Below are positions 1 through 64,000 of a stretch of 64,000 nucleotides of DNA, in pieces. Below the pieces are notes generated by a model, which did not search any database, was not told where the DNA came from, and saw nothing but the letters and a program-made list of their open reading frames with translations. The stretch covers positions 1 through 64,000 of the forward strand of contig NZ_CP049249.1 in the NCBI RefSeq assembly GCF_011046895.1, read 5' to 3'. How positions within the stretch are numbered: position 1 is the stretch's first letter; each line of letters begins with the position of its first letter. The stretch comes from Rhizobium rhizoryzae. GTDB lineage: Bacteria; Pseudomonadota; Alphaproteobacteria; Rhizobiales; Rhizobiaceae. Both the position numbers and the translations under genes were made by a program.

Positions 1-186
1 ATGGGACTGGCAGTAACATCGGACTGGATGTTCTGGCCGGAACTGCAGAACGGCGAAGTTCTCCGGGTGCTGGAGGATTGGACGCTCCCGGACATCGACC
101 TGTGGGCTGTCTTTCCAACGGGGCGGCTGGCCAGTGCAAAAGCGCGCGCCTTCGCCGATTTTGTGAAGACGATCATTGCTGGCTAG
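1..186 (+). CDS. LysR-family transcriptional regulator, C-terminal fragment (cut by window start)
   Basis: Only the last 61 residues are visible. They read as the end of a LysR effector-binding domain: the segment SDWMFWPELQNGEVLRVLED followed by an AVFP-x-GRL-x-SAKARAFADF tail is the usual last strand/helix pair of this fold (in many members: LPDW..., VLPDW, AVYP, K-RAF-DFL). The ATG at position 1 is almost certainly an internal methionine, since the N-terminal helix-turn-helix must lie upstream of the window. It converges on the chemoreceptor gene. Target genes cannot be inferred. Confidence 0.75.
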   Translation: MGLAVTSDWMFWPELQNGEVLRVLEDWTLPDIDLWAVFPTGRLASAKARAFADFVKTIIAG

Positions 187-251
187 AGCGCATATCCGAG
201 AGTGATCTACGTTGCGTCATCTGGTTACGTCAGGATGCTGGTTGAATTCTC

Positions 252-2444
252 TTAAAGAGGAGCTGCTTTGGCCGAACTTAATGCCAGCATCGTTGCAGCG
301 CTCTGAGAATTTGATCCTAAGCCATGAACGAGCTGGAAACAGGATATCAGTTCATGCAGCTTCTGGCTTTCGCCCGCCAGCCCCGCACCTGCGGCATTCA
401 TCTCCTCGACCATGGCAGCGTTTTGTTGAGTGGCCTGATCCATATGGTTGACCGCAGTGTTGACCTCCGTAAGCCCGTTTGATTGCTCATGCGCTGCCGT
501 CGCAATGGCATCCATATGGGTATTGATGGTCAGAACGAGTTGTTCGATCGCGGTCAGCCCTTGACCGGTTTCGCTGACTAGCTTCACCCCTTCAGAGACA
601 GCGGCGGTTGAGTTGGCAATTAGGCCCTTGATCTCTTTGGCTGCATTGGCGGAACGCTGTGCAAGCTCGCGTACTTCCTGGGCAACGACAGCAAAGCCCT
701 TGCCAGCCTCACCTGCACGTGCAGCTTCGACCCCCGCATTCAAGGCTAGTAGATTGGTCTGGAAGGCAATCTCGTCAATCACACCGATGATGTTGGAGAT
801 TTGACGTGAGGCCTGCTCGATGCGCTCCATCGCCGTCACCGCGTTACGTACTACAGCACCTGACCTTTCTGCTTGGTCACGTGCATCGCGGACTACAATG
901 CGCGCCTCGCCTGTACGGCGGGATGTTGACGTAACGTTGGAGGTGATCTCTTCCAGAGCCGCAGCTGTCTCTTCCAGAGAGGCTGCCTGTTGCTCAGTCC
1001 GCTTTGCAAGATTGTCAGACGCATCGGATATCTCGCGTGAGCCACCGGCAACAGTTGTGACAGTGGCGCCAACCGCCCGCAGCGTATCGCGCAACTGGGC
1101 CACTGATGCGTTGAAGTCAGAACGCAAGGTCTCGAATTGTGGTGCCAGCGGCTGCTGGATATCACAAAGTAAGTCGCCATTGGCCAACCGACGAAGGCTT
1201 CCAGCAAGCGCACTGGTGGCCTGACGGAGGCGCTCTTGCGCCTCATTCTCAGCCTGCGCCTGAAGCTCGGCGCGCTCTGCTTCCATGCGCGCGCGGTTGC
1301 CCGTGGTTTCCGCTTCAAGCTCGGCATTGCGCACGGCTGCCTGACGAAAGACCTCCACGGATTGCGCCATCGCACCAATTTCGTCATTGAGATCGGTGTA
1401 AGGGATCGTTGAGGAGGTATCGCCATCTGCGAGATTGTTCATTGAGCGGCCAATGCCACGGATCGTCGAAGAGAGGCTGCACGTAATGTAAATGCTGAGG
1501 ACCACGACACTGATTACGAAGAGCGACATGCCGCCTATTATGAGGAGCATTGACCCGTAGGCAGCGCTCATTCGGGCTTCTGCGCGTGTGATCAAAGTGG
1601 ATCCATTCTCTCTCAGAATTTCTGCGACAACATCACGCCGGTTGTTCATAGCGTTGATGAAAGGCCCCAGATCGTCAGCCCTGCCCTTAAAATTCTCTGT
1701 GCTCTCCATCGCCGTGATCAAGTCGGTAATGATCTTGCCATCGGAAGTGTTGAAGAAGCTGTCGTAGCGGCTTACAAGTTCCGGCGAGACGAATTCTCGA
1801 AACGTCGGTTCAAAGTGGCGGATCTGGGCCAACGCACTGTCAAGCCGTGCTTGTTCGGACCTGGTGAAGCTCCCATTGCGAATGAAGACCTGGCCCATTC
1901 TGTTCAGACTGAAATAGCCCTCGTTTATGCGCATTCCTGCGATAGAGCCCCGGACATCATGAGAAACGGCCATGTCGTCCGTCAGGCTGCTAGCGCGTCC
2001 AGCCACTGCCAGCGCGGCAGTAGAAATAGGTAGTGCGTAGCGAAGAGGTAGTTGAGGGTTGTTGTCTCCGGCGTCGAGCTGCTGCCGATATTCCGGCATT
2101 TTGCTGTAGGCAGTCTCCAAGTTGTCGGCCAGCTTCGACATTGCACGATCATCATATCCAAGACCGGGAAGGGCAGCGAGCCGATTTACGATCTCCTTGA
2201 ACGCGGCGTCCGTCTTGGGTCGGTTCTTCGGTCTGTCAGCTACGGGTCCCGTGGTTTCCATAGGCATGACCATTGTAAGTTCTCCCGCCGCATAGGCGAG
2301 CTTAGCCATGCCGTCCGCACGCTTTAGTTTCTCGTAGTCTTCGTAACTGGCAAACCCAATATCCGCGCCCAATCCCGCGAGAGCAGCAAGGGGAACGAGC
2401 GCCAGTGTAATAAGTGACTGCCTGAATGAAAGTTTTATGATCAT
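252..2444 (-). CDS. Methyl-accepting chemotaxis protein with NIT-like sensor domain
   Basis: Inner-membrane chemoreceptor of 730 residues that passes ligand occupancy to CheA/CheW. Membrane segments lie at about residues 9-31 and 298-321. The periplasmic region between them is all-helical and resembles the nitrate/nitrite-sensing (NIT) domain family. A HAMP domain follows at about 322-375, a second HAMP-like segment at about 408-462, then the coiled-coil signalling domain from about 470 to 700. The hairpin tip is clear at about 549-598 ([20 protein letters not shown], then EAARAGE and [10 protein letters not shown]). There is no C-terminal CheR-docking pentapeptide; the tail is Ala/Ser rich. 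It stands alone with no che genes beside it. The ligand is not known; nitrate/nitrite is only suggested by fold. Confidence 0.92.
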
Positions 2445-2749
2445 AGATGCCCTTTATCCCTCTTGTTGCAAAACTGCTGTCGCGGGCACGTTCTGGCCGA
2501 CGGAATTTCACAGAAGTGCGGCACGAATTCGCTAAAGTATTCTTTAATTCAAAATAATAATTTTACGTTAAAACATAATAGGAAATGTATAAAGTTTTAT
2601 TATCTGAAGTATAAATCTGATTCATAGAGTGTATGAATGATTTGATGGCGACTATCATGCAATTGAGCCGGATCAGCTAGACGCCAATAACTGTTGAAAT
2701 GAAAATACGAGGTCACATCTGGCCCTAGCACTTGCATCAAGGCTGCTTC
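2445..2749. other. Intergenic, AT-rich upstream region of the chemoreceptor
   Basis: No gene is supported. From about 2527 to 2650 the sequence is strikingly AT-rich (runs such as ttcaaaataataattttacg), unlike the GC-rich flanks, and lies upstream of the leftward chemoreceptor start. It probably contains that promoter, but no unambiguous -35/-10 pair was picked. Confidence 0.4.
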
Positions 2750-2977
2750 TTAAACGTCGTTTAGCGAAGAAAGCTTGTCCGCCCCCATGCAGTCGATCAG
2801 CTTTTCGGGTCCACGAGCATTGAGGCGGAGAATACGGTCGAGTAGGCTCTGGATGGAACGCTGACGAGCCAAGCCCATTTGCTGTGAACTGCCGCCACAG
2901 ATCGATGCGATCTAAAGAAGTAGCCGTGCCTGATCGGCTTCGCGTGTCCGCCGGGCCAGTCGCCGTAACATCGCCCC
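2750..2977 (-). pseudogene. Degenerate IS630-family transposase remnant
   Basis: Translated on the minus strand from about 2977 down to 2750, the DNA reads MLRRLARRTREADQARLLL, an in-frame TAG, then a stretch containing LNARGPEKLID and SSLND, ending in TAA. This follows the N-terminal helix-turn-helix part of IS630-type transposases (typically LRRLARRT..DQARRLLALA..Y.G..R, then RFNARGP.GL.D, then LND). The internal stop and absence of the catalytic DDE half show it is dead. No terminal repeats were found. Confidence 0.6.
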
Positions 2978-3274
2978 ATCAGAATCCGGACGCAATCCTA
3001 CAGCTAGCGTTAGAGACACGGATCCGGCCCGATTTGGGAAATTTGAGAGTTAGCATCAGCGAGGAATGATAAAACGCAGAGGGTCAGTGGACGGAAAGTG
3101 ATAAGTGTTGTACGTCGGGTGGCCACAGCGCGCGCCTGGGAAGACTTATTTTGCGCCTTTCAGGTCTCTAGCGTTAGGCTGTGCGCGGCAGACGCTAGCG
3201 CTTAATGATTATTGATATGTCGGTTGAATATGCAGGTGTTTAACTATCCGTCACGGGCGGTCAAGCTGACCTGA
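2978..3274. other. Intergenic region, nothing recognised
   Basis: About 300 bases between the IS630 remnant and the end of the LysR gene. Short open frames exist but none has a plausible ribosome-binding site or a recognisable product. It may be further eroded mobile-element DNA. Confidence 0.3.
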
Positions 3275-4192
3275 TTATTCTATACGATGACTTGCAACGA
3301 CTGCATCTTGCATCCAGCGGATACCGCTATCCTGTTTAAACGTAGCATGGATGTGAATCTTCACGTCAATACGTGGGATTGCGAAGGGGATAGAAAGTAA
3401 TCTGAAATCCCCGTTGGCGTTAACTTTCTGAGAAGCTGAATTTGGAAAAATAGCTGCGTACTGTGAATTTTGTATCACTTGCGGTACATTGATGTAGTGT
3501 TCCAGACGTAGTGCAACATCTCGACGCACTTCCTGCTGTGTCAGATAGGTGTCAACCATCCGATATCCGGTTGCATGAGTTGCAACCTCCACGAACGTAA
3601 GGTTCGAAAAATCGTTTTGAGTCAATTCTGCCGATTTGAACAAGTGAGATGAAGCAATGAGGCAAATGAACCAATCCTCTAGTACGAATTTACTGATGAA
3701 GTCAGGTTCGGCTAAATGAGGCATGTAACCTAAAACCAAATCAATTTGGCCGGTACGCAGCGAGGTTGCCGCAGATTGAGCATCAAGTTGTACAGACTTG
3801 ATTCGAATGGAAGGTGCATTGTGCTGCAGGTATACAAGTAACTTTGGAAGACAGTAGAATTCTGAGATATCCGACATCGCGATCGTAAAACTTCGATCTG
3901 ACGTCGCTGGGTCGAATTCCTCACTGTTAAGTACAGTCTCGGCGATGATCTTGAGCGCTCTGTTAAGCGGCTCATAGAGCCGCTGAGCCATGTCCGTAGG
4001 TTGCATTCGGTGACCAACGCGCAAAAACAGCGGGTCTGAAAAGTGCTCTCTCAAACGTTTCAGGGCATGGCTGATCGCAGGCTGCGTCAAGCCCAGCCGA
4101 TCGCCCGCCGCCGATATGCTCCGCAAGTCCCACACCGCGACAAAAACCTTCAAGAGGTTGAGATCGAGTGTATTTAAATTCATCTTGTTCAT
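3275..4192 (-). CDS. LysR-family transcriptional regulator (NodD/LeuO/NahR-like branch)
   Basis: 305-residue DNA-binding regulator. The winged helix-turn-helix covers about residues 8-68: LDLNLLKVFVAVWDLRSISA followed by AGDRLGLTQPAISHALKRLR. The effector-binding periplasmic-protein-like domain fills the rest. The N-terminus LNTLDLNLLK and the RVGHRMQPT motif after the HTH place it in the branch that includes NodD, NahR and LeuO, many members of which respond to aromatics. It is transcribed divergently from the flavin reductase that opens the aromatic island, with 77 bases between start codons, so it is the most likely regulator of that island. Known iac clusters mostly use a MarR-type IacR, so a LysR here would be a variation. 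Confidence 0.9.
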   Translation of the reverse strand: MNKMNLNTLDLNLLKVFVAVWDLRSISAAGDRLGLTQPAISHALKRLREHFSDPLFLRVGHRMQPTDMAQRLYEPLNRALKIIAETVLNSEEFDPATSDRSFTIAMSDISEFYCLPKLLVYLQHNAPSIRIKSVQLDAQSAATSLRTGQIDLVLGYMPHLAEPDFISKFVLEDWFICLIASSHLFKSAELTQNDFSNLTFVEVATHATGYRMVDTYLTQQEVRRDVALRLEHYINVPQVIQNSQYAAIFPNSASQKVNANGDFRLLSIPFAIPRIDVKIHIHATFKQDSGIRWMQDAVVASHRIE

Positions 4193-4269
4193 AGTGATAA
4201 TATGATCAATTTATTTGCTTCATGACAAGTGTTTCATAGGATCTGGCCAAACATTATGAGGATCCCGCT

Positions 4270-4872
4270 GTGAAGCATCGCTTTTTCGACTTTCAAACGC
4301 TCCCTCCCTTGGACCGCTACAAACTGCTGAGCGGTTCCGTACTGCCTCGCCCCATAGCCTTGGTGACATCCGTTGATGCAGCAGGGCACCCAAATGCTGC
4401 CCCGTTCAGTTTCTTTGGCGTTTTAAGCCATGATCCGCCAGTTATCGCATTGGGGATCGAGAACCGGCCTGACGGATCGCGAAAGGATACGGCCCGTAAC
4501 ATCGACGAGACGGGTGAATTCACGGTCCATATTCCCAATGTTGCGCTTCTGCGACAAGTCGAGATATGTGCAGCTCAGTATTCGCCTGGCGTCAACGAAC
4601 TCGATCTAGCGGACCTGCCCAGCGTGGCTGGGCAAGCAGTTGGCTGCCCCAGGATCACAACTGCACCGGTTGCACTTGAATGCAAATTGAAAACTAAGGT
4701 CGAATTGGGCTCGGCACGCCAGATCGTCATCGGTGAGGTCGTCGGACTTTTCGTCCGGGCTGATGCCGTCAACGATCGGCTCCACATCGATCCACGGATC
4801 ATTGATGCCATCGGAAGGCTCGGCGGTCCTGCCTATGCCTCCACCCGGGACCAACTAGTCACCGGCCAATAG
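4270..4872 (+). CDS. Flavin reductase-like FMN-binding protein (DIM6/NTAB type)
   Basis: 200-residue cytoplasmic flavoprotein of the flavin-reductase-like split-barrel family. The core is visible as LPRPIALVTSVDAAGHPNAAPFS-like sequence at about residues 25-48, followed by the FF-V-S-DPP-ALGI segment typical of FMN binding. GTG is the start, with GAGGA eight bases upstream. It is the first gene rightward of the LysR regulator and lies 165 bases before the flavin monooxygenase. It could supply reduced flavin to that enzyme, but a second, more standard flavin reductase lies at 12489-13013, so one of the two may act on another substrate or be a reductive enzyme in its own right. Confidence 0.82.
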   Translation: MKHRFFDFQTLPPLDRYKLLSGSVLPRPIALVTSVDAAGHPNAAPFSFFGVLSHDPPVIALGIENRPDGSRKDTARNIDETGEFTVHIPNVALLRQVEICAAQYSPGVNELDLADLPSVAGQAVGCPRITTAPVALECKLKTKVELGSARQIVIGEVVGLFVRADAVNDRLHIDPRIIDAIGRLGGPAYASTRDQLVTGQ

Positions 4873-5037
4873 GCTGGTCATTCGATGAAGCGGGATATCA
4901 CCATTCCACCCTGGGCTGCGCTAAGTTGCGTGAACGCTGTAAATGAATAGAACGAATAGACGCAATTATGAAAATGAATTTGAAGAATTTGTAGTTTCGG
5001 AGTTTGATTGTTGTCAACAAACAAGGGGAATGCACAG

Positions 5038-6243
5038 ATGAACAAGTATGTGCCAGTGACCAATCTTTCAGCTGTCCCAACTTCCGGAAATGAAGCGGAT
5101 CATGCTGGGCTGACCAGTCAGCCTGCCTTCCTGACTCTGATAGAGGTAGTCAAGAACCGTCGAGATGAGTTCAACACGCTGAGGCACATTCCTCGTGATG
5201 TCGTTAGCCTGATGAAGAGCGCGGGCATCTTTCGGGCCTGTTCACCATCCTATTTCGGTGGCAGCGCCATGGCACCTCATCATTTTCTGAAGATGGTTGA
5301 AAAGCTGGGCGAATATGATGGTTCCGCGGCCTGGGTTGCAGCATTCGGCTCGTCGAACACCTATATCGCGGCACTTCCGCTCGAGACGCAGGCCGCCATT
5401 TATGCAACTGGTCCCGACCAGGTCTATGCCGGTGGCCTCTACCCCGTTCAAAAGGCCGAACGTGTTGAGGGTGGCTGGCGCGTAACTGGTCGCTGGAAAT
5501 TCGCTTCCGGATGCATGGGCGCAGACTGGATCGGCGTCGGCATTTCTGGTCAGTTTGGCGATACTGCCAATGCACCTCCTGTCGTCAAAATGGCAGTCTG
5601 TCCTGCAGCGGAAGTTGAGATCATCGATACGTGGAATGTCGTCGGAATGCGAGCCACCGGCAGCCACGACACCCAAGTGGTGGACAAGTTTTACGCGGAT
5701 GAGTGGACATGCGATCGTGGCTCCAGAGGTATTTTCGATGAGCCGCTCTACCGCTACCCGCCCATCGCCTTGCAGGCAGCGGTCCACGCTGCGGTCAATC
5801 TGGGTCTTGCGCGTGCTGCGCTGGAAATCGCGGTCGAGATGTCCGGCGGTGCCAAGATAATGCCCGGCTCACCTGCCTTGGCAAACCGGGGCTATTTCAA
5901 GTCTGGCTTAGCCGAGGGCGAGGCAAAACTGCGGGCCGCGCGCGCATTCTTCTACGAGACAGCCGAAAGTGCGTGGGCAGAACTGCAGGACAATGCCGAG
6001 GTTTCCCTAAATCTGGCAAATCTTCTGCGGCTCAGCGCAAGTCATGCAGCGCGTGTGTCCTGTGACGTTATCTCCCACTGCTTCCGGATTGTTGGCATGG
6101 CTGCCGTGCAGGATAGCCATCGCATGCAGCATATCCTTCGCGACGCTATCGTGGTGACGCAGCATGCTTCACTGAACGATGCCACTTTGGAGAATGCAGG
6201 TGCAGTCCTGGCAGGGATAAGCCCGCCTGCTGGATATCCTTAA
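5038..6243 (+). CDS. iacA: Flavin-dependent monooxygenase of acyl-CoA dehydrogenase fold, IacA-like
   Basis: 401 residues, the usual size of the oxygenase component of two-component flavin monooxygenases (IacA, HsaA, HpaB-group-D relatives). It has the acyl-CoA-dehydrogenase fold: an N-terminal helical domain, a beta domain (GRWKFASGCMGADW at about 150-165 and a GMRATGSHD loop at about 205-213), and a C-terminal helical bundle including a HCFRIVGM segment. It needs reduced FAD/FMN from a partner reductase. ATG at 5038 is chosen because AAGGGGA lies about ten bases upstream; an upstream TTG would add ten poor residues. Its company (Rieske pair, flavin reductase, SnoaL-like protein, amidase, cat genes) matches the iac cluster, where IacA carries out the first hydroxylation of indole-3-acetate. 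Indole or another aromatic acid remains possible. Confidence 0.8.
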   Translation: MNKYVPVTNLSAVPTSGNEADHAGLTSQPAFLTLIEVVKNRRDEFNTLRHIPRDVVSLMKSAGIFRACSPSYFGGSAMAPHHFLKMVEKLGEYDGSAAWVAAFGSSNTYIAALPLETQAAIYATGPDQVYAGGLYPVQKAERVEGGWRVTGRWKFASGCMGADWIGVGISGQFGDTANAPPVVKMAVCPAAEVEIIDTWNVVGMRATGSHDTQVVDKFYADEWTCDRGSRGIFDEPLYRYPPIALQAAVHAAVNLGLARAALEIAVEMSGGAKIMPGSPALANRGYFKSGLAEGEAKLRAARAFFYETAESAWAELQDNAEVSLNLANLLRLSASHAARVSCDVISHCFRIVGMAAVQDSHRMQHILRDAIVVTQHASLNDATLENAGAVLAGISPPAGYP

Positions 6244-6259
6244 GGGAAGGCTACGGATT

Positions 6260-6778
6260 ATGAACCTCTCTCAGAGCTTTCAAGAGCGGCTCAGGATCTA
6301 CCTTCAAACAGGGGAACTGCGGGACGGTGACATACGCTATCTGATAATGCGCACGGACGCCTTGATGGGGATGTTCACAAAGTTGGAGCCGGTGGCTCGC
6401 GATGCGGCACTCCTGGCGATGGCAGAGTCGGTCGCGGAGTTCGGCGGCAAATCAGTAGATACCTATCGGGTAAGTGGTGCCGACAATAGCGCCGAGCTAA
6501 TTTCCCTACTGATCCGTACCTCCGCCGAGCTTGGATGGGGCGCATGGACTTTCACGGAAGAATGCGACGGCGAAGTTCAGGTTTTAGTACGAAACAGCCC
6601 GTTTGCTTGTTCGGTCGAGAATGTCGGGACTGCAGTCTGTGCTCCGATTGTAGGCATCCTGACTGCGATCGCTCCAGTTCTGCTGGGACAAGGTGCAAGT
6701 GCAGCAGAAACGCAGTGTCATCAGGGCAGGGGAGGTTGCTGTCATTTCCGCATCAGCGCTGCGTCCAGCAAAAGGTGA
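6260..6778 (+). CDS. V4R (4-vinyl reductase) domain protein
   Basis: 172 residues, starting 16 bases after the monooxygenase and so probably in its operon. The C-terminal two thirds fit the V4R domain: GWGAWTFTEE at about 91-100, a VRNSPFACSVE segment, an APIVGILTAI helix and a final Cys-rich turn with CHQGRGGCCHF. V4R domains bind small hydrophobic or aromatic molecules and occur in phenol-responsive regulators, BchJ and methanogen proteins, often with Cys that can bind zinc. Here the domain stands alone without a DNA-binding or output domain. It may be a ligand chaperone, a sensor subunit or an accessory to the oxygenase. V4R is not part of the standard iac gene list as I recall it. Confidence 0.75.
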   Translation: MNLSQSFQERLRIYLQTGELRDGDIRYLIMRTDALMGMFTKLEPVARDAALLAMAESVAEFGGKSVDTYRVSGADNSAELISLLIRTSAELGWGAWTFTEECDGEVQVLVRNSPFACSVENVGTAVCAPIVGILTAIAPVLLGQGASAAETQCHQGRGGCCHFRISAASSKR

Positions 6779-6968
6779 ACTGACGCCGAAGGACGGAATG
6801 TTTGCCTGACGCACGGCACTCAAGAACAACTGTCTTCAGCCGGTCAGGTATTTGCGCGGGAGCGCAATGCAATTACAAAAAAGGTGAAGGTGAGACATTG
6901 TCTTTCTGGAGCCCAAAAATAAAAAAATACGAATAGCAAGAAACAAACAATAAAGATGGGAACTGATC

Positions 6969-7916
6969 ATGATAGACCTGCCTCTCAATCGTCGCCGATT
7001 CCTCGGCGTGTCTGCTGGTGCATTCGCCGCAGCATCGCTTGGCAATGTTGCACTCGGTGCTCCTTCGCCCATTCGCATCGGTGTCGGCTCTGACCCTGTT
7101 TTTGCTGCCTTTTATCTTGCTGACCAAGAAGGTCTGTTCAAGGCGGAAAACGTTGATGTTTCGGTCCAGTTGTACACAGACGGGGGCGAAGCGATGAATG
7201 CGCTTGTCGCGCAGCAGGTCGATGTCAGCGTTGCCTCAGAGCCATCCAGCCTCATCCGGCTCGCCCGTGCACCATTGCGCCCGCTCGCAATCAGCTATCA
7301 GTCTGGACGTTACGTCAAGCTGGTCCTTGGAAAGGGTGTAGTGGCTCCGAAGGACATCAAGCGTTTTGGCGTCGTCAAGGGCACCATCTCAGAATACTGC
7401 GCAGGTCTTTCACTGCCGGTAATCGGTCTCGATCCATCGAAAGTAAGCTTCATTCCATCCGGACCCCCAGAGCTGCCCGCTCTCCTGGCGCGAGGCGACA
7501 TCGACGCATACTTCTGCTGGGAGCCTTGGGCGACCAATGGCCTCGCACAAGGTGGCCGCATCGCAATGACCAGTGGCGAGGTCGGTTATCGTGATACCTT
7601 ATGGGTCACCGCGACAGCCGCGGCTTTGGAATCCAATCCTCAAGGTCTACAAGGCATGCTTCGCGCGATTGCCAAAGCGAGCAAAGTCATCACGGATGAC
7701 CCCAAACGTGCAGCAATTGCAGTCAAGAAGGCCACTCGTCTTCCTGAAGAATCCACCCTGAAGCTCTTGCAACAGATGACCCTCACCGTTCGTGACTTTG
7801 AGGAGGAAGACTACAAGAGTTACGACAAGATCGCGCAATTCCTGGCTGACAACAATGTCACCAAGGGCATCATCCCATATCGTACGATGCTTCAGCCCGG
7901 CTTTTACAAGGGTTGA
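6969..7916 (+). CDS. ABC transporter substrate-binding protein, NMT1/THI5 (SsuA/TauA) type, Tat-exported
   Basis: 315 residues. The N-terminus NRRRFLGVSAGAFAAASLGN has a twin-arginine motif and Ala-rich core ending near GAPSP, so export by Tat to the periplasm is likely. The mature part has the family layout: IRIGVGSDPVFAAFYLADQE, LVAQQVDVSVASEPS, and the FCWEPWATN hinge motif. Members bind sulfonates, nitrate, pyrimidine precursors and aromatic acids such as phthalate. It is followed at once by the ATPase and permease of the same importer and sits inside the catabolic island, so the natural reading is uptake of the aromatic/indolic growth substrate. The 190-base gap before it is A-rich and may hold a promoter. 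Confidence 0.88.
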   Translation: MIDLPLNRRRFLGVSAGAFAAASLGNVALGAPSPIRIGVGSDPVFAAFYLADQEGLFKAENVDVSVQLYTDGGEAMNALVAQQVDVSVASEPSSLIRLARAPLRPLAISYQSGRYVKLVLGKGVVAPKDIKRFGVVKGTISEYCAGLSLPVIGLDPSKVSFIPSGPPELPALLARGDIDAYFCWEPWATNGLAQGGRIAMTSGEVGYRDTLWVTATAAALESNPQGLQGMLRAIAKASKVITDDPKRAAIAVKKATRLPEESTLKLLQQMTLTVRDFEEEDYKSYDKIAQFLADNNVTKGIIPYRTMLQPGFYKG

Positions 7917-7920
7917 TGTC

Positions 7921-8712
7921 ATGGCGCACGGAGCTTCAATTTCATTGGCGCATGCAGGGATATCCTTTGGCGATGCGCATATCGTTTCTAACTTCAATCT
8001 AACGATTAAACCTGGTGAATTCATCTGCCTGCTTGGCCCAAGTGGCTGCGGAAAGTCCACCCTACTGAACGCGATTGCCGGCTTCCTGCCGGCGTCGGGA
8101 ACAATTGAAGTAGATGGGCGCGCCGTGAACGGTCCAGGTGTCGACCGGGGGGTTGTATTTCAATCCTCCGAAGTTCTCTTTCCGTGGCTGAATATCCGAG
8201 AAAATGTCGAATATGGATTGCGGCTGAAGCGAGTTCCATCTGCCGAAAGGCGGACAAAGGCCGAGTATTTCCTGGGGCTCGTGGGGCTGTCGCATGTGTC
8301 GGAGCGTTTTCCGGCCCAGCTTTCGGGTGGTATGCGCCAGCGCGCCCAGATCGCGCGCGTTCTGATTAATGAACCTTCGGTCGTGCTGATGGACGAGCCG
8401 TTCGGAGCACTCGATGCTCAGACGCGAGAGGTATTGCAGGAGGAACTTGACCGTATCTGGCGTGCGACGGGGTGCACCATTATCTTCGTGACACACGACA
8501 TCTGGGAATCCCTTTTGCTTGCTGATCGGGTCGTGGTGATGACGGCTGGTCCCCATGCATCCATCAAGACGATCGAGGCGATCGACCTGCCGCGTCCACG
8601 CGACCAGGGCAGTCCGGAATGTCTCGATCTCTTCAGGCGGCTGCGAGATGATATTGGCGCAGAAGTAAAACAGGCGCTGCGTCAGCAGGGTCTCAGCAGG
8701 CAGGAGGTTTAA
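7921..8712 (+). CDS. ABC transporter ATP-binding protein (SsuB/TauB type)
   Basis: 263-residue ATPase of the importer encoded by its neighbours. Walker A is GPSGCGKST at residues 39-47, the signature is [15 protein letters not shown], Walker B is VVLMDEPFGALD, and the switch His follows in FVTHDIWES. ATG at 7921 lies five bases after the binding-protein stop; the open frame extends upstream inside that gene, but the extension is not ABC sequence. The WESLLLADR segment after the switch is typical of the nitrate/taurine/sulfonate subfamily. Works with the permease beginning three bases after its stop. Confidence 0.93.
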   Translation: MAHGASISLAHAGISFGDAHIVSNFNLTIKPGEFICLLGPSGCGKSTLLNAIAGFLPASGTIEVDGRAVNGPGVDRGVVFQSSEVLFPWLNIRENVEYGLRLKRVPSAERRTKAEYFLGLVGLSHVSERFPAQLSGGMRQRAQIARVLINEPSVVLMDEPFGALDAQTREVLQEELDRIWRATGCTIIFVTHDIWESLLLADRVVVMTAGPHASIKTIEAIDLPRPRDQGSPECLDLFRRLRDDIGAEVKQALRQQGLSRQEV

Positions 8713-8714
8713 TC

Positions 8715-9521
8715 ATGACCGACGCGGTTCAAGTCTCGGCTCCACGAGCCTCAACCCTCAGCGCTCTCTTTCCCAAGACACTCCTCAAACCCCTTGTCGG
8801 TGTTATTTCCGTCGCTATTGGCATCGTCGTTTGGCATATCGGTTCACTGTTTACATCGCCGCTCTTCCTGCCTTCGCCCATAACGGTATGGCGCACGGCA
8901 TTGGAAATGCTTGCGGACGGTACCCTGGTGCAGTCGGTTGCTGCATCGGCAGCACGCATTGCGGCAGGCTGGTTTGTCGGTGTCGCTGTCGGAATTCCGC
9001 TTGGCATCTTTATGGGCCGGTTTGCGATCGTCCGTCTTTTGATGGATCCGTATATCGAGTTCTTCCGGTTCATTCCCCCGATTGCCTTCGTCACACTTGC
9101 AGTCATCTGGTTGGGACCGGGTGAAGTAACCAAAGTGGCACTAATTTTCTACACGACCGTCTTCATCGTGACATTGAACACGATTGCTGGTGTCGGGGCA
9201 GTAAAGCCAATGCGGTTGCAGGCTGCCCGAAGCATGGGCGCCTCCAAGATCGAGGAAATGACGACGATCATTCTTCCCTCCACCGTGCCCTACATGGTCA
9301 CTGGCGCGCGGCTTGCCATGGGAAATTCATTCCTGACGGTCGTTTCGGCAGAGATCGTATCTGCTCAGACCGGTCTTGGTGCGACAATCTGGACGGCGCG
9401 CAACTTTGGCAGAACCGACTGGGTCTTTGTCGGGATCATAGCGCTTGGGATCTTGGGGTTCATTTTTGATAGGCTTTTTCGATTTGGCTCGAACGCCCTT
9501 CTAAAGCCTCGGTATCTGTAA
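8715..9521 (+). CDS. ABC transporter permease (SsuC/TauC type)
   Basis: 268-residue inner-membrane permease of the BPD-transport superfamily. About six hydrophobic segments are visible, the first at about residues 26-46 (VGVISVAIGIVVWHIGSLFT). The cytoplasmic coupling motif for the ATPase is in the QAARSMGASKIEEMTTIILP region (consensus EAA---G). It probably acts as a homodimer with the preceding ATPase and the Tat-exported binding protein. Substrate unproven; context suggests an aromatic or indolic acid. Confidence 0.92.
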   Translation: MTDAVQVSAPRASTLSALFPKTLLKPLVGVISVAIGIVVWHIGSLFTSPLFLPSPITVWRTALEMLADGTLVQSVAASAARIAAGWFVGVAVGIPLGIFMGRFAIVRLLMDPYIEFFRFIPPIAFVTLAVIWLGPGEVTKVALIFYTTVFIVTLNTIAGVGAVKPMRLQAARSMGASKIEEMTTIILPSTVPYMVTGARLAMGNSFLTVVSAEIVSAQTGLGATIWTARNFGRTDWVFVGIIALGILGFIFDRLFRFGSNALLKPRYL

Positions 9522-9582
9522 ACCGGAGGCAGCCACGCGCTGCCGACCGTTCCCTCCAATACACAGTCTGGAAGCGTTGGGC

Positions 9583-9605
9583 GGGTCGCGATGCGGAAGC
9601 GACCC
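9583..9605 (+). other. Hairpin between importer and Rieske oxygenase genes
   Basis: GGGTCGC at 9583-9589 pairs with GCGACCC at 9599-9605, leaving a 9-base loop. No T-run follows, so it is not a standard terminator; it could be an mRNA-stability or processing element inside the operon. Confidence 0.4.
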
Positions 9606-9651
9606 CTGGGTAAACTCGCGCCTGGTTCCAGTCACATCAGAGGATAAAACA

Positions 9652-10929
9652 ATGATGAGCAACTCTTTGTTGCCGGTTGATGGCAGCAGTATCGATGCCA
9701 TGGTCAAGCCTGATCGTGCGAAAGGTACTCTTTACACGGACCCCGCCTTGTTCAACGAGGAGATGAGCCGCATCTTCGCCAAGACATGGATTTGGGTGGC
9801 TCATGAATCTGAAATTGCCAATCCTGGCGATTACAAGATGGCGAGCGTGGGCCTTGAGCCTGTGATTGTCACCAGAGATCGGAAAAGCCAGATCCATGTC
9901 CTGGTCAATCGTTGCCGCCATCGCGCTGCAACCGTTTGCGAAGTGCATAAAGGCAAGACAAACAGTTTCGTATGTCCCTATCACGGCTGGGCCTATGCTC
10001 TGGACGGCAGCTTGCGTGGTGTTCCTTACGATGAAAGTTATGCGGGCAAGCTCGAACGCGGCAATCTTGGCTTGAAATCCTTGCGGGTCGAGCAGTACCG
10101 GGGGCTTGTGTTTGCGACCTTCAACGAAGACGCTGAACCGCTTGTAGATTTCCTCGGCCCGGCAAGAAAATGGATTGATCTGTTTCTAAAGCAGAGTGCT
10201 GATTACCCCCTCGTTGCACTTGGCGAACATAAATTCGTCTTTCCGGGAAATTGGAAGATCCAGCTCGAGAACACGACGGATGCTTACCACTTCCCATTGG
10301 TTCACAAGACCTTTCTGAATGTCACAGATTCAGAAACCGAGGAACTGTTCGACATCATGAACAAGGGCGGCTGGGTCGAGGATCTCGGCAATGGTCACAG
10401 TGTGATGGTCATGATGCCGGAACTCGTTGATCTCGAGGAAGATCTCGAAGCGCCGATTCCGCACAAGTTTGCAGACCTTGCGGAAGAACTCCGCGCCGAG
10501 GGTCATGATGAAACCAAGGTGCGCCGGATCGTACGGGCTGTCGGTGGCACAGGTTTCAATCTCAATCTGTTTCCCAATCTCGGATGTTCTGCCGCGTTTT
10601 TTCGCGTTCTTCAACCGATTTCGGTCAACGCGACGGAGGTTCGCCATATTGCTCTAGGCATGGGTGGCGGCCCGGCTGCGGCAAACCAGGCACGGCTGCG
10701 CATTCACGAGTTCTTCCAGGGGCCAATGGGTTTTGGAAGTCCGGATGATTCCGAGGTCTGGGACAGGGTGCAGCACGGAGCCCAGGGCGGCGGCGATCTA
10801 TGGATCATGCTGAACCGCAGTCTGGAAAATGAAACTGTTGGTGAGGACGGGCAGGTTCGCGGCGACGTGAGCTCTGAACTCGGGATGCGGACTGCCTACC
10901 GGCAGTGGAAAAAGTTGATGGAGGCTTAG
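9652..10929 (+). CDS. iacC: Rieske aromatic-ring-hydroxylating oxygenase, alpha subunit (IacC/AntA-like)
   Basis: 425 residues, a full-length RHO large subunit. The Rieske [2Fe-2S] motif is Cys88-x-His90 and Cys108-x2-His111. The mononuclear iron site is NTTDAYHFPLVH with Asp210 as the bridging residue and His213 and His218 as ligands; the third ligand should be in PDD at about 365-366. ATG at 9652 is chosen over an upstream start since AGAGGA lies about seven bases before it. No cis-diol dehydrogenase gene is nearby while catechol genes are, so the product is probably catechol formed with spontaneous deamination/decarboxylation, as with anthranilate dioxygenase (AntA). In iac clusters this protein is IacC. 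Paired with the beta subunit and reductase directly downstream. Confidence 0.85.
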   Translation: MMSNSLLPVDGSSIDAMVKPDRAKGTLYTDPALFNEEMSRIFAKTWIWVAHESEIANPGDYKMASVGLEPVIVTRDRKSQIHVLVNRCRHRAATVCEVHKGKTNSFVCPYHGWAYALDGSLRGVPYDESYAGKLERGNLGLKSLRVEQYRGLVFATFNEDAEPLVDFLGPARKWIDLFLKQSADYPLVALGEHKFVFPGNWKIQLENTTDAYHFPLVHKTFLNVTDSETEELFDIMNKGGWVEDLGNGHSVMVMMPELVDLEEDLEAPIPHKFADLAEELRAEGHDETKVRRIVRAVGGTGFNLNLFPNLGCSAAFFRVLQPISVNATEVRHIALGMGGGPAAANQARLRIHEFFQGPMGFGSPDDSEVWDRVQHGAQGGGDLWIMLNRSLENETVGEDGQVRGDVSSELGMRTAYRQWKKLMEA

Positions 10930-10930
10930 G

Positions 10931-11425
10931 ATGGACATGGCTGTGAGCACAAAGAGTGACGCGCTGCTGGAGCTTATGACCTTCGTGTGGCTTGAAGCGG
11001 ACAGGCTCGATCATGCGCAGTACGATGACTGGTTGGCCATGTGGACGCCACAGGCCCGGTACATCGTACCCGTGGAACCCGGCGTGACGGACTACGAGGC
11101 GCACCTGAACTATGCCTACGACGATCATTCCATGCGGCAGAAGCGTGTTGAGCGCATGCTGAGCGGCGTGTCCGTATCCGCCTCTCCAGTGGCGCGGACT
11201 ATCCGATCCCTTTCCCGCTTCAGGCTTCTCTCCGATGATGGAACAACCGCGGAACTGCGCTGCATGCAGCATTTGACCGAGTTCCGTCGGGGCCGCGAGC
11301 GTACCTATAGTGCAGATGTCGAGTTTCGGATCAAGCGTACGGCAGCAGAATTGTTGCTGGATCAGAAGGTCATCCGACTCATCAATGCCGACCACGCGCT
11401 GGGTGCCATCAGCTACATTCTTTGA
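10931..11425 (+). CDS. iacD: Ring-hydroxylating oxygenase, beta subunit (IacD/AntB-like)
   Basis: 164-residue small subunit with the cystatin/NTF2-like fold of RHO beta chains. The family start is visible as DALLELMTFVWLEADRLD and the middle DDWLAMWTPQARYIVPVEP, followed by an MRQKRVERMLSG segment. It begins one base after the alpha-subunit stop, implying translational coupling and an alpha3beta3 complex. It has no catalytic residues; beta subunits are structural and can tune substrate choice. Confidence 0.88.
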   Translation: MDMAVSTKSDALLELMTFVWLEADRLDHAQYDDWLAMWTPQARYIVPVEPGVTDYEAHLNYAYDDHSMRQKRVERMLSGVSVSASPVARTIRSLSRFRLLSDDGTTAELRCMQHLTEFRRGRERTYSADVEFRIKRTAAELLLDQKVIRLINADHALGAISYIL

Positions 11426-11521
11426 GCGAAGTTCAACCTGACGAAACGGTCATCGGGCGTTCTTCGACTGCGCTCGAAGATTCGGCCCTTTGCCGGTTTT
11501 CACCTTTGCGGGAAGCGAACT

Positions 11522-12469
11522 ATGATGAATTTGCTTATATCGAAGCGGGAAATGCAGAGCGACGATATCGTCGTTCTCGATCTGGTTGATCCGGATTCCC
11601 GGACATTGCCGGCCTTCCAGCCCGGCGCTCATATCGACATCGAGGTCGAACCAGGCCTAGTTAGGCAGTATTCGCTGTGTAGTGACCCTGCCGAGCGTAA
11701 CCTGTACAGACTTGGTATTTTGAAAAGCTCGGAGTCGAGAGGCGGCTCCAGACTCATCCACGAACGTTTCAGGGAAGGCGAACTTGTTCGCGCAGGCGAG
11801 CCCCGAAATCTTTTTCCGCTGAACATGGATGCTCCGCAGAGCATTCTCGTCGGCGGTGGGATTGGCGTAACGCCCATGATCTCGATGGCCTACGCGCTTT
11901 ACGCCGCCGGAAAATCGTTCGAGTTGCATTACTGCGCCCGCACGCGCAGCAGGGCTGCCTTTCTGCAGGAACTGGCAAGTGCGCCTTTTGCGCACCACGT
12001 TTACCTTCATTTCGATGATGAAGAGGAAGGCCAGCGTTTCAACGCAGCGGCTCATCTTCCGGATCCCGCAAATGGAAGCCATGTGTATGTTTGTGGTCCC
12101 GCAGGCTTCATGACTTGGCTGCATGAGCAGGCAAGATCGCGAGGTTTTCGCGAGGAAAATCTGCACCAGGAATTCTTTAACGCCGAGGTCAGCACACAGG
12201 GCAAAGCCTTTGAAGTCGTTCTTGCCAGAAGCGGTAAGTCCGTCACGGTTGCCGAAGGCCAGACAATTGTCGCAGCGCTGTCGCATATCGGCGTACGCGT
12301 CAATGTTTCGTGTGAACAAGGCATTTGCGGCACCTGTCTCTGCACGGTGCTGTCGGGCGAGCCTGATCATCGAGACTCCTACCTCACCGATGAGGAGAAG
12401 GCGGAGAACGATCAGATCATGGTGTGTTGCTCGCGCTCGAAGGGACCAACCCTTGTTCTCGATCTCTAA
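11522..12469 (+). CDS. iacF: Rieske oxygenase reductase, phthalate-dioxygenase-reductase type (IacF-like)
   Basis: 315-residue electron carrier taking electrons from NAD(P)H through FMN to a C-terminal plant-type ferredoxin. Flavin-binding RQYSLCS is at 48-54 and the nucleotide-binding GGGIGVTP at 111-118. The [2Fe-2S] ligands are Cys264-x4-Cys269-x2-Cys272 and Cys302. The domain order (flavin, NAD, ferredoxin) is that of VanB and phthalate dioxygenase reductase, unlike AntC or BenC, whose ferredoxin is N-terminal; IacF in known iac clusters is of the same class. It serves the oxygenase encoded just upstream. Confidence 0.87.
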   Translation: MMNLLISKREMQSDDIVVLDLVDPDSRTLPAFQPGAHIDIEVEPGLVRQYSLCSDPAERNLYRLGILKSSESRGGSRLIHERFREGELVRAGEPRNLFPLNMDAPQSILVGGGIGVTPMISMAYALYAAGKSFELHYCARTRSRAAFLQELASAPFAHHVYLHFDDEEEGQRFNAAAHLPDPANGSHVYVCGPAGFMTWLHEQARSRGFREENLHQEFFNAEVSTQGKAFEVVLARSGKSVTVAEGQTIVAALSHIGVRVNVSCEQGICGTCLCTVLSGEPDHRDSYLTDEEKAENDQIMVCCSRSKGPTLVLDL

Positions 12470-12488
12470 ACACTAAGGAAGTGCGAAT

Positions 12489-13013
12489 ATGGATACTTTG
12501 CATGAAGCAGTCTCGACCCAGACCTTTCGGAACGCAATGTCCAAGTTGGGAGCAGCGGTAAATATAATCACGACGGAGGGGCACGCAGGCAGACACGGCA
12601 TAACGGCCTCAGCAGTCTGCTCAGTCACGGATACACCGCCAACAGTGCTCGTCTGCGTCAACCGAAATTCGAGTGCGCATGATGTAATTATGAGTAACGG
12701 CGTGCTTTGCGTGAATGTTCTTGGGCACGGACACGAGACGTTAGCACGAAAATTTGGTCAGCCCGGGCTTTCACCAGACGAGCGGTTTGCGCAAGGCAGT
12801 TGGACCCAATCCTCGACCGGCGCGCCGGTGCTGGTTGACGCCGTAGTGTCGCTTGATTGTCGGATCGTCGAACGCCACGAAATTGGAACACATAGCGTTT
12901 TCTATTCCAGAATCGAAACCGTTACGACAGCCGAGGTCGCGCAAAGCCTCGTATACTTCGACCGAGCATTCCATTGCCTCGGACAGGTCCAGACATCGAC
13001 CTCGCACCTTTGA
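12489..13013 (+). CDS. iacG: NAD(P)H:flavin oxidoreductase, HpaC/RutF family (IacG-like)
   Basis: 174 residues, the usual size of small flavin reductases that feed diffusible FADH2 or FMNH2 to two-component monooxygenases. Family features are FRNAMSKLGAAVNIITTEGH at about 10-30, the GITASAVCSVTDTPPTVLVCVN segment (about 37-58, given in parts here) and the FYSRIETV strand near the C-terminus. It follows the Rieske reductase by 19 bases. The likely partner is the IacA-like oxygenase. In P. putida 1290 the corresponding gene is iacG. Confidence 0.85.
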   Translation: MDTLHEAVSTQTFRNAMSKLGAAVNIITTEGHAGRHGITASAVCSVTDTPPTVLVCVNRNSSAHDVIMSNGVLCVNVLGHGHETLARKFGQPGLSPDERFAQGSWTQSSTGAPVLVDAVVSLDCRIVERHEIGTHSVFYSRIETVTTAEVAQSLVYFDRAFHCLGQVQTSTSHL

Positions 13014-13045
13014 AGATGTTGTAGCATCAGAAAGCGAGGCGCACG

Positions 13046-13615
13046 ATGACCGATTACGAACTGTCCATGAAGGCGCTTGTCAAGCGCGTCGAGATCCTAG
13101 AGGCGGAGGCTGAAATCCGCAGGCTGCAAGCTCGCTACATGTTCCTGTGCGATACGCCTCTTCCCGAAGACGGCGTTGCGGATGACACCGCCCGCATCGA
13201 CCTCATTTTGGGGCTCTATACTCCAGATGCGGTTTGGGAAGGGGTCGGAGAATACTACGACAATCAATTCGGCCGTGCCGTGGGAGCCAATGCAATAAGA
13301 CGGCACTTCGAGGCATTCTGGGGTACCAAACGCGATCCAGCTCTTGTTCTCAACTGTCACTATCTCACCTCCGAACAAATTCATGTGCACGAGGACGGGG
13401 CTTTTGCGGATGGACAATGGGTCCATATGCAGCCATGGCTTTTTTCGGATGGAACCGCGCTGCTGCGATCGTCACGGCTGAACAACGGTTTTCGCCGGGA
13501 GCCGGATGGACAGTGGCGGATCACGCGGACGCGAACCGAGAATGTCTTCGTAGCCCCGCTTCCCACCAATTGGGCGTCCGACTTTCCAAAATCGTCGGTT
13601 CTCATGCAGCGCTGA
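13046..13615 (+). CDS. iacI: SnoaL-like / NTF2-fold protein (IacI-like)
   Basis: 189 residues. After a charged N-terminal helix (VKRVEILEAEAEIRRLQARY), the rest has the SnoaL-4 pattern: LYTPDAVWEG, an FGRAVGANAIRRHFEAFWG segment, CHYLTSEQIHVH and GQWRITRTRTENVF. These small alpha+beta cones are hydrolases, isomerases or oxygenase-like enzymes in aromatic pathways. A SnoaL-like IacI is a standard member of the iac set and is thought to act after ring hydroxylation. It lies 32 bases after the flavin reductase. The exact step is not fixed by sequence. Confidence 0.75.
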   Translation: MTDYELSMKALVKRVEILEAEAEIRRLQARYMFLCDTPLPEDGVADDTARIDLILGLYTPDAVWEGVGEYYDNQFGRAVGANAIRRHFEAFWGTKRDPALVLNCHYLTSEQIHVHEDGAFADGQWVHMQPWLFSDGTALLRSSRLNNGFRREPDGQWRITRTRTENVFVAPLPTNWASDFPKSSVLMQR

Positions 13616-13656
13616 TCATCGGTGATGCTTTAAGTTTAATTCATCAGGAGTCTCTC

Positions 13657-13875
13657 ATGTCTCATCAGACGCGAATGTGGCAGGTCTACTGCTACGCTGA
13701 TCATGACGTCGTGGTCATCCAGCAATGGCAGGATCCCTTCGGGCGCCCGATGATACGCATCGCGGCACAACTGGACGGCAAGATCATTGCCGACGGGATG
13801 TCAGAGGCAAAGTTCCTGGCCGATGCCCGTTACGTGGCATCTGAGGGAACGGAGATCCTGGAAGGTGAGAACTGA
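13657..13875 (+). CDS. Small conserved protein of the catabolic operon (possible IacB)
   Basis: 72-residue soluble protein starting MSHQTRMWQVYCYADHDVVV, with TCAGGAG six bases before the ATG. Its stop overlaps the amidase start as TGATG, so the two are translationally coupled and it is very likely real. No signal peptide or membrane segment. Iac clusters contain a short protein of unknown fold, IacB, needed for full auxin breakdown; size and neighbours fit, but I cannot confirm homology by eye. A longer reading frame starting at 13234 overlaps the SnoaL-like gene and is not used. Confidence 0.7.
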   Translation: MSHQTRMWQVYCYADHDVVVIQQWQDPFGRPMIRIAAQLDGKIIADGMSEAKFLADARYVASEGTEILEGEN

Positions 13876-14981
13876 TGTCTGCCTTTCTTGAAAAGTTTGA
13901 TGTAGGGCCACCAGACGGGCTTCGAGTTGCTGTCAAGGATACTATCGATATCGGTGGTCGTCCGACTCGAGCTGGAAGTAGGTCTCTCCAGAATGCAGCG
14001 GCTGCTGTGCGAAACGCCGTTGTAGTCGATCTGGTTCTTAAGGCCGGCTGCCGGATCGTCGGGAAGACTGTCCTGCATGAACTGGCCTTTGGTATAACCG
14101 GCTTGAATGACTGGGCGGGAACACCGGTGAATACGCGCTACCCGGAATTGATACCTGGTGGGTCTTCAAGCGGAAGCGCTGTCGCCGTTGCTACCGGAGA
14201 TGCTGACTTTGCACTTGGCACGGACACCGGCGGATCAATTCGCATACCTGCCGCATGTTGCGGTATCTGGGGCATGAAGGGGAGTTTCGGAAGAATTGAT
14301 CGACGCGGCGTCTTCCCCGAGGCAACAACACTCGATTGTCTTGGTGCCTTCGCCAAGTCCCTTCCAATGCTAGATCGGGCCATGCAGATCATCCTTCCGG
14401 ACTATCGCCAATCAAAGCTGGTGCCTCGCAGGATTGCCTTGCTAACCGGACTGGCCGATGCGTCGATCGATCATGAGGTCGAGGCCTGTGTCACCAGAAG
14501 CGGACTGGAGGTGTTCAAGGCGGACCTCTCCTCCATGTCTGCGGCATTTAGCGCGGGTCTCAAGGTGATCAACGCCGAAACGTGGACAGCGGTTGGCCAT
14601 CTTGTAGGCACAGGTCTAGTGGGCGGGGATGTGGCCGAAAGGCTGAAGCAGGCGGCGAATGTAACTGACGCCGAGCTTCAAGAGGCGGAACACGTACGCC
14701 ATCTGTTTGCGGCAGAGGTGGACACCATTCTTGAGAATGCGGACGTCATTTGTCTACCGACCCTGCCGATATTTCCGCCCACTCTGGCAGAAGCGCGCCT
14801 GGACCGGACGGCCGTTAGCCTTACCAGGCTCGTTCGCCCCTTCAACCTGTCCGGTCATCCGGCATTGACCATGCCAATCGCTTCGACGCCCAATGGGCCG
14901 ATCAGCCTTCAAATCGTCGGCCGCCGTGACGGAGATGAAGACATACTGAAGCTGGCGCGTCACATATTTCAGAACGGCTGA
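13875..14981 (+). CDS. iacH: Amidase, amidase-signature family (IacH-like)
   Basis: 368-residue serine hydrolase with the Ser-cisSer-Lys triad: Lys21 in RVAVKDT, the GGSSSGS loop at 95-101 holding the cis-Ser, and nucleophile Ser121 in GTDTGGSIRIPA. It is shorter than typical 450-500 residue amidases, trimmed at the C-terminal half, as many catabolic members are. It starts on the TGATG overlap with the 72-aa gene. In iac clusters the amidase IacH acts on an amide formed after indole-ring oxidation, which suits an oxindole-type intermediate that must be opened to an anthranilate-like product. Hydrolysis of an incoming amide such as indole-3-acetamide is an alternative role. Confidence 0.82.
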   Translation: MSAFLEKFDVGPPDGLRVAVKDTIDIGGRPTRAGSRSLQNAAAAVRNAVVVDLVLKAGCRIVGKTVLHELAFGITGLNDWAGTPVNTRYPELIPGGSSSGSAVAVATGDADFALGTDTGGSIRIPAACCGIWGMKGSFGRIDRRGVFPEATTLDCLGAFAKSLPMLDRAMQIILPDYRQSKLVPRRIALLTGLADASIDHEVEACVTRSGLEVFKADLSSMSAAFSAGLKVINAETWTAVGHLVGTGLVGGDVAERLKQAANVTDAELQEAEHVRHLFAAEVDTILENADVICLPTLPIFPPTLAEARLDRTAVSLTRLVRPFNLSGHPALTMPIASTPNGPISLQIVGRRDGDEDILKLARHIFQNG

Positions 14982-15307
14982 TCCATCTCGCACAATCATG
15001 GCATAGCTGGTCCTGAGTAAACCCGTCAGGTAGGCAGCCATTATGCCGATTTGGGTATCGTGCCAATTTTGACTGCGCATGGGGCATCTGGCATGTCGGG
15101 CGAGGGGGTGCCCGGGCTGATAAGGTCACTGACATCGCAGATACCCCTTTTGGTACCCGAAAACTGCCTTGACTGCGAGATTTGCCTTTCGTCACTTCTG
15201 GTCTTCGGGGTTAGAACAAATGTGAGCCGCCATACTTCGGATTGGCTGCCGGCGTTATTCCATGATCTGCTGGATCGCACTCATTCAACCGCATAGGAGA
15301 ATAATTG
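14982..15307. other. Gap of 326 bases without a supported gene
   Basis: Open frames exist on both strands (for example 15051-15296 and 15041-15280) but overlap each other, lack ribosome-binding sites and give no recognisable protein. The last 20 bases carry the TAGGAGA site of the YciI gene. The gap may mark the junction between the iac part and the cat part of the island. Confidence 0.35.
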
Positions 15308-15604
15308 ATGATTGGTATCCGAGTCGCCTTTTCTGATGCGTCTAAGCTTGAAGAGCGCACGAAGTTCCACCCGCAGCACAAGGCACACCTGTCATCAGCT
15401 CCGTTCAGAGTTCTGATTTCCGGGCCTGCCTCTCTCGAAAACAGCGAGGCAACAGATGCCGCATTCCTTGTCGCTGAAGTCGATACCCTTCAGGATCTCA
15501 AAGCGTTCAGCGATCGCGATCCTTTCGTCGTGAACAAGGTCTACAAAGACGTTCGAATCTTCGAATGGAAGCCGAGCCTGGGAGATCTGGTGAAAGCGAT
15601 CTGA
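15308..15604 (+). CDS. YciI-like protein
   Basis: 98-residue ferredoxin-fold protein of the YciI family. Visible features are the FHPQHKAHLS segment at about 20-29, the ISGPASLEN turn, and the FLVAEVDTLQDLKAFSDRDPF run, in which the ESRDPF-type acidic motif is characteristic. YciI relatives include TftG, a dehydrochlorinase in chloroaromatic breakdown; the conserved His (here in FHPQH or HKAH) and Asp are proposed active-site residues. ATG at 15308 follows TAGGAGA. It faces the CatR-like regulator, ending 27 bases from it. Possibly an extra enzyme of the aromatic pathway. Confidence 0.78.
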   Translation: MIGIRVAFSDASKLEERTKFHPQHKAHLSSAPFRVLISGPASLENSEATDAAFLVAEVDTLQDLKAFSDRDPFVVNKVYKDVRIFEWKPSLGDLVKAI

Positions 15605-15631
15605 AGACGGTTCTGCCGCTCTCCACATCCT

Positions 15632-16513
15632 TTACGTGTCAATTTCTTCCGCCAATGTCTTCACAAGCTGAATGCCGGGGGAGGTATCGTTTGCCCGATG
15701 CGCTAGTATGACGGGAGACACGGCCCTTTCGCCATCAAGTAGCCGGTAGTGGACGTCGGAGCGAAGCTTCCTCGCTGAATAGGGAACAATGCATACACCG
15801 GCCTCCGCTGCGACGAGGCCTAAAGCTGTCTGAATCTCCCGCACTTCCTGGACCTCCGCCGGTTCTACGCCGTGTTCCAGAAGCATGCCCAAGACCTGAT
15901 CTGCGAAGCTGGGACGCGGCTCTTTTGGGTAAACGATAAGCTTCTCATTGACCAGCGCTATTGGCGGTAACGGATCGGCAACCGAGGCGAGCGGTGATCC
16001 TTCCGCAATGGCGACGGCAAGATGCTCCTCGCGCAGCACGAAACTCGCAATTCCCGGATCACTCTGCCGCAGGCGTCCAAAGCCAATATCGATACGACCT
16101 TCTTTCAAAGCCGGGAACTGCTCGATCGACATCATCTCCAGCAGTTGTATGTCGAGATCCGGCTCATGCAGCCTCAATTTTCGGATCAATGTCGGCAGCC
16201 CTCCGTAAAGCGTAGAGGCCACAAAACCGATCGACAGAACTCGGTTCTGGTTCAGCCCAATGCGGCGTGTGACGTTGCGCATTTGCTCCACGCGTCCCAG
16301 TATCTGCAGAGCCTGTTCGTAGAAGACCCGTCCAGCCTCTGTCAGTTTGACAGGGCGAGTGGCCCTTGCAAGCAATTCCACGCCTAGTTCTTCCTCCAGC
16401 GCCTGGATCTGTCGGCTAAGTGGAGGCTGCGCAATATGTAGCTGCTCTGCAGCACGTGTGAAATTTCTCTCTTTCGCCACGGCCACGAAATACCGCAGTT
16501 GCCGCATGTCCAT
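15632..16513 (-). CDS. catR: LysR-family regulator, CatR/BenM-like
   Basis: 293 residues. The HTH is MDMRQLRYFVAVAKERNFTR followed by AAEQLHIAQPPLSRQIQALE, the form shared by CatR, CatM, BenM and ClcR. The effector domain keeps ARATRPVKLTEAG and PLPPIALVNEKL. These regulators bind cis,cis-muconate and switch on cat genes. It is divergent from catB, and between the two lies a perfect ATAC-N7-GTAT site as used by BenM/CatM. Position and site make control of catBCA very likely. Confidence 0.9.
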   Translation of the reverse strand: MDMRQLRYFVAVAKERNFTRAAEQLHIAQPPLSRQIQALEEELGVELLARATRPVKLTEAGRVFYEQALQILGRVEQMRNVTRRIGLNQNRVLSIGFVASTLYGGLPTLIRKLRLHEPDLDIQLLEMMSIEQFPALKEGRIDIGFGRLRQSDPGIASFVLREEHLAVAIAEGSPLASVADPLPPIALVNEKLIVYPKEPRPSFADQVLGMLLEHGVEPAEVQEVREIQTALGLVAAEAGVCIVPYSARKLRSDVHYRLLDGERAVSPVILAHRANDTSPGIQLVKTLAEEIDT

Positions 16514-16586
16514 GTGATGTTCCCCCTGAATCTGGAGAGGTTAGCGCGCACTATCTTGCTTCGAGCTTAACGTTATAGGGCACATC

Positions 16587-16601
16587 ATACTTTGTTGGTA
16601 T
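16587..16601. promoter_or_regulatory. CatR/BenM-type operator and probable catB -10 box
   Basis: ATAC (16587-16590), seven bases, GTAT (16598-16601): exactly the ATAC-N7-GTAT arrangement known for BenM/CatM binding. It lies in the 144-base gap between the divergent regulator and catB. A perfect TATAAT (16599-16604) overlaps its right half, so it could be the catB -10 element, bringing the regulator over the promoter. The site lies much nearer catB than catR. Confidence 0.65.
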
Positions 16602-16657
16602 AATAGAATATCAATTCGGTGTTGGACCCTATGTGTGGCTTCCTGCACAATGGCCTC

Positions 16658-17836
16658 ATGAACGCAATACACCCTTCTCAAATTGATACTCGTATCGGCC
16701 CCCGCATTGAGCGGGTTGAAACAAGGCTGATCGATCTCCCAACCATCCGCCCACACAAGCTTTCGATGGCGACCATGAACGGTCAGACATTGATGCTCGT
16801 CATGGTTCATTGCAGCGATGGCGTTGTGGGCATAGGCGAGGCAACGACGATCGGTGGACTAGCGTATGGAGGCGAAAGCCCCGAAAGCATGAAGCTTGCG
16901 GTTGATCGGTATTTTTCAAGGTTGATGATCGGTCAGGATTCGAGCCGGGTCCGTCCCTTGATGACGCGTATCGGCAGGATGATCAAAGACAACCGATTTG
17001 CCAAAAGCGCCGTTGAGACGGCGCTATTGGATGCACAGGGAAAGCGGCTCGGCCTATCCGTCAGCGAATTGCTGGGGGGCCGGCTCCGCGAGCGTCTTCC
17101 GGTCGCCTGGACGCTGGCATCGGGCGACACCGGGCGTGATATTGATGAAGCCGAGCAGATGCTTGCGCTACGCCGCCACTCGACCTTCAAGGTAAAGATT
17201 GGTTTGAAGTCGGTCCGAGATGACGTAGCACACGTTGCTAGCATCAAACGCGCTCTTGGTGATCGGGGCGCTGTCCGTGTTGATGTGAATATGGCCTGGA
17301 GCGAAACCGACGCCCGGTTTGGAATGGCGGCACTTGCCGATGCGGGATGCGATTTGGTGGAGCAGCCGGTTTCGTCGGTTGCAGCACTAGGCCGGTTGAT
17401 ACGTCGCTTTCCGATTGCGTTGATGGCGGATGAATCGTTGCAAGGGCCTGAAACTGCTTTCGATCTTGCATCCAGAGGCAGTGCAGACGTTTTTGCCGTT
17501 AAGCTGGAGCAAAGCGGCGGACCGTTCAACGCCCAGCGGGTCGCAACCATCGCGGATGCGGCGGGTATCGATCTTTACGGGGGAACGATGCTGGAAGGCG
17601 CCATTGGCACCATCATTTCCGCACAGGTCTTCTCCACCTTCCCCAATCTTCAATGGGGCACAGAGCTCTTCGGTCCACTGCTGCTGACTGAGGAGATCCT
17701 GGAGACACCTTTGGACTACAGCGACTTCACGCTTGCCGTGCCCACCGGCCCCGGTCTTGGCATTTCACTGGATCTCGAAAGGGTTGCCTACTTCACACGT
17801 GATGGTTCGCACCAGATCACCTCTACGGATGGTTGA
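16658..17836 (+). CDS. catB: Muconate cycloisomerase
   Basis: 392 residues from the chosen ATG. Converts cis,cis-muconate to muconolactone. It is an enolase-superfamily enzyme: LPTIRPHKLSMATM at the start is typical of CatB, the acid/base pair is the Lys178-x-Lys180 in FKVKIG, metal ligands are Asp209 (VDVN), Glu235 (VEQP) and Asp258 (ADES), and a further Lys282 precedes the QSGG loop. Alternative starts at 16619 (GTG) and 16631 (ATG) add residues not usual for the family; none has a strong ribosome-binding site. First gene of catBCA. No chloromuconate-specific signature was assessed. Confidence 0.92.
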   Translation: MNAIHPSQIDTRIGPRIERVETRLIDLPTIRPHKLSMATMNGQTLMLVMVHCSDGVVGIGEATTIGGLAYGGESPESMKLAVDRYFSRLMIGQDSSRVRPLMTRIGRMIKDNRFAKSAVETALLDAQGKRLGLSVSELLGGRLRERLPVAWTLASGDTGRDIDEAEQMLALRRHSTFKVKIGLKSVRDDVAHVASIKRALGDRGAVRVDVNMAWSETDARFGMAALADAGCDLVEQPVSSVAALGRLIRRFPIALMADESLQGPETAFDLASRGSADVFAVKLEQSGGPFNAQRVATIADAAGIDLYGGTMLEGAIGTIISAQVFSTFPNLQWGTELFGPLLLTEEILETPLDYSDFTLAVPTGPGLGISLDLERVAYFTRDGSHQITSTDG

Positions 17837-17846
17837 GGAGAGTGAC

Positions 17847-18137
17847 ATGCTTTTCCATGTAACAATGAACGTGAACCTGCCTCATGATCTTCCTGCAGTC
17901 GAAGTCAGTGACATCTTGGCCAGGGAAAAGGCATATTCGCAGGATCTGCAACGATCCGGAAAATGGCGCCACATTTGGCGAATTGCCGGCCGGTACGCCA
18001 ATATAAGCATCTTCGATGTCTCCGACAATGAAGAGTTGCATCGCCTTCTTTCCGGGCTGCCTCTGTTCAAATTCATGGAGATAGAGGTGATGCCATTGCT
18101 GCGTCATCCTTCGGCGGTGCGAGACGACGATCGCTAG
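17847..18137 (+). CDS. catC: Muconolactone Delta-isomerase
   Basis: 96 residues, the family's standard length. Isomerises muconolactone to 3-oxoadipate enol-lactone. The family start MLFHVTMNVNLP is intact, with EKAYSQDLQRSGKWRHIWRI carrying the charged catalytic region and GRYANISIFDV the central strand; the SGLPLFKFMEIEVMPLLRHP ending is characteristic. A longer open frame upstream reads into catB and is not coding. GAGGAG lies about seven bases before the ATG. Forms homodecamers in known cases. Confidence 0.95.
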   Translation: MLFHVTMNVNLPHDLPAVEVSDILAREKAYSQDLQRSGKWRHIWRIAGRYANISIFDVSDNEELHRLLSGLPLFKFMEIEVMPLLRHPSAVRDDDR

Positions 18138-18181
18138 AGCATTTCCGGCAAAACAATGACATTCAGCATGAGGAGGAAAAC

Positions 18182-19120
18182 ATGAGCGTAACAATATTCA
18201 ACCGTCCAGATATTCAGGACTTTCTGAGAGTTCTGAGCGGATTCAATCAGCCTGGTGGCAACCAGCGAGTCAAGCAGATCGTGCATCGCATTGTATCCGA
18301 TCTTTTTAAAACTATTGACGATCTCGACATTACGCCCGATGAATACTGGATTGCGGTTGCTTGGCTGAATGAAATCGGTGCGACAGGGCAGGCGGGTTTG
18401 ATTTCACCCGGCCTAGGGCTAGATCATTTCCTGGATGAGCGCCTGGATGCAATCGATGAAGCCCTCGGCATCAAGAATGAAACGCCACGTACAATCGAAG
18501 GCCCGCTCTATGTTGCCGGTGCGCCGGAGAGCGTGGGCTTTGCAAGACTTGACGACGGCCGCGATACCGATGGTCAAACACTTATCATGCATGGCACGGT
18601 CTATGGCTCCGAAGGCAAGCCCTTATCAGGAGCGAAAGTCGAAGTCTGGCACTGTGATACACGCGGCTTCTACTCGCATTTCGATCCGACTGGAACGCAG
18701 GCGCCATTCAATATGCGGCGTACGATCATCACCGACGATCACGGCCGTTACAAGTTCCAGAGCATCGTCCCTCACGGCTATGGCGTGCCGCCTGGTAGTC
18801 CGACCGAGAAGCTGCTCTCTGCGCTCGGTCGTCATGGCCAGCGCCCGGCGCACATTCACTTCTTCATCAGCGCTGACGATCATCGCAAGCTGACCACACA
18901 GATCAACATTGCTGGTGATCCGCTGATCAATGACGATTTTGCCTATGCGACACGCGACGGCCTTGTTCCAGATGTTATCGAGCATTTCGACGAAGCGAGT
19001 ATCAACGCTAATGGCCTAAAAGGACCATTTGCCGAGATCCGGTTTGACATCAAGCTCACTGGGCTCGTCAATGGCGTCGACAACCAGGTAAACGCACTGC
19101 GTCAACGTGCTGTAGGCTGA
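18182..19120 (+). CDS. catA: Catechol 1,2-dioxygenase (intradiol)
   Basis: 312 residues. Cleaves catechol to cis,cis-muconate using non-heme Fe(III). All four ligands are present: Tyr164 (RGFY), Tyr200 (HGY), His224 and His226 (RPAHIHF), matching the numbering of Pseudomonas CatA. The N-terminal helical dimerisation/linker domain occupies about residues 1-100, and GPLYVAGAPE marks the entry to the catalytic beta-sandwich. GAGGAGG precedes the ATG. Last gene of catBCA before a strong terminator. It takes the catechol expected from the Rieske oxygenase. Confidence 0.96.
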   Translation: MSVTIFNRPDIQDFLRVLSGFNQPGGNQRVKQIVHRIVSDLFKTIDDLDITPDEYWIAVAWLNEIGATGQAGLISPGLGLDHFLDERLDAIDEALGIKNETPRTIEGPLYVAGAPESVGFARLDDGRDTDGQTLIMHGTVYGSEGKPLSGAKVEVWHCDTRGFYSHFDPTGTQAPFNMRRTIITDDHGRYKFQSIVPHGYGVPPGSPTEKLLSALGRHGQRPAHIHFFISADDHRKLTTQINIAGDPLINDDFAYATRDGLVPDVIEHFDEASINANGLKGPFAEIRFDIKLTGLVNGVDNQVNALRQRAVG

Positions 19121-19180
19121 CCTTAAAGCCTTGGTTACGCCGGGGCTTTAGTAAGTCGACGAATACGGAAGCAGTCTGAC

Positions 19181-19210
19181 AGAGGCCCTGAACTCTGGTT
19201 CAGGACCTCT
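19181..19210 (+). terminator. Rho-independent terminator after catA
   Basis: AGAGGCCCTGAAC (19181-19193) pairs with GTTCAGGACCTCT (19198-19210) except for one C-A mismatch, around a four-base TCTG loop, followed by TGTTCTCATTTAT. It ends the catBCA transcript and separates it from pcaD. A weaker AAAGCC/GGCTTT hairpin precedes it at about 19124-19150. Confidence 0.75.
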
Positions 19211-19258
19211 TGTTCTCATTTATCCCATCTGAATTCCATCTTATCCGAGCCATACACA

Positions 19259-20068
19259 TTGCCTAGCATCGAGCTCTCTCAACATCGGCTTCACTTCGAA
19301 GTCCAAGGCGCTGATCGTGGAAAGCCCTGGTTGATCTTCAGCAATTCCCTTGGGACGGATCTGCACATGTGGGATCTGCAGGTCGCCGCCTTATCGCAGG
19401 ATTTCCGGATACTGAGGTATGACAACCGTGGCCACGGGCGATCCTCATCCCCGGCTTCTCCCTTCAAGCTCGCGGAACTGGGAGCCGACCTGATCGCCTT
19501 AATGGATCATCTCGGTATCGACCGCGCAAGTTTCTGTGGCTTGTCTATCGGCGGGCTCATCGGCCAATGGCTCGCCGTTCACGCCAGCAATAGGTTCGAG
19601 CGATTTGTACTTTGCGCGACGGCGCCCCGCATAGGCTCTTTCGAGAGCTGGCAGCACCGGATGGATACCGTAATTCACGGTGGTCTCAATGTAATCGTCG
19701 AGGCGACCCGCGAGCGCTGGTTTACGCAGCAGCTCTGCATGCAAGAACCGGAATTAGTAGACCGTATCCTTGCTTCATTCTCGAATACATCCATTGAGGG
19801 CTACGTTGGTTGCTGCGCTGCATTGCGGGATGCCGACATGACGCCCAGCCTCGGAAACATCGAACATCCAGTTTTGGCCGTTTCGGGTCAGGATGATCCG
19901 GTATGTCGCCCCTCCGAGCTGGACGAAATTGCCAAAGCGGTAGTGAATGGTCGTCATTTCAGCCTGCCGGGAAAGCATATCGTCAATCTTGAAGGGCCCG
20001 GCCAGTTCAATCGTCTCATTACCTCCTTCATCAAAACGGATGGAAGAGTTGAATTTCCGCCCAAGTGA
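19259..20068 (+). CDS. pcaD: 3-Oxoadipate enol-lactonase (alpha/beta hydrolase)
   Basis: 269 residues. Hydrolyses 3-oxoadipate enol-lactone to 3-oxoadipate, the step after CatC. Alpha/beta-hydrolase fold: oxyanion region SNSLGTDLHMW at about 28-38, RYDNRGHGRS at 53-62, nucleophile Ser96 in GLSIGG, acid Asp in SGQDDPVC, and His in GKHIVNLEGP. The start is TTG at 19259; no ATG occurs in frame before residue 38, well inside the fold. No strong ribosome-binding site is seen and a terminator lies upstream, so expression may be weak or from its own promoter. The next enzymes (PcaIJ, PcaF) are not in the window. Confidence 0.9.
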   Translation: MPSIELSQHRLHFEVQGADRGKPWLIFSNSLGTDLHMWDLQVAALSQDFRILRYDNRGHGRSSSPASPFKLAELGADLIALMDHLGIDRASFCGLSIGGLIGQWLAVHASNRFERFVLCATAPRIGSFESWQHRMDTVIHGGLNVIVEATRERWFTQQLCMQEPELVDRILASFSNTSIEGYVGCCAALRDADMTPSLGNIEHPVLAVSGQDDPVCRPSELDEIAKAVVNGRHFSLPGKHIVNLEGPGQFNRLITSFIKTDGRVEFPPK

Positions 20069-20089
20069 AGGCCTGACCTCACCTCCGCC

Positions 20090-20536
20090 ATGAACTCGTT
20101 GGAGATTAACTTGACCCCAGAGAAAATCCTATATGAAACCGCCGTCACCGCGCGAGGCGGACGTGATGGCATGGCTGAAAGCCCCGACGGCAGCTTTTCG
20201 GTCTCCCTCACCGTACCAAAAAACCTTGGCGGGCCGGGTGGAGCGGGCACCAATCCGGAGCAGCTTTTTGCCGCCGGTTATGCCGCCTGCTTCCTCAGTG
20301 CAGTCAAGCTTGTGGCGCGCAACAAAAAGATTTCTCTAGCTGATGAAACTTCGATCACCGCGACAGTCGGAATCGGTCCGTTTCAAAACGGTTACGCTCT
20401 TACAGTGGAACTGGTTGCCAGGCTCCCCGGGATTGAGCGTCCGCTAGTAGAAGAAGTTGTAGCGCAAGCACACGATCGTTGCCCCTATTCCAACGCAACG
20501 CGGGGCAATATCGAAGTGAGATTGAAGATCGCTTAA
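20090..20536 (+). CDS. ohr: Organic hydroperoxide resistance protein (Ohr/OsmC family)
   Basis: 148 residues. Thiol peroxidase that reduces organic hydroperoxides. The Ohr set of residues is complete: Arg25 in GGRDG, peroxidatic Cys67 in GYAACFLSA, resolving Cys131 in HDRCPYSNATRGN. The N-terminus is about ten residues longer than many Ohr proteins; an internal start is possible. It lies 21 bases after pcaD in the same direction. Protection against peroxides made during aromatic oxidation is a plausible but unproved link. No OhrR gene adjoins it. Confidence 0.9.
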   Translation: MNSLEINLTPEKILYETAVTARGGRDGMAESPDGSFSVSLTVPKNLGGPGGAGTNPEQLFAAGYAACFLSAVKLVARNKKISLADETSITATVGIGPFQNGYALTVELVARLPGIERPLVEEVVAQAHDRCPYSNATRGNIEVRLKIA

Positions 20537-20795
20537 GGCTTTCACATGTCACTTTGCGGCACATGACGGCTGGTATATTTTCGCGGCCGCCAGATCAGAC
20601 GTTGCCTTCTCATCCGCATTGACCGGCGGTCGGTCTTCAGTTTGGAGGCTTGCCGAACCCTCACCGTCCAAAGCTGATGTATCTTCATCAACAGTTGCAT
20701 AATTTAACAATATGCCACGATGAGCTCGCTTCTCCAAGCTTTGGTAGGAGACCAAGCTCGGTCGATTTCCCTCCTGCCTCTCCGAGAGTCACTTG

Positions 20796-20833
20796 AACAA
20801 TGATATCAAGGGGATTAAGTTGATATCATTGTT
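20796..20833. promoter_or_regulatory. FitAB operator: perfect 14-bp inverted repeat
   Basis: AACAATGATATCAA (20796-20809) and its exact reverse complement TTGATATCATTGTT (20820-20833) flank a ten-base spacer, ending 23 bases before the antitoxin ATG. This is the expected place for the autoregulatory site bound by a FitAB/VapBC complex. The 259 bases between ohr and this site hold no recognisable gene. Confidence 0.8.
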
Positions 20834-20856
20834 GATGGCTAGATGAGGTCATGAGG

Positions 20857-21108
20857 ATGCCGGCAGTCACCATTCGGAATCTTTCTGCTGAAACCCACCG
20901 CGCGTTGCGTGTGAGAGCAGCTCATCACGGCCGAAGTACTGAGGCGGAAATTCGTGATATCCTCGAGGCCGCTGTTCGCCCGTCTGAGCGCGTAATGCTC
21001 GGGTCATTGCTCGTAGACATAGGTCGGGAGGCCGACCTGTCAGGCGACGATGTTGAAGTTCTACAAGAGCGAAACAAGGCGCCAGCTGAGCCAATGACTT
21101 TCGAATGA
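20857..21108 (+). CDS. FitA-type ribbon-helix-helix antitoxin
   Basis: 83 residues. N-terminal ribbon-helix-helix (MPAVTIRNLSAETHRALRVR, then AAHHGRSTEAEIRDIL) binds DNA; the acidic C-terminal tail is the toxin-binding part. ATG at 20857 is preferred to 20851 because GAGGT is then seven bases away. Its end overlaps the toxin start by four bases (ATGA), the normal arrangement for antitoxin-toxin pairs. It neutralises the PIN toxin and, with it, represses this operon through the palindrome upstream. Confidence 0.88.
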   Translation: MPAVTIRNLSAETHRALRVRAAHHGRSTEAEIRDILEAAVRPSERVMLGSLLVDIGREADLSGDDVEVLQERNKAPAEPMTFE

Positions 21109-21536
21109 TCTTGATTGACACCAACGTGATATCCGAGCCATGGAAGCCGGCCCCTGCTGCAGAGGTTGTGGCTTGGTTGGATGCCCAGGCAATCGAAACA
21201 CTCTTTATCTCTGCGATATCAGTTGCGGAGCTACGGTTTGGCATCGCATCAATGCCTGTCGGGCGACGTCAATACATCCTCCGCACCCGCCTTGAGGATG
21301 ACGTGCTACCGCATTTTGTTGAGCGTATTCTGCCCTTCACCCTAAGCACCTCGCGCATCTACTCTGAATTGATGGCAGACGCGCGAGTATCCGGTAAAGC
21401 AATCGGTATGGCCGATGGATTGATTGCGGCCACAGCCGCAGAGAGGGGCCTAGTTGTGGCATCGAGAGACATAAGCCCGTTCAAGGCAGCTGGATTGAAA
21501 GTAATTAATCCGTGGAGTGGTCAGAACTTCGATTAA
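21105..21536 (+). CDS. FitB/VapC-type PIN-domain toxin ribonuclease
   Basis: 143 residues. PIN-domain Mg-dependent RNase. Acidic active-site residues are all present: Asp5 (LIDTN), Glu42 (SVAELRFGI), Asp104 (GMADGLIAA) and Asp122 (ASRDISPF). The NVISEPWKP and AIGMADGLIAATA motifs are those of the FitB/StbB branch. Translated from the ATGA overlap with the antitoxin. Probably a stabilisation element of the replicon or island. Confidence 0.92.
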   Translation: MILIDTNVISEPWKPAPAAEVVAWLDAQAIETLFISAISVAELRFGIASMPVGRRQYILRTRLEDDVLPHFVERILPFTLSTSRIYSELMADARVSGKAIGMADGLIAATAAERGLVVASRDISPFKAAGLKVINPWSGQNFD

Positions 21537-21540
21537 CAGG

Positions 21541-21566
21541 CCGTCGGTTCGAAACCCATCAAGGCG
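21541..21566 (+). repeat. Degenerate direct repeat, copy 1 (T-arm-like)
   Basis: 26 bases beginning CCGTCGGTTCGAAACCCATC match the block at 42457-42482 at 23 of 26 positions, in the same orientation. GGTTCGA resembles a tRNA T-loop but no cloverleaf can be folded. Both copies are followed some 75-90 bases later by a similar TTTGTCTA block. The pair brackets about 21 kb. Confidence 0.4.
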
Positions 21567-21684
21567 TGGGAATGGTTGGCTGTTGCAAAATCCGCAGAAT
21601 TACATTGAGACCACTGCGAAAGGATATATTTGTCTAAATCGGCAGCACCGATGATGCTGTGATCAGTCCAATGAAAGTTCCTCC

Positions 21685-22359
21685 ATGTCGTATGCCTCAC
21701 CCGCGATCCTGCTCGATCTAGATGGAACTCTGATCGCATCAGAACCCGGCATTCTCTCGAGCTGCAGGGCAGCGCTTCGTTCCCTTGGGCATGATACTGA
21801 TCCAGCCATGGACATCAGGTCGATCATTGGCCCGCCGATCGAGGACGTCATGCGGTACCTGCTCGGACAGTTCGGCGACGACCGCGTCACCGAAGGGGTC
21901 GATGCCTACCGGCAGGACTACGGGGCGCGAGGCCTTCTTCTGAGTGAGGTCTACGACGGTATCCCGGAAGCTCTTTCCAAGATGAAGAAAGAAGCCAGGC
22001 TTTTCCTCGCGACATCCAAGCGCGAAACGTTTGCGCGCCGCATACTGGAAGACAAAGGCCTAGATTCTCTCTTCACCGGTGTCTATGGTTCGACCCCGGC
22101 CGGCGACATCGACCATAAGCCCGAACTGATCGCACACATCGTCAACCAGAATGGACTCAACGTCGATCGGTGTGTCATGATCGGTGATCGAAAATACGAC
22201 GTCACCGGCGCCCATGCCAACGGCATGCGGGCTGCGGGGGTGCTCTGGGGTTATGGCGCCCAAGCCGAATTGGAGAGCGCCGGCGCGGATCGTCTGGTCG
22301 CAGAGACTGCCGAACTGGCCGATGTCGCGCTGGGCATGGTGTCCCCCGCCGAACGATAA
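21685..22359 (+). CDS. HAD-superfamily phosphatase (phosphoglycolate-phosphatase-like)
   Basis: 224 residues. Motif I is LLDLDGTLIAS with Asp11 as nucleophile and Asp13 as acid/base; motif II is the Thr/Ser in FLATSKRE; motif III/IV is MIGDRKYDVTGA with the metal-binding Asp. The cap inserted after motif I makes it a subclass I Gph/YieH-type phosphatase. Substrate cannot be told from sequence. It ends 13 bases from the converging gamma-glutamyltransferase. Not clearly linked to either neighbouring pathway. Confidence 0.88.
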   Translation: MSYASPAILLDLDGTLIASEPGILSSCRAALRSLGHDTDPAMDIRSIIGPPIEDVMRYLLGQFGDDRVTEGVDAYRQDYGARGLLLSEVYDGIPEALSKMKKEARLFLATSKRETFARRILEDKGLDSLFTGVYGSTPAGDIDHKPELIAHIVNQNGLNVDRCVMIGDRKYDVTGAHANGMRAAGVLWGYGAQAELESAGADRLVAETAELADVALGMVSPAER

Positions 22360-22372
22360 TCAAGGCTGTCGC

Positions 22373-23962
22373 TTAATACCCTAGCGCGATGCCGTCCTTG
22401 CGGTGGTCGGAAGCTCCCAGCAGAACGCCGCGCTCGTGGTCGATGTAGATCGCCTGCGCACCGCCGATCGGTTCGTCCGCCCAGACGGTCGTGTGGCCGC
22501 GACGTTCCAGATCCATCCGCACATCGTCGGAAATGGTTGGCTCGAGACTGAGCTTGCCATCGAAATAGAAACTGCGCGGCTGGTCGCTCGCCTGCTGCGG
22601 ATCCATGTCTCGATCGAGGATTTGGCTTAGCAGATGGCAATGGCCGACCGCTTGGTATTGCCCGCCCATGACGCCGAAGGTCATGCGCGTCTTGCCGCCC
22701 TCGGCCAGCATGCCGGGGATGATCGTGTGGAAGGGCAGCTTGCCGGGGCCGATGGCGTTGGGGTGGCCTTGTTTGACCACAAAGCCTGCACCGCGGTTTT
22801 GCAGCAGAACGCCGGAGCGTGGCGCATAGATGCCGCTGCCAAAGGCAAAGAAGATCGAGTTGATCAGCGAGACGGCGTTGCCGTCGCGGTCGACCACCGT
22901 CACATAGACCGTGTCCTTGTGGGTCGGACCTTCCCAGGTGCTGGCCGTGGCGGCATTTTCGAGGCTGATCTTTGAGCGGATCGCGTCGATGGACTGATCC
23001 GACAGGATGGCATCGATGTCGGCCGTCATATGGGCTGGATCAGCGATCACTTGGTCGCGCCTGGCATAGGCTGCCTTCGATGCTTCCGCGAGAAGATGGA
23101 TGCGGTCGGCTTCCGACAGCGCCGGATCGCGCAGGTCGAAGCCGTCGAGGATGCGGGCGATTATCAAAGCGGCAAGCCCCTGGCCATTCGGCGGACATTC
23201 CAGCACGTCACGGCCCCGATATTTGGCCGAGATCGGTGCAGTCTCGAAGGCGGCGAATTTTGCGAAGTCGCTTTCTTCGTGCAGGCCGCCGAGCGACTGC
23301 AGCAGGCCGACGATTTCTTCGGCCACCCGGCCCTTGTAGAAGGCGTCGCGGCCCCCCATTGCAATGGCGCGAAGAGTGGCGGCCAGCGCTGGGTTGGTCA
23401 TTCGCTGGCCGGTGGTGGGTGCCTTGCCGTTTGGAAGAAAGTAGCTGGCGGAGCCTGCGAACTTGCCAACCCGATCGCTGTAGCGCACCCAATCGAGCGC
23501 GACGCGTGGGGTGATGCAATAGCCATCCTCGGCAGCGGCGATCGCTGCGGCCAGAACACGGTCCATCCCGAGGCTACCATGGCTTTCGATCAGCCGGCAC
23601 CAGGCATCTACTGCGCCGGGTACGGTGACGGCATGTGCGCTATCGTCGGGGATGGAGGAGAAGCCTTTGTCAATGAAATAGGCTAGCTCGGCCTTCTGGG
23701 GTGCACAGCCGGATCCGTTGAGCGCGACTGGCGTTCCGCCGGCCGGTGAATAGAGAGCAAAGCAATCGCCGCCGATGCCGGTCATCAGCGGGTCGATCAC
23801 CGATTGCAGCGCCACCGCCGCCACGGCCGCATCGACCGCATTACCGCCGGCGCGCAGGATATCGACTGCCGCCAGGGTCGCCTGCGGATGGGAGGTCGCA
23901 GCCATGCCGCGGTCCGAAATGGCGACTGAGTGTCCCGGCTTGAAGAAATCGCGCGATGTCAT
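22373..23962 (-). CDS. Gamma-glutamyltransferase family protein (Ntn hydrolase)
   Basis: 529 residues. A self-cleaving Ntn hydrolase: the predicted processing site and nucleophile is Thr351 in [20 protein letters not shown], and the glycine-rich GFGS-type loop appears as [13 protein letters not shown]. The N-terminal [13 protein letters not shown]-type motif is present as [15 protein letters not shown] (36-50). No signal peptide is seen, so it probably works in the cytoplasm, unlike E. coli Ggt. It is the last gene of a block with a peptide-type importer, suggesting that the imported compound carries a gamma-glutamyl or similar amide bond. Members of this family also include cephalosporin acylase-like enzymes. 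Confidence 0.88.
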
Positions 23963-24052
23963 TCGTCTGCTCCTGATCTGCGAAGATGGGGTATCGGCGG
24001 CCGGCCGGTGGTCTCGTATCCGGCCGGCCGCTTGTCTTGTGGTACGCTGCCG

Positions 24053-24823
24053 TCAGCGTGCTTCGGTCATCCAGCCGAGGATATTCTTCCAGAGCCTGGC
24101 GTAACCGGCCCATTCGCAGAATGCCGGCGAAAGCCAGTGAGGGCCGATGTCCGAGGTCCATGCCACGGTGTGGCCTTGGCCATGGGTGCCGGTCACCAGG
24201 AGCGGATGGCCGCCCTGGTCTTCGGGCAGGCGGGCGAGCACGTCCACGTCGGCGCGGTCGCGGACCTCCACCTCGTTGACGCCCAGAAGCAGAGGCCATT
24301 CGCCGCCGAGGCCGGCCATGATCGGATGTTCGGGCTTGAGGACGACGGCGGTCGAACCTTCAGGTATTTCCACCCGATCGTCATAGGGCAGGCAGGTGAC
24401 GGGCAGCGTGTCCTCTACGGCCGTGCGGCGCCAGCGTGCCTTGCCATCGATGCCCTGAAACGAGAAATATCCGCCGACCATCAGCAGGCCTCCGCCTTTC
24501 TCCACCCAGGCCTTGATGAGCTTCAGCCGGTTCGGCACGGTCTTGGACTGCAGCCATACGGCCGGCGGCAGCAGCAGCGAATTGGCGCCGATATCCGAGA
24601 GGATGATGGCATCGTAGGCGTCGAGGCCGGCCATATCGAAGGGGAATTTCTCCACGGCGTCATGAGCCGGCATATAGGTCAATTCGAACTCGCTGCCTTC
24701 TAGCGCCTTGACCAGAGGCTCGGCGCCGAGGTGGAAGGTGACGCTGCCGAACTGGTCGAAGCCCTTGTAGTGGGTGGCGGAGCTGATCCAGCTTTCGCCG
24801 ACGAGAAGAACTTTCTTGGTCAT
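24053..24823 (-). CDS. GATase1-like protein (putative glutamine-amidotransferase fold)
   Basis: 256 residues. Fits the class I glutamine-amidotransferase-like family of unknown function (PF07090 type): VLLVGESWISSATHYKGFDQ at the start, YDAIILSDIGANSLLLPP in the middle, GGGLLMVGGYFSFQG at the position of the usual nucleophile elbow, and HTVAWTSDIGPHWLSP near the end. The elbow has Gly-Gly-Tyr in place of the catalytic Cys, so glutaminase activity is doubtful. It lies between the transporter permease and the gamma-glutamyltransferase; a carbohydrate- or amide-related role is guessed from the operon. Confidence 0.75.
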   Translation of the reverse strand: MTKKVLLVGESWISSATHYKGFDQFGSVTFHLGAEPLVKALEGSEFELTYMPAHDAVEKFPFDMAGLDAYDAIILSDIGANSLLLPPAVWLQSKTVPNRLKLIKAWVEKGGGLLMVGGYFSFQGIDGKARWRRTAVEDTLPVTCLPYDDRVEIPEGSTAVVLKPEHPIMAGLGGEWPLLLGVNEVEVRDRADVDVLARLPEDQGGHPLLVTGTHGQGHTVAWTSDIGPHWLSPAFCEWAGYARLWKNILGWMTEAR

Positions 24824-24921
24824 GTCTTACCGGTCCTCGTGGGGGAGTTGAATTGTCGCTCTGACTGGCGCTGGTTGCGCTTTGAGCGAGGTGGAGATGG
24901 GTGGGTGCAATGTTCAACGGA

Positions 24922-25764
24922 TCAGTCGCGCGGATCGAGACGGTCGCGTAAACCATCGCCGAAGATGTTGAAGCCGAGCACAGTCAGGAAGATTGCAGCA
25001 CCCGGAAACCAGGCGAGCCAGGTTGCCTGGTCGATAAAGCTGATCGCATCACGCAGCATGCTGCCCCAGGTCGGGGTCGGCGGCTGGACGCCAAGACCGA
25101 GGAAGGAAAGATAGGACTCCGTGATGATCGACGAGGCAAGCAGCAGCGATGCTTGGACCAGGACCGGCGACAGGGCATTGGGCAAAACGTTGCGGGTCAT
25201 GATCGTCAGATTGCTAAAGCCGAGCGCCCGGTTCGCCTTCACGTAATCGAGGCTGGAGACCAACATGGTCTGGGCGCGGGTCACCCGGGCGATGGTCGGC
25301 GTGTTGATGACGGCGATCGCGATGATCGTGTTGGTAAGCGACGCGCCAAGCGCCGCTGTGATGCCGAGTGCCAGCAGGATGCCCGGAAAGGCCAGTAGAA
25401 CGTCCATGCAGCGCATCAGGACCGCATCTGTTCTGCCGCCCAGATAGCCGGCCAGAAGGCCGATCGGCAGGCCGACAAGAACCGCGCCACCGACGCTGAT
25501 CACGCCGACAAGCAGCGATACCCGTGCACCGGACAGGATACGCGACAGCACGTCGCGACCGAGATCGTCGGTACCGAGAAAATGATCGGCGGACGGTGGG
25601 GCAAGCGTCGCCATGAAGTCGGCAGCGTCAGGCGCATAGGTGGACAAGACCGGTCCGAACACGGCAGCCAGGACAAGGATGCTGACCAGCGCCATGCCGA
25701 AGGCACTGCGGCTGTCTTCCACAAGACGGCGTATCAACGAGTGAGATGCGGGAGCTGTGGTCAT
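24922..25764 (-). CDS. ABC transporter permease, DppC/OppC type
   Basis: 280 residues. Inner-membrane permease with an N-terminal cytoplasmic tail, a first membrane segment at about 21-40 (FGMALVSILVLAAVFGPVLS), the FLGTDDLGRDVLSRILSGAR motif that marks DppC/OppC proteins, and five further segments. The ATPase-coupling loop is in KANRALGFSNLTIMTRNVLP. Its start overlaps the end of the DppB-type gene by four bases. Forms the translocation pore with that protein. Confidence 0.94.
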   Translation of the reverse strand: MTTAPASHSLIRRLVEDSRSAFGMALVSILVLAAVFGPVLSTYAPDAADFMATLAPPSADHFLGTDDLGRDVLSRILSGARVSLLVGVISVGGAVLVGLPIGLLAGYLGGRTDAVLMRCMDVLLAFPGILLALGITAALGASLTNTIIAIAVINTPTIARVTRAQTMLVSSLDYVKANRALGFSNLTIMTRNVLPNALSPVLVQASLLLASSIITESYLSFLGLGVQPPTPTWGSMLRDAISFIDQATWLAWFPGAAIFLTVLGFNIFGDGLRDRLDPRD

Positions 25765-26705
25765 GCACGTTTCCTCAGTCTGGGATCGAGCGTCGCGTAA
25801 AGAAGGTCGGTGGCAAGATTGATGAAGACGAAGAGTACGGCGGATGCCAGGATGGCGCCTTGCACCACGGGATAGTCACGCGCGAAGATCGCATCGACCG
25901 TCAGCTTGCCGATGCCCGGCCAAGCGAACACCGTCTCCGTTACCACCACGCCGCCCATCAACTGGCCGAGCTGCAGGCCGACCAGCGTCGTGACCGGGAT
26001 CAGCGCGTTGCGCAGCGCATGTTTCCAGACCACACGTCGAAAGGGCAGGCCCTTGGCGCGCGCCGTACGGACATAGTCCGCATTCAGCACGTCCAGCATG
26101 GCGGCGCGGGTCATGCGCATGGTCGACGCGGCCATGGCGACACCGAGGGTGATCGCCGGCAGGGTGATGTGGCGTAAAGCGCCAACGGGATCTTCCCCGA
26201 TAGGCACATAGCCGGAGGAGGGGAAAATCTGCAGACGGATAGACAGGAAGAGGACAAGCAGGATCGCCAGCCAGAAGCTTGGCAGCGAAAGGCCTGCCAG
26301 CGAAATCAGCGAGACGCTATAATCGGCGACGCTGTTGCGGCGTGCCGCGGAAATCACTCCGGCCGGAATGGCGATGACGAGCGAGATCAAAAGCGCCGCT
26401 AGGCCGAGCTGCATGGTCGGCACCATGGCGGTCATGACCATGCTGAGGACCGGTCGGCCCGACTGGATGGAACGACCGAGATCGCCGATCAGAAGATGCC
26501 CGAACCAGGAGATAAACCGGAGCGGCAAGGGCTCGTCTAGAGCAAATTTTGCGCGCAGCGCGGCGATCGCTTCCGGCGTGGCATCCATGCCGAGCATGGC
26601 GGTGATCGGATCTCCGGGGATCATCGCGAGCAGCGTGTAGGAGAGCACGCAGAGGCCGAAGAGCACCGGAATGACCGAGAGGACGCGGGTAACGATCAGC
26701 TTCAT
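25761..26705 (-). CDS. ABC transporter permease, DppB/OppB type
   Basis: 314 residues from ATG at 26705 (a longer frame to 26858 adds arginine-rich sequence that is antisense to the ATPase gene). Membrane segment at about 9-28, then the signature LPLRFISWFGHLLIGDLGRS and the coupling loop region VRTARAKGLPFRRVVWKHAL. The start overlaps nothing but lies one base from the end of the preceding ATPase gene. Pairs with the DppC-type permease downstream. Confidence 0.94.
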   Translation of the reverse strand: MKLIVTRVLSVIPVLFGLCVLSYTLLAMIPGDPITAMLGMDATPEAIAALRAKFALDEPLPLRFISWFGHLLIGDLGRSIQSGRPVLSMVMTAMVPTMQLGLAALLISLVIAIPAGVISAARRNSVADYSVSLISLAGLSLPSFWLAILLVLFLSIRLQIFPSSGYVPIGEDPVGALRHITLPAITLGVAMAASTMRMTRAAMLDVLNADYVRTARAKGLPFRRVVWKHALRNALIPVTTLVGLQLGQLMGGVVVTETVFAWPGIGKLTVDAIFARDYPVVQGAILASAVLFVFINLATDLLYATLDPRLRKRA

Positions 26706-26706
26706 G

Positions 26707-27773
26707 TCAGATGTCCTCAGCCTGTTGCGTTTGGCGGTCACGAGCGCGGCGATAGGCGGCCATGCGGGCAGAGGCGGACGTGCCCGGCAGGGTGTCTGGG
26801 AGCGTTTCGACCTGCGGAAGCGTCGTGGCGAAGAAACAGGCCGACAGGTGGGCCGCATTCACGGGCATGAGTGGCGGCTCCTCCTGCGTGCATCGGTCCT
26901 GCACATAGGGACAGCGCGCGGCGAACCGGCAACCGGCGATGCGGTTGGTCGGATCAGGTGGCTCGCCGGTCAGAAGCACATGCGATTTTCTCTGGATCTC
27001 GACGCGGGGTGCGGCGGCCAGAAGCGCCCGGGTATAGGGATGCCTGGGATTGTCGAAGAGTTCGCGGGTCGGCGCCTGCTCGACGATCCGGCCCGAATAC
27101 ATGACCGCGACATCGTGGGCCAGATGGCGAACGACGGCGAGATCGTGCGAGATGAAGATGAAGGCGACGCCGGTATCGCGCTGCAGGTCCTGCAGAAGGT
27201 TGACGACCTGCGCCTGCACGGAAACATCAAGCGCTGACACCGGCTCATCGCAGATAATCAGATCCGGCTGCACCGACAGCGCCCGGGCGATCGCGACGCG
27301 CTGCCTCTGGCCGCCGGAAAACTGGTGAGGGAAGCGGTCCAGCTGTTCGGCGGACAGACCGACCGCTTCCATCAAGGCGGCGGCGCGCTTCGATGCTTCC
27401 GGCCTGTCGCAAAGCCGATGCAGCAGCATGGGGCGGACCAGGACCTCGCGAATGCGTTCGCGAGGATCGAGCGATGCAAAGGGATCCTGAAAGACGACCT
27501 GAACCCGCCGACGAAAGCGGCGAAGGCCATTGCTGTCGAGAGCCATGGCATCCTCGCCGTCGAGACGGATGCTGCCGCTGTCGGGATCCTGAAGGCGCAG
27601 CAGCAGGGAGCCGACCGTGCTCTTGCCGCAGCCGGATTCACCGACGACCGCAAGCGTGCGGCCACGCTCGACTGAAATGCTGACAGTGTCGACCGCATAA
27701 AAGCGCTTCGGCTTTCCCCAGCCGGTGGAGACGGAAAACGATTTCACCAAATTTTCGGCGGCGAGCAAGGGCG

Positions 27774-27777
<4 letters not shown>
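26707..27777 (-). CDS. ABC transporter ATP-binding protein, DppF/OppF type
   Basis: 356 residues from ATG at 27777, which overlaps the stop of the preceding ATPase (ATGA). Walker A is GESGCGKST, signature [15 protein letters not shown], Walker B DLIICDEPVSALD, switch His in FISHDLAVV. The C-terminal OppF extension has the Cys motif C-x6-C-x4-x-C (IAGCRFAARCPYVQDRC), typical of an oligopeptide/dipeptide/nickel transporter ATPase and probably a structural or [Fe-S]-like site. The upstream frame extension to 27858 is not coding. Confidence 0.93.
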
Positions 27778-28766
<989 letters not shown>

Positions 28767-28770
28767 CACG

Positions 28771-29673
28771 TCAGGCCTCCGTTTTGCAAAGGGCGGAGAG
28801 TTCGGCAGGGCTGGGCAGTGCGCGGAAGGCGCCGGGACGTGTGGCCGTGATGGATGCAGCAGATTGGGCATAGGCGATCGCTTTCTCCAACGAATGGCCG
28901 AGCGAGAGGGTCGCGCACAGCGCGCCGCAAAACGTGTCGCCGCAGCCGGTCGTGTCCCTGACCTTGACGGCAATCGCTTCGTGGTGCCGAGTGGTGCGGC
29001 TCGAGTGCACCAGACAGCCGTCGCCACCGAGCGTGATGATGGTGGTTTTTGCGCCTCGTTCGTGAAGCCTTGCAGCCGCAGCACGGGGATCATCCAGACC
29101 ACTGATGGCTTCGGCCTCACCGCGATTGACGACAAGAATATCGCAGTGGGCAAGCAGCGGCGTGGCATCCCACCAGATCGGGGCCGGGTTGAAGACCGTA
29201 TAGGCGCCACGGTCGCGTGCGGCCTTGAACCCTGCAAGTGTCGTCTCCTGCGTCAGATTTCCCTGGGCAAGGAAGATATCGCCTGCCTCAGTGTTGGCGG
29301 CGAAGCGGGACGCGGCTTCTTGAGAGAAGGCGGCGGCACAGGCGCCGGCCGTGACGATGCTGTTTTCGCCATCGGGCAAGACCATCAGGAGCGAAAAATC
29401 GCTTGAGCCTTCCGACCGCTGCGGTTCGAAGACCAGGTTTTGTTCGGCACCGAGGATTCGGATGATCTCCTCGCCCATGCCGTCATTGCCGATCGGGCCG
29501 GCAAAGCGCGTATCGGCCCCGGCGCGGGCGGCAACGACCGCCTGATTAAGGCCCTTGCCGCCAGGCGCACGTATGGCACCGTCGCCGAGCAGAGTTTCGC
29601 CCCGCTCGGGCAGGCGTGGCATCTGCAGGCTGATATCGAGCCCGGCATTGCCGAGTACAAGGACCTTAGCCAC
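28771..29673 (-). CDS. PfkB-family carbohydrate/nucleoside kinase (ribokinase-like)
   Basis: 300 residues. Ribokinase fold: the GGKGLNQAVVAARAGA substrate-binding motif at about 38-53 and the second signature DTTGCGDTFCGAL near 240-252 with the catalytic Asp in GCGD. Closest in pattern to ribokinase/fructokinase; the sugar or nucleoside is not known. It sits directly between the BtpA-like gene (six bases) and the transporter ATPases (four bases), so it should act on the transported compound or a product of it. A peptide-type importer next to a sugar kinase suggests a glycosylated or nucleoside-containing substrate. Confidence 0.9.
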   Translation of the reverse strand: MAKVLVLGNAGLDISLQMPRLPERGETLLGDGAIRAPGGKGLNQAVVAARAGADTRFAGPIGNDGMGEEIIRILGAEQNLVFEPQRSEGSSDFSLLMVLPDGENSIVTAGACAAAFSQEAASRFAANTEAGDIFLAQGNLTQETTLAGFKAARDRGAYTVFNPAPIWWDATPLLAHCDILVVNRGEAEAISGLDDPRAAAARLHERGAKTTIITLGGDGCLVHSSRTTRHHEAIAVKVRDTTGCGDTFCGALCATLSLGHSLEKAIAYAQSAASITATRPGAFRALPSPAELSALCKTEA

Positions 29674-29679
29674 GGGCGG

Positions 29680-30537
29680 TCAACTCCTTGCCTTCTTGAC
29701 GGCCTGCATAAAGACGTTCAGGCGCTCGGGATCGACCGGGTTCCACCAGACGCCATCGCGTTTCAGGTAGCTTGCGACGATGACGGCGTCTGCGACCGAG
29801 AATATATCGCCGACATTGTCTGGCGTGACGCCGGAGCCGACGGCGACGGGAAGCGACGTGCCGCTATCGATGGTCTGGAGCTCTTCCATGGTGGCGGAAT
29901 CGCCGGTGCGCTGGCCTGTGGCGATCGCTACGTCGGCGTCGAAGAATTCGTTGTCGCGGGCAAGTTCCTGGATGGTGCGGTCGCCGGTGATCGCATGGGC
30001 GCCGTGCTTGACGTGCACGTCGGCAAAGATCTTGATGTCGCGGGCGCGGAGGTACGCACGGTAGCGCGCAGCTTCGCCGGCAGGTCCGTCCATCAGGCCT
30101 TCGTTTGCGACATAGGCATTGGACCACTGGTTGACGCGCACGAAGGCGGCGCCAGCGGCCTTGGCGACGGCAATCGCCTGGATTGCCCCGTTGGCCAGAA
30201 CATTAACGCCGACCGGAATGCCGGTTGCACGACGCACCGCATCAGTCATGACAGCCATCGAAGCGGCGGTTTCCGGGCCGAGATTGTTCGGCTTGGCGAA
30301 CGGGATATCGCCGTGGTTCTCGACGATCAGGCCATCGACACCGCCGGCCTTGTAACGCTCTGCCTCGGCAACGGCAAAATCAACAATCTCGGACATCGGC
30401 TGACCGTCATAATCCGGTGAGCCGGGAAGAGCGAGGGAATGGATCACTCCGATGACGGCCTTGCGGCGGCCGAAAATCTGTTCGATGGCATTGGGCTTCA
30501 CGCGGAAGACCGGTTTAGCCTTTGGTGTTTCACTCAT
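29680..30537 (-). CDS. BtpA/SgcQ-family protein (TIM-barrel)
   Basis: 285 residues from ATG at 30537. BtpA/SgcQ family: AVIGVIHSLALPGSPDYDGQ near the N-terminus (compare GMVHL-PLPGSP in relatives), GVDGLIVENHGDIPF, GVNVLANGAIQAIAVAKAAG and FADVHVKHGAHA are all family landmarks. In cyanobacteria BtpA affects photosystem I stability; SgcQ in enterobacteria belongs to a sugar-use operon. The fold is a phosphate-binding barrel, suggesting an aldolase- or phosphoribosyl-type reaction. Coupling to a PfkB kinase here supports a phosphorylated sugar substrate. Enzymatic function unknown. Confidence 0.85.
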   Translation of the reverse strand: MSETPKAKPVFRVKPNAIEQIFGRRKAVIGVIHSLALPGSPDYDGQPMSEIVDFAVAEAERYKAGGVDGLIVENHGDIPFAKPNNLGPETAASMAVMTDAVRRATGIPVGVNVLANGAIQAIAVAKAAGAAFVRVNQWSNAYVANEGLMDGPAGEAARYRAYLRARDIKIFADVHVKHGAHAITGDRTIQELARDNEFFDADVAIATGQRTGDSATMEELQTIDSGTSLPVAVGSGVTPDNVGDIFSVADAVIVASYLKRDGVWWNPVDPERLNVFMQAVKKARS

Positions 30538-30570
30538 CTGGTTGCCTTTTTGATTTTGCAGTCTTTTTGG

Positions 30571-30603
30571 CACCGTCGCGAAGCATCAGGGCGCGCGACG
30601 GTG
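30571..30603 (-). other. Strong hairpin after the binding-protein gene
   Basis: CACCGTCGCG (30571-30580) and CGCGACGGTG (30594-30603) form a perfect 10-bp stem with a 13-base loop, between the binding protein and the BtpA-like gene. On the transcribed strand no T-run follows. Such hairpins commonly keep binding-protein mRNA more abundant than the rest of the operon. Confidence 0.6.
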
Positions 30604-30633
30604 TGTCGTGAAGTTAACGGAGAGCGGAAGGGA

Positions 30634-32154
30634 TCACTTCTGGAGCCACGCGTCGCCGAGGCGGAAGGCGGTGTCTGGGTAGGGCGTCCAGTGAAGCTTC
30701 TTGGTCGAGCCTTGCAGCGTTGAGTCAAAATGGAGGAACAGCATTCCGGCATCGTCGGAAATGATCTGCTGTGCCTGCCTGTACATCGCAGCGCGTTCGG
30801 TCTGGTCAGCGCTGACACGTGCCTTTTTCATAAGGCTGTCGACGTCATCATTGCTGTAGCCCGAGAAGTTGTTCGGACCCCCTTTGGTGAACCAGTTGTA
30901 CATGTTGCCATCCGGGTCCGGACGACCGGTCCAGGGCGACCAGGAGATATCGAAGTCCTTTTTCTGAAGGACCGAGATCAGGCTTGTCGCGTCAACCTGA
31001 CGAACCGAGACCTTGAAGCCGGCTTCCTGCGCCTGCGCCTGGATGATCTGTGCGATGCGAAGCTGCAGGGGCGAGGCGACGACGGTGATCGCGAACGGCA
31101 CACCGTCCGGATGGCCTGCCTCGGCTAGCAGTTGTCTGGCCTTTGCAACGTCACGCTTGTAGGGCTTGAAGTTCGGATCGAACGCCCAGGTGATCGGTGG
31201 TGGAACGGGGCCAAAGGCAGGCGAACCAGTATTGAAGTAGGCCACCTTGTTCACGACGTCCTTGTCCACGGAATACAGCAGCGCCTGACGGACCTTCATA
31301 TCGTTGAAGGGGGGCTTGGTATTGTTGATCGAGAAGGCATTGAAGCCGAGGCCCGGAATGTCGGCCACATTGACAGATGGATCGGTCTTGATCTGCGCCA
31401 GGCTCTGCGGCGGGACGATGTCGACCAGTTGGAGATCGCCACTTTTCAGGCCGGCCGTGCGCAGCGTTTCGTCAGGGATTGGTCGAATGATGACCTTGTC
31501 GAGGGGGGCACGTCCCTTGTAATAGCCGTCGAAGGCAGAGAGCACCATCTGGCCGTTTTTGGTCCAGCTATCGAGCTTAAAAGGTCCGGCACCAACCCCC
31601 TTGGTTGCGAAATCAGGACCGAGTTTCTGCAGCGCGGTCGGCGAGACGAAAAGGCCCGCACGGTTCGTCATCACCAAGGGAAACTGCGCGTAGGGCTGAG
31701 AGAACTTGACGGTGAAAGCAAGCGGCCCCGTAACCTCAACCGATGCGATCGGGCCGAGGTCCGAGCGACGCGGCGAACCGGTCTTTTGGTCAAGCATGCG
31801 GTCGAGATTGAACTTCGCGGCCGCGGCGTCGTAAGCGGTTCCGTCCTGAAACGTCACGCCCGGCTTGATCTCGAACGTGTAGGTGAGGTCATCGACCTGT
31901 TTGTAACTGGCGATGCCCGGGACGACCTTGAGATCCGGCGTCATGGTGAGCAGGGGTTCGTAAATCAGGTATTGCTCGTAGAGCTCGAAATAGGAGGCGA
32001 AGAAGGCGGGATCCAGCGTCACGGGATCCGAGACGACGCCGATGTTCAGCGTGCCGCCTTTTTCGGGCGTCTGAGCGGAAGCTGCGACGGGCAAAAGAGA
32101 TAGGGAGAGGGCTGCTAGGCCCAGAAACGAGCTGCGTATAGTCGTCAACGTCAT
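30634..32154 (-). CDS. ABC transporter substrate-binding protein, family 5 (DppA/OppA/NikA)
   Basis: 506 residues with a Sec signal peptide (FLGLAALSLSLLPVAASAQT, cleavage near residue 27). Mature protein has the family-5 landmarks: GGTLNIGVVSDPVTLDPAFF, YEPLLTMTPDLKVVPGIASY, VTFQDGTAYDAAAAKFNLDR and the C-terminal ISWSPWTGRPDPDGNMYNWF. The ligand is not predictable; the family binds peptides, glutathione, opines, sugars, nickel and more. First structural gene after the GntR regulator and periplasmic partner of the permeases and ATPases downstream. Confidence 0.93.
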   Translation of the reverse strand: MTLTTIRSSFLGLAALSLSLLPVAASAQTPEKGGTLNIGVVSDPVTLDPAFFASYFELYEQYLIYEPLLTMTPDLKVVPGIASYKQVDDLTYTFEIKPGVTFQDGTAYDAAAAKFNLDRMLDQKTGSPRRSDLGPIASVEVTGPLAFTVKFSQPYAQFPLVMTNRAGLFVSPTALQKLGPDFATKGVGAGPFKLDSWTKNGQMVLSAFDGYYKGRAPLDKVIIRPIPDETLRTAGLKSGDLQLVDIVPPQSLAQIKTDPSVNVADIPGLGFNAFSINNTKPPFNDMKVRQALLYSVDKDVVNKVAYFNTGSPAFGPVPPPITWAFDPNFKPYKRDVAKARQLLAEAGHPDGVPFAITVVASPLQLRIAQIIQAQAQEAGFKVSVRQVDATSLISVLQKKDFDISWSPWTGRPDPDGNMYNWFTKGGPNNFSGYSNDDVDSLMKKARVSADQTERAAMYRQAQQIISDDAGMLFLHFDSTLQGSTKKLHWTPYPDTAFRLGDAWLQK

Positions 32155-32349
32155 GTTCCTTCTCTGGCGATTATTATTGTTGTTCTGTGTTCAGTATTCT
32201 TCGGGACGCACCTGCCCTGCGCCGGGAAGCCCGTCGGGACAGATGGATACGAATATTGTGAGTATCGACGGCTCCGAGACGGCACGGATAGCCGGCAGAG
32301 CCCCCGACCAAGCCGCGGGCTCCTGTGTTGCGATCAGCCTTTCGAGCTG

Positions 32350-33099
32350 TCAGGCTTTGATGAGCTTCACGTGGAAGCTGTAGCGTTCTGCGAGATAGTG
32401 CAGAACGACGTATTCCACTGGCTGCCTGTCGGGCATCCAGGAGGTTCGGTGGCAGATCAGCACGACCGCCGGCTGCCGGACGTTGAGGATGCGGGCCGTC
32501 ATGGTGTCGGCCATTGCGGCTTCGATGCGTTCGTCGCCACCGGCGAAAACGATGTCGTCGCGCCGCAGTCTTTCGTAAAGCGAGCCGCTATCCAGTTCCT
32601 CGATCGTCGGAATACCCGACTTCTTGAACAGTTGCGGGCGCAGATATGTGATCGAGGTTGCAAGCGGCGTGCCGTCCGCCAGCATTGTCCTGTCGATCTC
32701 CACCACGTCGTCGCCGGGCTGGAGTTGTAGCTCCAAAGCGATTGCCGCACTGGCGGACACGACCTTGACGGATCGTGTTCGATAGCCAGGGGTCAGACCG
32801 CGCCGACGCATGTCTTCCGAAAACGAGGAGATCTGGTTCAACGGACGCTCGACACGCGGTTCGATGACGATCGACCCGACGCCGGAGCGTCGCTTGATGA
32901 GACCTTCGGTTTCCAAATAGTCCAAAGCTGCCCGTGAGGTACTCCGGCTGACACCGAAGCGCTTGTTGATCTCCGCTTCCCCCGGCAGAACATCGCCGGG
33001 CTTGAAACTGCCGCTCTCGATGTCCGTCCGCAACCGGTCCGCAATCTGCGACCAGCGTGGTATCGGACTTTCTTCAAGATCGGTATCATTCCAGCTCAT
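32350..33099 (-). CDS. GntR-family regulator with UTRA domain (HutC subfamily)
   Basis: 249 residues from the ATG at 33099; an ATG at 33120 would add seven residues but lies inside a likely operator. N-terminal winged helix: IPRWSQIADRLRTDIESGSF, PGEAEINKRFGVSRSTSRAA and LDYLETEGLIKRRSGVGS. C-terminal UTRA effector domain from about 90 (YRTRSVKVVSASAAIALELQ; IDRTMLADGTPLATSITYLR). UTRA domains bind small metabolites, often phosphosugars or amino-acid derivatives. It is upstream of, and co-directional with, the importer block, with a 195-base gap, and most likely represses it. A sugar-phosphate effector would agree with the PfkB kinase. Confidence 0.92.
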   Translation of the reverse strand: MSWNDTDLEESPIPRWSQIADRLRTDIESGSFKPGDVLPGEAEINKRFGVSRSTSRAALDYLETEGLIKRRSGVGSIVIEPRVERPLNQISSFSEDMRRRGLTPGYRTRSVKVVSASAAIALELQLQPGDDVVEIDRTMLADGTPLATSITYLRPQLFKKSGIPTIEELDSGSLYERLRRDDIVFAGGDERIEAAMADTMTARILNVRQPAVVLICHRTSWMPDRQPVEYVVLHYLAERYSFHVKLIKA

Positions 33100-33107
33100 G
33101 GCGATAG

Positions 33108-33133
33108 AGTATAACGTCATGACATTTTGTAAA
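33108..33133 (-). promoter_or_regulatory. Putative gntR promoter with operator in the spacer
   Basis: On the minus strand TTTACA (33133-33128) and TATACT (33113-33108) flank a near-palindrome, AATGTCATGACGTT (33126-33113), whose core GTCATGAC is perfect. The spacer is 14 bases, shorter than usual. The layout suggests autoregulation and supports the internal start at 33099, though no ribosome-binding site is seen. Confidence 0.4.
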
Positions 33134-33456
33134 GGCTATTTTTGAGCATTTCGCTTTGCGCTTAGCTTTTGGGCATAAGTTTGTACCCAGCCAATCTCGT
33201 CTTGTGCGGCTCGAACCGTCGCGGAACAAAATAGACTACTGCCGCGCCGATGGCGGGTGGTGAGGAGGTGACCGTCCAAGCGCAGTACCTGCCAAGCGAA
33301 AAGTAGGAATTTGTTCTCGGCGGCCATTTGAAGCGCGCGCTCGAGGGCACGTCCGGAACTAATGCCAGATAGACCCGTGTTGGATTTACCAGTGACGGTG
33401 TCGGTGGTTCGAATTGGTTCAGGCGCTGCCTTATAATTTGTTACAAGAAGGAAGAA
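33134..33456. other. Intergenic region, nothing recognised
   Basis: About 320 bases upstream of the GntR gene. Open frames on the minus strand (for example 33136-33327) have no recognisable family or ribosome-binding site. It lies between the GntR block and the truncated dehydrogenase and may be rearranged DNA. Confidence 0.3.
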
Positions 33457-33483
33457 CCAACGCGCCTTCAGGAGGCGCGGTGG
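33457..33483 (-). terminator. Terminator of the truncated dehydrogenase gene
   Basis: CCAACGCGCCT (33457-33467) and AGGCGCGGTGG (33473-33483) pair at ten of eleven positions around a five-base loop. On the minus strand the stem is followed by TTCTTCCTTCTTGT, a usable T-rich tract. It lies 11 bases beyond the dehydrogenase stop. Confidence 0.6.
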
Positions 33484-33494
33484 TGTTGTTGAGG

Positions 33495-33997
33495 TCAGAC
33501 CGGAATTGGGCTTTCGACCAGCGCTTGGTTGAAGCCATGCACCAGCGCATGTTCGCCGCTGCCCGGATTGTCACGGAAGCTCTGGATCTCGTCGACAATG
33601 ATCTCCGGGGCGTCGGTGGCAAGCTTGGCAATCGTCTTCTCAATGAAGATATCGAGCGGCATGGCGCGGGGGTCGCCGCTCTTCTTGATCAGATCCGTAT
33701 CCACCCATGGCGGCGCGATTTCCTGAACGCGGACCGAGGTGTCGCGCAGTTGGAAGCGCTGCGAGAGCGCATAGGAATGCAGCGCCGCCTTGCTGGCCGA
33801 ATAGACAGCCGTCGATGCGAGCGGCACGTAGGCCAGCACCGACGTGTTGTGGATGATGGTTGCCGCCGGCTGGCTCTTCAGGTGATCGATCAGCGCCGAT
33901 GTCAGGCGGATCGGTCCCAAAAGGTTGGTGTCGATGATCCGGCGAGACACGTCGTCGTCAATCTTCGAACCCGCGTCGTCGAAGGGCATGATGCCGG
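33495..33997 (-). pseudogene. Truncated short-chain dehydrogenase/reductase (DltE-like), N-terminus lost
   Basis: Only the C-terminal two thirds remain: DTNLLGPIRLTSALIDHLKS, the Ser region IIHNTSVLAYVPL, and the catalytic YSASKAALHSYA with Tyr-x3-Lys. The Rossmann start and the NNAG motif are gone; the reading frame runs directly into the inverted repeat of the insertion element at GIM, where NNAGIM would be expected. No matching N-terminal part is found on the other side of the element, so the insertion was followed by deletion or rearrangement. The product, if made, could not bind NAD(P). Two strong in-frame starts remain but no ribosome-binding site. Confidence 0.82.
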
Positions 33998-35110
33998 GCG
34001 TTGGTGCATGGATCGCTGACTGAACGGATTTCTGTCTATGATGCAGTGGCTATGCGGTAACGGTTTTGCACCGGACGGATCTCGGGCGTGCGCATGCCAG
34101 CATTCGATTGAGGACGGCGCAGCTGATGGCGACCTCCGTCTGCTGTGCCGCGAATGAGCGCGCCCGCAACCGGCGGCCAATGATCGATTTGTAACGACCG
34201 ATGGCGGTCTCCACCAGTGAGCGTTTTCCGTAGTTGGTGGCGATCTGCCACTTCATTCTTCCATCGGCGTTGATCGCCGCGATATGTTGGTTTCGTTGAT
34301 TTTTGGGATCGTCGTGCTCGCGTTCCAGCGCATTGGCCCGCGGCGGAATGACCACCGCCGCGTCAGGACTGTGCCTAGTGACAGCGTCGTAGGTTGGCTC
34401 ACCGTCATAGGCGCCATCTGCGGTGAACTGGACAATCGGCGTGTCGATCTGGTCGAGCAGCGGCCCAACCTGTGAAGTGTCACCGACCTCCTGATGGGTC
34501 ATCACATGTGCTATGATGTCGCCGCTGTCGGCATCCAGCGCCAGGTGCAGTTTGCGCCAACCCCTGCGGGATTTGGCACCATGCTTTTCTTCCAGCCATT
34601 GGCCTGCGCCGTAGACCTGCAAACCGGTGCTGTCGATGAGGACGTGGATGGGACCATTCCGAGGGATGCGATCGCCATACCGCTTGCCCGGCGCGCCCGG
34701 CTTGCTCGCACGACGGCTCAGGGTCGTATGATCGGGAACGCGAGATCAAGGCCCATCAGCTTCAGGACCGAAGTCAGCAAACCTTCCGTCTGGCGCAGCC
34801 GCAACCCGAACACCAACCCAAGCGTCAGGGCCGTCTCAATTGCCAGATCGCAGTAGCGCGGCTGGCCACCGCGTGTTGTCCGTTGTGGTGCCGGCCAGCA
34901 CGACAGTGCCTGCGGCGTCAGCCAAACGGTCAGGCTGCCACGCTGACGCAGGCCGGCCTCGTATTGCGGCCAGTTCGTTACCTTGAACTTGATCTTGCCG
35001 ATACGATGGCGGCGGCAGGCGTTGTGTTTGAATGGCATGTTCAATCAATCGGGTTATTTCCACTCGAGCCGACTACGTAACCGTTGATGAATGATCCGTG
35101 CACCAACGCT
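33998..35110 (-). mobile_element. IS5-family (IS903-group-like) insertion sequence
   Basis: About 1113 bp bounded by inverted repeats: GCGTTGGTGCA at 33998-34008 is repeated exactly in inverted form at 35100-35110, and the similarity continues inward (GGATC, then AACGG) at about 24 of 31 positions. It holds one transposase gene, disrupted by a frameshift. No target-site duplication was found: the flanks are TGATGCCGG on the left and TGCACCATA on the right. The true ends could be a few bases inside (starting at GGTGCA). Confidence 0.75.
34050..35044 (-). pseudogene. IS903-group transposase, single frameshift
   Basis: The N-terminal part (35044 to about 34741) reads FKVTNWPQYEAGLRQRGSLT and RYCDLAIETALTLGLVFGLR, as in IS903-type enzymes. 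At about 34737-34741 one base is missing: the frame should continue into PDHTTLSRRASK but instead reaches a stop. The second part, in the next frame down to 34050, carries the DDE residues in VLIDSTGLQVYG, FTADGAYDGEPTY and LVETAIGRYKSIIG. IS903-type elements normally use one long frame, so this is damage rather than programmed frameshifting. It may still be moved in trans. Confidence 0.82.
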
Positions 35111-35289
35111 GCACCATACAGATATAGTTGGCGGTAGCTTCGGACCCACCGCGGGAAGGCGCCGTTGTCAAAATTGTCAGTTTGAGAATCAATGATGAGC
35201 AGAGCAGACTTGGCCATCGTAGGTTTCGTTATGGCGATGTAATTTCGACCTGTGTTGACCGAAATTTTTGTGCCTCGGGGAGAACGCTT

Positions 35290-36213
35290 TTGTCACTGAC
35301 CCTTCGACAGATTGAGGTGATCCGAGCGATCATGGTGGCTGGTACGATTGCCGGTGCGGCACGGCTGATGAATGTTGCACAGCCGGGGGTCAGCCGCACC
35401 GTCAAGCACATTGAGGGATCGCTCGGCATCAAGCTCTTCGTGAAGAAGGGTGGGCGGTACGTGCCGACTGCCGAAGCTCGTGATGTCTTCGTGCAGATCG
35501 AGGAAGTACATCGCAAGATCGATCAGTTGCAATTTTCGATAGCACAACTGGAGCGGGGTCGTGACGTGGAACTGTCGCTCGGATCGGTACCCAGCATCGC
35601 AAATGTCATGGTGCCGCGCGCCGTCGCCAAGCTGTTCCAACACTATCCGCAGATCAAGCTGAACTTCGAAATCCTCAAGATCGAGGAGGCTATTGATTAC
35701 CTGCTTTTGAACAAGGGAGAGGTCGTCGTGATGAGCTATCGCCTCGACCATCCCTCCATCGTGTTCGAACCTCTGGCGCGCGGTCGGCTGGTCTGCATCG
35801 CCTCTTCCAATCACCCCATTGCTACCCAGAAGAGTATTTCCGCCCGCGACATCATCAAGTATCCCCTGATCGGTATCGACCCGAAAGATCCGTATGGCGC
35901 AATCATGGCGGATATCTTTGCCCGGCAGAACCTGGTTTACGACATTGCGATTCGTGCTCGATTCGGCACGACGGTCTGCCGGTTGGTAGAACATAATCTG
36001 GGAGTTGCTGTGCTTGACGCCTTCACGGTCGCCGAAATCGGCTCTACTAGCCTTGCAATCATTCCCATCGAAGAAGAAACGACCTTCCAGACATATGTTG
36101 CCTTCCGTGCAGATGCAGCGCTTTCGAGCTATGCAGAGCGCTTTGTGAAGCTCTTGAGAGGCCTGATGGAGGATCATATGAACAAACAGATCATTCATAA
36201 CATTTCGGCATGA
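35290..36213 (+). CDS. LysR-family transcriptional regulator of the shikimate/quinate block
   Basis: 307 residues from TTG at 35290, chosen because GGGGAGA lies six bases upstream; the open frame starts earlier at 35128 but that part has no regulator sequence. HTH: LTLRQIEVIRAIMVAGTIAG followed by AARLMNVAQPGVSRTVKHIE. Effector domain continues with VELSLGSVPSIANVMVPRAV. The Pro-Gly in AQPGVS and the KHIEGSLGIKLF context are like regulators of opine and amino-acid use, but the neighbours are TctCBA and dehydroshikimate genes, 141 bases downstream in the same direction. Likely activator of that operon, with an intermediate as inducer. Confidence 0.88.
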   Translation: MSLTLRQIEVIRAIMVAGTIAGAARLMNVAQPGVSRTVKHIEGSLGIKLFVKKGGRYVPTAEARDVFVQIEEVHRKIDQLQFSIAQLERGRDVELSLGSVPSIANVMVPRAVAKLFQHYPQIKLNFEILKIEEAIDYLLLNKGEVVVMSYRLDHPSIVFEPLARGRLVCIASSNHPIATQKSISARDIIKYPLIGIDPKDPYGAIMADIFARQNLVYDIAIRARFGTTVCRLVEHNLGVAVLDAFTVAEIGSTSLAIIPIEEETTFQTYVAFRADAALSSYAERFVKLLRGLMEDHMNKQIIHNISA

Positions 36214-36354
36214 TCCATGCTCAAAATGGTATTTGCGTTATGTCAAGGAATAGAAAAAGATGATCACGCCTGCACAAGCAGGATCCGGGGCATGCGGAGG
36301 AGGATCCGCAGCCACCTCAAACACCACAGCCCGGGGGTACGGGAGGAGAACACT

Positions 36355-37347
36355 ATGCTGAAGACACTCATGGGGGCGGTTGCCCTCAGCCTGGCCGCAT
36401 CTTTCGCGATGGCGAACGATTTTCCGAAACAGGACCTGCAAGGCGTGATCCAGTGGGGTGCCGGCGGCAGCACCGATCTGGTGATGCGCTCCGTCGCGCC
36501 GCATGTCGAGAAGGAACTCGGTCGTTCGATCGTGATGACCAACAAGACCGGCGGCGTCGGCGTGATTGCTACCCAATTCGTCTCGACTCAGCCGGCCGAC
36601 GGCTATACCCTGTTAATGAGCGCGGAAAACCCGCAGCTCTACAAGGTCATGGGCCTGTCGAATCTCGACTATTCGAACTTCTATCCGGTCAACGTGCTGG
36701 CGCGTGGCATTCCGGTGATCGTGGCAAACAAGGACGCACCGTTCAACACCTTCAAGGAACTGGTGGAATACGTTCAGAAGAATCCCGGCAAGGTGCGCAT
36801 GGGGTCCACCGGCCCGGGCGGTTTGCCGTCGGTTGTCGGTTCCATGCTGTCCAGCAAGCTGGACTTCAAGGTTACCGCCGTTCCCTTCGATGGTGACGGC
36901 CCGGCACTGACCGCCATGCAGGGCGGCGCTGTCGAATTCATGCCTGCCGTTCTCGGCGCTGCCGTCGAACATGTGAAGGCCGGCCGCATCAAGATCCTGG
37001 CGATCTTCGACAAGCAGGCAAGCCCCGTCCTGCCGGACGCCCGCCCGATCACCGCCGATTATCCGCAGTTCGAGAACCTGCTGCCCTGGGGGCCGTTCTT
37101 CGGCGTCTTCGTCAAGTCGGAAACCCCGGATGACGTGAAGGCAAAGCTGGTGGATGCCTTCAAGAAGGGTGCCAACAACGAAGCCTTCCAGAAGCTGCTC
37201 TCAGACCGCGGTTATGTCTCGATGAACGTATCGGGTGATGAAGCCAACAGCTTCCTGAAGAAGTGGCAGTCGACGACCTCCTGGATTGTCTACGATGCCG
37301 GCATGGGCAAGAAGTCGCCGGAAGAATTCGGCATTCCGAAGCCTTGA
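36355..37347 (+). CDS. tctC: Tripartite tricarboxylate transporter substrate-binding protein (TctC/Bug family)
   Basis: 330 residues from ATG at 36355, after GGAGGAGA. Signal peptide MLKTLMGAVALSLAASFAMA, cleavage near residue 21. The Bug-family ligand clamp is seen in VIQWGAGGSTDLVMRSVAPH and NKTGGVGVIATQFVSTQPAD. Bug proteins hold the carboxylate of the ligand through main-chain contacts and bind citrate, dicarboxylates, nicotinate, aromatic and hydroaromatic acids. With TctB and TctA it forms a sodium- or proton-driven importer. Downstream enzymes point to shikimate, quinate or dehydroshikimate as ligand. Confidence 0.93.
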   Translation: MLKTLMGAVALSLAASFAMANDFPKQDLQGVIQWGAGGSTDLVMRSVAPHVEKELGRSIVMTNKTGGVGVIATQFVSTQPADGYTLLMSAENPQLYKVMGLSNLDYSNFYPVNVLARGIPVIVANKDAPFNTFKELVEYVQKNPGKVRMGSTGPGGLPSVVGSMLSSKLDFKVTAVPFDGDGPALTAMQGGAVEFMPAVLGAAVEHVKAGRIKILAIFDKQASPVLPDARPITADYPQFENLLPWGPFFGVFVKSETPDDVKAKLVDAFKKGANNEAFQKLLSDRGYVSMNVSGDEANSFLKKWQSTTSWIVYDAGMGKKSPEEFGIPKP

Positions 37348-37361
37348 TGAGGTTTTCGAGT

Positions 37362-37391
37362 GCAACGGCCGGTCCTGATACCGGTCGTTGC
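37362..37391 (+). other. Hairpin between tctC and tctB
   Basis: GCAACGGCCGGT (37362-37373) pairs fully with ACCGGTCGTTGC (37380-37391), with one G-U pair and a six-base loop. No T-run follows. It probably protects the binding-protein mRNA or partly ends transcription, giving more TctC than membrane subunits. Confidence 0.6.
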
Positions 37392-37473
37392 CGCCACTCA
37401 TTTTGCATCAACCCGCTAATTTGACGGTTCCGGGCACCATGGATTTGCTGCCCCGCGACCTGGGGAGCATCTC

Positions 37474-37995
37474 ATGCAAGAACAGCCAACCACACGCCGG
37501 CCCGGCGAAGTGGTCTTCACGCTCATCCTGCTGATTGGCAGCCTTTTCCTTCTCTGGCAGGCCTATGGCATTTCTGGCTTCAGCGCCCTGAGTTCGGCGG
37601 GAGCATTTCCGATGGCCATGTCTGCGGTTATGGTCGTGTCACTCGCCATCATTCTGTCCAACACATTACGAAAGCCCGCTCCAGCAGCCGTCCTTGAACG
37701 GCTCCGTGCTGAAATCCTGCCGGCAACGGTGGTGGTGTTCTGCGGGCTGATCCTGGTCTACAGCCTGATCCTGGACTGGCTGGGTTTTATCCCGGCATCC
37801 TTCCTCTTCCTGCTGGCGTCAATCACGTTCCTGCAGGGTGGCCGGTTCAAGCGTGCGTTTGGCCTGTCGGTGCTCTCCATCATTTGCGTCTACGTCGTGT
37901 TTCGCCTGGTGTTCCAGGTGGTGCTGCCCGAGGGTCTGATCCCGGAACGCGCCATCATTGCCTGGGTCCAATCACTCTTCTCGGCGGGGATCTGA
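37474..37995 (+). CDS. tctB: Tripartite tricarboxylate transporter small membrane subunit (TctB)
   Basis: 173 residues, four hydrophobic segments as expected for TctB: about 14-33 (VFTLILLIGSLFLLWQAYGI), 45-62, 80-98 (TVVVFCGLILVYSLILDWLG) and 125-150. It lies 126 bases after tctC and four bases before tctA. Required with TctA for transport; it has no separate known activity. Confidence 0.88.
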   Translation: MQEQPTTRRPGEVVFTLILLIGSLFLLWQAYGISGFSALSSAGAFPMAMSAVMVVSLAIILSNTLRKPAPAAVLERLRAEILPATVVVFCGLILVYSLILDWLGFIPASFLFLLASITFLQGGRFKRAFGLSVLSIICVYVVFRLVFQVVLPEGLIPERAIIAWVQSLFSAGI

Positions 37996-37999
37996 CGTC

Positions 38000-39520
38000 A
38001 TGGACGCCTTGACCTATCTTTTTTCATCGTGGATCCAGCCGGATCTCCTGTTTCTGACCGCCCTCGGCGCTTTTGCCGGCATCTATATCGGCGCCATTCC
38101 CGGCCTCTCGGTCACCATGGCGGTGTCGATCCTGATCTCTTTCACCTTCAGCTGGGAAGTGAACCCGGCGCTGGCGCTGATGAACGGCATCTTCATGGGG
38201 GGCGTCTATGGCGGTTCGCGAACGGCCATCCTGCTCAACATTCCAGGCGCGCCAGCTGCCATTGCTACCAGCCTTGACGGCTACCCGATGGCGAAGAAGG
38301 GCGAGGCTGGGCAGGCGATCGGCCTGTCGACGGTCATGTCCTTCATCGGTGGCCTGGTTGGCATCGTCGTGCTGGCCATCGCCGCCCCGACGATCAGCGA
38401 ATTCGCCATCAAATTCCAGCCGCGCGACTACATGCTGATTGCCGTGATGGGCATCCTGCTCGTCGGTGCGCTGTCCGGGGAAAGCCTGGCCAAGGGCGTG
38501 TTTGCCGGTGCCTTCGGCATCCTGCTCGGCACCGTCGGGCTTGACCCCATGACCGCCGAGCAGCGCTTCACCTTCGGCTCCGTCTCGCTGATGAACGGCA
38601 TTTCTTCCATCGCGCTGATGATCGGCATGTTCGGGGTCTCCGAGGCCCTGCTGCAAATCCATCACCTGAACGCCCAGGCGGTGAAGCAGAAGATCGATCG
38701 CATCGTGCCGCTCTGGGGCGACATCAAGCGCCACCTGTCGCTGACGCTGCAGTCTTCCGGCATCGGCGTCATCATCGGCGCACTCCCGGGCACCGGCGGG
38801 GATATTGCCGCGCTGATGGCCTATGACCATGCCAAGCGCATCACCAAGAACCCGGAAGTGCCCTTCGGCCAAGGGGCGAAGGAAGGCCTGATCGCACCGG
38901 AAAGCGCCAACAATGCCGCCGTTGGTGGCGCCTATATTCCGATGCTGACGCTCGGAATTCCGGGTGATGCGGTCACCGCCGTCATCATCGGCGCGCTGTT
39001 CATCCACGGCCTCAACCCGGGACCGCTGCTGCTTCTGGAAAAGCCGGACATGTTCTGGTTCACCGTCGGCAACCTCGTTCTCGCTGATATCTTCATGCTG
39101 ATCTTCGGCCTGACCGGCATCCGCATCTTTACGAAGATCATCGAATGCCCGAAGGCGGTGCTCTTCCCGCTCATCCTGCTGCTCAGTGTCGTCGGCGCTT
39201 ACTCGATCAACAACTCCGTTGCGGATGTCTGGTGGATGCTTGGATTTGGCGTGTTCGGCTACTTCATGAAGCTCTACGGATACCAGGTGGCTCCTGTCAT
39301 CCTCGGTATCATCCTGAGCCGCCTGATGGACGACAACTGGCGTCGCGCCATCATCTCCGAGCGCGAGAGCCTGCCGGACTTTGCGCTTGGTATCCTCACA
39401 AGCCCGCTGTCGGCGACGCTTCTCGGCATCATCGTCTTCGTCCTTTTCACGCAGACACGTTGGTGGAAGCGTCGCTTCGGCGCGGCCCCGACATCCGTCG
39501 ATGCCATCAAGTCCAACTGA
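38000..39520 (+). CDS. tctA: Tripartite tricarboxylate transporter large permease (TctA)
   Basis: 506 residues from ATG at 38000 (four bases after the tctB stop). About 12 membrane segments. TctA landmarks: GAIPGLSVTMAVSILISFTF, MNGIFMGGVYGGSRTAILLN, NIPGAPAAIATSLDGYPMAK and the second half GALPGTGGDIAALMAYDHAK, PESANNAAVGGAYIPMLTLG and IPGDAVTAVIIGAL, the duplicated PG-rich motifs thought to line the substrate path. Ion-coupled importer for the acid captured by TctC. Confidence 0.95.
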   Translation: MDALTYLFSSWIQPDLLFLTALGAFAGIYIGAIPGLSVTMAVSILISFTFSWEVNPALALMNGIFMGGVYGGSRTAILLNIPGAPAAIATSLDGYPMAKKGEAGQAIGLSTVMSFIGGLVGIVVLAIAAPTISEFAIKFQPRDYMLIAVMGILLVGALSGESLAKGVFAGAFGILLGTVGLDPMTAEQRFTFGSVSLMNGISSIALMIGMFGVSEALLQIHHLNAQAVKQKIDRIVPLWGDIKRHLSLTLQSSGIGVIIGALPGTGGDIAALMAYDHAKRITKNPEVPFGQGAKEGLIAPESANNAAVGGAYIPMLTLGIPGDAVTAVIIGALFIHGLNPGPLLLLEKPDMFWFTVGNLVLADIFMLIFGLTGIRIFTKIIECPKAVLFPLILLLSVVGAYSINNSVADVWWMLGFGVFGYFMKLYGYQVAPVILGIILSRLMDDNWRRAIISERESLPDFALGILTSPLSATLLGIIVFVLFTQTRWWKRRFGAAPTSVDAIKSN

Positions 39521-39535
39521 TCGGGGATTGCCAGC

Positions 39536-40390
39536 ATGACCGCAAAGACAATTCGGCTTGGCCTCATCGGCGATAATATCGCCGCGTCACAGTCGCCCCG
39601 TCTGCATGGGATCGCGGGTCGTCTTTGCGGTCTCACTGTCACCTACGAGCGTCTGGTTCCGCCGCAGCGGAACCAGACCTTTGAAGAGGTTTTTGCCTTC
39701 TGCGGCGCAGAAGGCTTTACCGGCATCAACGTCACCTATCCCTACAAGGAGCGCGTCGTTTCCGTTCTGGATGTGGCGGACCCCGCCATCCGGCAGATCG
39801 CAGCCTGCAATACGGTTCTCTTCGGGACCGGCACGCCGCGCGGCTTCAACACTGATTATACCGGCTTCGTCCGCGGTTTCCGCACAGCCTTCGGCCATGA
39901 TGCCGTGCCCGGTCGTGTGGCCATGATCGGCGCCGGCGGGGTGGGCAAGGCGGTCGCCTTCGGGCTGATCGAGCTCGGTTGCCGTCATCTCAACCTCTTT
40001 GACCGCGATGAGGCGCGGGCCAAGGGGCTTGCCACGGCCGTGAGCCAGGCGGCACCTGATCTGATCGTCGAGGTGGCGTCATCCGCGGATGATGCCGTGG
40101 AAGGCGCCGATGGGCTGATCAACTGTACGCCGCTCGGCATGGTCGGCTATGCCGGGTCCGCCGTGCCGGAGAGCGGCCTCACCGGCGCGCGCTGGGCATT
40201 CGATGCCGTCTATACGCCGGTGAATACGGAGTTCCTGCTGGCGGCCAAGGCGGCAGGTCTCTCGATCATGAGCGGATACGAGCTGTTTTTCTTCCAGGGC
40301 GTCGATGCGTTCCACCTGTTCACCGGACAGGATGTGGATCAGGCCGCCTTGCGGCTGGCTTTGAAACATGGTGAGGGAGTGAGCGTGTGA
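39536..40390 (+). CDS. Shikimate/quinate dehydrogenase (AroE family, catabolic)
   Basis: 284 residues. Substrate-binding domain has the Ser pair in IAASQSPRLHG, catalytic Lys71 in NVTYPYKERV, Asn92 (CNTV) and Asp107 (FNTDYTG). The cofactor domain has GAGGVGKAVAFGL, followed by NLFDRDEARA; Asp after strand 2 in place of the Arg-rich NADP motif suggests NAD(H), as in catabolic quinate/shikimate dehydrogenases. Its stop overlaps the next start (TGATG), coupling it to the dehydroshikimate dehydratase. It should oxidise imported shikimate or quinate to dehydroshikimate or dehydroquinate. No type II dehydroquinase is beside it, which favours shikimate as substrate. Confidence 0.88.
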   Translation: MTAKTIRLGLIGDNIAASQSPRLHGIAGRLCGLTVTYERLVPPQRNQTFEEVFAFCGAEGFTGINVTYPYKERVVSVLDVADPAIRQIAACNTVLFGTGTPRGFNTDYTGFVRGFRTAFGHDAVPGRVAMIGAGGVGKAVAFGLIELGCRHLNLFDRDEARAKGLATAVSQAAPDLIVEVASSADDAVEGADGLINCTPLGMVGYAGSAVPESGLTGARWAFDAVYTPVNTEFLLAAKAAGLSIMSGYELFFFQGVDAFHLFTGQDVDQAALRLALKHGEGVSV

Positions 40391-42276
40391 TGAAAACCTC
40401 GATCGCGACCGTCTCGATCAGCGGTGACCTGCCGGAGAAACTGAATGCCATCGCCAAAGCAGGATTCAGCGGGGTGGAGATCTTCGAAAACGACCTCCTG
40501 ATCCATGACGCCTCGCCGGCCGATGTCCGGCGCATGGTCAGCGATCACGGGCTGGAGATCTCGCTCTTCCAGCCGTTCCGCGATTTTGAAGGCATGCCCG
40601 AGCCCTATCGCAGCCGCTGCTTCGACCGGGCGGAGCGCAAGTTCGACATCATGGAGCAGCTGGGCACGGACCTGATGCTGGTCTGCTCGAATGTCTCTCC
40701 CGTCTCGCTCGGCGGCATCGACCGGGCGGCGGCCGATTTCCGCGAGCTTGGCGAACGGGCCGCAAAGCGCGGCCTGCGCATCGGCTACGAGGCGCTCGCA
40801 TGGGGACGCCACATCAATGACCATCGCGATGCCTGGGAAATCGTGCGCCGCGCCGATCATCCGAACATCGGCCTCATCCTCGACAGTTTCCACACGCTGT
40901 CTCGCAAGATCGATCCGGAAAGCATCCGCTCGATCCCCGGCGACAAGATCTTCTTTGTCCAACTGGCCGATGCGCCGCAGATCGATATGGATCTCCTTTA
41001 CTGGAGCCGCCACTTCCGCAACATGCCGGGCGAAGGCGATCTGCCGCTCGTGCCCTTCATGGCGGCGATTGCTGCCACCGGTTATGACGGGCCGCTGTCG
41101 TTGGAAATCTTCAACGACCAGTTCCGCAGCGGTTCGGCGCGCCTGATTGCGGAGGATGGCCATCGCTCGCTTCTCAACCTGATGGATGACGTGAGGCGGG
41201 CGGCTCCCGATCTCAAGGTCACGACTGACGAGGTGCCGCCGCGCATTGCCGTGGAGGCCGTCGAGTTCGTCGAGTTCGCAGCTTCGCTGGAGGACGCCGA
41301 TGACCTGGTGGCACTCCTGACGACGCTCGGTTTCGTTAAGGCCGGACAGCACAAGAACCGCAAGGTCGATCTTTACCAGCAGGGCGAGATCCGCATCGTC
41401 ATCAACAACGATCCGGACAGTATCGCCAGTTCCTCCTATTCCGTGCACGGCGTCAACGTCTATGCCTTCGGTCTGCGCGTGGCAGATGCTCGGCGGGCGG
41501 TTGAACGGGCGCTTGCGATGGGAGCGGAAGTCTTTTCCGAGCCGCGTCGTCCGGGCGAGGCGGCGGTGCCCGCGGTCACCGCCAGCGGTGGCGAGATCAT
41601 CTATTTCATCGATGGCAGCGATGCACTGGGAGAGATCTGGTCGAAGGAGTTTGACCTCGCGTCGACCTCGACCACGGGCGCCGGCCTGACGCGAATTGAT
41701 CATCTGGCACAGACAACCCGTTACGACGAGATGCTAAGCCTGCTTCTGTTTTACACGGCGATCTTCGATGTCAGTCGGTCCGGTATGGTGGATGTTGCCG
41801 ATCCGGGCGGCCTCGTGCGCAGCCAGGCGATCCATGCCGCGGATGGCCGGTTCCGCGTGACGATCAACGGCGCGGAAAGCCGCAAAACCTTTGCCGGCCA
41901 CTTCCTGACAGAAGGTTTTGGCGCGGGCGTGCAGCATATCGCATTCCAGACGGGTGATATCTTCGCGACGGCAACGGCGCTGAAGACGTGTGGCCTGGAG
42001 CCGCTGCCGATTTCGCAGAACTATTACGACGATCTAGAGGCCCGCTTCGGCCTAATGCCGGATTTCGTTGATCGGCTGCGCGACCTCAGCATTCTCTACG
42101 ATCGTGACCATGACGGGGAATATTTCCAGCTCTACAGCCGCACCTTCGGCGAAGGTTTCTTCTTCGAGATCATCGAGCGACGCAACGGCTACAACGGATA
42201 CGGCGCAGCAAATGCGATTTTTCGGATAGCCGCACAACGTAGATTGTCCAGGCCGGTCGGGCTACCAAGCGGGTAA
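40390..42276 (+). CDS. quiC: 3-Dehydroshikimate dehydratase fused to HPPD-like VOC domain (QuiC1 type)
   Basis: 628 residues, two domains. N-terminal sugar-isomerase-like TIM barrel (about 1-270) has metal ligands Glu134 (GYEALAWG), Asp165 (LILDSFHTL), Gln191 (FFVQLADAP) and Glu239 (LSLEIFND), the positions I recall for P. putida QuiC1. It dehydrates 3-dehydroshikimate to protocatechuate. The C-terminal half (about 280-628) is a 4-hydroxyphenylpyruvate-dioxygenase-like vicinal-oxygen-chelate unit with an intact His438, His516, Glu593 triad. In QuiC1 this domain is retained but its role is unclear. Preferred start is ATG at 40390; GTG at 40387 would add one residue. Protocatechuate cleavage genes are not in the window. 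Confidence 0.9.
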   Translation: MKTSIATVSISGDLPEKLNAIAKAGFSGVEIFENDLLIHDASPADVRRMVSDHGLEISLFQPFRDFEGMPEPYRSRCFDRAERKFDIMEQLGTDLMLVCSNVSPVSLGGIDRAAADFRELGERAAKRGLRIGYEALAWGRHINDHRDAWEIVRRADHPNIGLILDSFHTLSRKIDPESIRSIPGDKIFFVQLADAPQIDMDLLYWSRHFRNMPGEGDLPLVPFMAAIAATGYDGPLSLEIFNDQFRSGSARLIAEDGHRSLLNLMDDVRRAAPDLKVTTDEVPPRIAVEAVEFVEFAASLEDADDLVALLTTLGFVKAGQHKNRKVDLYQQGEIRIVINNDPDSIASSSYSVHGVNVYAFGLRVADARRAVERALAMGAEVFSEPRRPGEAAVPAVTASGGEIIYFIDGSDALGEIWSKEFDLASTSTTGAGLTRIDHLAQTTRYDEMLSLLLFYTAIFDVSRSGMVDVADPGGLVRSQAIHAADGRFRVTINGAESRKTFAGHFLTEGFGAGVQHIAFQTGDIFATATALKTCGLEPLPISQNYYDDLEARFGLMPDFVDRLRDLSILYDRDHDGEYFQLYSRTFGEGFFFEIIERRNGYNGYGAANAIFRIAAQRRLSRPVGLPSG

Positions 42277-42537
42277 ACGAAAAACGACTCCCTTGCAGCC
42301 TCACTGTCGATAGTCGTCTTGCACTAAATTTGTCGCGTCTGATCATTAGAGTCCGTTCGCGATCAACAGCGAATTAACCTTAAGTTAAGTTCCATAGTTA
42401 TGCGTAAGCCGCTCAGAGCAGCTAAGTAATTGACTAAGCTATGTCTTATGGACGCGCCGTAGGTTCGATACCCTTCAAGGCGAGGACGACTTGGAACAAG
42501 TCGGTCAGGTTCGGGAACGCAAAAGACGAAGTTTTGT
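42277..42537. repeat. Intergenic region with degenerate direct repeat, copy 2
   Basis: No gene. The block at 42457-42482, starting CCGTAGGTTCGATACCCTTC, matches 21541-21566 at 23 of 26 positions and is followed at about 42532 by TTTTGTCTAGATC, similar to TTTGTCTAAATC at about 21629. A short ACGACT/AGTCGT dyad after the quiC stop (about 42286-42322) might be a weak terminator. Confidence 0.4.
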
Positions 42538-43452
42538 CTAGATCTTGCCGAACAACAGCGAGCGGTGCAGTCCGGCGCCGGCAAGGTTTCCATCGCCAAC
42601 CGCGAGAGCAACGGATGCCATCGGCCTCGCGGCATCACCACAGGCGAAAACGCCCGGCATGCTGGTTTCCTTCATCGGGTCCGTCCTAATCGGCGATCCG
42701 ATGGGTCCTTCTTCGAATTCCAGTCCAAGCTCCAAGGGTATGGGAGTGGTCATCTCGAAGGGCGCCAGCGCAAACAGGCCAGCAAAGGACAAGGTGCGTC
42801 CATCGGCAAGCATGATGTCGGCATGGCCGCTGATGGCTTCGACGGGACTGCGCTCGATGCTGACGCCGCGCATGGCAAGGCTTTGAAGCTGTTCCGCGGT
42901 CGGTTCGAACGCGTCGTTGAGGAGTAGCGTCGTGGTGCCCCAATCGGGCAGCATCAGGGCGTGATGCATCGAGAGCTCCGATCCGGCGATGACGCCGATC
43001 TGGCCTTTGTTCAGTTCGTAGCCATGACAATAGGGGCAGTGGAAGACAGACTTACCCCAGCGTTCCGCAAGGCCTGGCATGGCGGGCAGAATATCTTTCA
43101 CGCCGGTCGCCAGGAGCAAGCGGCGGGAGATGTGCCGCTGGCCATTGGCAAAGACTTCGAAACCCGCGCCTGATGCGTCATTCATTTCGATTCGCGCTGC
43201 ACGCTCCGCCCGACCGGACAGCCATCCGACCGTCTGGTACTGCATCACCTGGGCCCGCGCATCCGCCGCGATGCGGGCGGGATCCACCCCATCCTGCGTC
43301 AGGAAACCGTGGGAATGGCTGGCAAAACGATTGCGACGCTCGCCCTCATCAATGATCAGGACCGAGCGGCGGGCACGGGCGAGCTGGAGGGCGGCGGATA
43401 GGCCGGCATAGCTGCCGCCGATGATGATGACGTCGTAAATGGGATCGGCCAT
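42538..43452 (-). CDS. Thioredoxin-reductase-like NAD(P)/FAD oxidoreductase
   Basis: 304 residues from ATG at 43452. FAD-binding GGSYAGLSAALQLARARR at 12-29, then the second FAD site ACGDAARPMASVALAVGDGN near the C-terminus. A Cys139-Pro-Tyr-Cys142 pair (FHCPYCHGYE) sits where thioredoxin reductases have CAxC, so disulfide chemistry is possible, but the NADP-motif differs from true TrxB (GSELSMHHAL). Closest to the AhpF/TrxR-like reductases often found next to Rrf2 or other redox regulators. It is divergent from the Rrf2 gene with a dyad-rich 153-base gap. Partner protein unknown. Confidence 0.87.
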   Translation of the reverse strand: MADPIYDVIIIGGSYAGLSAALQLARARRSVLIIDEGERRNRFASHSHGFLTQDGVDPARIAADARAQVMQYQTVGWLSGRAERAARIEMNDASGAGFEVFANGQRHISRRLLLATGVKDILPAMPGLAERWGKSVFHCPYCHGYELNKGQIGVIAGSELSMHHALMLPDWGTTTLLLNDAFEPTAEQLQSLAMRGVSIERSPVEAISGHADIMLADGRTLSFAGLFALAPFEMTTPIPLELGLEFEEGPIGSPIRTDPMKETSMPGVFACGDAARPMASVALAVGDGNLAGAGLHRSLLFGKI

Positions 43453-43513
43453 GACATGCTCCTCAAAATCTCGACACAACATAAGTTGCGAGATGAAAAG
43501 GAGTCAATGCTCA

Positions 43514-43554
43514 TGATACCTCAAATGTGACATGAGGCGGTTTGCATGGTATCA
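43514..43554. promoter_or_regulatory. Candidate Rrf2 operator (nested dyads)
   Basis: TGATACC (43514-43520) and GGTATCA (43548-43554) form an outer 7-bp dyad; inside it CCTCA (43519-43523) and TGAGG (43533-43537) form a second dyad with nine bases between. It lies between the divergent flavoprotein and Rrf2 genes, so control of both by Rrf2 is plausible. Confidence 0.45.
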
Positions 43555-43605
43555 AGCAAATAATGAACCTATGGTTTGGCCTTGATGCTGAACGGAGATG
43601 ATCGA

Positions 43606-44049
43606 ATGCGGCACGACAGCCGGCTATCCAGAATGCTGCATGTGATGATCCATATGGGTCATCATGACGGACCCATGACGTCGGACATGATCGCTGCCAT
43701 GCTGAATGCAAACCCAGTCGTCATTCGACGCACCATGGCAGGCTTGCGTGAACAGGGGTTTGTCCATTCCGAAAAGGGCCATGGCGGCGGCTGGACGCTG
43801 GCAAAACCACTGGATGATCTGACATTGCTCGATATCTATCGCGCTGTGGGGGAACCGTCCGTCTTTGCCGTCGGCCCGGCCTATGACATGCCAGGTTGCC
43901 TGATTGAGCAGGCGGTGAATGCCACGTTGAAAGATGTATTCGCAGAAGCCGAGCAACTGCTGCTCACCCGGTTTGCCGGGGTGACGCTGGCTGATATTGC
44001 CAAAGACTTTCCGGCGGTAATCCAAGAGTACGGCCAGCGCTGCGAATGA
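43606..44049 (+). CDS. Rrf2-family transcriptional regulator
   Basis: 147 residues from ATG at 43606, with GGAGA seven bases before it; earlier starts give longer but poorer N-termini. Winged helix: RLSRMLHVMIHMGHHDGPMT and NPVVIRRTMAGLREQGFVHS, then the wing EKGHGGGWTLAKPLDDLTLL, all Rrf2 landmarks. Only one internal Cys (MPGCLIEQ) and one near the C-terminus are present, so the three-Cys [Fe-S] site of IscR/NsrR is absent. It may sense a thiol-reactive signal, matching the divergent disulfide-type flavoprotein. Confidence 0.88.
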   Translation: MRHDSRLSRMLHVMIHMGHHDGPMTSDMIAAMLNANPVVIRRTMAGLREQGFVHSEKGHGGGWTLAKPLDDLTLLDIYRAVGEPSVFAVGPAYDMPGCLIEQAVNATLKDVFAEAEQLLLTRFAGVTLADIAKDFPAVIQEYGQRCE

Positions 44050-44105
44050 AGATCAAGCGTATCCGCCAAGTCGACCAGAGCGATCTTCACACGCAGTCGC
44101 AGGTC

Positions 44106-44861
44106 TCATCGGTCACAGGCTCGATTGAAAAGAAAGACAGTGCCTGCGAGCGTCAGCGTTGGCCATAAAACCAGCATCGGATTGTCGAAGATGAATATGC
44201 GGTATTCAAAGAGCATTCCACCCCAATCGGGGAGCGAAGGATCGGCGCCAAGACCGATAAAGGCGAGCGAGGCATAAGCAATGGCGGCAGAGCCGGACTG
44301 GTTGCCGACATAAGTCAGGATCGATGGCAGCGTGTTTGGCAAGAGATGACGAAAGAGCTTGCCGCTGGAGCGCACGCCAAGTGCCTCGGCTCCCAGCATG
44401 AAGGGTTGCGACAGGACGCGTCGCGTCAAGGCATGCGTGAACACAGTCAGCGGTCCGATGGCCGCAAGGCCCAGCGCCATGCCGGCGCTCAAGGGCGATA
44501 GCCCGAAGATGGCTGCTGCCGTCAGCGCGACGATCAAGGTCGGCACCATGATGAATACTTGGCTTGCCTTCAGGATTGCGACCTCCCGCCAGCCGCCGAG
44601 AAGGGCGGCGAGGGTTCCAAGCAGAGAGCCGCCCACCAGCCCGATCGCCCCGACGGCAAGGATTACGATAGCCGTCCGGAACCCGCCGACCATCAGCCGG
44701 GACAAGAGGTCGCGGCCCAGATGATCCGTTCCGAGGAGGTGTGGGATGCTTGGTCCGGCGTGACGGTTGAGGATATCAACCGCGTCCGGATCATGCGGTT
44801 GCCAGAAGCCACCGGCGAATAGAAGGGCAAGCAGCAGGAGCGGAAGCACAGCGCGGTTCAT
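44106..44861 (-). CDS. ABC transporter permease, DppC/NikC type (B12-riboswitch operon)
   Basis: 251 residues from ATG at 44861; the open frame extends to 45116 only as antisense of its neighbour. DppC landmarks HLLGTDHLGRDLLSRLMVGG and coupling loop EALGVRSSGKLFRHLLPNTL, then SAAIAYASLAFIGLGADPSL. Shorter than many DppC proteins because the N-terminal tail is brief (MNRAVLPLLLLALLFAGGFW is the first membrane segment). The start overlaps the DppB-type gene by four bases. Last gene of the operon; no ATPase gene follows. Confidence 0.92.
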   Translation of the reverse strand: MNRAVLPLLLLALLFAGGFWQPHDPDAVDILNRHAGPSIPHLLGTDHLGRDLLSRLMVGGFRTAIVILAVGAIGLVGGSLLGTLAALLGGWREVAILKASQVFIMVPTLIVALTAAAIFGLSPLSAGMALGLAAIGPLTVFTHALTRRVLSQPFMLGAEALGVRSSGKLFRHLLPNTLPSILTYVGNQSGSAAIAYASLAFIGLGADPSLPDWGGMLFEYRIFIFDNPMLVLWPTLTLAGTVFLFNRACDR

Positions 44862-45775
44862 GGCAGGCGTGGCTCCAGCCGCAGCATCATCAGCCGTGCC
44901 AGGCAATCGATGCTCACCATCCAAAGTGCGATGACCATGACATAGGCCTGCAACACCATCTGATCGCGCATCGAGATACTCTGAACCAGGAATTGGCTGA
45001 TCCCCGGAAGGCCAAACAGGATTTCCATGGCGGCGGCGCTGCCGATTACCCAGCCGGCTTCGGAATGCACGGCGGCAAGAACCGCATACAATGCGCTCGG
45101 ATGGGCATGACGCCACAGTGCTTGTGTTTCGGACAAACCTTTGGCACGAGCGGTGACGAACCAGGGCTGTATTGCGGCTTCCTGCAGACCTTTGCGGTAA
45201 ACTCGGGCCAGAACTGCAGTGGAATGCAGGGCAACGAGCGCGATAGCCAGCACCAGTGAGGCACGGTCATTGGCGAACGGTCGTATCCACCGCAGTTGCA
45301 CGCCGAACACCCAGATCAGCACGAGCCCGGTCGCAAACACCGGCGTGGATTGCGTGAACACGGACAACAGGCGACTGAACCGATCTGCGACCCCGCCCGG
45401 CTTCACGACTGCCGCAAATCCGAGCGGCAGGGCCAACAACAGGGCAAGGCAGAGCCCGGCAATGCCAATGCTGAGCGACAGGGGCAAACGGTGGAGGAAC
45501 TCGGTACGGACGGGTTCACCCGTCCGGAAGGATCGTCCCCAGTCGCCGTGCAAAAAGTCCCGGCCCCATCGGAGATAGCGGGAAATCAGAGGCCGGTCGA
45601 GACCCCAGTCCTGGCGCAGGGCGGCCATCGTCTCGTCGGTTGCGGGCAGATTCCAGGTGCGAATGGCGATCTCGACAGGGTCGACCGGCATCAGGGTGAT
45701 GATTGCAAAGGCTGCGAAAGACACGACAAGCAGGCCGAGCGCTGTCTGCAATCCCCATGATGCCAGCTTCTTCAT
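44858..45775 (-). CDS. ABC transporter permease, DppB/NikB type (B12-riboswitch operon)
   Basis: 305 residues. First membrane segment LGLLVVSFAAFAIITLMPVD, then SRYLRWGRDFLHGDWGRSFR, the usual DppB signature. Coupling loop in VTARAKGLSETQALWRHAHP. Starts four bases after the binding-protein stop. With the DppC-type subunit it forms the pore of an importer controlled by the cobalamin riboswitch. Confidence 0.93.
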   Translation of the reverse strand: MKKLASWGLQTALGLLVVSFAAFAIITLMPVDPVEIAIRTWNLPATDETMAALRQDWGLDRPLISRYLRWGRDFLHGDWGRSFRTGEPVRTEFLHRLPLSLSIGIAGLCLALLLALPLGFAAVVKPGGVADRFSRLLSVFTQSTPVFATGLVLIWVFGVQLRWIRPFANDRASLVLAIALVALHSTAVLARVYRKGLQEAAIQPWFVTARAKGLSETQALWRHAHPSALYAVLAAVHSEAGWVIGSAAAMEILFGLPGISQFLVQSISMRDQMVLQAYVMVIALWMVSIDCLARLMMLRLEPRLP

Positions 45776-45779
45776 GGCT

Positions 45780-47282
45780 TCACTTGCTCTCGCCGATATC
45801 GGCGCGCAGGACGTGATAGTCCGATCCCCAGGGCTCGTAACCCTTCAGTCTGTCGGAGACGCCGACATACCAGACCGGCGAGACGAGGAAGGAAACGGGC
45901 ACGTCGTCAAACAGCTTCGCTTGGGCGTCCAATGCAATCTGGATGCGTTCGGCGGGGTCGCCGGTGGTGGCGAAGCGGTCGATGATGGCGTCGAATTCCG
46001 GCGATGCATATTTGGTATAGTTGAGCGAGGCACCGCTTCGCAGCATCGAGTTCAGGAAAAAGGCCGGATCGCCGCTGGGGGCGGTGTGTTGGGCCCAGAG
46101 CGCGATGTCGAAATTGCCGCTGGCCGCCGCCTCTGCAATATTGTCCACGATCTGTGTGTCGAGCCCGATGCCGATCCGGGAAAGCTGTGCCTTGACGACC
46201 GGCAGCATGGTGACCAGATCCGGCCGTTGCGGGTATGTGATCGCCAGCAGCTTCAGAGCCTTGCCGTCCTTGGTACGCATGCCGTCGGTGCCCTTTGTCC
46301 AGCCCGCAGTATCCAGGATCGCGGCAGCCCTGGCAGCATCTGTCGGCCGGGCTTGGCTGCCGGCAAACGGAAAATAAGGAGCATAGGCGCCGGTTGCCGG
46401 TGTTCCGCCATTGATGGCAGCGGCCAGTTCCTTGCGATCGAAGGCGAGGTCGATGGCCTGGCGCACGGATTTGTCCTGAACCACCGGCCTTGTCGTGTTC
46501 AAAAAGGCAAAATACTGGTACCCGACCGCGAAGGATTTGACTGTCAGGGACGGATCACGCGTCAGTCGGGCGGCAACTTCGGAGGGGAGACCAAAGGCCA
46601 GATCCAACTCCCCGGATTGAAAGGCCAGCGCCATGGTTTGCGCATCGCCGAACCGTTTCAGTGTCAACGGTCTGCGCTGGTCCGCCCCTTCAAAATGGGC
46701 ATTCGGCTTCAATTCGATCGCCGCATCGACCTTGAAATCCGCGATTTCGTAGGGGCCGGTAAAGATCGTCTTGCCGTCCTCGGCTGCCGGCTTGTAGGCA
46801 ATCAGCGGCCATTCGGCAAACAGGGCCTGGATGAGAGGAACCGGCTTTTCCGTCGATACCCTGAGGGTGAGGTCGTCTGCTGCTGCAAACGTCAGTTTCC
46901 CGCCTGTCGCCAATGCTGCCTTGTTGTTGGCAAAGGTGCGCTCGAAACCGGCCGCCAAAGCTGCGGCTGTCACGGGCGTGCCATCAGAGAATGCGCGCCC
47001 TGCCTTCAAGGTGATCGTCCAGGTGAGGTCGCCCGTGCGTTCGGCCTTTTCGGCCAGTTCCGGTACAAGTTTGCCTTGCCTGTCGACGGTAAACAGGTTT
47101 TCGCCAACCCCGTGGCTGGTGAGCGCCCAGCCATTTGATCCCTTGGCCGGGTCAACGCCACTGGTGATGAAGGTTGCGCCGATGCGCAAAGGCTCAGTCG
47201 CTGCTGCGGGCCACGCGACGGCCACAAGGGCTGCGGTGGCGATCAGCGCGCTGCTGAGGCGCTGGCGGAGCGGAATGGGCAT
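45780..47282 (-). CDS. ABC transporter substrate-binding protein, family 5 (NikA/DppA-like), B12-regulated
   Basis: 500 residues. Signal peptide SALIATAALVAVAWPAAATE, cleavage near residue 29. Mature part: LRIGATFITSGVDPAKGSNG, LTWTITLKAGRAFSDGTPVT and the C-terminal NFDIALWAQHTAPSGDPAFF. The short WTITLK-AGR-FSDGTP and SGDPAFFLNSM segments are like nickel/peptide-binding relatives. Because the operon begins with a cobalamin riboswitch and a CbiX-like protein, cobalt, a cobalt chelate or a corrinoid piece is the likely cargo; ordinary family-5 substrates remain possible. 21 bases separate it from the CbiX-like gene. Confidence 0.9.
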   Translation of the reverse strand: MPIPLRQRLSSALIATAALVAVAWPAAATEPLRIGATFITSGVDPAKGSNGWALTSHGVGENLFTVDRQGKLVPELAEKAERTGDLTWTITLKAGRAFSDGTPVTAAALAAGFERTFANNKAALATGGKLTFAAADDLTLRVSTEKPVPLIQALFAEWPLIAYKPAAEDGKTIFTGPYEIADFKVDAAIELKPNAHFEGADQRRPLTLKRFGDAQTMALAFQSGELDLAFGLPSEVAARLTRDPSLTVKSFAVGYQYFAFLNTTRPVVQDKSVRQAIDLAFDRKELAAAINGGTPATGAYAPYFPFAGSQARPTDAARAAAILDTAGWTKGTDGMRTKDGKALKLLAITYPQRPDLVTMLPVVKAQLSRIGIGLDTQIVDNIAEAAASGNFDIALWAQHTAPSGDPAFFLNSMLRSGASLNYTKYASPEFDAIIDRFATTGDPAERIQIALDAQAKLFDDVPVSFLVSPVWYVGVSDRLKGYEPWGSDYHVLRADIGESK

Positions 47283-47303
47283 AATGACCTCTCGTCTCGT
47301 TGA

Positions 47304-48098
47304 TTATGGATTCGGGAATCTTGGTGTTTGCAGCGGCCGCAGCCGCTGCTTGCGTCCGGTCGGGTGATAGGCGAAATCCTCCACGACCGTTCCGCCCAAC
47401 AGGTGCTCGGTGATGATGCGGTCGACGGCCGCCTCGGTGACGCCGCCGTAATAGGTGCCCTCGGGAAAGACCTGGACGACAGGGGCAAGATTGCAGGGGC
47501 CGAGGCAGGTGGATTTCGCGGTCATGGTGCCTTCGCCCGTTGTCCGCAGCTTCAGGCGTTGCTGTTCGTTGCGCAGGTGGCACCAGAGGGCGTCGGCACC
47601 TGCGCCATTGCAGGGGCCGCCCTGGCAGACCAGGACCCGGCGTTTCTGGTCCGGCACAAGCGAACCTTCGGCGAGGGATTTCTGATCAACGGCAAGATCG
47701 AAGGATGTGGCTGACGCGACCAGATCTCCAAGTAGTGCGGCCATGACCGGACTTGCCGCGATGTGAGCGGTGAGTGCTATCTCCGGCCATGGCCGGTGAT
47801 CCTCGTTTCGCCAGCGGCGGACCACTTTTTGCAGCCAGGTGGGAACGCTGGGCTCCATGGGCAGAACAAGCGGGACAATGCTGACATGGGAACAGCCCTC
47901 GCCGACCAGCGCCAGCAGCGCTTCCTTGAGAGACGGAGTGCCTTGTTCAATGAAGGCGTAACGCACGACGGCGTCAGGCCGGTGTTCGGCCATGACGCCC
48001 GCAAGGCGCGCCATGTCGGCGTGAGGCGCCGCGGCAAAAGCGGATTTCGCGATGAGAAGAACGGCGCGCCGTTCGTCCAGTTCTATTTCTTTCGTCAC
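47304..48098 (-). CDS. CbiX-like domain fused to thioredoxin-like [2Fe-2S] ferredoxin
   Basis: 264 residues. The N-terminal 130 residues follow the sirohydrochlorin chelatase (CbiX/SirB) pattern (VVRYAFIEQGTPSLKEALLA; SHVSIVPLVLPM). The first catalytic His, normally in a GHGS motif near residue 18, is replaced (LLIAKSAFAA), while His71 remains, so chelatase activity is uncertain. The C-terminal part is a thioredoxin-like ferredoxin: Cys158-x4-Cys163 (VCQGGPCNGAG) and Cys198-x3-Cys202 (CLGPCNLAPVVQV), the ligand spacing of that family. It is first in the cobalamin-riboswitch operon, 115 bases after the aptamer. A role in cobalt handling or corrin-ring metal chemistry is inferred. Confidence 0.85.
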   Translation of the reverse strand: MTKEIELDERRAVLLIAKSAFAAAPHADMARLAGVMAEHRPDAVVRYAFIEQGTPSLKEALLALVGEGCSHVSIVPLVLPMEPSVPTWLQKVVRRWRNEDHRPWPEIALTAHIAASPVMAALLGDLVASATSFDLAVDQKSLAEGSLVPDQKRRVLVCQGGPCNGAGADALWCHLRNEQQRLKLRTTGEGTMTAKSTCLGPCNLAPVVQVFPEGTYYGGVTEAAVDRIITEHLLGGTVVEDFAYHPTGRKQRLRPLQTPRFPNP

Positions 48099-48212
48099 TG
48101 CGTGCCTCGCGCGTGAGCGGTCGAGGCTAGCAACGAAATGACGACGCGCGCGAACCCCTTGGTACGCGAACGAGCCATTCCGGCGGCAGACCCCGACCGC
48201 GGAATTCTATCT

Positions 48213-48378
48213 TGTCAGGCAGGTCTCCTGGCTCACGGGTCTATGCCTTCCCCTGTCTTCCCAACCTTTTCAGGTCAGTGACGTTTTCGGGGACGGCTCG
48301 CCGTTTACAGTTGCGGGACAGCTCCGGCGTCGCACCGGATTCCCTCTTAGCTTCCACCAGTGATGGAAGAACCTTGAC
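48213..48378 (-). ncRNA. Cobalamin (B12) riboswitch
   Basis: On the minus strand the conserved core is clear: GAGGGAATCCGGTGCGACGC, then CCGGAGCTGTCCCGCAACTG, then TAA, GGGAAGACAGGGGAAGGC and the final B12 box AGCCAGGAGACCTGCC at about 48218-48234. Paired arms flank the core. It lies 115 bases upstream of the CbiX-like start, so binding of adenosylcobalamin should shut off the whole four-gene operon by termination or masking of the ribosome-binding site. Confidence 0.95.
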
Positions 48379-48487
48379 CTGACGATGTCTACATGATGGC
48401 GGCCTGCTGTCAATCGACAGGAGGCAATGGTTCCACTAGGAGCCGCTACCACTCTCATTTGCCTTCTCATCGACATTTTCGTTGATA

Positions 48488-48502
48488 TGTAATAACGTTA
48501 CA
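48488..48502. promoter_or_regulatory. Short palindrome upstream of the riboswitch operon
   Basis: TGTAATAACGTTACA has perfect 5-bp arms around five bases. It lies about 110 bases upstream of the riboswitch, near where the leftward promoter should be. Its shape resembles metal-regulator sites of the Fur/Zur type, but no regulator can be assigned. Confidence 0.3.
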
Positions 48503-48736
48503 TAATGAATGTCAATCGTTCTCACTATGGTGAGGGGCGCTTGATGATCCTCAAAGCAAATGGTGCTTACGAACTTGAAGTGGTCCACGTCGAAAGATCC
48601 GGGAGAACGCGTAATGAGACCGGTATTGCCAAGTTGCTCGATGCCAGGTTGGCTTTATCGATGCACCACGAAATTGCTGATCTTTTTCAATAGTTTAAAG
48701 GAGTTTTCTTTTCTGTGCGAGATCGTCACATAAGCG

Positions 48737-49023
48737 GTCCGGGCATATAAACTCTCTGCCCTGAGTACAGCCGATCTTGAAGACTTGATTGCCCAGCAGA
48801 ATATCATCAGCAGCTGGAAAACTGCGCGACTGCGATCAATCGCTTTGGTCGCTATTTTGCCACCTGTATACGCCGGGACCGGTCCAAACCGAAAGACAAT
48901 TGGCATATGGATGTGGTCGTCATTGCGATTGGCGGAGAGAATTTCCGGCCCTGGCGTGCGATAGATGCTGACCTTGATGTTTTCGACACTCTGGTTCAGC
49001 AGCTTCGCAATATCAGGGCAAGT
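48737..49023 (+). pseudogene. IS6-family transposase remnant
   Basis: From 48737 the plus strand reads LSTADLEDLIAQQNIISSWK, then after a frameshift before 48838 it reads NRFGRYFATCIRRDRSKPKD and NWHMDVVVIAIGGENF, RPWRAIDADLDVFDTLVQQL and RNIRA. The second part matches the IS6 catalytic start (WHLDEVFIKI-GK--YLWRAVDQDGDVLDILVQ in active copies), with the first catalytic Asp kept. The rest of the transposase is missing. The region 48503-48736 holds a short open frame (48505-48693) with no recognisable product. Confidence 0.75.
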
Positions 49024-49154
49024 TCAGTCACAAGCCTTGCCAGTGTAAGGCCGAGTGAAGCCTCTGTGCTGTCATCGCTGTCACGGCCACTTTCATGGCG
49101 AAGACGATAGTCCTGATTGTATCAAAGCCATCAAATTAGCAGCGCTAGCGCCAA

Positions 49155-50039
49155 TCATTGAAATATCGACAGCTTCATCACCTCATCGACAAAGTCGGCA
49201 ACGATGCGCGAAGGATAGCGGTTCGGCGGCAGTACCAGCAGGGTGCGGAAATAGATCGCCGGTTTGAATGGGATGATCGTCAGGCCACGCCCCACATAGG
49301 GTTCGGCCGTCATGGGGTTGACGAGGCCGACTCCGAGCCCTGCCTGAACCATGGCGCAGATGGTGGTCGAATACGGCGTTTCCAACACGACCTTCAGCTT
49401 GGTTGCGCGGTCGCGAAAGATAGCTTCAGCGGCTCGTCGCGTCGTGTCTTCAGGGGAAAGGGCAATGAAGGCTTCTCCGTCGAGATCCTCTGGCGTCAAC
49501 TCAGTGGCCTGCTCCAGGCGATGCCCCGCTGGAACGGCGATGGCGGCACGATAGCGCGCGAAGGGCCGAACATCGACGCCTTCGGTCTCGATCTCGTCGG
49601 CTGCCAGCCCGACATCGACCTGGCCGGACGCTACTAGATCTTTCACAGTAGAGGACAGTTGCGCCTGAAACGAAATGGCGACATTTGGATGCCGCGCCTG
49701 AAAACCGCGCAAAGCGCGTGGCAAAATATTGGTGCTCAGCGCAGATAGGCTTGCCACTTTGATTTCGCCTGATCCGAAATCACGGATTCTCGCTGCGGCA
49801 CTTTTGAGCCGTGTGAGCCCGGAAAACGAACTCTCCACTTCCTTGAAGAAGATGTTCGCTTCGGCGGTCGGATACATGCGACCGCGTTCGCGCCGGAACA
49901 GGGCAAATCCGATATCGCGCTCGAGTTCCTGGATCGCTTTGCTGACAGCAGGTTGGGAAATGCGCAGCACCTCGGCAGCCCGAGAGGCTGTGCTGTTAGT
50001 CATCACGGCATGGAACACCTCGACCTGACGAATATTCAT
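49155..50039 (-). CDS. LysR-family transcriptional regulator
   Basis: 294 residues from ATG at 50039. HTH: MNIRQVEVFHAVMTNSTASR followed by AAEVLRISQPAVSKAIQELE. The effector domain (GEIKVASLSALSTNILPRAL; AMVQAGLGVGLVNPMTAEPY) resembles NocR/OccR-type and other amino-acid-responsive regulators. It is divergent from the C-S lyase/aap operon with 107 bases between starts and so probably controls it. Possible inducer: a sulfur-containing amino acid or opine-like compound. Confidence 0.9.
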   Translation of the reverse strand: MNIRQVEVFHAVMTNSTASRAAEVLRISQPAVSKAIQELERDIGFALFRRERGRMYPTAEANIFFKEVESSFSGLTRLKSAAARIRDFGSGEIKVASLSALSTNILPRALRGFQARHPNVAISFQAQLSSTVKDLVASGQVDVGLAADEIETEGVDVRPFARYRAAIAVPAGHRLEQATELTPEDLDGEAFIALSPEDTTRRAAEAIFRDRATKLKVVLETPYSTTICAMVQAGLGVGLVNPMTAEPYVGRGLTIIPFKPAIYFRTLLVLPPNRYPSRIVADFVDEVMKLSIFQ

Positions 50040-50146
50040 TCGACACCTCATAACCCACGAGAATAAAGTAGCAGGATAATGATATTGGACGGAATTGATA
50101 TGCCGATGTTTTAATCCGCTCACGAAATTGCTCAGGATGAAGCGGA

Positions 50147-51343
50147 ATGAAAGACTTTACTCAATGTGTTGTCACACCGGACGTCAATGTTGACGGGTTT
50201 GAAGCCCTTGGTGTTGCCACGCACCGGGCATCCACCATCGTCTTCAAGAATGCAGAAGCCTATGCCACCCGCGGTCAGAGGGGCCATGATGGGTATACCT
50301 ATGGGCTTTACGGCACGCCGACGACCCGCACGCTCGAAGCCAAACTGACGGCGCTTGAGCAGGGTCTTCGCACATTTCTGGTGCCATCAGGGCAGGCGGC
50401 GAATGCGATTGCAGCGCTTCCGTTCTTGAAGAGCGGCGACAAGATCCTGATCGCGGATACCGCCTATCCGCCCATGCGCGACTTTGCCAACCAGGATCTG
50501 GCGCGTTTCGGCGTCGAGGTTGCCTATTACGATCCGGTTTCGATCGAGGACCTGACAACAAAGATCGATGACCGCACAAAGCTCGTCTGGTGTGAATCCC
50601 CGGGTTCAACGACGATGGAGATCCAGGATCTTCCGGCTATTGCCGATGTCGCCCATCGACACGGCGCGCTTGTCGGCTGCGACAATACCTGGGCGACACC
50701 GCTCAACTACAAGCCGCTGGCGCTCGGAGCCGATATCGTTACGGAAGCCTTGACGAAATATGTTTCCGGCCACTCCGATCTACTGATGGGTTCGATCACC
50801 GTGCGGTCAGACGACCTCATCACACCGATTCGCGCAACGCTCGGGCGCTTCGGGATTGGCGTGTCTCCGGATGATGCATCGCTTGTGCTGCGCGGCATGG
50901 AAACGCTTGGCATCCGTCTCAAGCATGCCGCAGATGTTGCACTGGTACTGATCGAGTGGATCGAGCGTCATCCTCTGGTCGAGCGTGTCCTGTTTCCGAC
51001 CTTGCCGGGTACCCAGGGGCACGAGATCTGGAAGCGGGACTTCCTAGGGACGAGCGGCGTATTCAGCGTTGTCCTGGTATCGGACGCGGTACCTCACGCC
51101 GCCGCAGCCCTCGACGTCCTGAAGACGATTGCCATCGGCGCCTCCTGGGGTGGAACCCGAAGCCTCATCGCCCCCATGCCGGTCCGCCAGAACCGCACGG
51201 CCACCGAATGGAAGCAAGACGATCTCGTGCTGCGCATCAGTGTTGGGCTGGAGGACCCCGCCGACCTCCAGGCTGACATGGAGGCATTTTTTGCCGAGAT
51301 TCTTCGTCGGACGGGGCAGGCGAAACTGGTGCGCGCAAGCTGA
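50147..51343 (+). CDS. PLP-dependent C-S lyase of the Cys/Met metabolism family (cystathionine beta-lyase-like)
   Basis: 398 residues, fold type I PLP enzyme. Lys204 in TEALTKYVSGHSD binds PLP, Asp179 in GCDNTWATPL contacts the pyridine nitrogen, and the Tyr/Arg region near the active site is YGLYGTPTTRTLEAKLTALE at about 52-71. The NTWATPLNYKPLALGADIV motif is that of cystathionine beta-lyases (MetC type). Encoded just ahead of a complete general amino-acid transporter and after a divergent LysR. The pair suggests import and breakdown of a thioether or disulfide amino acid such as cystathionine, cystine or lanthionine. Confidence 0.9.
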   Translation: MKDFTQCVVTPDVNVDGFEALGVATHRASTIVFKNAEAYATRGQRGHDGYTYGLYGTPTTRTLEAKLTALEQGLRTFLVPSGQAANAIAALPFLKSGDKILIADTAYPPMRDFANQDLARFGVEVAYYDPVSIEDLTTKIDDRTKLVWCESPGSTTMEIQDLPAIADVAHRHGALVGCDNTWATPLNYKPLALGADIVTEALTKYVSGHSDLLMGSITVRSDDLITPIRATLGRFGIGVSPDDASLVLRGMETLGIRLKHAADVALVLIEWIERHPLVERVLFPTLPGTQGHEIWKRDFLGTSGVFSVVLVSDAVPHAAAALDVLKTIAIGASWGGTRSLIAPMPVRQNRTATEWKQDDLVLRISVGLEDPADLQADMEAFFAEILRRTGQAKLVRAS

Positions 51344-51385
51344 CCATCTTCGAAAAAACGCACTTCAACAAAAAAGGGGAACAAC

Positions 51386-52411
51386 ATGCGTTCGAAACTT
51401 CTTGGAGTAGGCTTTTTGCTTACGAGCATGCTGTCTGCTGGCCTGTCGCCGGCAGTCGCAGGACCAACGCTTGACGCCGTTAAGGCGCGCGGTTTTCTGA
51501 AATGCGCCTCAAGTCAGGGCACCGTTGGCTTTGGCGCGCCCGATGAGAAGGGCTACTGGCGTGGTCTCGACGTGGAGACCTGCCGGGCCGTGGCGGTCGC
51601 GATCTTCAATGACAAGGACAAGGTGGAGTTCGTTCCGCTGAGCGGCCAGCAGCGCGTGCCGGCCCTGCAGACCGGGGAAATCGACATCCTGCCGCGCACA
51701 TTCACCTGGACCTTGCGCCGCGACGCTAACGGTTTGAACTTCACGACGCCGAACTATTACGAGTTCACCGGCTTCATGATGCCGAAGGCGCTCGGGGTGA
51801 CGAAAGTGGAGGACATGTCTGGCGCGTCGGTCTGTGTGCAGACGGGTTCCACCACCGAGGTGGTCGCCAACGACGTGTCGAAGGAACATAATCTCGGGCT
51901 GAAGCCGGTCGTGTTTGAAAACAGCTCCGCCGTCAGCCAGGCATTCTTCTCCGGACGTTGCGATGCCCTCATCACTGACGCCGCGGCTCTCGCTTCCATC
52001 CGCGCGACATCCGCCAAGAATCCCGACGATTACATCATCTTTCCCGCCACCCGGTTCATGGATGCGCTGACGCCTGCCGTTCGCCATGGCGATGATCAAT
52101 GGCTCGATATCGTCAACTGGTCGATCCAGGCCTTGATTGCGGGCGAGCAACTGGGCGTCACCCAAGCCAATGTCACCGAAATGCAGACGTCCGAAGCCCC
52201 CCGCCTCAAGCGCTTCCTCGGCGTTGAACCTGGAAACGGTTCGGCACTTGGCCTGGACGAGAAGTTTGCCGCCAACATCATCGCGCAACTCGGCAATTAC
52301 GGCGAAATGTTTGATCGCAATGTCGGCAAGAATAGCCCGCTGAAGCTGGAGCGCGGCGCCAACCGCCTCTATTCCGATGGTGGGCTGATGTTCCCGCTGG
52401 CATTCCAGTAA
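51386..52411 (+). CDS. aapJ: General L-amino-acid ABC transporter substrate-binding protein (AapJ-like)
   Basis: 341 residues, signal peptide GFLLTSMLSAGLSPAVAGPT, cleavage near 25. The AapJ pattern is distinct: TLDAVKARGFLKCASSQGTV, GYWRGLDVETCRAVAVAIFN, LQTGEIDILPRTFTWTLRRD and CVQTGSTTEVVAND, with an ending PLKLERGANRLYSDGGLMFP. Binds a range of L-amino acids in the periplasm. First of four transporter genes. Confidence 0.93.
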   Translation: MRSKLLGVGFLLTSMLSAGLSPAVAGPTLDAVKARGFLKCASSQGTVGFGAPDEKGYWRGLDVETCRAVAVAIFNDKDKVEFVPLSGQQRVPALQTGEIDILPRTFTWTLRRDANGLNFTTPNYYEFTGFMMPKALGVTKVEDMSGASVCVQTGSTTEVVANDVSKEHNLGLKPVVFENSSAVSQAFFSGRCDALITDAAALASIRATSAKNPDDYIIFPATRFMDALTPAVRHGDDQWLDIVNWSIQALIAGEQLGVTQANVTEMQTSEAPRLKRFLGVEPGNGSALGLDEKFAANIIAQLGNYGEMFDRNVGKNSPLKLERGANRLYSDGGLMFPLAFQ

Positions 52412-52427
52412 GCACACGGAGGCCGGC

Positions 52428-53552
52428 ATGCTCTTCGCGCTCTGGGACAATCGTCGCATTCGAGGCAATGCGCTTCAGGTCTTGCTGTTTGCAGGCTTTG
52501 CCGGTCTTCTTTTCTGGCTTTGGTCCAATACGGCGGCCAATCTGGCCGCTCGAGGCATCCGGGTCGGTTTCGACTATCTGAGCCGACAGGCGAATTTTCC
52601 GATTTCGGAAAGTGTCCTGTCCTATGATCCTTCCGATACCTTCGGTTGGGCCTACGTGATCGGCGTGACCAACACTGCCGTCATCTCGCTGACCGCGATC
52701 ATCATCTCCACATTTGTCGGCCTGCTGATCGCTCTCGTCCGGCTGTCGAACAATCCCTTGGCGGCGAAGATGGCGGCCTTGTTTGTCGGTGTCATCCGCA
52801 ACATGCCGCTCATCGTGCAACTCCTCTTCTGGTATGCGCTGGCCACGACCTTGCTGCCGGCGCCGCGTCTTGCCTTCAACCCGCTGCCCGGCTTCTACCT
52901 CTCGCTCAGGGGCCTCTATCTTCCGGCGATCTCGCTTGGGCCGCAGGCCGGTCCTTTCGCCGCTGTCTGCCTTGCCGTGCTCATCGCCGCCGTCATCATT
53001 TGTCGCTTGGCGCCGAAATCCGTCTGGTCGATGGGCAAATGGATGCTGCTTGCCGGTCTGCTGACAGCTGCTGTTGTGCTCATCCGTCCGTCGGTCAGCT
53101 TTCCGGAACTAAAGGGCTTCAATTTCGTCGGGGGGCTTCGCCTGTCGCCGGAATTTGCCGCCCTTATGCTTGGTCTCGTTCTATACACCTCGGTCTTCAT
53201 CAGCGAAGTCATCCGCGGTGGCATCGAAGCGGTATCGCGCGGTCAATGGGAAGCCGGACGCGCGCTTGGGCTCTCCGAACGGCACGTGATGTTCCGCATC
53301 ATCATTCCACAGGCGTTGCGGATCATCGTTCCTCCGATGACGTCCCAGTATCTGTCGACGGTGAAGAACACGACCCTGGCGCTGGCCGTCGGATATCCAG
53401 AACTCGGCCTTGTGGTCGGGACGGTCATCAACCAGACGGGCCAGGCCATTGAGAGCATTTCCATCCTTCTGGCCGTTTTCCTCACGATCAGCATCGCGGT
53501 GTCGATGTTCATGAATTGGTACAATGCCCACGTGGCCCTGGTGACGCGATGA
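52428..53552 (+). CDS. aapQ: Amino-acid ABC transporter permease (AapQ-like)
   Basis: 374 residues, longer than most HAAT permeases, as AapQ proteins are. N-terminal membrane segment LLFAGFAGLLFWLWSNTAAN, a large periplasmic loop (RQANFPISESVLSYDPSD), then the BPD-transport core with coupling loop EAGRALGLSERHVMFRIIIP. Its stop overlaps the AapM start (ATGA). Forms a heterodimer pore with AapM. Confidence 0.93.
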   Translation: MLFALWDNRRIRGNALQVLLFAGFAGLLFWLWSNTAANLAARGIRVGFDYLSRQANFPISESVLSYDPSDTFGWAYVIGVTNTAVISLTAIIISTFVGLLIALVRLSNNPLAAKMAALFVGVIRNMPLIVQLLFWYALATTLLPAPRLAFNPLPGFYLSLRGLYLPAISLGPQAGPFAAVCLAVLIAAVIICRLAPKSVWSMGKWMLLAGLLTAAVVLIRPSVSFPELKGFNFVGGLRLSPEFAALMLGLVLYTSVFISEVIRGGIEAVSRGQWEAGRALGLSERHVMFRIIIPQALRIIVPPMTSQYLSTVKNTTLALAVGYPELGLVVGTVINQTGQAIESISILLAVFLTISIAVSMFMNWYNAHVALVTR

Positions 53553-54655
53553 CAACACTTTCAATTTCCCACGGTCATGTGGTTGCCGACATATTGCCGG
53601 CCCGGCAAGCGCCGCCGATCAAGCGGATGCCCCTCTTCAAGATGCTGTTTGGCGATGTCCTGAGTGCCGCTCTCACATCCGGCGCGCTGATGACGATCCT
53701 GGCACTGATGCCGGCCTTCCAATGGGGTCTTGTGGACGCCACCTGGACAACATCGGATCCTGCGGCTTGCCGAGACGGCGGAGCGTGCTGGGCCTTCATC
53801 GGTGCCAAGCTTCGCTTCATCCTGTTCGGTCTCTATCCACCGGACGAACAATGGCGTCCAATGATGATGATGGGTCTCATGATCGCGATGGTTCTGGTGT
53901 CGTTGTCGCCGGCGCTGTGGGGACGAAAGCTCGTCATCGCATGGCTGGTGGCCGTGGCCGTGATGCTCAGCCTGATGTGGGGCGGCTTTACTGGCTTGCC
54001 GTTCGTTCCAACATCGCAATGGGGTGGATTACCGGTCACCCTCCTGCTCGCCCTGCTGTCGCTCGGATGCGGCTTTCCCTTCGCCGTCTTCCTGGCGCTC
54101 GGGCGGCGTTCGTCCCTGCCGATCCCGAGGGTCCTGTCCATCGGGCTGATTGAGACGATCCGCGGGCTTCCGCTTGTCGGGCTGCTGTTTGTCGCCTCGA
54201 TCCTGCTTCCGCTGCTCCTGCCGCCAACTTGGACGATCGACAAGCTCGGACGCACCTTGGCGGCACTGACGGTCTTTGCGGCGGCCTATCTTGCCGAAGT
54301 CATTCGCGGCGGACTGCAAGCCATCCCTTCCGGCCAAATCGAGGCGGCCAAGGCGCTCGGCATTCCCCATTGGAAGGCAATCCAGCATATCGTCATGCCG
54401 CAGGCGATCCAGAAGGTTATCCCGCCCCTGACCAATACGGCGATTGTCATGGTCAAGAACACCAGCCTGGTGATGATCGTCGGTGTGTTCGACATGCTGA
54501 GCGCCGGCCGATCGGCGGCCATGGATCCCGTCTGGCCCGCACCCTATCGGGAAGCCTATCTCTTCGTCGGCCTCATCTATTTCGCGCTCTGCGTTGCCAT
54601 CTCCTATTACGCCCGCTGGCTTGAGCTGCGTGTCAAAGCAAAGGATTACCGATGA
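53549..54655 (+). CDS. aapM: Amino-acid ABC transporter permease (AapM-like)
   Basis: 368 residues from ATG at 53549, overlapping the aapQ stop. AapM features: long N-terminal part with [20 protein letters not shown] (a Cys pair in the periplasmic loop), [16 protein letters not shown], several membrane segments and coupling loop [20 protein letters not shown]. Ends on a TGA that overlaps the aapP ATG. Partner of AapQ. Confidence 0.93.
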
Positions 54656-55416
54656 TGTCCGCTCAACAGCCGTCGAACCATGAACCGTCTGCCATCGCGA
54701 TCCGCAATCTCGACAAGTGGTACGGCACCTACCATGCGCTGCGTAATGTGACCCTGTCGGTCAAGCCGGGCGAGCGTATAGTCATCTGCGGACCGTCCGG
54801 TTCCGGCAAATCGACGCTCATCCGGTGCGTCAATCATTTGGAAGAGCACCAGAAGGGCGAGATCGTCGTCAATGGTGTGACCTTGAACGACAGTCTGAAG
54901 AACATCGATGCGATCCGTCGCGATGTCGGGATGGTGTTCCAGCACTTCAACCTGTTTCCGCATCTGACTGTTCTGGAGAACTGCGCGCTGCCGCAGATTC
55001 TGTCACGCGGGACACCGAGAAAGCTCGCCGAAGACCGCGGCATGGAATTGTTGGAACGGGTGCGGATTCCAGAGCAGGCGCTGAAGTATCCCGGTCAGCT
55101 TTCGGGTGGCCAGCAGCAGCGTGTCGCGATCGCACGCGCCTTGTGCATGGCGCCGAAGATCATGCTCTTTGACGAACCGACATCCGCGCTCGATCCGGAG
55201 ATGGTGAAGGAGGTCCTGGAAACGATGGTTGCCTTGGCCGAGGACGGCATGACGATGATCGTCGTCACCCACGAGATGGGTTTTGCCCGGCGCGTGGCAG
55301 ACCGTGTCGTGTTCATGGACAAGGGCGCCATCGTCGAAAGCAGTGCACCCGATGCTTTCTTCGATGCCCCGACCCATGAGCGGACAAGAAGCTTCCTCAG
55401 CCAGATCGTTCACTGA
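54652..55416 (+). CDS. aapP: Amino-acid ABC transporter ATP-binding protein (AapP-like)
   Basis: 254 residues. Walker [10 protein letters not shown] at 47-55, signature [15 protein letters not shown], Walker [16 protein letters not shown], switch His in VVTHEMGFA. The [20 protein letters not shown] start and [20 protein letters not shown] are typical of polar amino-acid importers. Powers AapQ/AapM. Last gene of the operon starting with the C-S lyase. Confidence 0.96.
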
Positions 55417-55498
55417 TTGGTGCGGACTGGGCGAGAGGGCGGACCAAGCTATGGTTTTTCCTCGTCCTCCTGATCCACCTCAAACTCGACTTTGGATG

Positions 55499-56016
55499 CT
55501 ACTTGCCGTGATCCTTGTGGGCGCCGTGCGCGTCGTGGCCGCCAGGATTGTCGGCGCCCTCGACCATCACGGTCCCCTCGAAGCTTGCAAATAGCGCCAG
55601 CGTCTTCGCATCGACATTGGCTTCCGCCTCCGCGAGCTTACTTGCCAGAGCCGTAGCATCGGCAGAGGAGAGCCCCATAGTTTTCAGGGCATCGGCCTGC
55701 TTCAGCCCATCGCCGCTGCACAGATGAATGCTCCAGCCATCGCTCTTCTTTTTGAGAAGCGCACGACCGCCGCGGCCTTCCTGGGTCCAGCCGGCAATCG
55801 CCCAGTCGCCTTGGACGACGACAGGTGATACGGCCAATGGCTTCTCGGCCGTTTCAAAAATCGCCTTCATCTTCGCAGGGATAGCCATCTGGGGATCTGC
55901 GGATTGCGGCGCCATCGGCATCGCAGCGTGGTCTCCATGATTTGGGCGAGAGCGGGAGACACAGTCGCGATGGTGGCAATCGCGATCGCCAACAGTTTTG
56001 CCTTCAGATGTTTCAT
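55499..56016 (-). pseudogene. Copper-uptake-associated periplasmic protein, frameshifted after the signal peptide
   Basis: The start at 56016 (MKHLKAKLLAIAIATIATVS, then PALAQ) is a clean signal peptide; the body (PMAPQSADPQMAIPAKMKAI; GDWAIAGWTQEGRGGRALLK; WSIHLCSGDGLKQADAL) is in another frame. The two join near 55935-55950 by a one-base change; total length 518 is not a multiple of three. The body has a single Cys and a His-rich tail (GGHDAHGAHKDHGK), fitting a metal-binding periplasmic protein of the kind annotated as copper-uptake-associated. Last of a leftward operon. Either a real mutation or a sequencing error. Confidence 0.7.
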
Positions 56017-56805
56017 ATCGTTTCCTCCTCCTGAGAGAGATGTTCTGTTGTGTGGTGAGAAGCCGTGGGGACGATGACAGTCACCCCCGATTGGGTTCTG
56101 AGAAACTCCGCCTCGATACCGTAGTAGGTTCGCAGGGCGTCCGGCGTCACGATATCGGCGAAACAGCCGTGGCCTCTCAATTTTTCCATCCGCGAGCAGC
56201 ATCACGGAATCGCAGTGCCTTGCAGCAAAGTTCAGATCGTGAATGGCAATGAGAACCAGCGCCTGCGTTCTGGCGACATAGTCTTTCACAACCTTCAGCA
56301 CATGAATCTGATGGCGCATGTCCAAGGCGCTGGTGGCTTCGTCCAGCAAGAGAAGCGGCGGCTTGCGCAAGAGTCGTTGCGCCAATAGCGCCAGTTGCTG
56401 CTGCCCGCCCGACAAGGTCGAGACCTTTCGCTCCGCCAGATCGGCAATACCGAATTGGGAAAGAATGCGCGCACTCGCCTCGACGATACTTGGGTCGACA
56501 CGCCAGCCCAGTTGTTCGTGACGGCCCAGAGGGATTACTTCGAGCACCGTCAGATCCGCGGTGACCTGGCAGTGCTGTGGCATATAGCCGAGATCGTGAA
56601 CGCTGACGACCTGCGCATTCCAGAGCACGCTTCCGGTGGATGAAACAACGCCCGAGATGGCGCCGAGAAGCGTCGACTTCCCGGCGCCGTTGGGACCGAT
56701 CAGTGCGACGATCTGGCCCGCTGGCAGTGATACGGTTACATCGGACAAGATGTGCTTCTTTCCGGCGACGACGCTCACGTCGCGGAGGACAAGACGCCCC
56801 GTCAT
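56013..56805 (-). CDS. FecE/BtuD-type ABC ATP-binding protein, frameshifted near the C-terminus
   Basis: Reads well from ATG at 56805: Walker A GPNGAGKST, GYMPQHCQVTADLTVLEVIP, signature LSGGQQQLALLAQRL, Walker B LLLLDEATSALD, switch His in IAIHDLNFA. After LLADGKIE the frame should continue GHGCFADIVTPDALRTYYGI and on to a stop at 56013 overlapping the next start, but one extra base near 56176 shifts it, and as it stands it reads through into the next gene. Gene length 793 is one more than a multiple of three. The ATPase core is complete, so partial function is possible. Belongs with the FecCD permease and binding protein upstream. Confidence 0.85.
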
Positions 56806-57866
56806 GCGACACCTCGCTTGCCGCGGCGGATGATCACCGCAAACAGCATGGGAACCCCGGCAACGGCGGTGATGATGCCGACAGGAATGACGGCGCCTGG
56901 CGAAATCAGCTTTCCGAATACGGAGGCAGCGATCAGGATGATGGCACCCGCCATGGCGGCAAGCGGAAGAGAGAAACGATGATCCTCACCGACAAGGCTG
57001 CGGGCAACATGCGGCGCGATCAGCCCGACAAAGCCGATGGTGCCTACGAAGGACACGGCGCCCGCCGTCAGAAGTGCGACGATCAGGAAGGTTTCGCGTC
57101 GAAGTTTCTCGACCGAAAGTCCGAGGCTTCTCGCATTGGCGTCCCCTAGGCGAAGTGTTTTCAGCGCCCAGGTCTGGCGTGCGATGAAGGGAAGGCAGGC
57201 GAGTGCGATCGCCGTGGTCGCCGTGACGCTGGTCCAGGTGGATTTCAAAAGACTGCCAAACAGCCAGAACACGATCTGCTGGAGAACTTCCGGCGATGCC
57301 AGAAACTGCAGCATCGATTGCAGCGATTGGAAAAAGAAGAGAACGGCAATGCCGCCGAGTACGAGGATTTCGGGCGTCGCACCCCGAAGGCGGGCAATCA
57401 CATAGATGAGCCCACAGGCAACCAGCGTCATGGCGAAGGCGCTGATGGGAATGGTGAGATAGGCGGGCAGGGGGACAAGCGACCCGAATATTATGGCGAG
57501 TGCTGCGCCAAAACCGGCGGCGGCGGAAAAACCCAGCGTAAAGGGGCTTGCCAGCGGATTGTTGAGAATCGTCTGCATCTGCAGGCCCGCAAGACCGAGG
57601 CAGGCGCCGACAAGGGCTCCCATCAGGGTCTGCGGCATGCGTAATTGCCACAGGATCGTTGCCACCATCCGGTCCGGGCCGGATGGTCCATTGAGCAGTC
57701 CATGCCAGACATCGCCAAGCGGCATGCCGGATGGCCCTGTCGTGAGATCAAGAACCATCAGCAGAATGAGCACACCGAGGGAAAACAGGAGAGCCAAGGC
57801 GCGACGGATGGATGCACGGCGGTAGCCGCCGTGCATGATCTCGGTGTCCCGGGTCTGGGAGGTCAT
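56802..57866 (-). CDS. ABC transporter permease, FecCD family
   Basis: 354 residues with about nine to ten membrane segments. FecCD landmarks: LRMPQTLMGALVGACLGLAG, LQMQTILNNPLASPFTLGFS, LSVEKLRRETFLIVALLTAG and VGTIGFVGLIAPHVARSLVG. Such permeases import siderophores, heme, B12 or other metal chelates. Both ends overlap neighbours by about four bases, so it is translated with the ATPase and binding protein. Functions as a homodimer. Confidence 0.94.
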   Translation of the reverse strand: MTSQTRDTEIMHGGYRRASIRRALALLFSLGVLILLMVLDLTTGPSGMPLGDVWHGLLNGPSGPDRMVATILWQLRMPQTLMGALVGACLGLAGLQMQTILNNPLASPFTLGFSAAAGFGAALAIIFGSLVPLPAYLTIPISAFAMTLVACGLIYVIARLRGATPEILVLGGIAVLFFFQSLQSMLQFLASPEVLQQIVFWLFGSLLKSTWTSVTATTAIALACLPFIARQTWALKTLRLGDANARSLGLSVEKLRRETFLIVALLTAGAVSFVGTIGFVGLIAPHVARSLVGEDHRFSLPLAAMAGAIILIAASVFGKLISPGAVIPVGIITAVAGVPMLFAVIIRRGKRGVA

Positions 57867-58969
57867 TGTGCCCCGGCCTTGTAGGGGAGGACGAAGACGC
57901 CGTCAGCCTTGATCGGCAGCCATTTTGCATAGTAGTCCGCTATGTTTTTGGCCGGATCGACGTCCTTGGGGGCGGCAGGATAGAGCTGCTTGGCGATGAA
58001 CTGCGCATAGACATAGTCGGACAGCGTGCGTGCTCCACCGTGATAGATGGCGAAGACGTCGCCATTCTTGACAGCGGGAAGTTCCGACCAGCCCGGACGC
58101 TGCATGTAGGCCTTCATGCGCTCACGCGTCACGGCCGGGTCTGCGCCGAAACCGACGGCGACCGATTGCGGCTTGTTCAGCCATTCCGAACCTGCGAGGA
58201 AAATCAGGTCGGGTTTCTGGGCAAGCACATATTCGGGGCTCAGCGGTCCCCAGTTGCCGATCTGGCCCTTGGCGATATTGGCGCCGCCGAGGCTGCCGAT
58301 CAGGGCGCCCCACATGCTGTTGCCATAGGAGTTGCCGACTTCCGCCGGTCCCTTCTGGGCAAGTTCGACATAGACCTTCTTCGTGGTTGGTCCAGCCGCC
58401 TTGATGCGTGTGTCGATGTCGGTGATTGCATCCTGATAGTTCTTGACCAGCGCCTGTGCACGCTCTTCAGTGCCCATCAGTTTGCCAAGTGCCAGGGTGG
58501 AGGCCACATGCTTTTCGACTGTCTGGGCGTTGTAGTCGAGGACGACGATTGGAATGCCTGCGGCCTCGATCTGCTTGATGCCTTCGCCAAGCGCGTCGTA
58601 GGACCAGGCTGCGAGGATCAGCAGGTCAGGCTTGGCGGCAATGACCTTTTCGATGGAAAAGGTGTTGTCTTCGGTGTTACCGACATCCGGGATCGATGAA
58701 AGCCTGGGAAGTGCCTTCTCATAAAGCGCGAACTGGTTCGGTCTCCAGTCTTTCCACGTTGAAAGCGAGAGCGCCACCACCTTGTCGAGAGCGCCAGGAC
58801 CGGCGATGGCGAGATAGTCCTCGTAATAGAAGCTGAGGACGACCCGTTCCGGGACCTTGGGAACCGTTACCGTTCTGCCTTTGACATCGGTCACGGTAAT
58901 GTCGGCGAAGGCGGATGCTGCCATCGTCAGAAGGGCGGCAAGGGTGGAGATGAACAGTTTTTTGGTCAC
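57863..58969 (-). CDS. Periplasmic binding protein, FecB/TroA type (metal-chelate ABC transporter)
   Basis: 368 residues. Signal peptide LFISTLAALLTMAASAFADI, cleavage near 22. Two-lobe class III fold: ITVTDVKGRTVTVPKVPERV at the start, KPDLLILAAWSYDALGEGIK, and GPLSPEYVLAQKPDLIFLAG in the second lobe, joined by a long helix. The ligand is a metal chelate, siderophore or free metal; the linked copper-related proteins make copper a candidate and iron the default. It is 64 bases after the PepSY gene. Confidence 0.9.
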   Translation of the reverse strand: MTKKLFISTLAALLTMAASAFADITVTDVKGRTVTVPKVPERVVLSFYYEDYLAIAGPGALDKVVALSLSTWKDWRPNQFALYEKALPRLSSIPDVGNTEDNTFSIEKVIAAKPDLLILAAWSYDALGEGIKQIEAAGIPIVVLDYNAQTVEKHVASTLALGKLMGTEERAQALVKNYQDAITDIDTRIKAAGPTTKKVYVELAQKGPAEVGNSYGNSMWGALIGSLGGANIAKGQIGNWGPLSPEYVLAQKPDLIFLAGSEWLNKPQSVAVGFGADPAVTRERMKAYMQRPGWSELPAVKNGDVFAIYHGGARTLSDYVYAQFIAKQLYPAAPKDVDPAKNIADYYAKWLPIKADGVFVLPYKAGAQ

Positions 58970-59033
58970 GATTTTACCTTGAGGTTGTGGGCGGCAACGG
59001 CGCGCTGCTGCCGCCTTGGAGAGGTTGATAGGA

Positions 59034-60446
59034 TTAGCTAAGGGGACGCTTGGACGGCCTGACGTGTCGGAAGACGAAGAGATCGAGAAGGATCACCGCG
59101 ATCAGGACGGCGCCGCTCAGCGGAAAAAGCAGTGAAAGGGCGAGCATGATGATCGCACCGGCCTTCCAGAGCGGCATCTTGTCGGCGGTGACAGGGGCAA
59201 CGAGCCGCCCGGCACCGGAGGGCCTGCGCTTCCACCACATGACGATGCCGCTCACCGACATGAAGATGACCGACACACAGAAGAGGGTGTTGAGGGCGAC
59301 GTTCCAGAGGCCCATATCGCCTTCATGGAAGGCAATGCCCACAGCCATCGCTTTGCCGGCCACGCCGTAGTCAACGAATTTGACGTCTGTCAGGATCTTG
59401 CCGGTATATCTATCGATATGCACCGTGCGATCCGACATCGGATCGGCGCTGTCATTGCTCATCGTATCGCGCGCAAGAGTCCATACACCCGTCTCACCGC
59501 TCGGGAATGATAGTTGGAAGCGCCCGTTGAATCCAAGTGTTCGTGCCAGCGCCACAATCGTATCCACATCGACCGGTTCGCCTGCTGCAACACCCTGAAT
59601 GCCCGCATTCGATCCGGAGGCCGGCATCGGCGTCTGTTCCAGCGTCCAGGGCACATTCTTCACGCCGTCATGATTCATGCTGGCATGGTTGGCGTCCGAG
59701 AGAGGTACATTGTCCCACTTGGCGGCCGGAAAGGTGCTCCAGGCCTGTGTCATCTTCTCGCCCCAGATGCCCGCCCAGGTGAGGCCGGAGAGCAGGAAGG
59801 CAAGCAGGATGATCGATGCATAGACACCAATCGTCTGGTGCAGCGACTTCCAGACCTGACGGCTCTTGCCGTTGATGGTCGGCACCAGTGATGAGGCAAA
59901 ACTGAGCCCGTCGCGGGGCCACCACATGTAGACACCCGTCACAATGAGCATGACTGCAAAGCCCGCGGCAATCTCGATCAGGCGATCGCCGACAGTCCCG
60001 ATCAGCAGCGTTCCGTGAATGGTGTCGGCGAGGTCATAGAGGGCGTTACGGCGCTCCCAGCTCCCGAGCACCGTCGCATTGGAAGGATCAACGGCAACCA
60101 TGGTTGCGGCATCCCCTGCCTTGACGCGGAAGACCGCCGGCTCTGTTACGGTCCGCGGCGCGATGTATTGTACCAATGTCCCGTTCGAGACCGCAGACAG
60201 GGCAGAGGTTGCCTGCTGAGCAACAGCCACGGTTTGCGCACTGGGCTGAACGGAATAGAGCTTTTCTCCATCACGACCCACCAGGACCGATGACCACAGC
60301 ATCAGGAGCCCGGTCACCGCCAGCATGATCAGAAATGGCGCCACGTAGAGGCCGGCATAAAAATGCCAGCGCCAGGCCGTGTTATAGAAGTTTCTGGCAA
60401 AGCTTTGATCCAGTATGGATGACGACTGATCTGTCGCAAGTGTCAT
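59034..60446 (-). CDS. PepSY-domain transmembrane protein (PepSY_TM)
   Basis: 470 residues from ATG at 60446, after GAGGGGGA. PepSY_TM family: FYNTAWRWHFYAGLYVAPFL at the N-terminus with the conserved His in WHFYAGL, then three more membrane segments, with PepSY repeats in the periplasmic loops (VDVDTIVALARTLGFNGRFQ; DRTVHIDRYTGKILTDVKFV). The second His-rich helix is GIAFHEGDMGLWNVALNTLF. Relatives are linked to siderophore reduction at the inner membrane and to copper or iron uptake. Here it sits between an FNR-type regulator and the ABC transporter, so reduction of the imported metal chelate is a reasonable guess. Confidence 0.9.
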   Translation of the reverse strand: MTLATDQSSSILDQSFARNFYNTAWRWHFYAGLYVAPFLIMLAVTGLLMLWSSVLVGRDGEKLYSVQPSAQTVAVAQQATSALSAVSNGTLVQYIAPRTVTEPAVFRVKAGDAATMVAVDPSNATVLGSWERRNALYDLADTIHGTLLIGTVGDRLIEIAAGFAVMLIVTGVYMWWPRDGLSFASSLVPTINGKSRQVWKSLHQTIGVYASIILLAFLLSGLTWAGIWGEKMTQAWSTFPAAKWDNVPLSDANHASMNHDGVKNVPWTLEQTPMPASGSNAGIQGVAAGEPVDVDTIVALARTLGFNGRFQLSFPSGETGVWTLARDTMSNDSADPMSDRTVHIDRYTGKILTDVKFVDYGVAGKAMAVGIAFHEGDMGLWNVALNTLFCVSVIFMSVSGIVMWWKRRPSGAGRLVAPVTADKMPLWKAGAIIMLALSLLFPLSGAVLIAVILLDLFVFRHVRPSKRPLS

Positions 60447-60488
60447 GGTTGTCCCCCTCAAAGAACAGAGTGTCGGAAATCTCGGTGA

Positions 60489-61184
60489 TCAGGCTGCGGG
60501 CGTCGCGCCGGTCGCAAGCGCCAGAAGTCCTTGGCGGTCGCGAATGGTGATCAGTTCGGGCTGGTCAAACGCGATAAGGCGATCGCGTTTGAAGCGGCTG
60601 AGGCAGCGGCTGACCGTTTCGTGGGTCAGGCCTAGCCAATCCGCCAGTTCGCTTCTGGAGAGATAGAGCAGGAAGCTGCTGCGCCCGTCATGCCCCTGGC
60701 GGGTAAACTGGCCGGAAAGATCCAGCAGGGCAGACGCAACCCGCTCAGTCGCCGTCTGGCGGCCGAGAACCAGACCATGGGCTTGAGCGCGCTTGAGCAT
60801 GCGCATTGCGGCCTCATTGATCGCTTCAGCGTTCTGTTCAGTCTCGATCTCTTCGAGCCGTGGGTCGCAAACCGCCATAGCCCGGCATTCATGAAGATCA
60901 ACATGCTCGCCGCTGATGACCCAGCCAGGGCCGAAAATATCGAGGATCTGCCGACGCTCGTCACTCAGCTCGCGATAGAGAACCACACAGCCGCGCAACA
61001 GGCGGAACGTGAGCGGAACACCCAGCCGAGCCAGAGGAATGTCGATATGCGCGGAAAAGTTGCGAATGCGCGGTATGGACGCTTGGGAGAACTGTCGCAG
61101 GACGTGCAGGGGGAATGCTTCATCCCTGGATAACATGCTTAACATGCGCGGATATCCAGCCATTTGCCGGAACAGCGCAGTCAC
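60489..61184 (-). CDS. Crp/Fnr-family regulator with FNR-type recognition helix
   Basis: 231 residues from GTG at 61184, chosen because GAGGAAA lies six bases upstream; a TTG at 61247 would overlap the preceding gene. N-terminal cyclic-nucleotide-like barrel (VPLTFRLLRGCVVLYRELSD), dimer helix, then HTH SRSELADWLGLTHETVSRCL with the Glu, Ser and Arg that in FNR/FixK contact TTGAT half sites. The four-Cys N-terminal [4Fe-4S] site of FNR is missing, as in FixK/NnrR. The ILDIFGPGWVISGEHVDLHE segment is family-typical. It probably controls its own operon in response to oxygen- or metal-related signals. Confidence 0.88.
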   Translation of the reverse strand: MTALFRQMAGYPRMLSMLSRDEAFPLHVLRQFSQASIPRIRNFSAHIDIPLARLGVPLTFRLLRGCVVLYRELSDERRQILDIFGPGWVISGEHVDLHECRAMAVCDPRLEEIETEQNAEAINEAAMRMLKRAQAHGLVLGRQTATERVASALLDLSGQFTRQGHDGRSSFLLYLSRSELADWLGLTHETVSRCLSRFKRDRLIAFDQPELITIRDRQGLLALATGATPAA

Positions 61185-61212
61185 GCGATTTCCTCGGCAC
61201 GGATTGTCGAAG

Positions 61213-61236
61213 GCGACCGCTTGAGAAAGCGGTCGC
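61213..61236 (-). other. Perfect 10-bp hairpin between DUF2946 gene and crp/fnr gene
   Basis: GCGACCGCTT (61213-61222) and AAGCGGTCGC (61227-61236) with a GAGA tetraloop. It ends four bases from the stop of the DUF2946 gene. On the minus strand no T-run follows, so it may slow or partly end transcription, or stabilise the upstream mRNA. Confidence 0.55.
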
Positions 61237-61239
61237 GGT

Positions 61240-61617
61240 TCAGGCAATCAGGCCGAAGGGAGGCGCACGCGGTGACGCATTGGGAGGAAAGAGCTGCCTG
61301 TAGAAGGCCTCAAAGCGAACTGGAACGAACCGATCCGCAGCACGCAACGCGAGCGCCGTCTCAATCGCGGGCGGTGCGGGCAGAAGGATGGCGGACGCGA
61401 GCCGGCAGGCTTCGCAACCCGTGCCAAAATCATGGCTATGCTTTTTGCTGGCGTCATCTTCCGATGGCAGGCACAGCACAGGCACGGTTCCATCAGGAAG
61501 AGTATATGCCGCAAGCTCGGCCGGAGTGAGCCTGTTCGCCAAAACAGACAGGGGCTTGTGAGATAGGCCGACAAGCAACAGGGCGATCGCGCATACGATG
61601 CGCGTCAAAGTCCCCAT
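61240..61617 (-). CDS. DUF2946-type membrane-anchored protein (putative copper-related)
   Basis: 125 residues from ATG at 61617; longer frames to 61767 have no family match. N-terminal hydrophobic segment RIVCAIALLLVGLSHKPLSV (signal or anchor). The body has a Cys/His cluster, VLCLPSEDDASKKHSHDFGT then GCEACRLASAIL, as in DUF2946 proteins, whose C-x-x-C and His are thought to bind metal; several relatives are found beside copper or TonB uptake genes. First gene of the leftward operon. Ends in PRAPPFGLIA. Confidence 0.72.
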   Translation of the reverse strand: MGTLTRIVCAIALLLVGLSHKPLSVLANRLTPAELAAYTLPDGTVPVLCLPSEDDASKKHSHDFGTGCEACRLASAILLPAPPAIETALALRAADRFVPVRFEAFYRQLFPPNASPRAPPFGLIA

Positions 61618-61841
61618 CTGTTTGCCGAATGGCGTTATATTAAACCTCACTGCAGGATACCAAATCGTGTGTTTCGTGGAGGAGCAATGCGACAACCGCA
61701 CACATGAAAGCACAGTATCTCGTGCTCTACCACCAGCGACCCGGAGGACAGTCTCAGTTTTCTTCACTCCTCGAGTTCAAGTCAACCGATGGCCGCTTCA
61801 GCAGCCTGCTTTCCTGGATCAGAGAAAATCTTGATAAGCAC
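61618..61841. other. Region upstream of the metal operon
   Basis: Probably holds the operon promoter (TATTAAAC-like AT-rich stretch near 61635-61645). No clear TTGAT-N4-ATCAA site for the FNR-type regulator is seen. A plus-strand frame from 61704 has no recognisable product and its second half is antisense to the integrase remnant. Confidence 0.3.
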
Positions 61842-62123
61842 CTAGGCGATGCGCTCCGGTATCTCATCATGGCCAAGGGTGACGCCAAAGAAGAACCTCA
61901 GCGCGCAGACCGTCTGGTTCAAGGCCGGCCATGACAGGCCCTTCGACACCAGATGCACCTGAAAGGCGCGCACGTCTCCCAGTCCAAGTCGGTCTGGCGA
62001 TCGCCCGAAATAGCGCGAGAACTTTGTCACCGCATGCAAATAGGATCGCTGCGTCGCCGGCGACAAGTTTCGGATCGTCATGTCTTCGATCATCCGCCGG
62101 CGTAGAGGGCTCATCTCACTCAT
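61842..62123 (-). pseudogene. Tyrosine-recombinase (integrase) N-terminal remnant
   Basis: From ATG at 62123 the minus strand reads MSEMSPLRRRMIEDMTIRNL, SPATQRSYLHAVTKFSRYFG and RAFQVHLVSKGLSWPALNQT, the SAM-like core-binding domain of tyrosine recombinases found with IS91-like and related elements. It stops after EIPERIA, where active proteins go on with the catalytic domain (R-H-R-Y), which is absent. The flanking 62124-62341 holds nothing else recognised. A scar of an integrated element. Confidence 0.8.
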
Positions 62124-62341
62124 GGGTATCTCCCGTTCAAAGGTTGGCCAAAACAGCCAATCCTTCAAACCAGAGACACGCCATGCAAATCAGAGGCCCC
62201 AACTGCCGCGAAAACGGCTTCGTTCAATCCACTTTGTCAACAGGGCCTAGCGTACGATTTTGGACTGCTCTTGTTCCGACCCCAAAAGCACAAAGGCGGG
62301 GCGCCGGTCTGTGCAGCAGCTGGCGTTCCGTTGAACCTTCA

Positions 62342-63460
62342 CTAACAAGCGGTCGGTAAAAAGCGCTCGATGCGAAAATCGTGGAGTGGCGTTTCAGTCT
62401 GACCTACTGCAATGAGTTCGGCCATCACGTCGCCGACGCCGGGGCCGAGCTGGAAGCCGTGTCCCGAGAAGCCGAAGGCATGGAAGAGGCCGGGTGTGGT
62501 CGCCGAAGGTCCCATCACGGGCAGGCCATCGGCGACATAGCCCTCGCAGCCGGACCAGGTGCGAATGATGGAGACGTTCGCCAGCGCCGGCAGGAGCGGC
62601 AGGAGTTTGCGAAGCTGAAGCGACAGGCGGGCCGGATCGGCCTTTGCGTGGCCGGGGTCAAGCGCGACCTGGCTGCGTTCGACGCCGCCGCCGAACACGA
62701 TATTGCCGCGCTCGACTTGGCGCAAATATCCCTCGGTGCCATCGCCGCCCCAGACGCCGACGACCGGCAGGATGCGGTAGGGCAGTGGTTCCGTGACGCC
62801 CATTTGCGGACCGCGTGCCTCGATCGGCACGGCTTCTCCGAACCGGGCGGCGATCTGCGCGCCCCAGGCGCCTGCGGTGTTGAGCAGGACTTCCGCGCTG
62901 ATCGAGCCTTTGGAGGTCTCAACGGTGAAGCCTGAAGCAGTTCTGGCCACCGATTCGACAGCTACCTGTTCGACGATCGCTGCGCCGAGACGGGCTGCGG
63001 CAGCGGCGAAGGCGGGTGCGATCAGCCGGGGATTGCCGCTTCCGTCCTCGGGTGAGAAGGAGGCGCCGATGGCATCCGGCCCGACACCTGGAAAACGGGT
63101 ACGCACGTCGCGCATATCCAGTTCGTCGAGGACCAGTCCCCAGGGCCTGGCTGCCTCGATAAACGAGCGCATGGAGGCAAGCCCAATTGTACCGAAGACG
63201 AGGCGCAGGTGGCCCGTCGGGCGAAACTCGACATCCTGTCCCAGCATCGCTTCAGCCTTGCGCCAGAGCGACAGCGAGCGGTGCGCTAACGGCAGCTGCG
63301 GCAGATAGCGGCCGCTCCGGCGGATGTTGCCGAAGGACGCGACGGTCGCTCCGCTGCCGACCCGGTTGCGCTCGACAAGTGTCACCTTAAGCCCGCGCCG
63401 CGCAAGAAAATAGGCCGAGGCGGTCCCAATCAGTCCGCCGCCAAGTACGATGACCTCCAC
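62342..63460 (-). CDS. FAD-dependent amino-acid oxidase/dehydrogenase (DadA-like)
   Basis: 372 residues from GTG at 63460, which has GAAGGA seven bases before it; ATG at 63490 would add ten residues. FAD-binding VIVLGGGLIGTASAYFLARR at the N-terminus, VERNRVGSGATVASFGNIRR next, and a C-terminal CEGYVADGLPVMGPSATTPG plus GFSGHGFQLGPGVGDVMAEL, all typical of the DAO family. Substrates in the family include D-amino acids, sarcosine, glycine and proline derivatives. It is divergent from a hydantoinase A gene, with two palindromes between, so a cyclic or N-substituted amino acid may be the substrate. Confidence 0.88.
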   Translation of the reverse strand: MEVIVLGGGLIGTASAYFLARRGLKVTLVERNRVGSGATVASFGNIRRSGRYLPQLPLAHRSLSLWRKAEAMLGQDVEFRPTGHLRLVFGTIGLASMRSFIEAARPWGLVLDELDMRDVRTRFPGVGPDAIGASFSPEDGSGNPRLIAPAFAAAAARLGAAIVEQVAVESVARTASGFTVETSKGSISAEVLLNTAGAWGAQIAARFGEAVPIEARGPQMGVTEPLPYRILPVVGVWGGDGTEGYLRQVERGNIVFGGGVERSQVALDPGHAKADPARLSLQLRKLLPLLPALANVSIIRTWSGCEGYVADGLPVMGPSATTPGLFHAFGFSGHGFQLGPGVGDVMAELIAVGQTETPLHDFRIERFLPTAC

Positions 63461-63542
63461 GGGATATTCCTTCGGTTCGATGCACTGCATCGACTGTGTG
63501 TGTGAGGACGCCAGCAAGTCAAAGTCGGTATTGCATGCCGCC

Positions 63543-63593
63543 CATAAGTGCGACCTATGGGGCATCCCGCGATGCGCATAAGCGGGACTTATG
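63543..63593. promoter_or_regulatory. Two tandem palindromes in the divergent promoter region
   Basis: CATAAG-N5-CCTATG (63543-63559) and CATAAG-N5-CTTATG (63577-63593) are near-identical dyads, the second perfect, with centres 34 bases apart (about three helical turns). They lie between the divergent oxidase and hydantoinase genes and are probably binding sites for a regulator of both. Confidence 0.65.
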
Positions 63594-63670
63594 GTTGCCC
63601 GCCATTTCGCTCTTGGACCTTTGCCATCAAGCCGTGCCAGCTTTGGACAGGAGCAGCGAAAGGAACGGGC

Positions 63671-64000
63671 ATGACAAGCGCCATGAGTGCAACCTTGACA
63701 GAATTGGCCGATGGCGAGGACTGGAAGGTGGGGGTCGACATCGGCGGCACCTTCATCGATTTCTGTGCGCTGGAGGCAAGATCCGGCCGCGTCGCCTCTC
63801 TGAAGGTCCTGACCACCCCCGACGATCCAGGCGCGGAACTGATGACCGGGCTGACGCTTCTGGCCGAACGGGAGGGCCTGGACCCGGCAACAATCAGCCG
63901 CTTCGTGCATGGCACGACCGTCGGCATCAACACCGTCATCCAGCGACGCGGTGTTTCGCTCGCGCTTCTGACCAATGCCGGTTTCGAGGATGTCATCGAA
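63671..64000 (+). CDS. hyuA: Hydantoinase/oxoprolinase subunit A, N-terminal part (runs past window end)
   Basis: 110 residues visible, with AAGGA eight bases upstream of ATG. Landmarks: WKVGVDIGGTFIDFCALEAR (the ASKHA phosphate-1 loop DIGGTF), VASLKVLTTPDDPGAELMTG, and RFVHGTTVGINTVIQRRG followed by LLTNAGFEDVIE. This is the HyuA_N domain of ATP-dependent N-methylhydantoinase/5-oxoprolinase. HyuB should follow beyond the window. With the divergent FAD oxidase, breakdown of a hydantoin, oxoproline or creatinine-like compound is likely. Confidence 0.92.
   Translation, partial: MTSAMSATLTELADGEDWKVGVDIGGTFIDFCALEARSGRVASLKVLTTPDDPGAELMTGLTLLAEREGLDPATISRFVHGTTVGINTVIQRRGVSLALLTNAGFEDVIE

Follow-up and report, generated by a model that had tools for sequence, protein, structure and literature searches.

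The window analysed here, a 64,000-nt stretch of Rhizobium rhizoryzae DNA (NZ_CP049249.1), carries on its minus strand, from 48392 to 44106, a cobalamin (B12) riboswitch followed by four closely packed genes. The riboswitch aptamer (RF00174, 48201-48392, minus strand) was matched by cmscan over the full model (positions 1-189) at 139.3 bits and E 4.7e-35, against a gathering cut-off of 31.5. It is the sole Rfam match within the window and bears out the B12-riboswitch operon proposed in an earlier sequence-only reading of this DNA. A leader with a predicted hairpin (48080-48200; folding z-score −2.83 for 48080-48215) connects the aptamer to the first gene (47304-48098), which starts with GTG and encodes a 264-aa fusion of a CbiX-like domain (PF01903, 32.7 bits) and a thioredoxin-like [2Fe-2S] ferredoxin domain (PF01257, 2Fe-2S_thioredx, 42.4 bits), referred to below as the CbiX-[2Fe-2S] protein. 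It is followed on the same strand by a family-5 solute-binding protein (SBP; 45780-47282, 500 aa, SBP_bac_5 226 bits) and two permeases matching BPD_transp_1, P1 of the NikB/OppB type (44858-45775, 305 aa) and P2 of the NikC/OppC type (44106-44861, 251 aa), the last gene of the operon. P1 and P2 share 4 bases of coding sequence; the remaining intergenic gaps measure 21 and 4 bases.

No ABC ATPase gene flanks the operon on either side among the open reading frames and Pfam matches of the window; its neighbours are an Rrf2-type regulator downstream on the opposite strand (43576-44049) and a LysR gene upstream (49155-50123). We corrected the start of P2 to approximately 44861, the longer open reading frame reaching 45116 being an upstream extension. 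P2 stops naturally at 44106, and its orthologs (246-275 aa) share this end point, which rules out a truncated P2 or a loss of downstream genes in this strain alone. Riboswitch control likely acts at the level of translation: the predicted leader hairpin pairs the GUG start codon, as fits translational control, and holds an AGG, the putative ribosome-binding site, in its loop. Three B12 riboswitches were found in the genome that carries the window, leading to the present operon, a solo CbiM and a cob operon of DUF1636, CobW and CobN; none of the three leads to an ATPase.

A survey for the same gene set had been suggested alongside the sequence-only reading. Scanning 84,980 genomes for SBP orthologs, we recovered 51 alphaproteobacterial loci at 45-94% identity, leaving out two extra matches at 22-25% that belong to unrelated complete systems. 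Carriers include Rhizobium, Neorhizobium, Agrobacterium, Allorhizobium, Shinella, Aminobacter, Hoeflea, Kaistia, Mesorhizobium, Cohaesibacter, Roseibium, Tateyamaria and Ahrensia, among others, and the spread is patchy: within the family, 7 of 151 genomes have the operon. A CbiX-[2Fe-2S] gene precedes the SBP in 25 of the 51 loci, all 25 of which have the riboswitch (23 via the B12 box, L028 and L029 via Rfam); among the 26 loci without this gene, at least 13 have one too. DUF1636 (PF07845) lies directly before the SBP in 15 of the 51; in sister lineages a DUF1636 protein takes the place of CbiX-[2Fe-2S]. Among the 46 loci that extend as far as P2, one of which (L057) ends 209 bases past it, none has an OppD/F-like ATPase within ~3 kb behind P2 on the same strand; the nearest case of an ATPase close to P2, in L031, belongs to a separate complete system. 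The layout without an ATPase, as first read from the window, is thus conserved in dozens of species.

We examined the binding protein for clues to its ligand. The SBP has a signal peptide that is Sec-type by eye and a predicted NikA-like fold (AlphaFold pLDDT 90.7), with Foldseek top matches to 4xkr (SaNikA in a nickel complex, the best PDB match), 3rqt and 3t66; its nearest structures are nickel binders of S. aureus (SaNikA), B. halodurans and E. coli. Its scores nevertheless lie below the curated NCBIfam cut-offs, at 260 against 600 for Opp5A_nikA and 134 against 393 for NikA. In the peptide binders OppA and DppA, D419 and D408, respectively, are the pocket aspartates that bind the peptide amino group; in the SBP this position is, by alignment only, an invariant proline (Pro402), the pocket Trp that precedes the Asp is replaced by a nearly invariant His399, and His57 is invariant. 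The SBP thus appears, from its aligned residues, to lack the pocket Asp of dipeptide and oligopeptide importers. E. coli NikA His416, essential according to the title of PDB 3qim, is not conserved either, there being no His at the aligned SBP position. The importer had been described as NikA/DppA-type; its relatives are NikA-like and not DppA-like. Family-5 binding proteins in the PDB also include heme binders. Both permeases score below their NCBIfam cut-offs as well (P1, Opp2B, 230 bits against 350; P2, Opp2C, 149 bits against 300). P1 retains a cytoplasmic EAA-like ATPase-docking loop, AKGL..ALWRH, across 49 sequences, and P2 retains its own, LG...RHLLPN, in the conservation alignment of its relatives; the upkeep of these loops speaks for continued use of an ATPase.

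Distant relatives of the operon, sought in plasmid records, keep their ATPases. Relatives in Fusobacterium vincentii (SBP 41%, P1 33%, P2 36%) and Aerococcus tenax (SBP 35%, P1 35%, P2 40%) both have the order SBP-P1-P2-ATPase-ATPase, with both ATPase genes immediately adjoining, and the Fusobacterium SBP retains the motifs THG, LLAEW and AQHTAP. Given these ATPase-bearing relatives, the simplest reading is that a five-gene importer shed its ATPases in the alphaproteobacterial branch, a direction of change that we infer. No B12 riboswitch was found at either relative at the Rfam threshold, and Aerococcus is not known as a B12 producer, so the cargo of the wider family may be broader than that of the present operon.

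To find an ATPase that could drive the importer, we sought orphan ATPases through a PF08352 (oligo_HPY) search combined with region reading, a strategy that ATPases without oligo_HPY could escape. The genome carrying the window holds ~18 OppD/F-type ATPase units by PF08352, each beside permeases of its own, and no orphan OppD/F ATPase without permeases was found by PF08352 in this genome or in Ahrensia, Cohaesibacter and Kaistia, three carriers that combine the ATPase-less operon with few OppD/F-type ATPases. The pair at 26707-28766, named as one possible donor in the sequence-only reading, was rejected: it belongs with the SBP and permeases of a complete operon of its own (24922-32154), and none of Ahrensia, Cohaesibacter and Kaistia encodes a reciprocal ortholog of it. 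DppDF (L110), the sole ATPase unit with reciprocal best matches in all three (60-71%), is on sequence grounds the best-conserved donor candidate. A close DppD ortholog is encoded in 22 of 28 carriers and missing at E 1e-95 from the other 6, Kaistia lacks a reciprocal match to YejF, and no ATPase ortholog group common to all carriers was found; a universal donor ATPase was rejected on these grounds, and there is probably no single donor common to all carriers. With neither an orphan nor a donor common to all carriers, the importer is best read as drawing promiscuously on resident OppDF-type ATPases. Elsewhere in the same genome, the importer at L096 and the second set in L102 are also without an adjacent ATPase of their own.

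Two other explanations for the absent ATPase can be weighed against such sharing. A dedicated ATPase pair encoded elsewhere in the genome and serving this importer alone would follow the precedent of the orphan ATPases MsmX and MsmK for sugar importers (PMC7658222), but we consider it improbable, as the PF08352 ATPases in the four genomes all lie beside permeases, mostly with a binding protein of their own too, and the B12 riboswitches of the window's genome lead to none. Alternatively, the SBP and permeases may no longer transport and may persist as a decaying remnant retained for the CbiX-[2Fe-2S] protein, a view that would account for the missing ATPase, the patchy distribution within the family and a truncated copy of the operon in Rhizobium sp. 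ASV20 (L059). We regard decay as very improbable, since dozens of species, some at no more than 45% identity, keep open frames and the conserved pocket and EAA-loop residues.

We next consider the CbiX-[2Fe-2S] protein, in which the CbiX-like domain spans approximately aa 27-123 and the ferredoxin domain aa 148-231. Foldseek matched it to CbiX (3lyh), to CfbA with sirohydrochlorin and to a [2Fe-2S] ferredoxin (1m2a); the model is of moderate quality (pLDDT 71), and the relative placement of the two domains was left out of our reasoning. Cys158, Cys163, Cys198 and Cys202, the four putative [2Fe-2S] ligands, are invariant across 25 close sequences and 10 diverse relatives. Both chelatase histidines are absent from the same set: close relatives have AKS (or similar) and P-x-EPS at the catalytic positions, and the 10 diverse ones have no His there either. 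Pfam recognises both domains of the proposed CbiX-ferredoxin fusion; a reading as a cobaltochelatase was rejected because both histidine motifs are missing in all relatives. In the CobN-type route cobalt is inserted late (PMC7689651), and since the carriers use this late insertion, they should be able to make B12 without a CbiX chelatase.

In Alphaproteobacteria and in Rhodococcus, homologs of the CbiX-[2Fe-2S] protein also accompany importers of the unrelated FecBCD type. One homolog lies beside such an importer (L179), another belongs to a riboswitch-led set with one (L181), and a third occurs with a riboswitch, a TonB receptor and cob genes (L180). Azospirillum has the homolog with TonB receptors, to which A. 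brasilense adds cobN and nikR, and in Acidovorax the ferredoxin part alone adjoins cobJ. The FecBCD, TonB and cob assignments come from sequence reading in L179-L181 and from existing annotation in the plasmid records. Occurring beside transporters of unrelated families, the CbiX-[2Fe-2S] protein appears to follow the cargo rather than the transporter, and we propose that it releases or reduces an imported metal complex.

The genomic context of the operon links it to cobalt. CobN is encoded in all 29 carrier genomes tested, which supports, by context, the earlier suggestion that the cargo serves B12 synthesis. CobW genes lie near the operon in L025 and L042; sequence reading adds L038 and L057, in the latter behind P2. 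In Shinella a metE gene with its own B12 riboswitch adjoins the operon, and the families closest to the importer transport nickel or nickel and cobalt. Together, the DUF1636, CobW and metE neighbours and the universal CobN point to cobalt for B12 synthesis, and cobalt or a cobalt complex is the most likely cargo. We found no cleanly complementary distribution between the operon and other cobalt importers, as most carriers hold CbtA or CbiM: CbtA occurs in 20 of 29 carriers and CbiM in 12 of 28 plus the genome of the window, and 26 of the 28 other carriers have at least one of them, only Tateyamaria and Roseibium being without both. Because other likely cobalt importers coexist with the operon, its cargo may differ from theirs (a chelate, nickel or a corrinoid), and their presence in 26 of 28 genomes favours chelated cobalt over simple Co(II).

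The same coexistence lends some weight to a nickel importer, or an unselective importer of Ni, Co or Zn complexes, brought under B12 control in alphaproteobacteria. Similarity to NikA and Opp5A, the nikR gene adjoining the Azospirillum CbiX-[2Fe-2S] cluster and urease accessory genes, identified by sequence, upstream of the operon in L038 all speak for nickel; however, every CbiX-type locus (25/25) is under a B12 riboswitch rather than nickel control and the neighbours are B12-synthesis genes, and we judge a nickel cargo unlikely, though the strongest of the alternatives. B12 riboswitches also control corrinoid uptake, and the cargo could instead be a corrinoid or tetrapyrrole, salvaged as a B12 precursor and bound by the CbiX-like domain. 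The CbiX fold binds tetrapyrroles, as in the matched CfbA structure, heme binders occur among the SBP's family, and related CbiX-[2Fe-2S] genes adjoin TonB receptors and BtuF/FepB-type binding proteins. We hold corrinoid or tetrapyrrole uptake to be somewhat less likely still than nickel, given that all carriers tested encode CobN and so probably make their own B12, that the nearest binding-protein families are nickel ones, that the operon has no outer-membrane receptor gene, and that neither BtuB nor salvage genes were seen adjoining it at the loci read.

Overall, with a probability of roughly 55%, we favour a B12-repressed importer of a cobalt chelate that borrows an OppDF-type ATPase for its energy, in which the cargo, the motor and the CbiX-[2Fe-2S] role are the inferred parts. 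When adenosylcobalamin falls, the riboswitch would free translation; the SBP would catch a cobalt complex in the periplasm, most likely a small chelate such as one of the Co-histidine type, and P1 and P2 would move it through the inner membrane, powered by an OppD/OppF-type ATPase pair from a resident peptide-class importer, with a donor that may vary by species. Once inside the cell, the cobalt or its complex would pass to the cytoplasmic CbiX-[2Fe-2S] protein, which would free or reduce the metal (e.g., turning a cobalt(III) chelate into Co(II)) to supply the CobNST route. A bolder and distinctly more tentative version holds both that CbiX-[2Fe-2S] is an undescribed cytoplasmic factor (a Co/Ni-chelate reductase or chaperone, with a role like that of siderophore reductases) moving with transporters of unrelated folds across Alphaproteobacteria and Actinobacteria, and that, within the peptide/nickel class, the NikABC-like importer is the first for a metal to live permanently on ATPases that peptide importers also use. 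B12 synthesis is limited by the supply of cobalt, and many other organisms are fed by B12 makers, rhizobia among them. An importer without its own motor in ~50 species poses the question of whether one OppDF-type ATPase can drive several sets of permeases, in the way that MsmX does for sugar importers. The CbiX-[2Fe-2S] protein, which occurs beside cobalt/nickel-type importers of more than one kind, is a candidate for the step that links the uptake of a cobalt complex to the insertion of cobalt.

The operon can be compared with several known systems. A search of freely accessible literature found no description of this gene set, and the operon is a conserved, apparently undescribed variant of the nickel/peptide importer class without an ATPase of its own. 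It shares its folds and SBP-permease-permease order with NikABCDE and Opp5A-Opp2BC (NF045468, NF045470, NF045474, TIGR02294), and C. tetani and D. hafniense have been predicted to carry NikABCDE systems behind B12 riboswitches (PMC2667541). Unlike NikABCDE, it lacks NikD and NikE genes, both in the window and behind P2 in 46 relatives, has subunits scoring far under the curated cut-offs, does not conserve NikA His416 and includes the extra CbiX-[2Fe-2S] or DUF1636 gene. Sinorhizobium meliloti CbtJKL, an ABC importer under an adenosylcobalamin riboswitch that is needed at trace cobalt (PMC7689651), offers a likeness in a relative of Rhizobium rhizoryzae. However, CbtJ is described as BtuF-like (PMC7689651) and the subunits here (SBP_bac_5 and BPD_transp_1) belong to another transporter fold family; we therefore rejected filing the operon under CbtJKL, and the possibility that it is this already characterised cobalt transporter falls away. 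The CbtJKL class is instead resembled by the FecBCD-type clusters with CbiX-[2Fe-2S] (L179, L181, L183, L184 and L186). The CbiX-[2Fe-2S] protein itself is alike in fold to the class II chelatases CbiX, CfbA and SirB, from which it differs in having lost both histidine motifs, and to thioredoxin-like [2Fe-2S] ferredoxins. Sharing of ATPases was said in 2020 to be reported solely for CUT1 sugar importers, where the multitask or orphan ATPases MsmX and MsmK energise importers without ATPases (PMC7658222), and a later case is FhuC, which serves Isd heme uptake (PMC10147376). As in these systems, the importer genes here are without an ATPase and would be energised from elsewhere; unlike MsmX and MsmK, the importer is of the peptide/nickel class, an orphan ATPase was not found and sharing is our proposal. 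With known relatives on every side, the novelty is limited; the features of interest to specialists are the proposed sharing of ATPases and the partnership with a CbiX-[2Fe-2S] protein.

On pAMI1 of Paracoccus aminophilus (locus L177), the ATPase-less operon and its cobalamin riboswitch come directly after a peptide importer that is complete and includes two ATPases, a natural candidate for the ATPase donor in that species.

The window genome (G000) holds two more family-5 importers, each comprising a binding protein and permeases (L096, G000:C3:458001-470000; L102, G000:C4:1603500-1619500), for which no ATPase pair of their own was found adjacent; one of these is situated after another, complete system. 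At L103 (G000:C4:1619501-1636000), a binding protein-permease-permease set without an ATPase diverges from a gene for a fused, double-domain OppDF-type ATPase of 614 aa, which is accompanied by an M20-type peptidase-like gene.

Downstream of the ATPase-less operon in the window lie two divergent neighbours, encoding an Rrf2-type regulator (43576-44049, + strand) and a thioredoxin-reductase-like flavoprotein (42538-43482, − strand). Elsewhere in the genome, a second cobalamin riboswitch (G000:C3:721340-721546, locus L002) leads to a solo gene for a CbiM-like cobalt transporter of 226 aa (L002 769-1449, − strand), with no CbiN, CbiQ or CbiO gene adjoining it within the stretch read.

Relatives of the binding protein also occur in variant settings. 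No riboswitch reaching Rfam's gathering score was found near those in L042, L043, L048-L052 and L057, and none lies near the relative in L053 as judged by the B12-box pattern only; most of these nine loci carry DUF1636, the gene that in some related loci precedes the binding protein in place of CbiX-[2Fe-2S]. On a contig of Rhizobium sp. ASV20 (L059), the binding protein is reduced to residues 4-73 (94% identical) and CbiX-[2Fe-2S] is absent upstream; this partial gene is a remnant of deletion or recombination.

Relatives of the CbiX-[2Fe-2S] protein are also found beside importers of the FecBC(D) type. In Azospirillum brasilense Sp 7 (plasmid p4, L183), one has a FecBC-type importer on one side and a TonB receptor on the other, and adjoins nikR and a cobN-ExbB-DUF2149 set, and on Rhodococcus plasmids (Actinobacteria; L184, L185), FecBCD-type importer operons end with such a relative.

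Follow-up and report, generated by a model that had tools for sequence, protein, structure and literature searches.

A CruR-like leader precedes a Fec-type ABC transporter operon, probably a little-recognised copper uptake system of Rhizobium rhizoryzae and its relatives

Introduction

The way in which copper passes the inner membrane has been worked out for few systems, and a 2020 review states that further inner-membrane copper importers likely exist and are uncharacterised. Among the described systems closest to the one reported here is cruR-crtA(bfrG)-crpH of Bordetella pertussis. CruR is a copper-responsive leader ORF whose mechanism was described by Roy (2022), and arrest of the CruR type has been reported in vitro (EMBO J 2025). 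A copper role of a PepSY_TM protein was described in the CrpH paper; the PepSY_TM enzymes characterised earlier are ferrisiderophore reductases.

The window analysed here is a stretch of 64,000 nucleotides of R. rhizoryzae DNA (positions 1 to 64,000 of contig NZ_CP049249.1, assembly GCF_011046895.1). A preliminary description of positions 55499-61617 had reported a DUF2946 protein, an FNR/FixK-type regulator, a PepSY membrane protein, a FecBCD transporter and copper-linked proteins, with a possible role in copper acquisition at low oxygen. This stretch was re-examined using profile searches.

Results

Gene content and order

All of these components were found, but their order and the key part had been misread. 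The operon begins with the DUF2946 leader, followed by the Crp/Fnr gene, the PepSY_TM gene, the FecB-, FecCD- and FecE-type ABC genes and a CUSAP domain (Table 1), an association far beyond chance. Thus it is not led by an FNR/FixK regulator, as had been stated; the Crp/Fnr gene is second. The regulator has a Crp-type HTH (PF13545), the PepSY_TM protein matched PF03929 (199.6 bits), the binding protein PF01497 (99.6 bits), the permease FecCD PF01032 (283.3 bits) and the ATPase PF00005. A Fec-type importer set (Peripla_BP_2, FecCD and ABC ATPase) is therefore complete in one operon, with the ATPase frame broken near its end. No outer-membrane receptor gene was found within the locus. A sigma-70 promoter scan of 55400-62200 returned no candidates, fewer than in shuffles, and was uninformative.

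Table 1. Features of the operon in the window.
Feature	Position	Strand	Remarks
CruR-like DUF2946 leader ORF, 125 aa	61240..61617	-	signal-like N-terminus, CEAC motif, C-terminus ...FPPNASPRAPPFGLIA
Leader-regulator gap, 94 nt, CruR-like stop to ATG 61145	61146..61239	-	10-bp hairpin directly past stop (z -2.7)
Crp/Fnr-family regulator, without CxxC Fe-S ligands	60489..61145	-	ATG 61145; alternative starts 61163 or TTG 61247
PepSY_TM membrane protein, possible copper reductase	59034..60446	-	several His invariant, 10/10 related rows
FecB-type substrate-binding protein	57863..58969	-	His154 and His310 conserved; closest solved structures FepB-like 4mo9, YiuA
FecCD-type permease	56802..57866	-	profile match
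FecE-type ATPase	56023..56805 (low end approximate)	-	~210 aa intact, last ~50 codons frameshifted
PCuAC-CUSAP fusion gene remnant	55499..56017	-	relic start and signal peptide from 56017; CUSAP domain 55499-55921

The DUF2946 gene, the first of this copper-gene operon, carries both hallmarks of CruR: CEAC as the metal motif and, at the C-terminus, SPRAPP (within SPRAPPFGLIA) as the arrest motif. These motifs and the gene order are direct observations, as is the conserved association described below. The leader scored 20.0 bits against Pfam DUF2946, under the cut-off of 23.7, while a relative (L009, 32.5) and the second copy in the R. rhizoryzae genome (24.8) scored above it. The leader of a further relative, L010, is the same gene (78% identical).

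The invariant His residues of the PepSY_TM protein are candidates for the haem-ligand positions that mark the CrpH subfamily. Comparison of this protein with PDB sequences gave no match at E ≤ 0.01.

Damage to the operon in this genome

The open frame at 55867-56805 joins parts of two genes. One base too many in a run of A at 56181-56185 (T on the plus strand) throws the end of fecE out of register, leaving ~210 of 263 aa, after which this frame continues into what is left of the following gene's signal peptide; in L010 the fecE frame is intact. In the next gene the PCuAC domain (PF04314), which scored 134.7 bits in the L010 fusion, has been deleted at about 55940-55946. The net deletion is 415 nt (420 nt in the intact relative, 5 in the window), and the signal peptide and the CUSAP domain no longer share a reading frame. 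The CUSAP domain matched NF033672, 'copper uptake system-associated protein', with 135.7 bits (cut-off 50). Its AlphaFold model (mean pLDDT 79.4) had no PDB match at E ≤ 0.001; the best were NTF2/cystatin-like (E about 0.1), from which no function was drawn.

Since the end of the ATPase and the chaperone gene are damaged, function may be reduced in this strain, and this copy of the operon looks partly broken. It is quite conceivable, if not the favoured reading, that the operon here is a decaying relic and that a second CruR operon does the work. The deletion and frameshift in the chaperone gene and the frameshift in fecE fit with decay, as does the upstream region, where similarity to L010 breaks off near the leader start codon, with an integrase fragment ~220 nt from the leader. 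The second operon, CruR-FNR-PCuAC-Sco, is intact on another replicon. Against decay, the CruR, regulator, PepSY, FecB and FecCD genes are intact with dN/dS of 0.06-0.28 (FecB 0.06 and PepSY 0.08 against L010), values that mostly reflect the time before the damage. Most of FecE remains, and the fecE frameshift lies within an A5 homopolymer and may have been introduced by sequencing. A DNA search of a plasmid collection gave partial matches only, thus the frameshift is seen in one strain.

The binding protein clade and its neighbours

The FecB tree comprised 82 rows, one clade of 57 and a sister clade of 25; by score, 52 rows were high and 30 low. A CruR-like ORF was counted when a same-strand ORF upstream of FecB had CxxC and a [RK][AGS]PP C-terminus. 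Counts were taken from six-frame hmmsearch because ORF picking sometimes took antisense frames. Such an ORF was found just upstream of FecB in 41/57 rows of the large clade, with two more cut off by contig ends, and in 0/25 rows of the sister clade. Divided by score, 39/52 high-scoring and 2/30 low-scoring rows had it, and 2 of the 13 misses were without upstream sequence. In many loci, such as L019, L027, L047 and L061, FecB is the gene directly after the CruR-like ORF, and in some relatives a few nucleotides separate the two frames. Excluded from the count were L041 (two ORFs ending ARGPPLF(S), with Cys spacing other than CxxC) and L058 (ending RAPPSNA, no CxxC). Fourteen rows of the large clade had no counted CruR. 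In one of them, L049 (Brucella sp.), the transporter is followed by the haem genes hutW and hutX.

Position 310 of the binding protein was His in 43/43 CruR-clade rows counted, the two contig-cut rows included, and Gln in 25/25 sister-clade rows. This contrast tracks a single split in the tree and hence represents one event, not 43. Arg64, 165 and 223, the basic triad of YiuA, align to a gap, Asn147 and Ala204 in the window protein, while the His is kept. The sister clade has lost the triad as well, and this loss therefore cannot tell the two clades apart. A TonB-dependent receptor was found within just 4/43 loci and is therefore no part of the cassette.

Among the 52 high-scoring rows, PCuAC/CUSAP occurred in 17, PepSY in 11 and Sco in 9. 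nosR/nosZ lay within 12 kb in 8/52 high-scoring and 0/30 low-scoring rows. In Agrobacterium leguminum p1 a DUF2946-SBP-permease-ATPase operon adjoins nosDFYL, and Sagittula stellata, of another order, has PCuAC-DUF2946-PepSY-Crp/Fnr-SBP-permease-ATPase. The proposed role in copper acquisition is thus much better supported than before, by the CruR-like leader, by the PCuAC/Sco/CUSAP partners and by the nos clusters that flank this transporter in relatives. Copper enzymes of denitrification, the suggested clients, are plausible in the relatives, but a search for nosZ in the R. rhizoryzae genome found none; nirK, norB and several haem-copper oxidases, including ccoN, are present.

An unlikely alternative is that the Fec-type ABC imports iron (a ferric xenosiderophore) or haem, that the PepSY_TM protein is a ferrisiderophore reductase, and that the copper leader is linked to them since oxidase assembly needs both metals. 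The closest solved relatives of the FecB fold, YiuA (with Fe) and FepB-like 4mo9, belong to iron/siderophore systems, the function of the PepSY_TM enzymes known before CrpH fits, and hutW-hutX adjoin the transporter in L049. A ferritin-like protein or receptor-type gene, identified by eye, lies close by in some sister-clade loci, and the NCBI label of the permease is 'iron ABC transporter permease'. However, the CruR-like leader is directly upstream of FecB in many loci, the partners are copper chaperones with nos clusters adjoining, and all three triad arginines are missing with the His kept, a loss also found in the sister clade.

Leader transcript and regulator

The leader gap is 94 nt to ATG 61145 (76 to ATG 61163), compared with 162 in B. 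pertussis. Near the 3' end of CruR, C exceeds G in the window (0.339 vs 0.261), and does so in 41/41 loci; such a bias would be expected where Rho terminates transcription. A hairpin past the leader was dropped as a general regulatory structure, with a median z of -0.88 and z < -2 in 8/41 loci. We consider it improbable that the leader acts like CutF, with copper turning on a copper-handling operon rather than starvation uptake: Cys motifs and Pro-rich ends are common to CutF-like and CruR-like proteins, whose outputs are opposite, and the window has a hairpin past the leader stop codon, but the RAPP/RGPP ends match CruR, the C-over-G region resembles that of a Rho terminator, and import and delivery genes follow, with no multicopper oxidase.

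The regulator has Cys at 17, 87, 121, 127 and 215 of a 252-aa frame. It lacks CxxC and the N-terminal FNR Cys ligands, so the earlier statement that it has no Fe-S site holds. Its gene was found in only 22/52 high-scoring rows. FNR-like boxes were located upstream of CruR in 19/41 loci, compared with 77/529 other upstream regions of the same loci, and were not associated with the regulator gene (9/19 with a box, 12/22 without). In the window no box was in place; a lone site with ≤2 mismatches upstream of the leader, at -236, adjoins the integrase fragment and was rejected as proof of oxygen control. The proposed link to low oxygen is therefore modestly supported in relatives, whereas in the window nothing suitably placed supports it, and it is weaker than the link to copper acquisition.

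Discussion

The earlier interpretation is retained in part, for copper acquisition but not for a regulator-led order, with low oxygen modestly supported in relatives only. Taken together, the leader hallmarks, the clade association, the His310 contrast and the PCuAC, Sco and nos neighbours strongly support a copper acquisition or allocation operon, as judged from sequence comparison. We put at roughly two in three the probability that the operon serves in copper starvation, with a CruR-type arrest peptide at its head and downstream genes that capture copper. Weighing against this reading are the iron/siderophore kinship of the binding protein fold and the NCBI label of the permease, the 14 rows of the large clade with no counted CruR, the DUF2946 score of the window leader, the lack of a receptor in the cassette and the damage to fecE and the chaperone gene in this strain. 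Since a CruR-like leader comes first and copper-delivery genes lie beside it in many relatives, this is probably a little-recognised copper uptake system, and the Fec-type ABC likely carries copper or a copper chelate.

From these patterns we infer regulation, substrate and direction of transport. When copper is scarce, the ribosome would stall at the RAPP motif that closes the leader; Rho would then be unable to terminate transcription, and the downstream genes would be made. Copper binding to the nascent CEAC motif would relieve the stall, and Rho would terminate. The periplasmic FecB-type protein would bind copper or a copper chelate for import by FecCD/FecE, and the PepSY_TM protein may reduce Cu(II) or free copper from its chelator. 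PCuAC-CUSAP, with Sco in relatives, would hand copper to haem-copper oxidases and, in relatives, nitrous-oxide reductase. A further layer of transcriptional control probably comes from the Crp/Fnr protein.

By extension, it seems reasonably probable, on comparative grounds, that this Fec-type clade labelled as iron transporters consists of bacterial inner-membrane copper importers directly controlled by a nascent-peptide copper sensor of the CruR type, and that in Alphaproteobacteria they supply nitrous-oxide reductase and haem-copper oxidases. The literature searched, which took in the text of Roy (2022), yielded no account of a Fec-type ABC importer led by CruR. Should this reading of the clade hold, a wrong 'iron transporter' label could be corrected across numerous genomes, and CruR-type control would gain a target of a new kind. 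Reduction of N2O depends on copper, and an ABC importer of this metal linked to nos clusters would be relevant to that process.

The operon resembles cruR-crtA(bfrG)-crpH in having the DUF2946 leader first, with CxxC and a C-terminal RAPP, and a PepSY_TM gene downstream. It differs in having a Crp/Fnr gene and a full Fec-type ABC importer and no TonB-dependent receptor, and relatives add PCuAC-CUSAP and Sco. CutF-CutO-CutG of Rhodobacter capsulatus likewise has a nascent exported protein with a Cys motif and a Pro-rich end that confers copper-responsive control on the next gene. In that system control runs in the opposite direction, the next gene encodes a multicopper oxidase, and the C-terminal motif differs. 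The Fec-type transporters YiuABC and FepB-like (cluster A-2) share the fold (TM-score ~0.8 by query length) and about 26-34% identity across the whole binding protein, but here the basic triad is absent, His310 is invariant and a copper leader stands in front. Finally, CcoA (CalT family) also imports copper across the inner membrane for oxidase assembly; it is a single MFS protein, whereas the system in the window is an ABC transporter with a binding protein.

The operon and its leader

Comparative genomics gives good support to a role of the operon in copper acquisition or allocation under a leader of the CruR type (the copper-responsive DUF2946 leader ORF of Bordetella), to which we assign a probability of about 0.85. 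The copper acquisition role proposed in the preliminary description is thereby supported. Its gene list was also correct, all seven members being found, but it placed an FNR-type regulator at the head of the operon, and the DUF2946 gene precedes the Crp/Fnr gene. The leader product has 125 residues, a CEAC motif and the C-terminus ...FPPNASPRAPPFGLIA, and scores 20.0 bits against a Pfam DUF2946 cut-off of 23.7. Near the 3' end of its gene, C (0.339) exceeds G (0.261). The same holds in 41/41 leader loci, where the mean difference is 0.090 compared with 0.015 (sd 0.054) in fec-gene windows, though part of this excess is probably due to Pro-rich coding.

Gene order and coordinates of the operons, fragments and related loci
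Locus	Coordinates (strand)	Features
Window operon	61617-55499 (-)	DUF2946 gene, Crp/Fnr regulator, PepSY_TM protein, FecB-type binding protein, FecCD permease, FecE-type ATPase, 'copper uptake system-associated' domain (CUSAP)
Window fecE	near 56181-56185	Extra base in A-run
Window, ~220 nt upstream of operon	61842-62168 (-)	Tyrosine recombinase N-terminal fragment (Phage_int_SAM_4)
Second operon of this genome (L014, G000:C4:1475000-1492000, 3.4-Mb contig)	5960-8323	CruR-like leader (ends NPRAPPASA), Crp/Fnr regulator, PCuAC, Sco
Novispirillum (L041)	9431-9847; 12963-13418	Two leader-like ORFs
Brucella sp. 21LCYQ03 (L049)	12156-14989	CruR-clade transporter, then haem utilisation genes hutW and hutX
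Allorhizobium ampelinum S4 plasmid		Hypothetical protein, Crp/Fnr, binding protein, 'iron ABC transporter permease', ATPase, copper uptake system-associated protein, SCO
Agrobacterium leguminum p1		DUF2946, binding protein, permease, ATPase; nosDFYL-side genes next, opposite strand
Thioclava plasmid		DUF2946, three ABC genes
Sagittula stellata plasmid		PCuAC, DUF2946, PepSY, Crp/Fnr, three ABC genes
Rhodobacter sp. CZR27 plasmid		Unnamed 126-aa protein directly upstream

Related loci

Genome contigs were scanned with a three-sequence FecB alignment, which confirmed 91 loci, of which 80 were kept; L009 is a seed, and L016 repeats a seed, its length marking it as the same contig as L010. The scan patterns were built from copper-context seeds and so favour close relatives. 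Neighbouring genes were called by six-frame profile searches. A high-scoring set of 52 rows (FecB at least 450 bits, plus L009) was compared with a low-scoring set of 30. A CruR-like ORF lay upstream on the same strand in 39/52 high-scoring and 2/30 low-scoring rows, with L030 and L033 lacking the upstream sequence in which a leader could show. Corresponding counts at the locus were 22/52 and 0/30 for Crp/Fnr, 11/52 and 0/30 for PepSY, 17/52 and 1/30 for PCuAC or CUSAP, and 9/52 and 1/30 for Sco; nosR or nosZ lay within 12 kb in 8/52 and 0/30. At many loci the leader directly precedes FecB with no intervening gene. The plasmids in the table come from 7 records examined among 44 matched, which include an Ensifer record that carries no annotation and a Ketogulonicigenium record with no DUF2946 annotated.

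Other arrangements were also seen. Both Novispirillum ORFs end in ARGPPLF(S) with a Cys spacing other than CxxC; one precedes FecB, the other a PepSY_TM-like gene. Three loci from other genomes of the window's genus (L011-L013) carry a leader, a PepSY_TM protein only ~33% identical and a PCuAC-CUSAP fusion, with no Fec-type genes between them and, in L011 and L012, an additional Sco. A reverse-strand EamA-like transporter gene, named by eye, separates transporter and nos cluster in L030, L032 and L033, and the cluster to which this gene belongs is present in seven loci of the set.

Copper or another ligand

In a midpoint-rooted maximum-likelihood phylogeny, the 82 FecB rows divide into 57 and 25 with 100/100 support at the split; several long branches were flagged, which leaves the deep positions of L066, L072 and L093 uncertain. 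All 41 CruR-linked rows fall on the 57-row side and none among the 25 sister rows. Fourteen of the 57 have no counted CruR and are not contig-end cases; eight of these form the Lautropia, Ottowia, Cardiobacterium and Brucella group and the others are single rows. The strongest sign of haem-related use inside this clade is the hutW/hutX adjacency in Brucella, which we regard as a hint. In the sister clade, L075, L086 and L087 have a pseudoazurin-like cupredoxin gene after the ATPase, and L075 and L087 a ferritin-like gene close by (both named by eye from sequence).

The AlphaFold model of the window FecB has a mean pLDDT of 92.2, and the closest solved structures are FepB-like 4mo9 and YiuA, some of them iron-bound. 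The YiuA paper describes a basic triad (Arg64, Arg165, Arg223) with His331 and Tyr334; their counterparts in the sequence alignment are a gap, Asn147, Ala204, His310 and Ala313. The site is thus distinct from the YiuA siderophore site, but copper as its ligand is unproven. Asn147 and His154 are identical in the CruR and sister groups. Position 310 is His in 43/43 CruR rows (41 plus 2 contig-cut), Gln in 25/25 sister rows and His in 12/14 of the remainder, a contrast that coincides with a single tree split. The Fec-type ABC importer is likely to carry copper or a copper chelate.

Several His residues of the PepSY_TM protein are invariant in 10/10 rows. Similarity to six query receptors placed a TonB-type receptor inside the fetched locus in only 4/43 leader-linked rows, and the five receptors that this genome was found to encode all lie outside the window; the cassette thus has no outer-membrane gate of its own.

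Oxygen control and state of the window copy

The regulator had been described as lacking an Fe-S site, and its sequence contains no CxxC. The low-oxygen control also proposed fared less evenly. Of 41 loci, 19 have an FNR-like box (at most 2 mismatches) in the 250 nt preceding the leader, compared with 77/529 of their remaining upstream regions; as the loci are related, the p-value of this contrast is overstated. No convincingly placed box was found in the window. Such control is plausible for the operon family and unproven for the window operon.

The window copy is probably impaired. Rhizobium sp. CSW-27 (L010) has an intact version with leader, regulator, PepSY, FecB, FecCD, FecE (263 aa) and a PCuAC-CUSAP fusion (310 aa). 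Within the chaperone gene, a stretch of 420 nt in this relative corresponds to 5 nt in the window, a net loss of 415 nt, with PCuAC gone and the frame shifted. Upstream of the leader the sequence does not resemble the relative's, which, with the recombinase fragment, suggests that the DNA bordering the operon on this side was rearranged. Against the relative, dN/dS was lowest in FecB (0.06) and PepSY (0.08), followed by FecCD and the leader (0.11 each), FecE (0.18), CUSAP (0.20) and the regulator (0.28). The genome encodes nirK and five COX1-family proteins, identified by eye as CtaD, CyoB, CcoN, NorB and one additional oxidase; a search of it for nosZ found none.

Comparison with known systems

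Full-text searches of the copper literature, which covered main texts and a minority of subscription papers, listed no paper on a CruR-led Fec-type ABC importer. The terms 'ABC', 'Crp' and 'NosR' are absent from the main text of Roy 2022, 'ABC' and 'Crp' from the text of the CutF paper, and 'ABC transporter' from that of the arrest-peptide paper. CutF-like genes directly precede nitrous-oxide reductase or NosR genes and also have TonB and PCuAC neighbours (CutF paper). A copper-linked PepSY_TM subfamily sits downstream of cruR and crtA, according to the CrpH paper. In B. pertussis, according to Roy 2022, the CxxC of nascent CruR senses copper, which lifts the arrest at RAPP and lets Rho terminate before the next gene. 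A 2025 EMBO J paper reports the RAPP arrest of CruR in vitro and the scarcity of RAPP/RGPP across bacterial proteomes. The window leader, with its CEAC and C-terminal motif, has both motifs of CruR.
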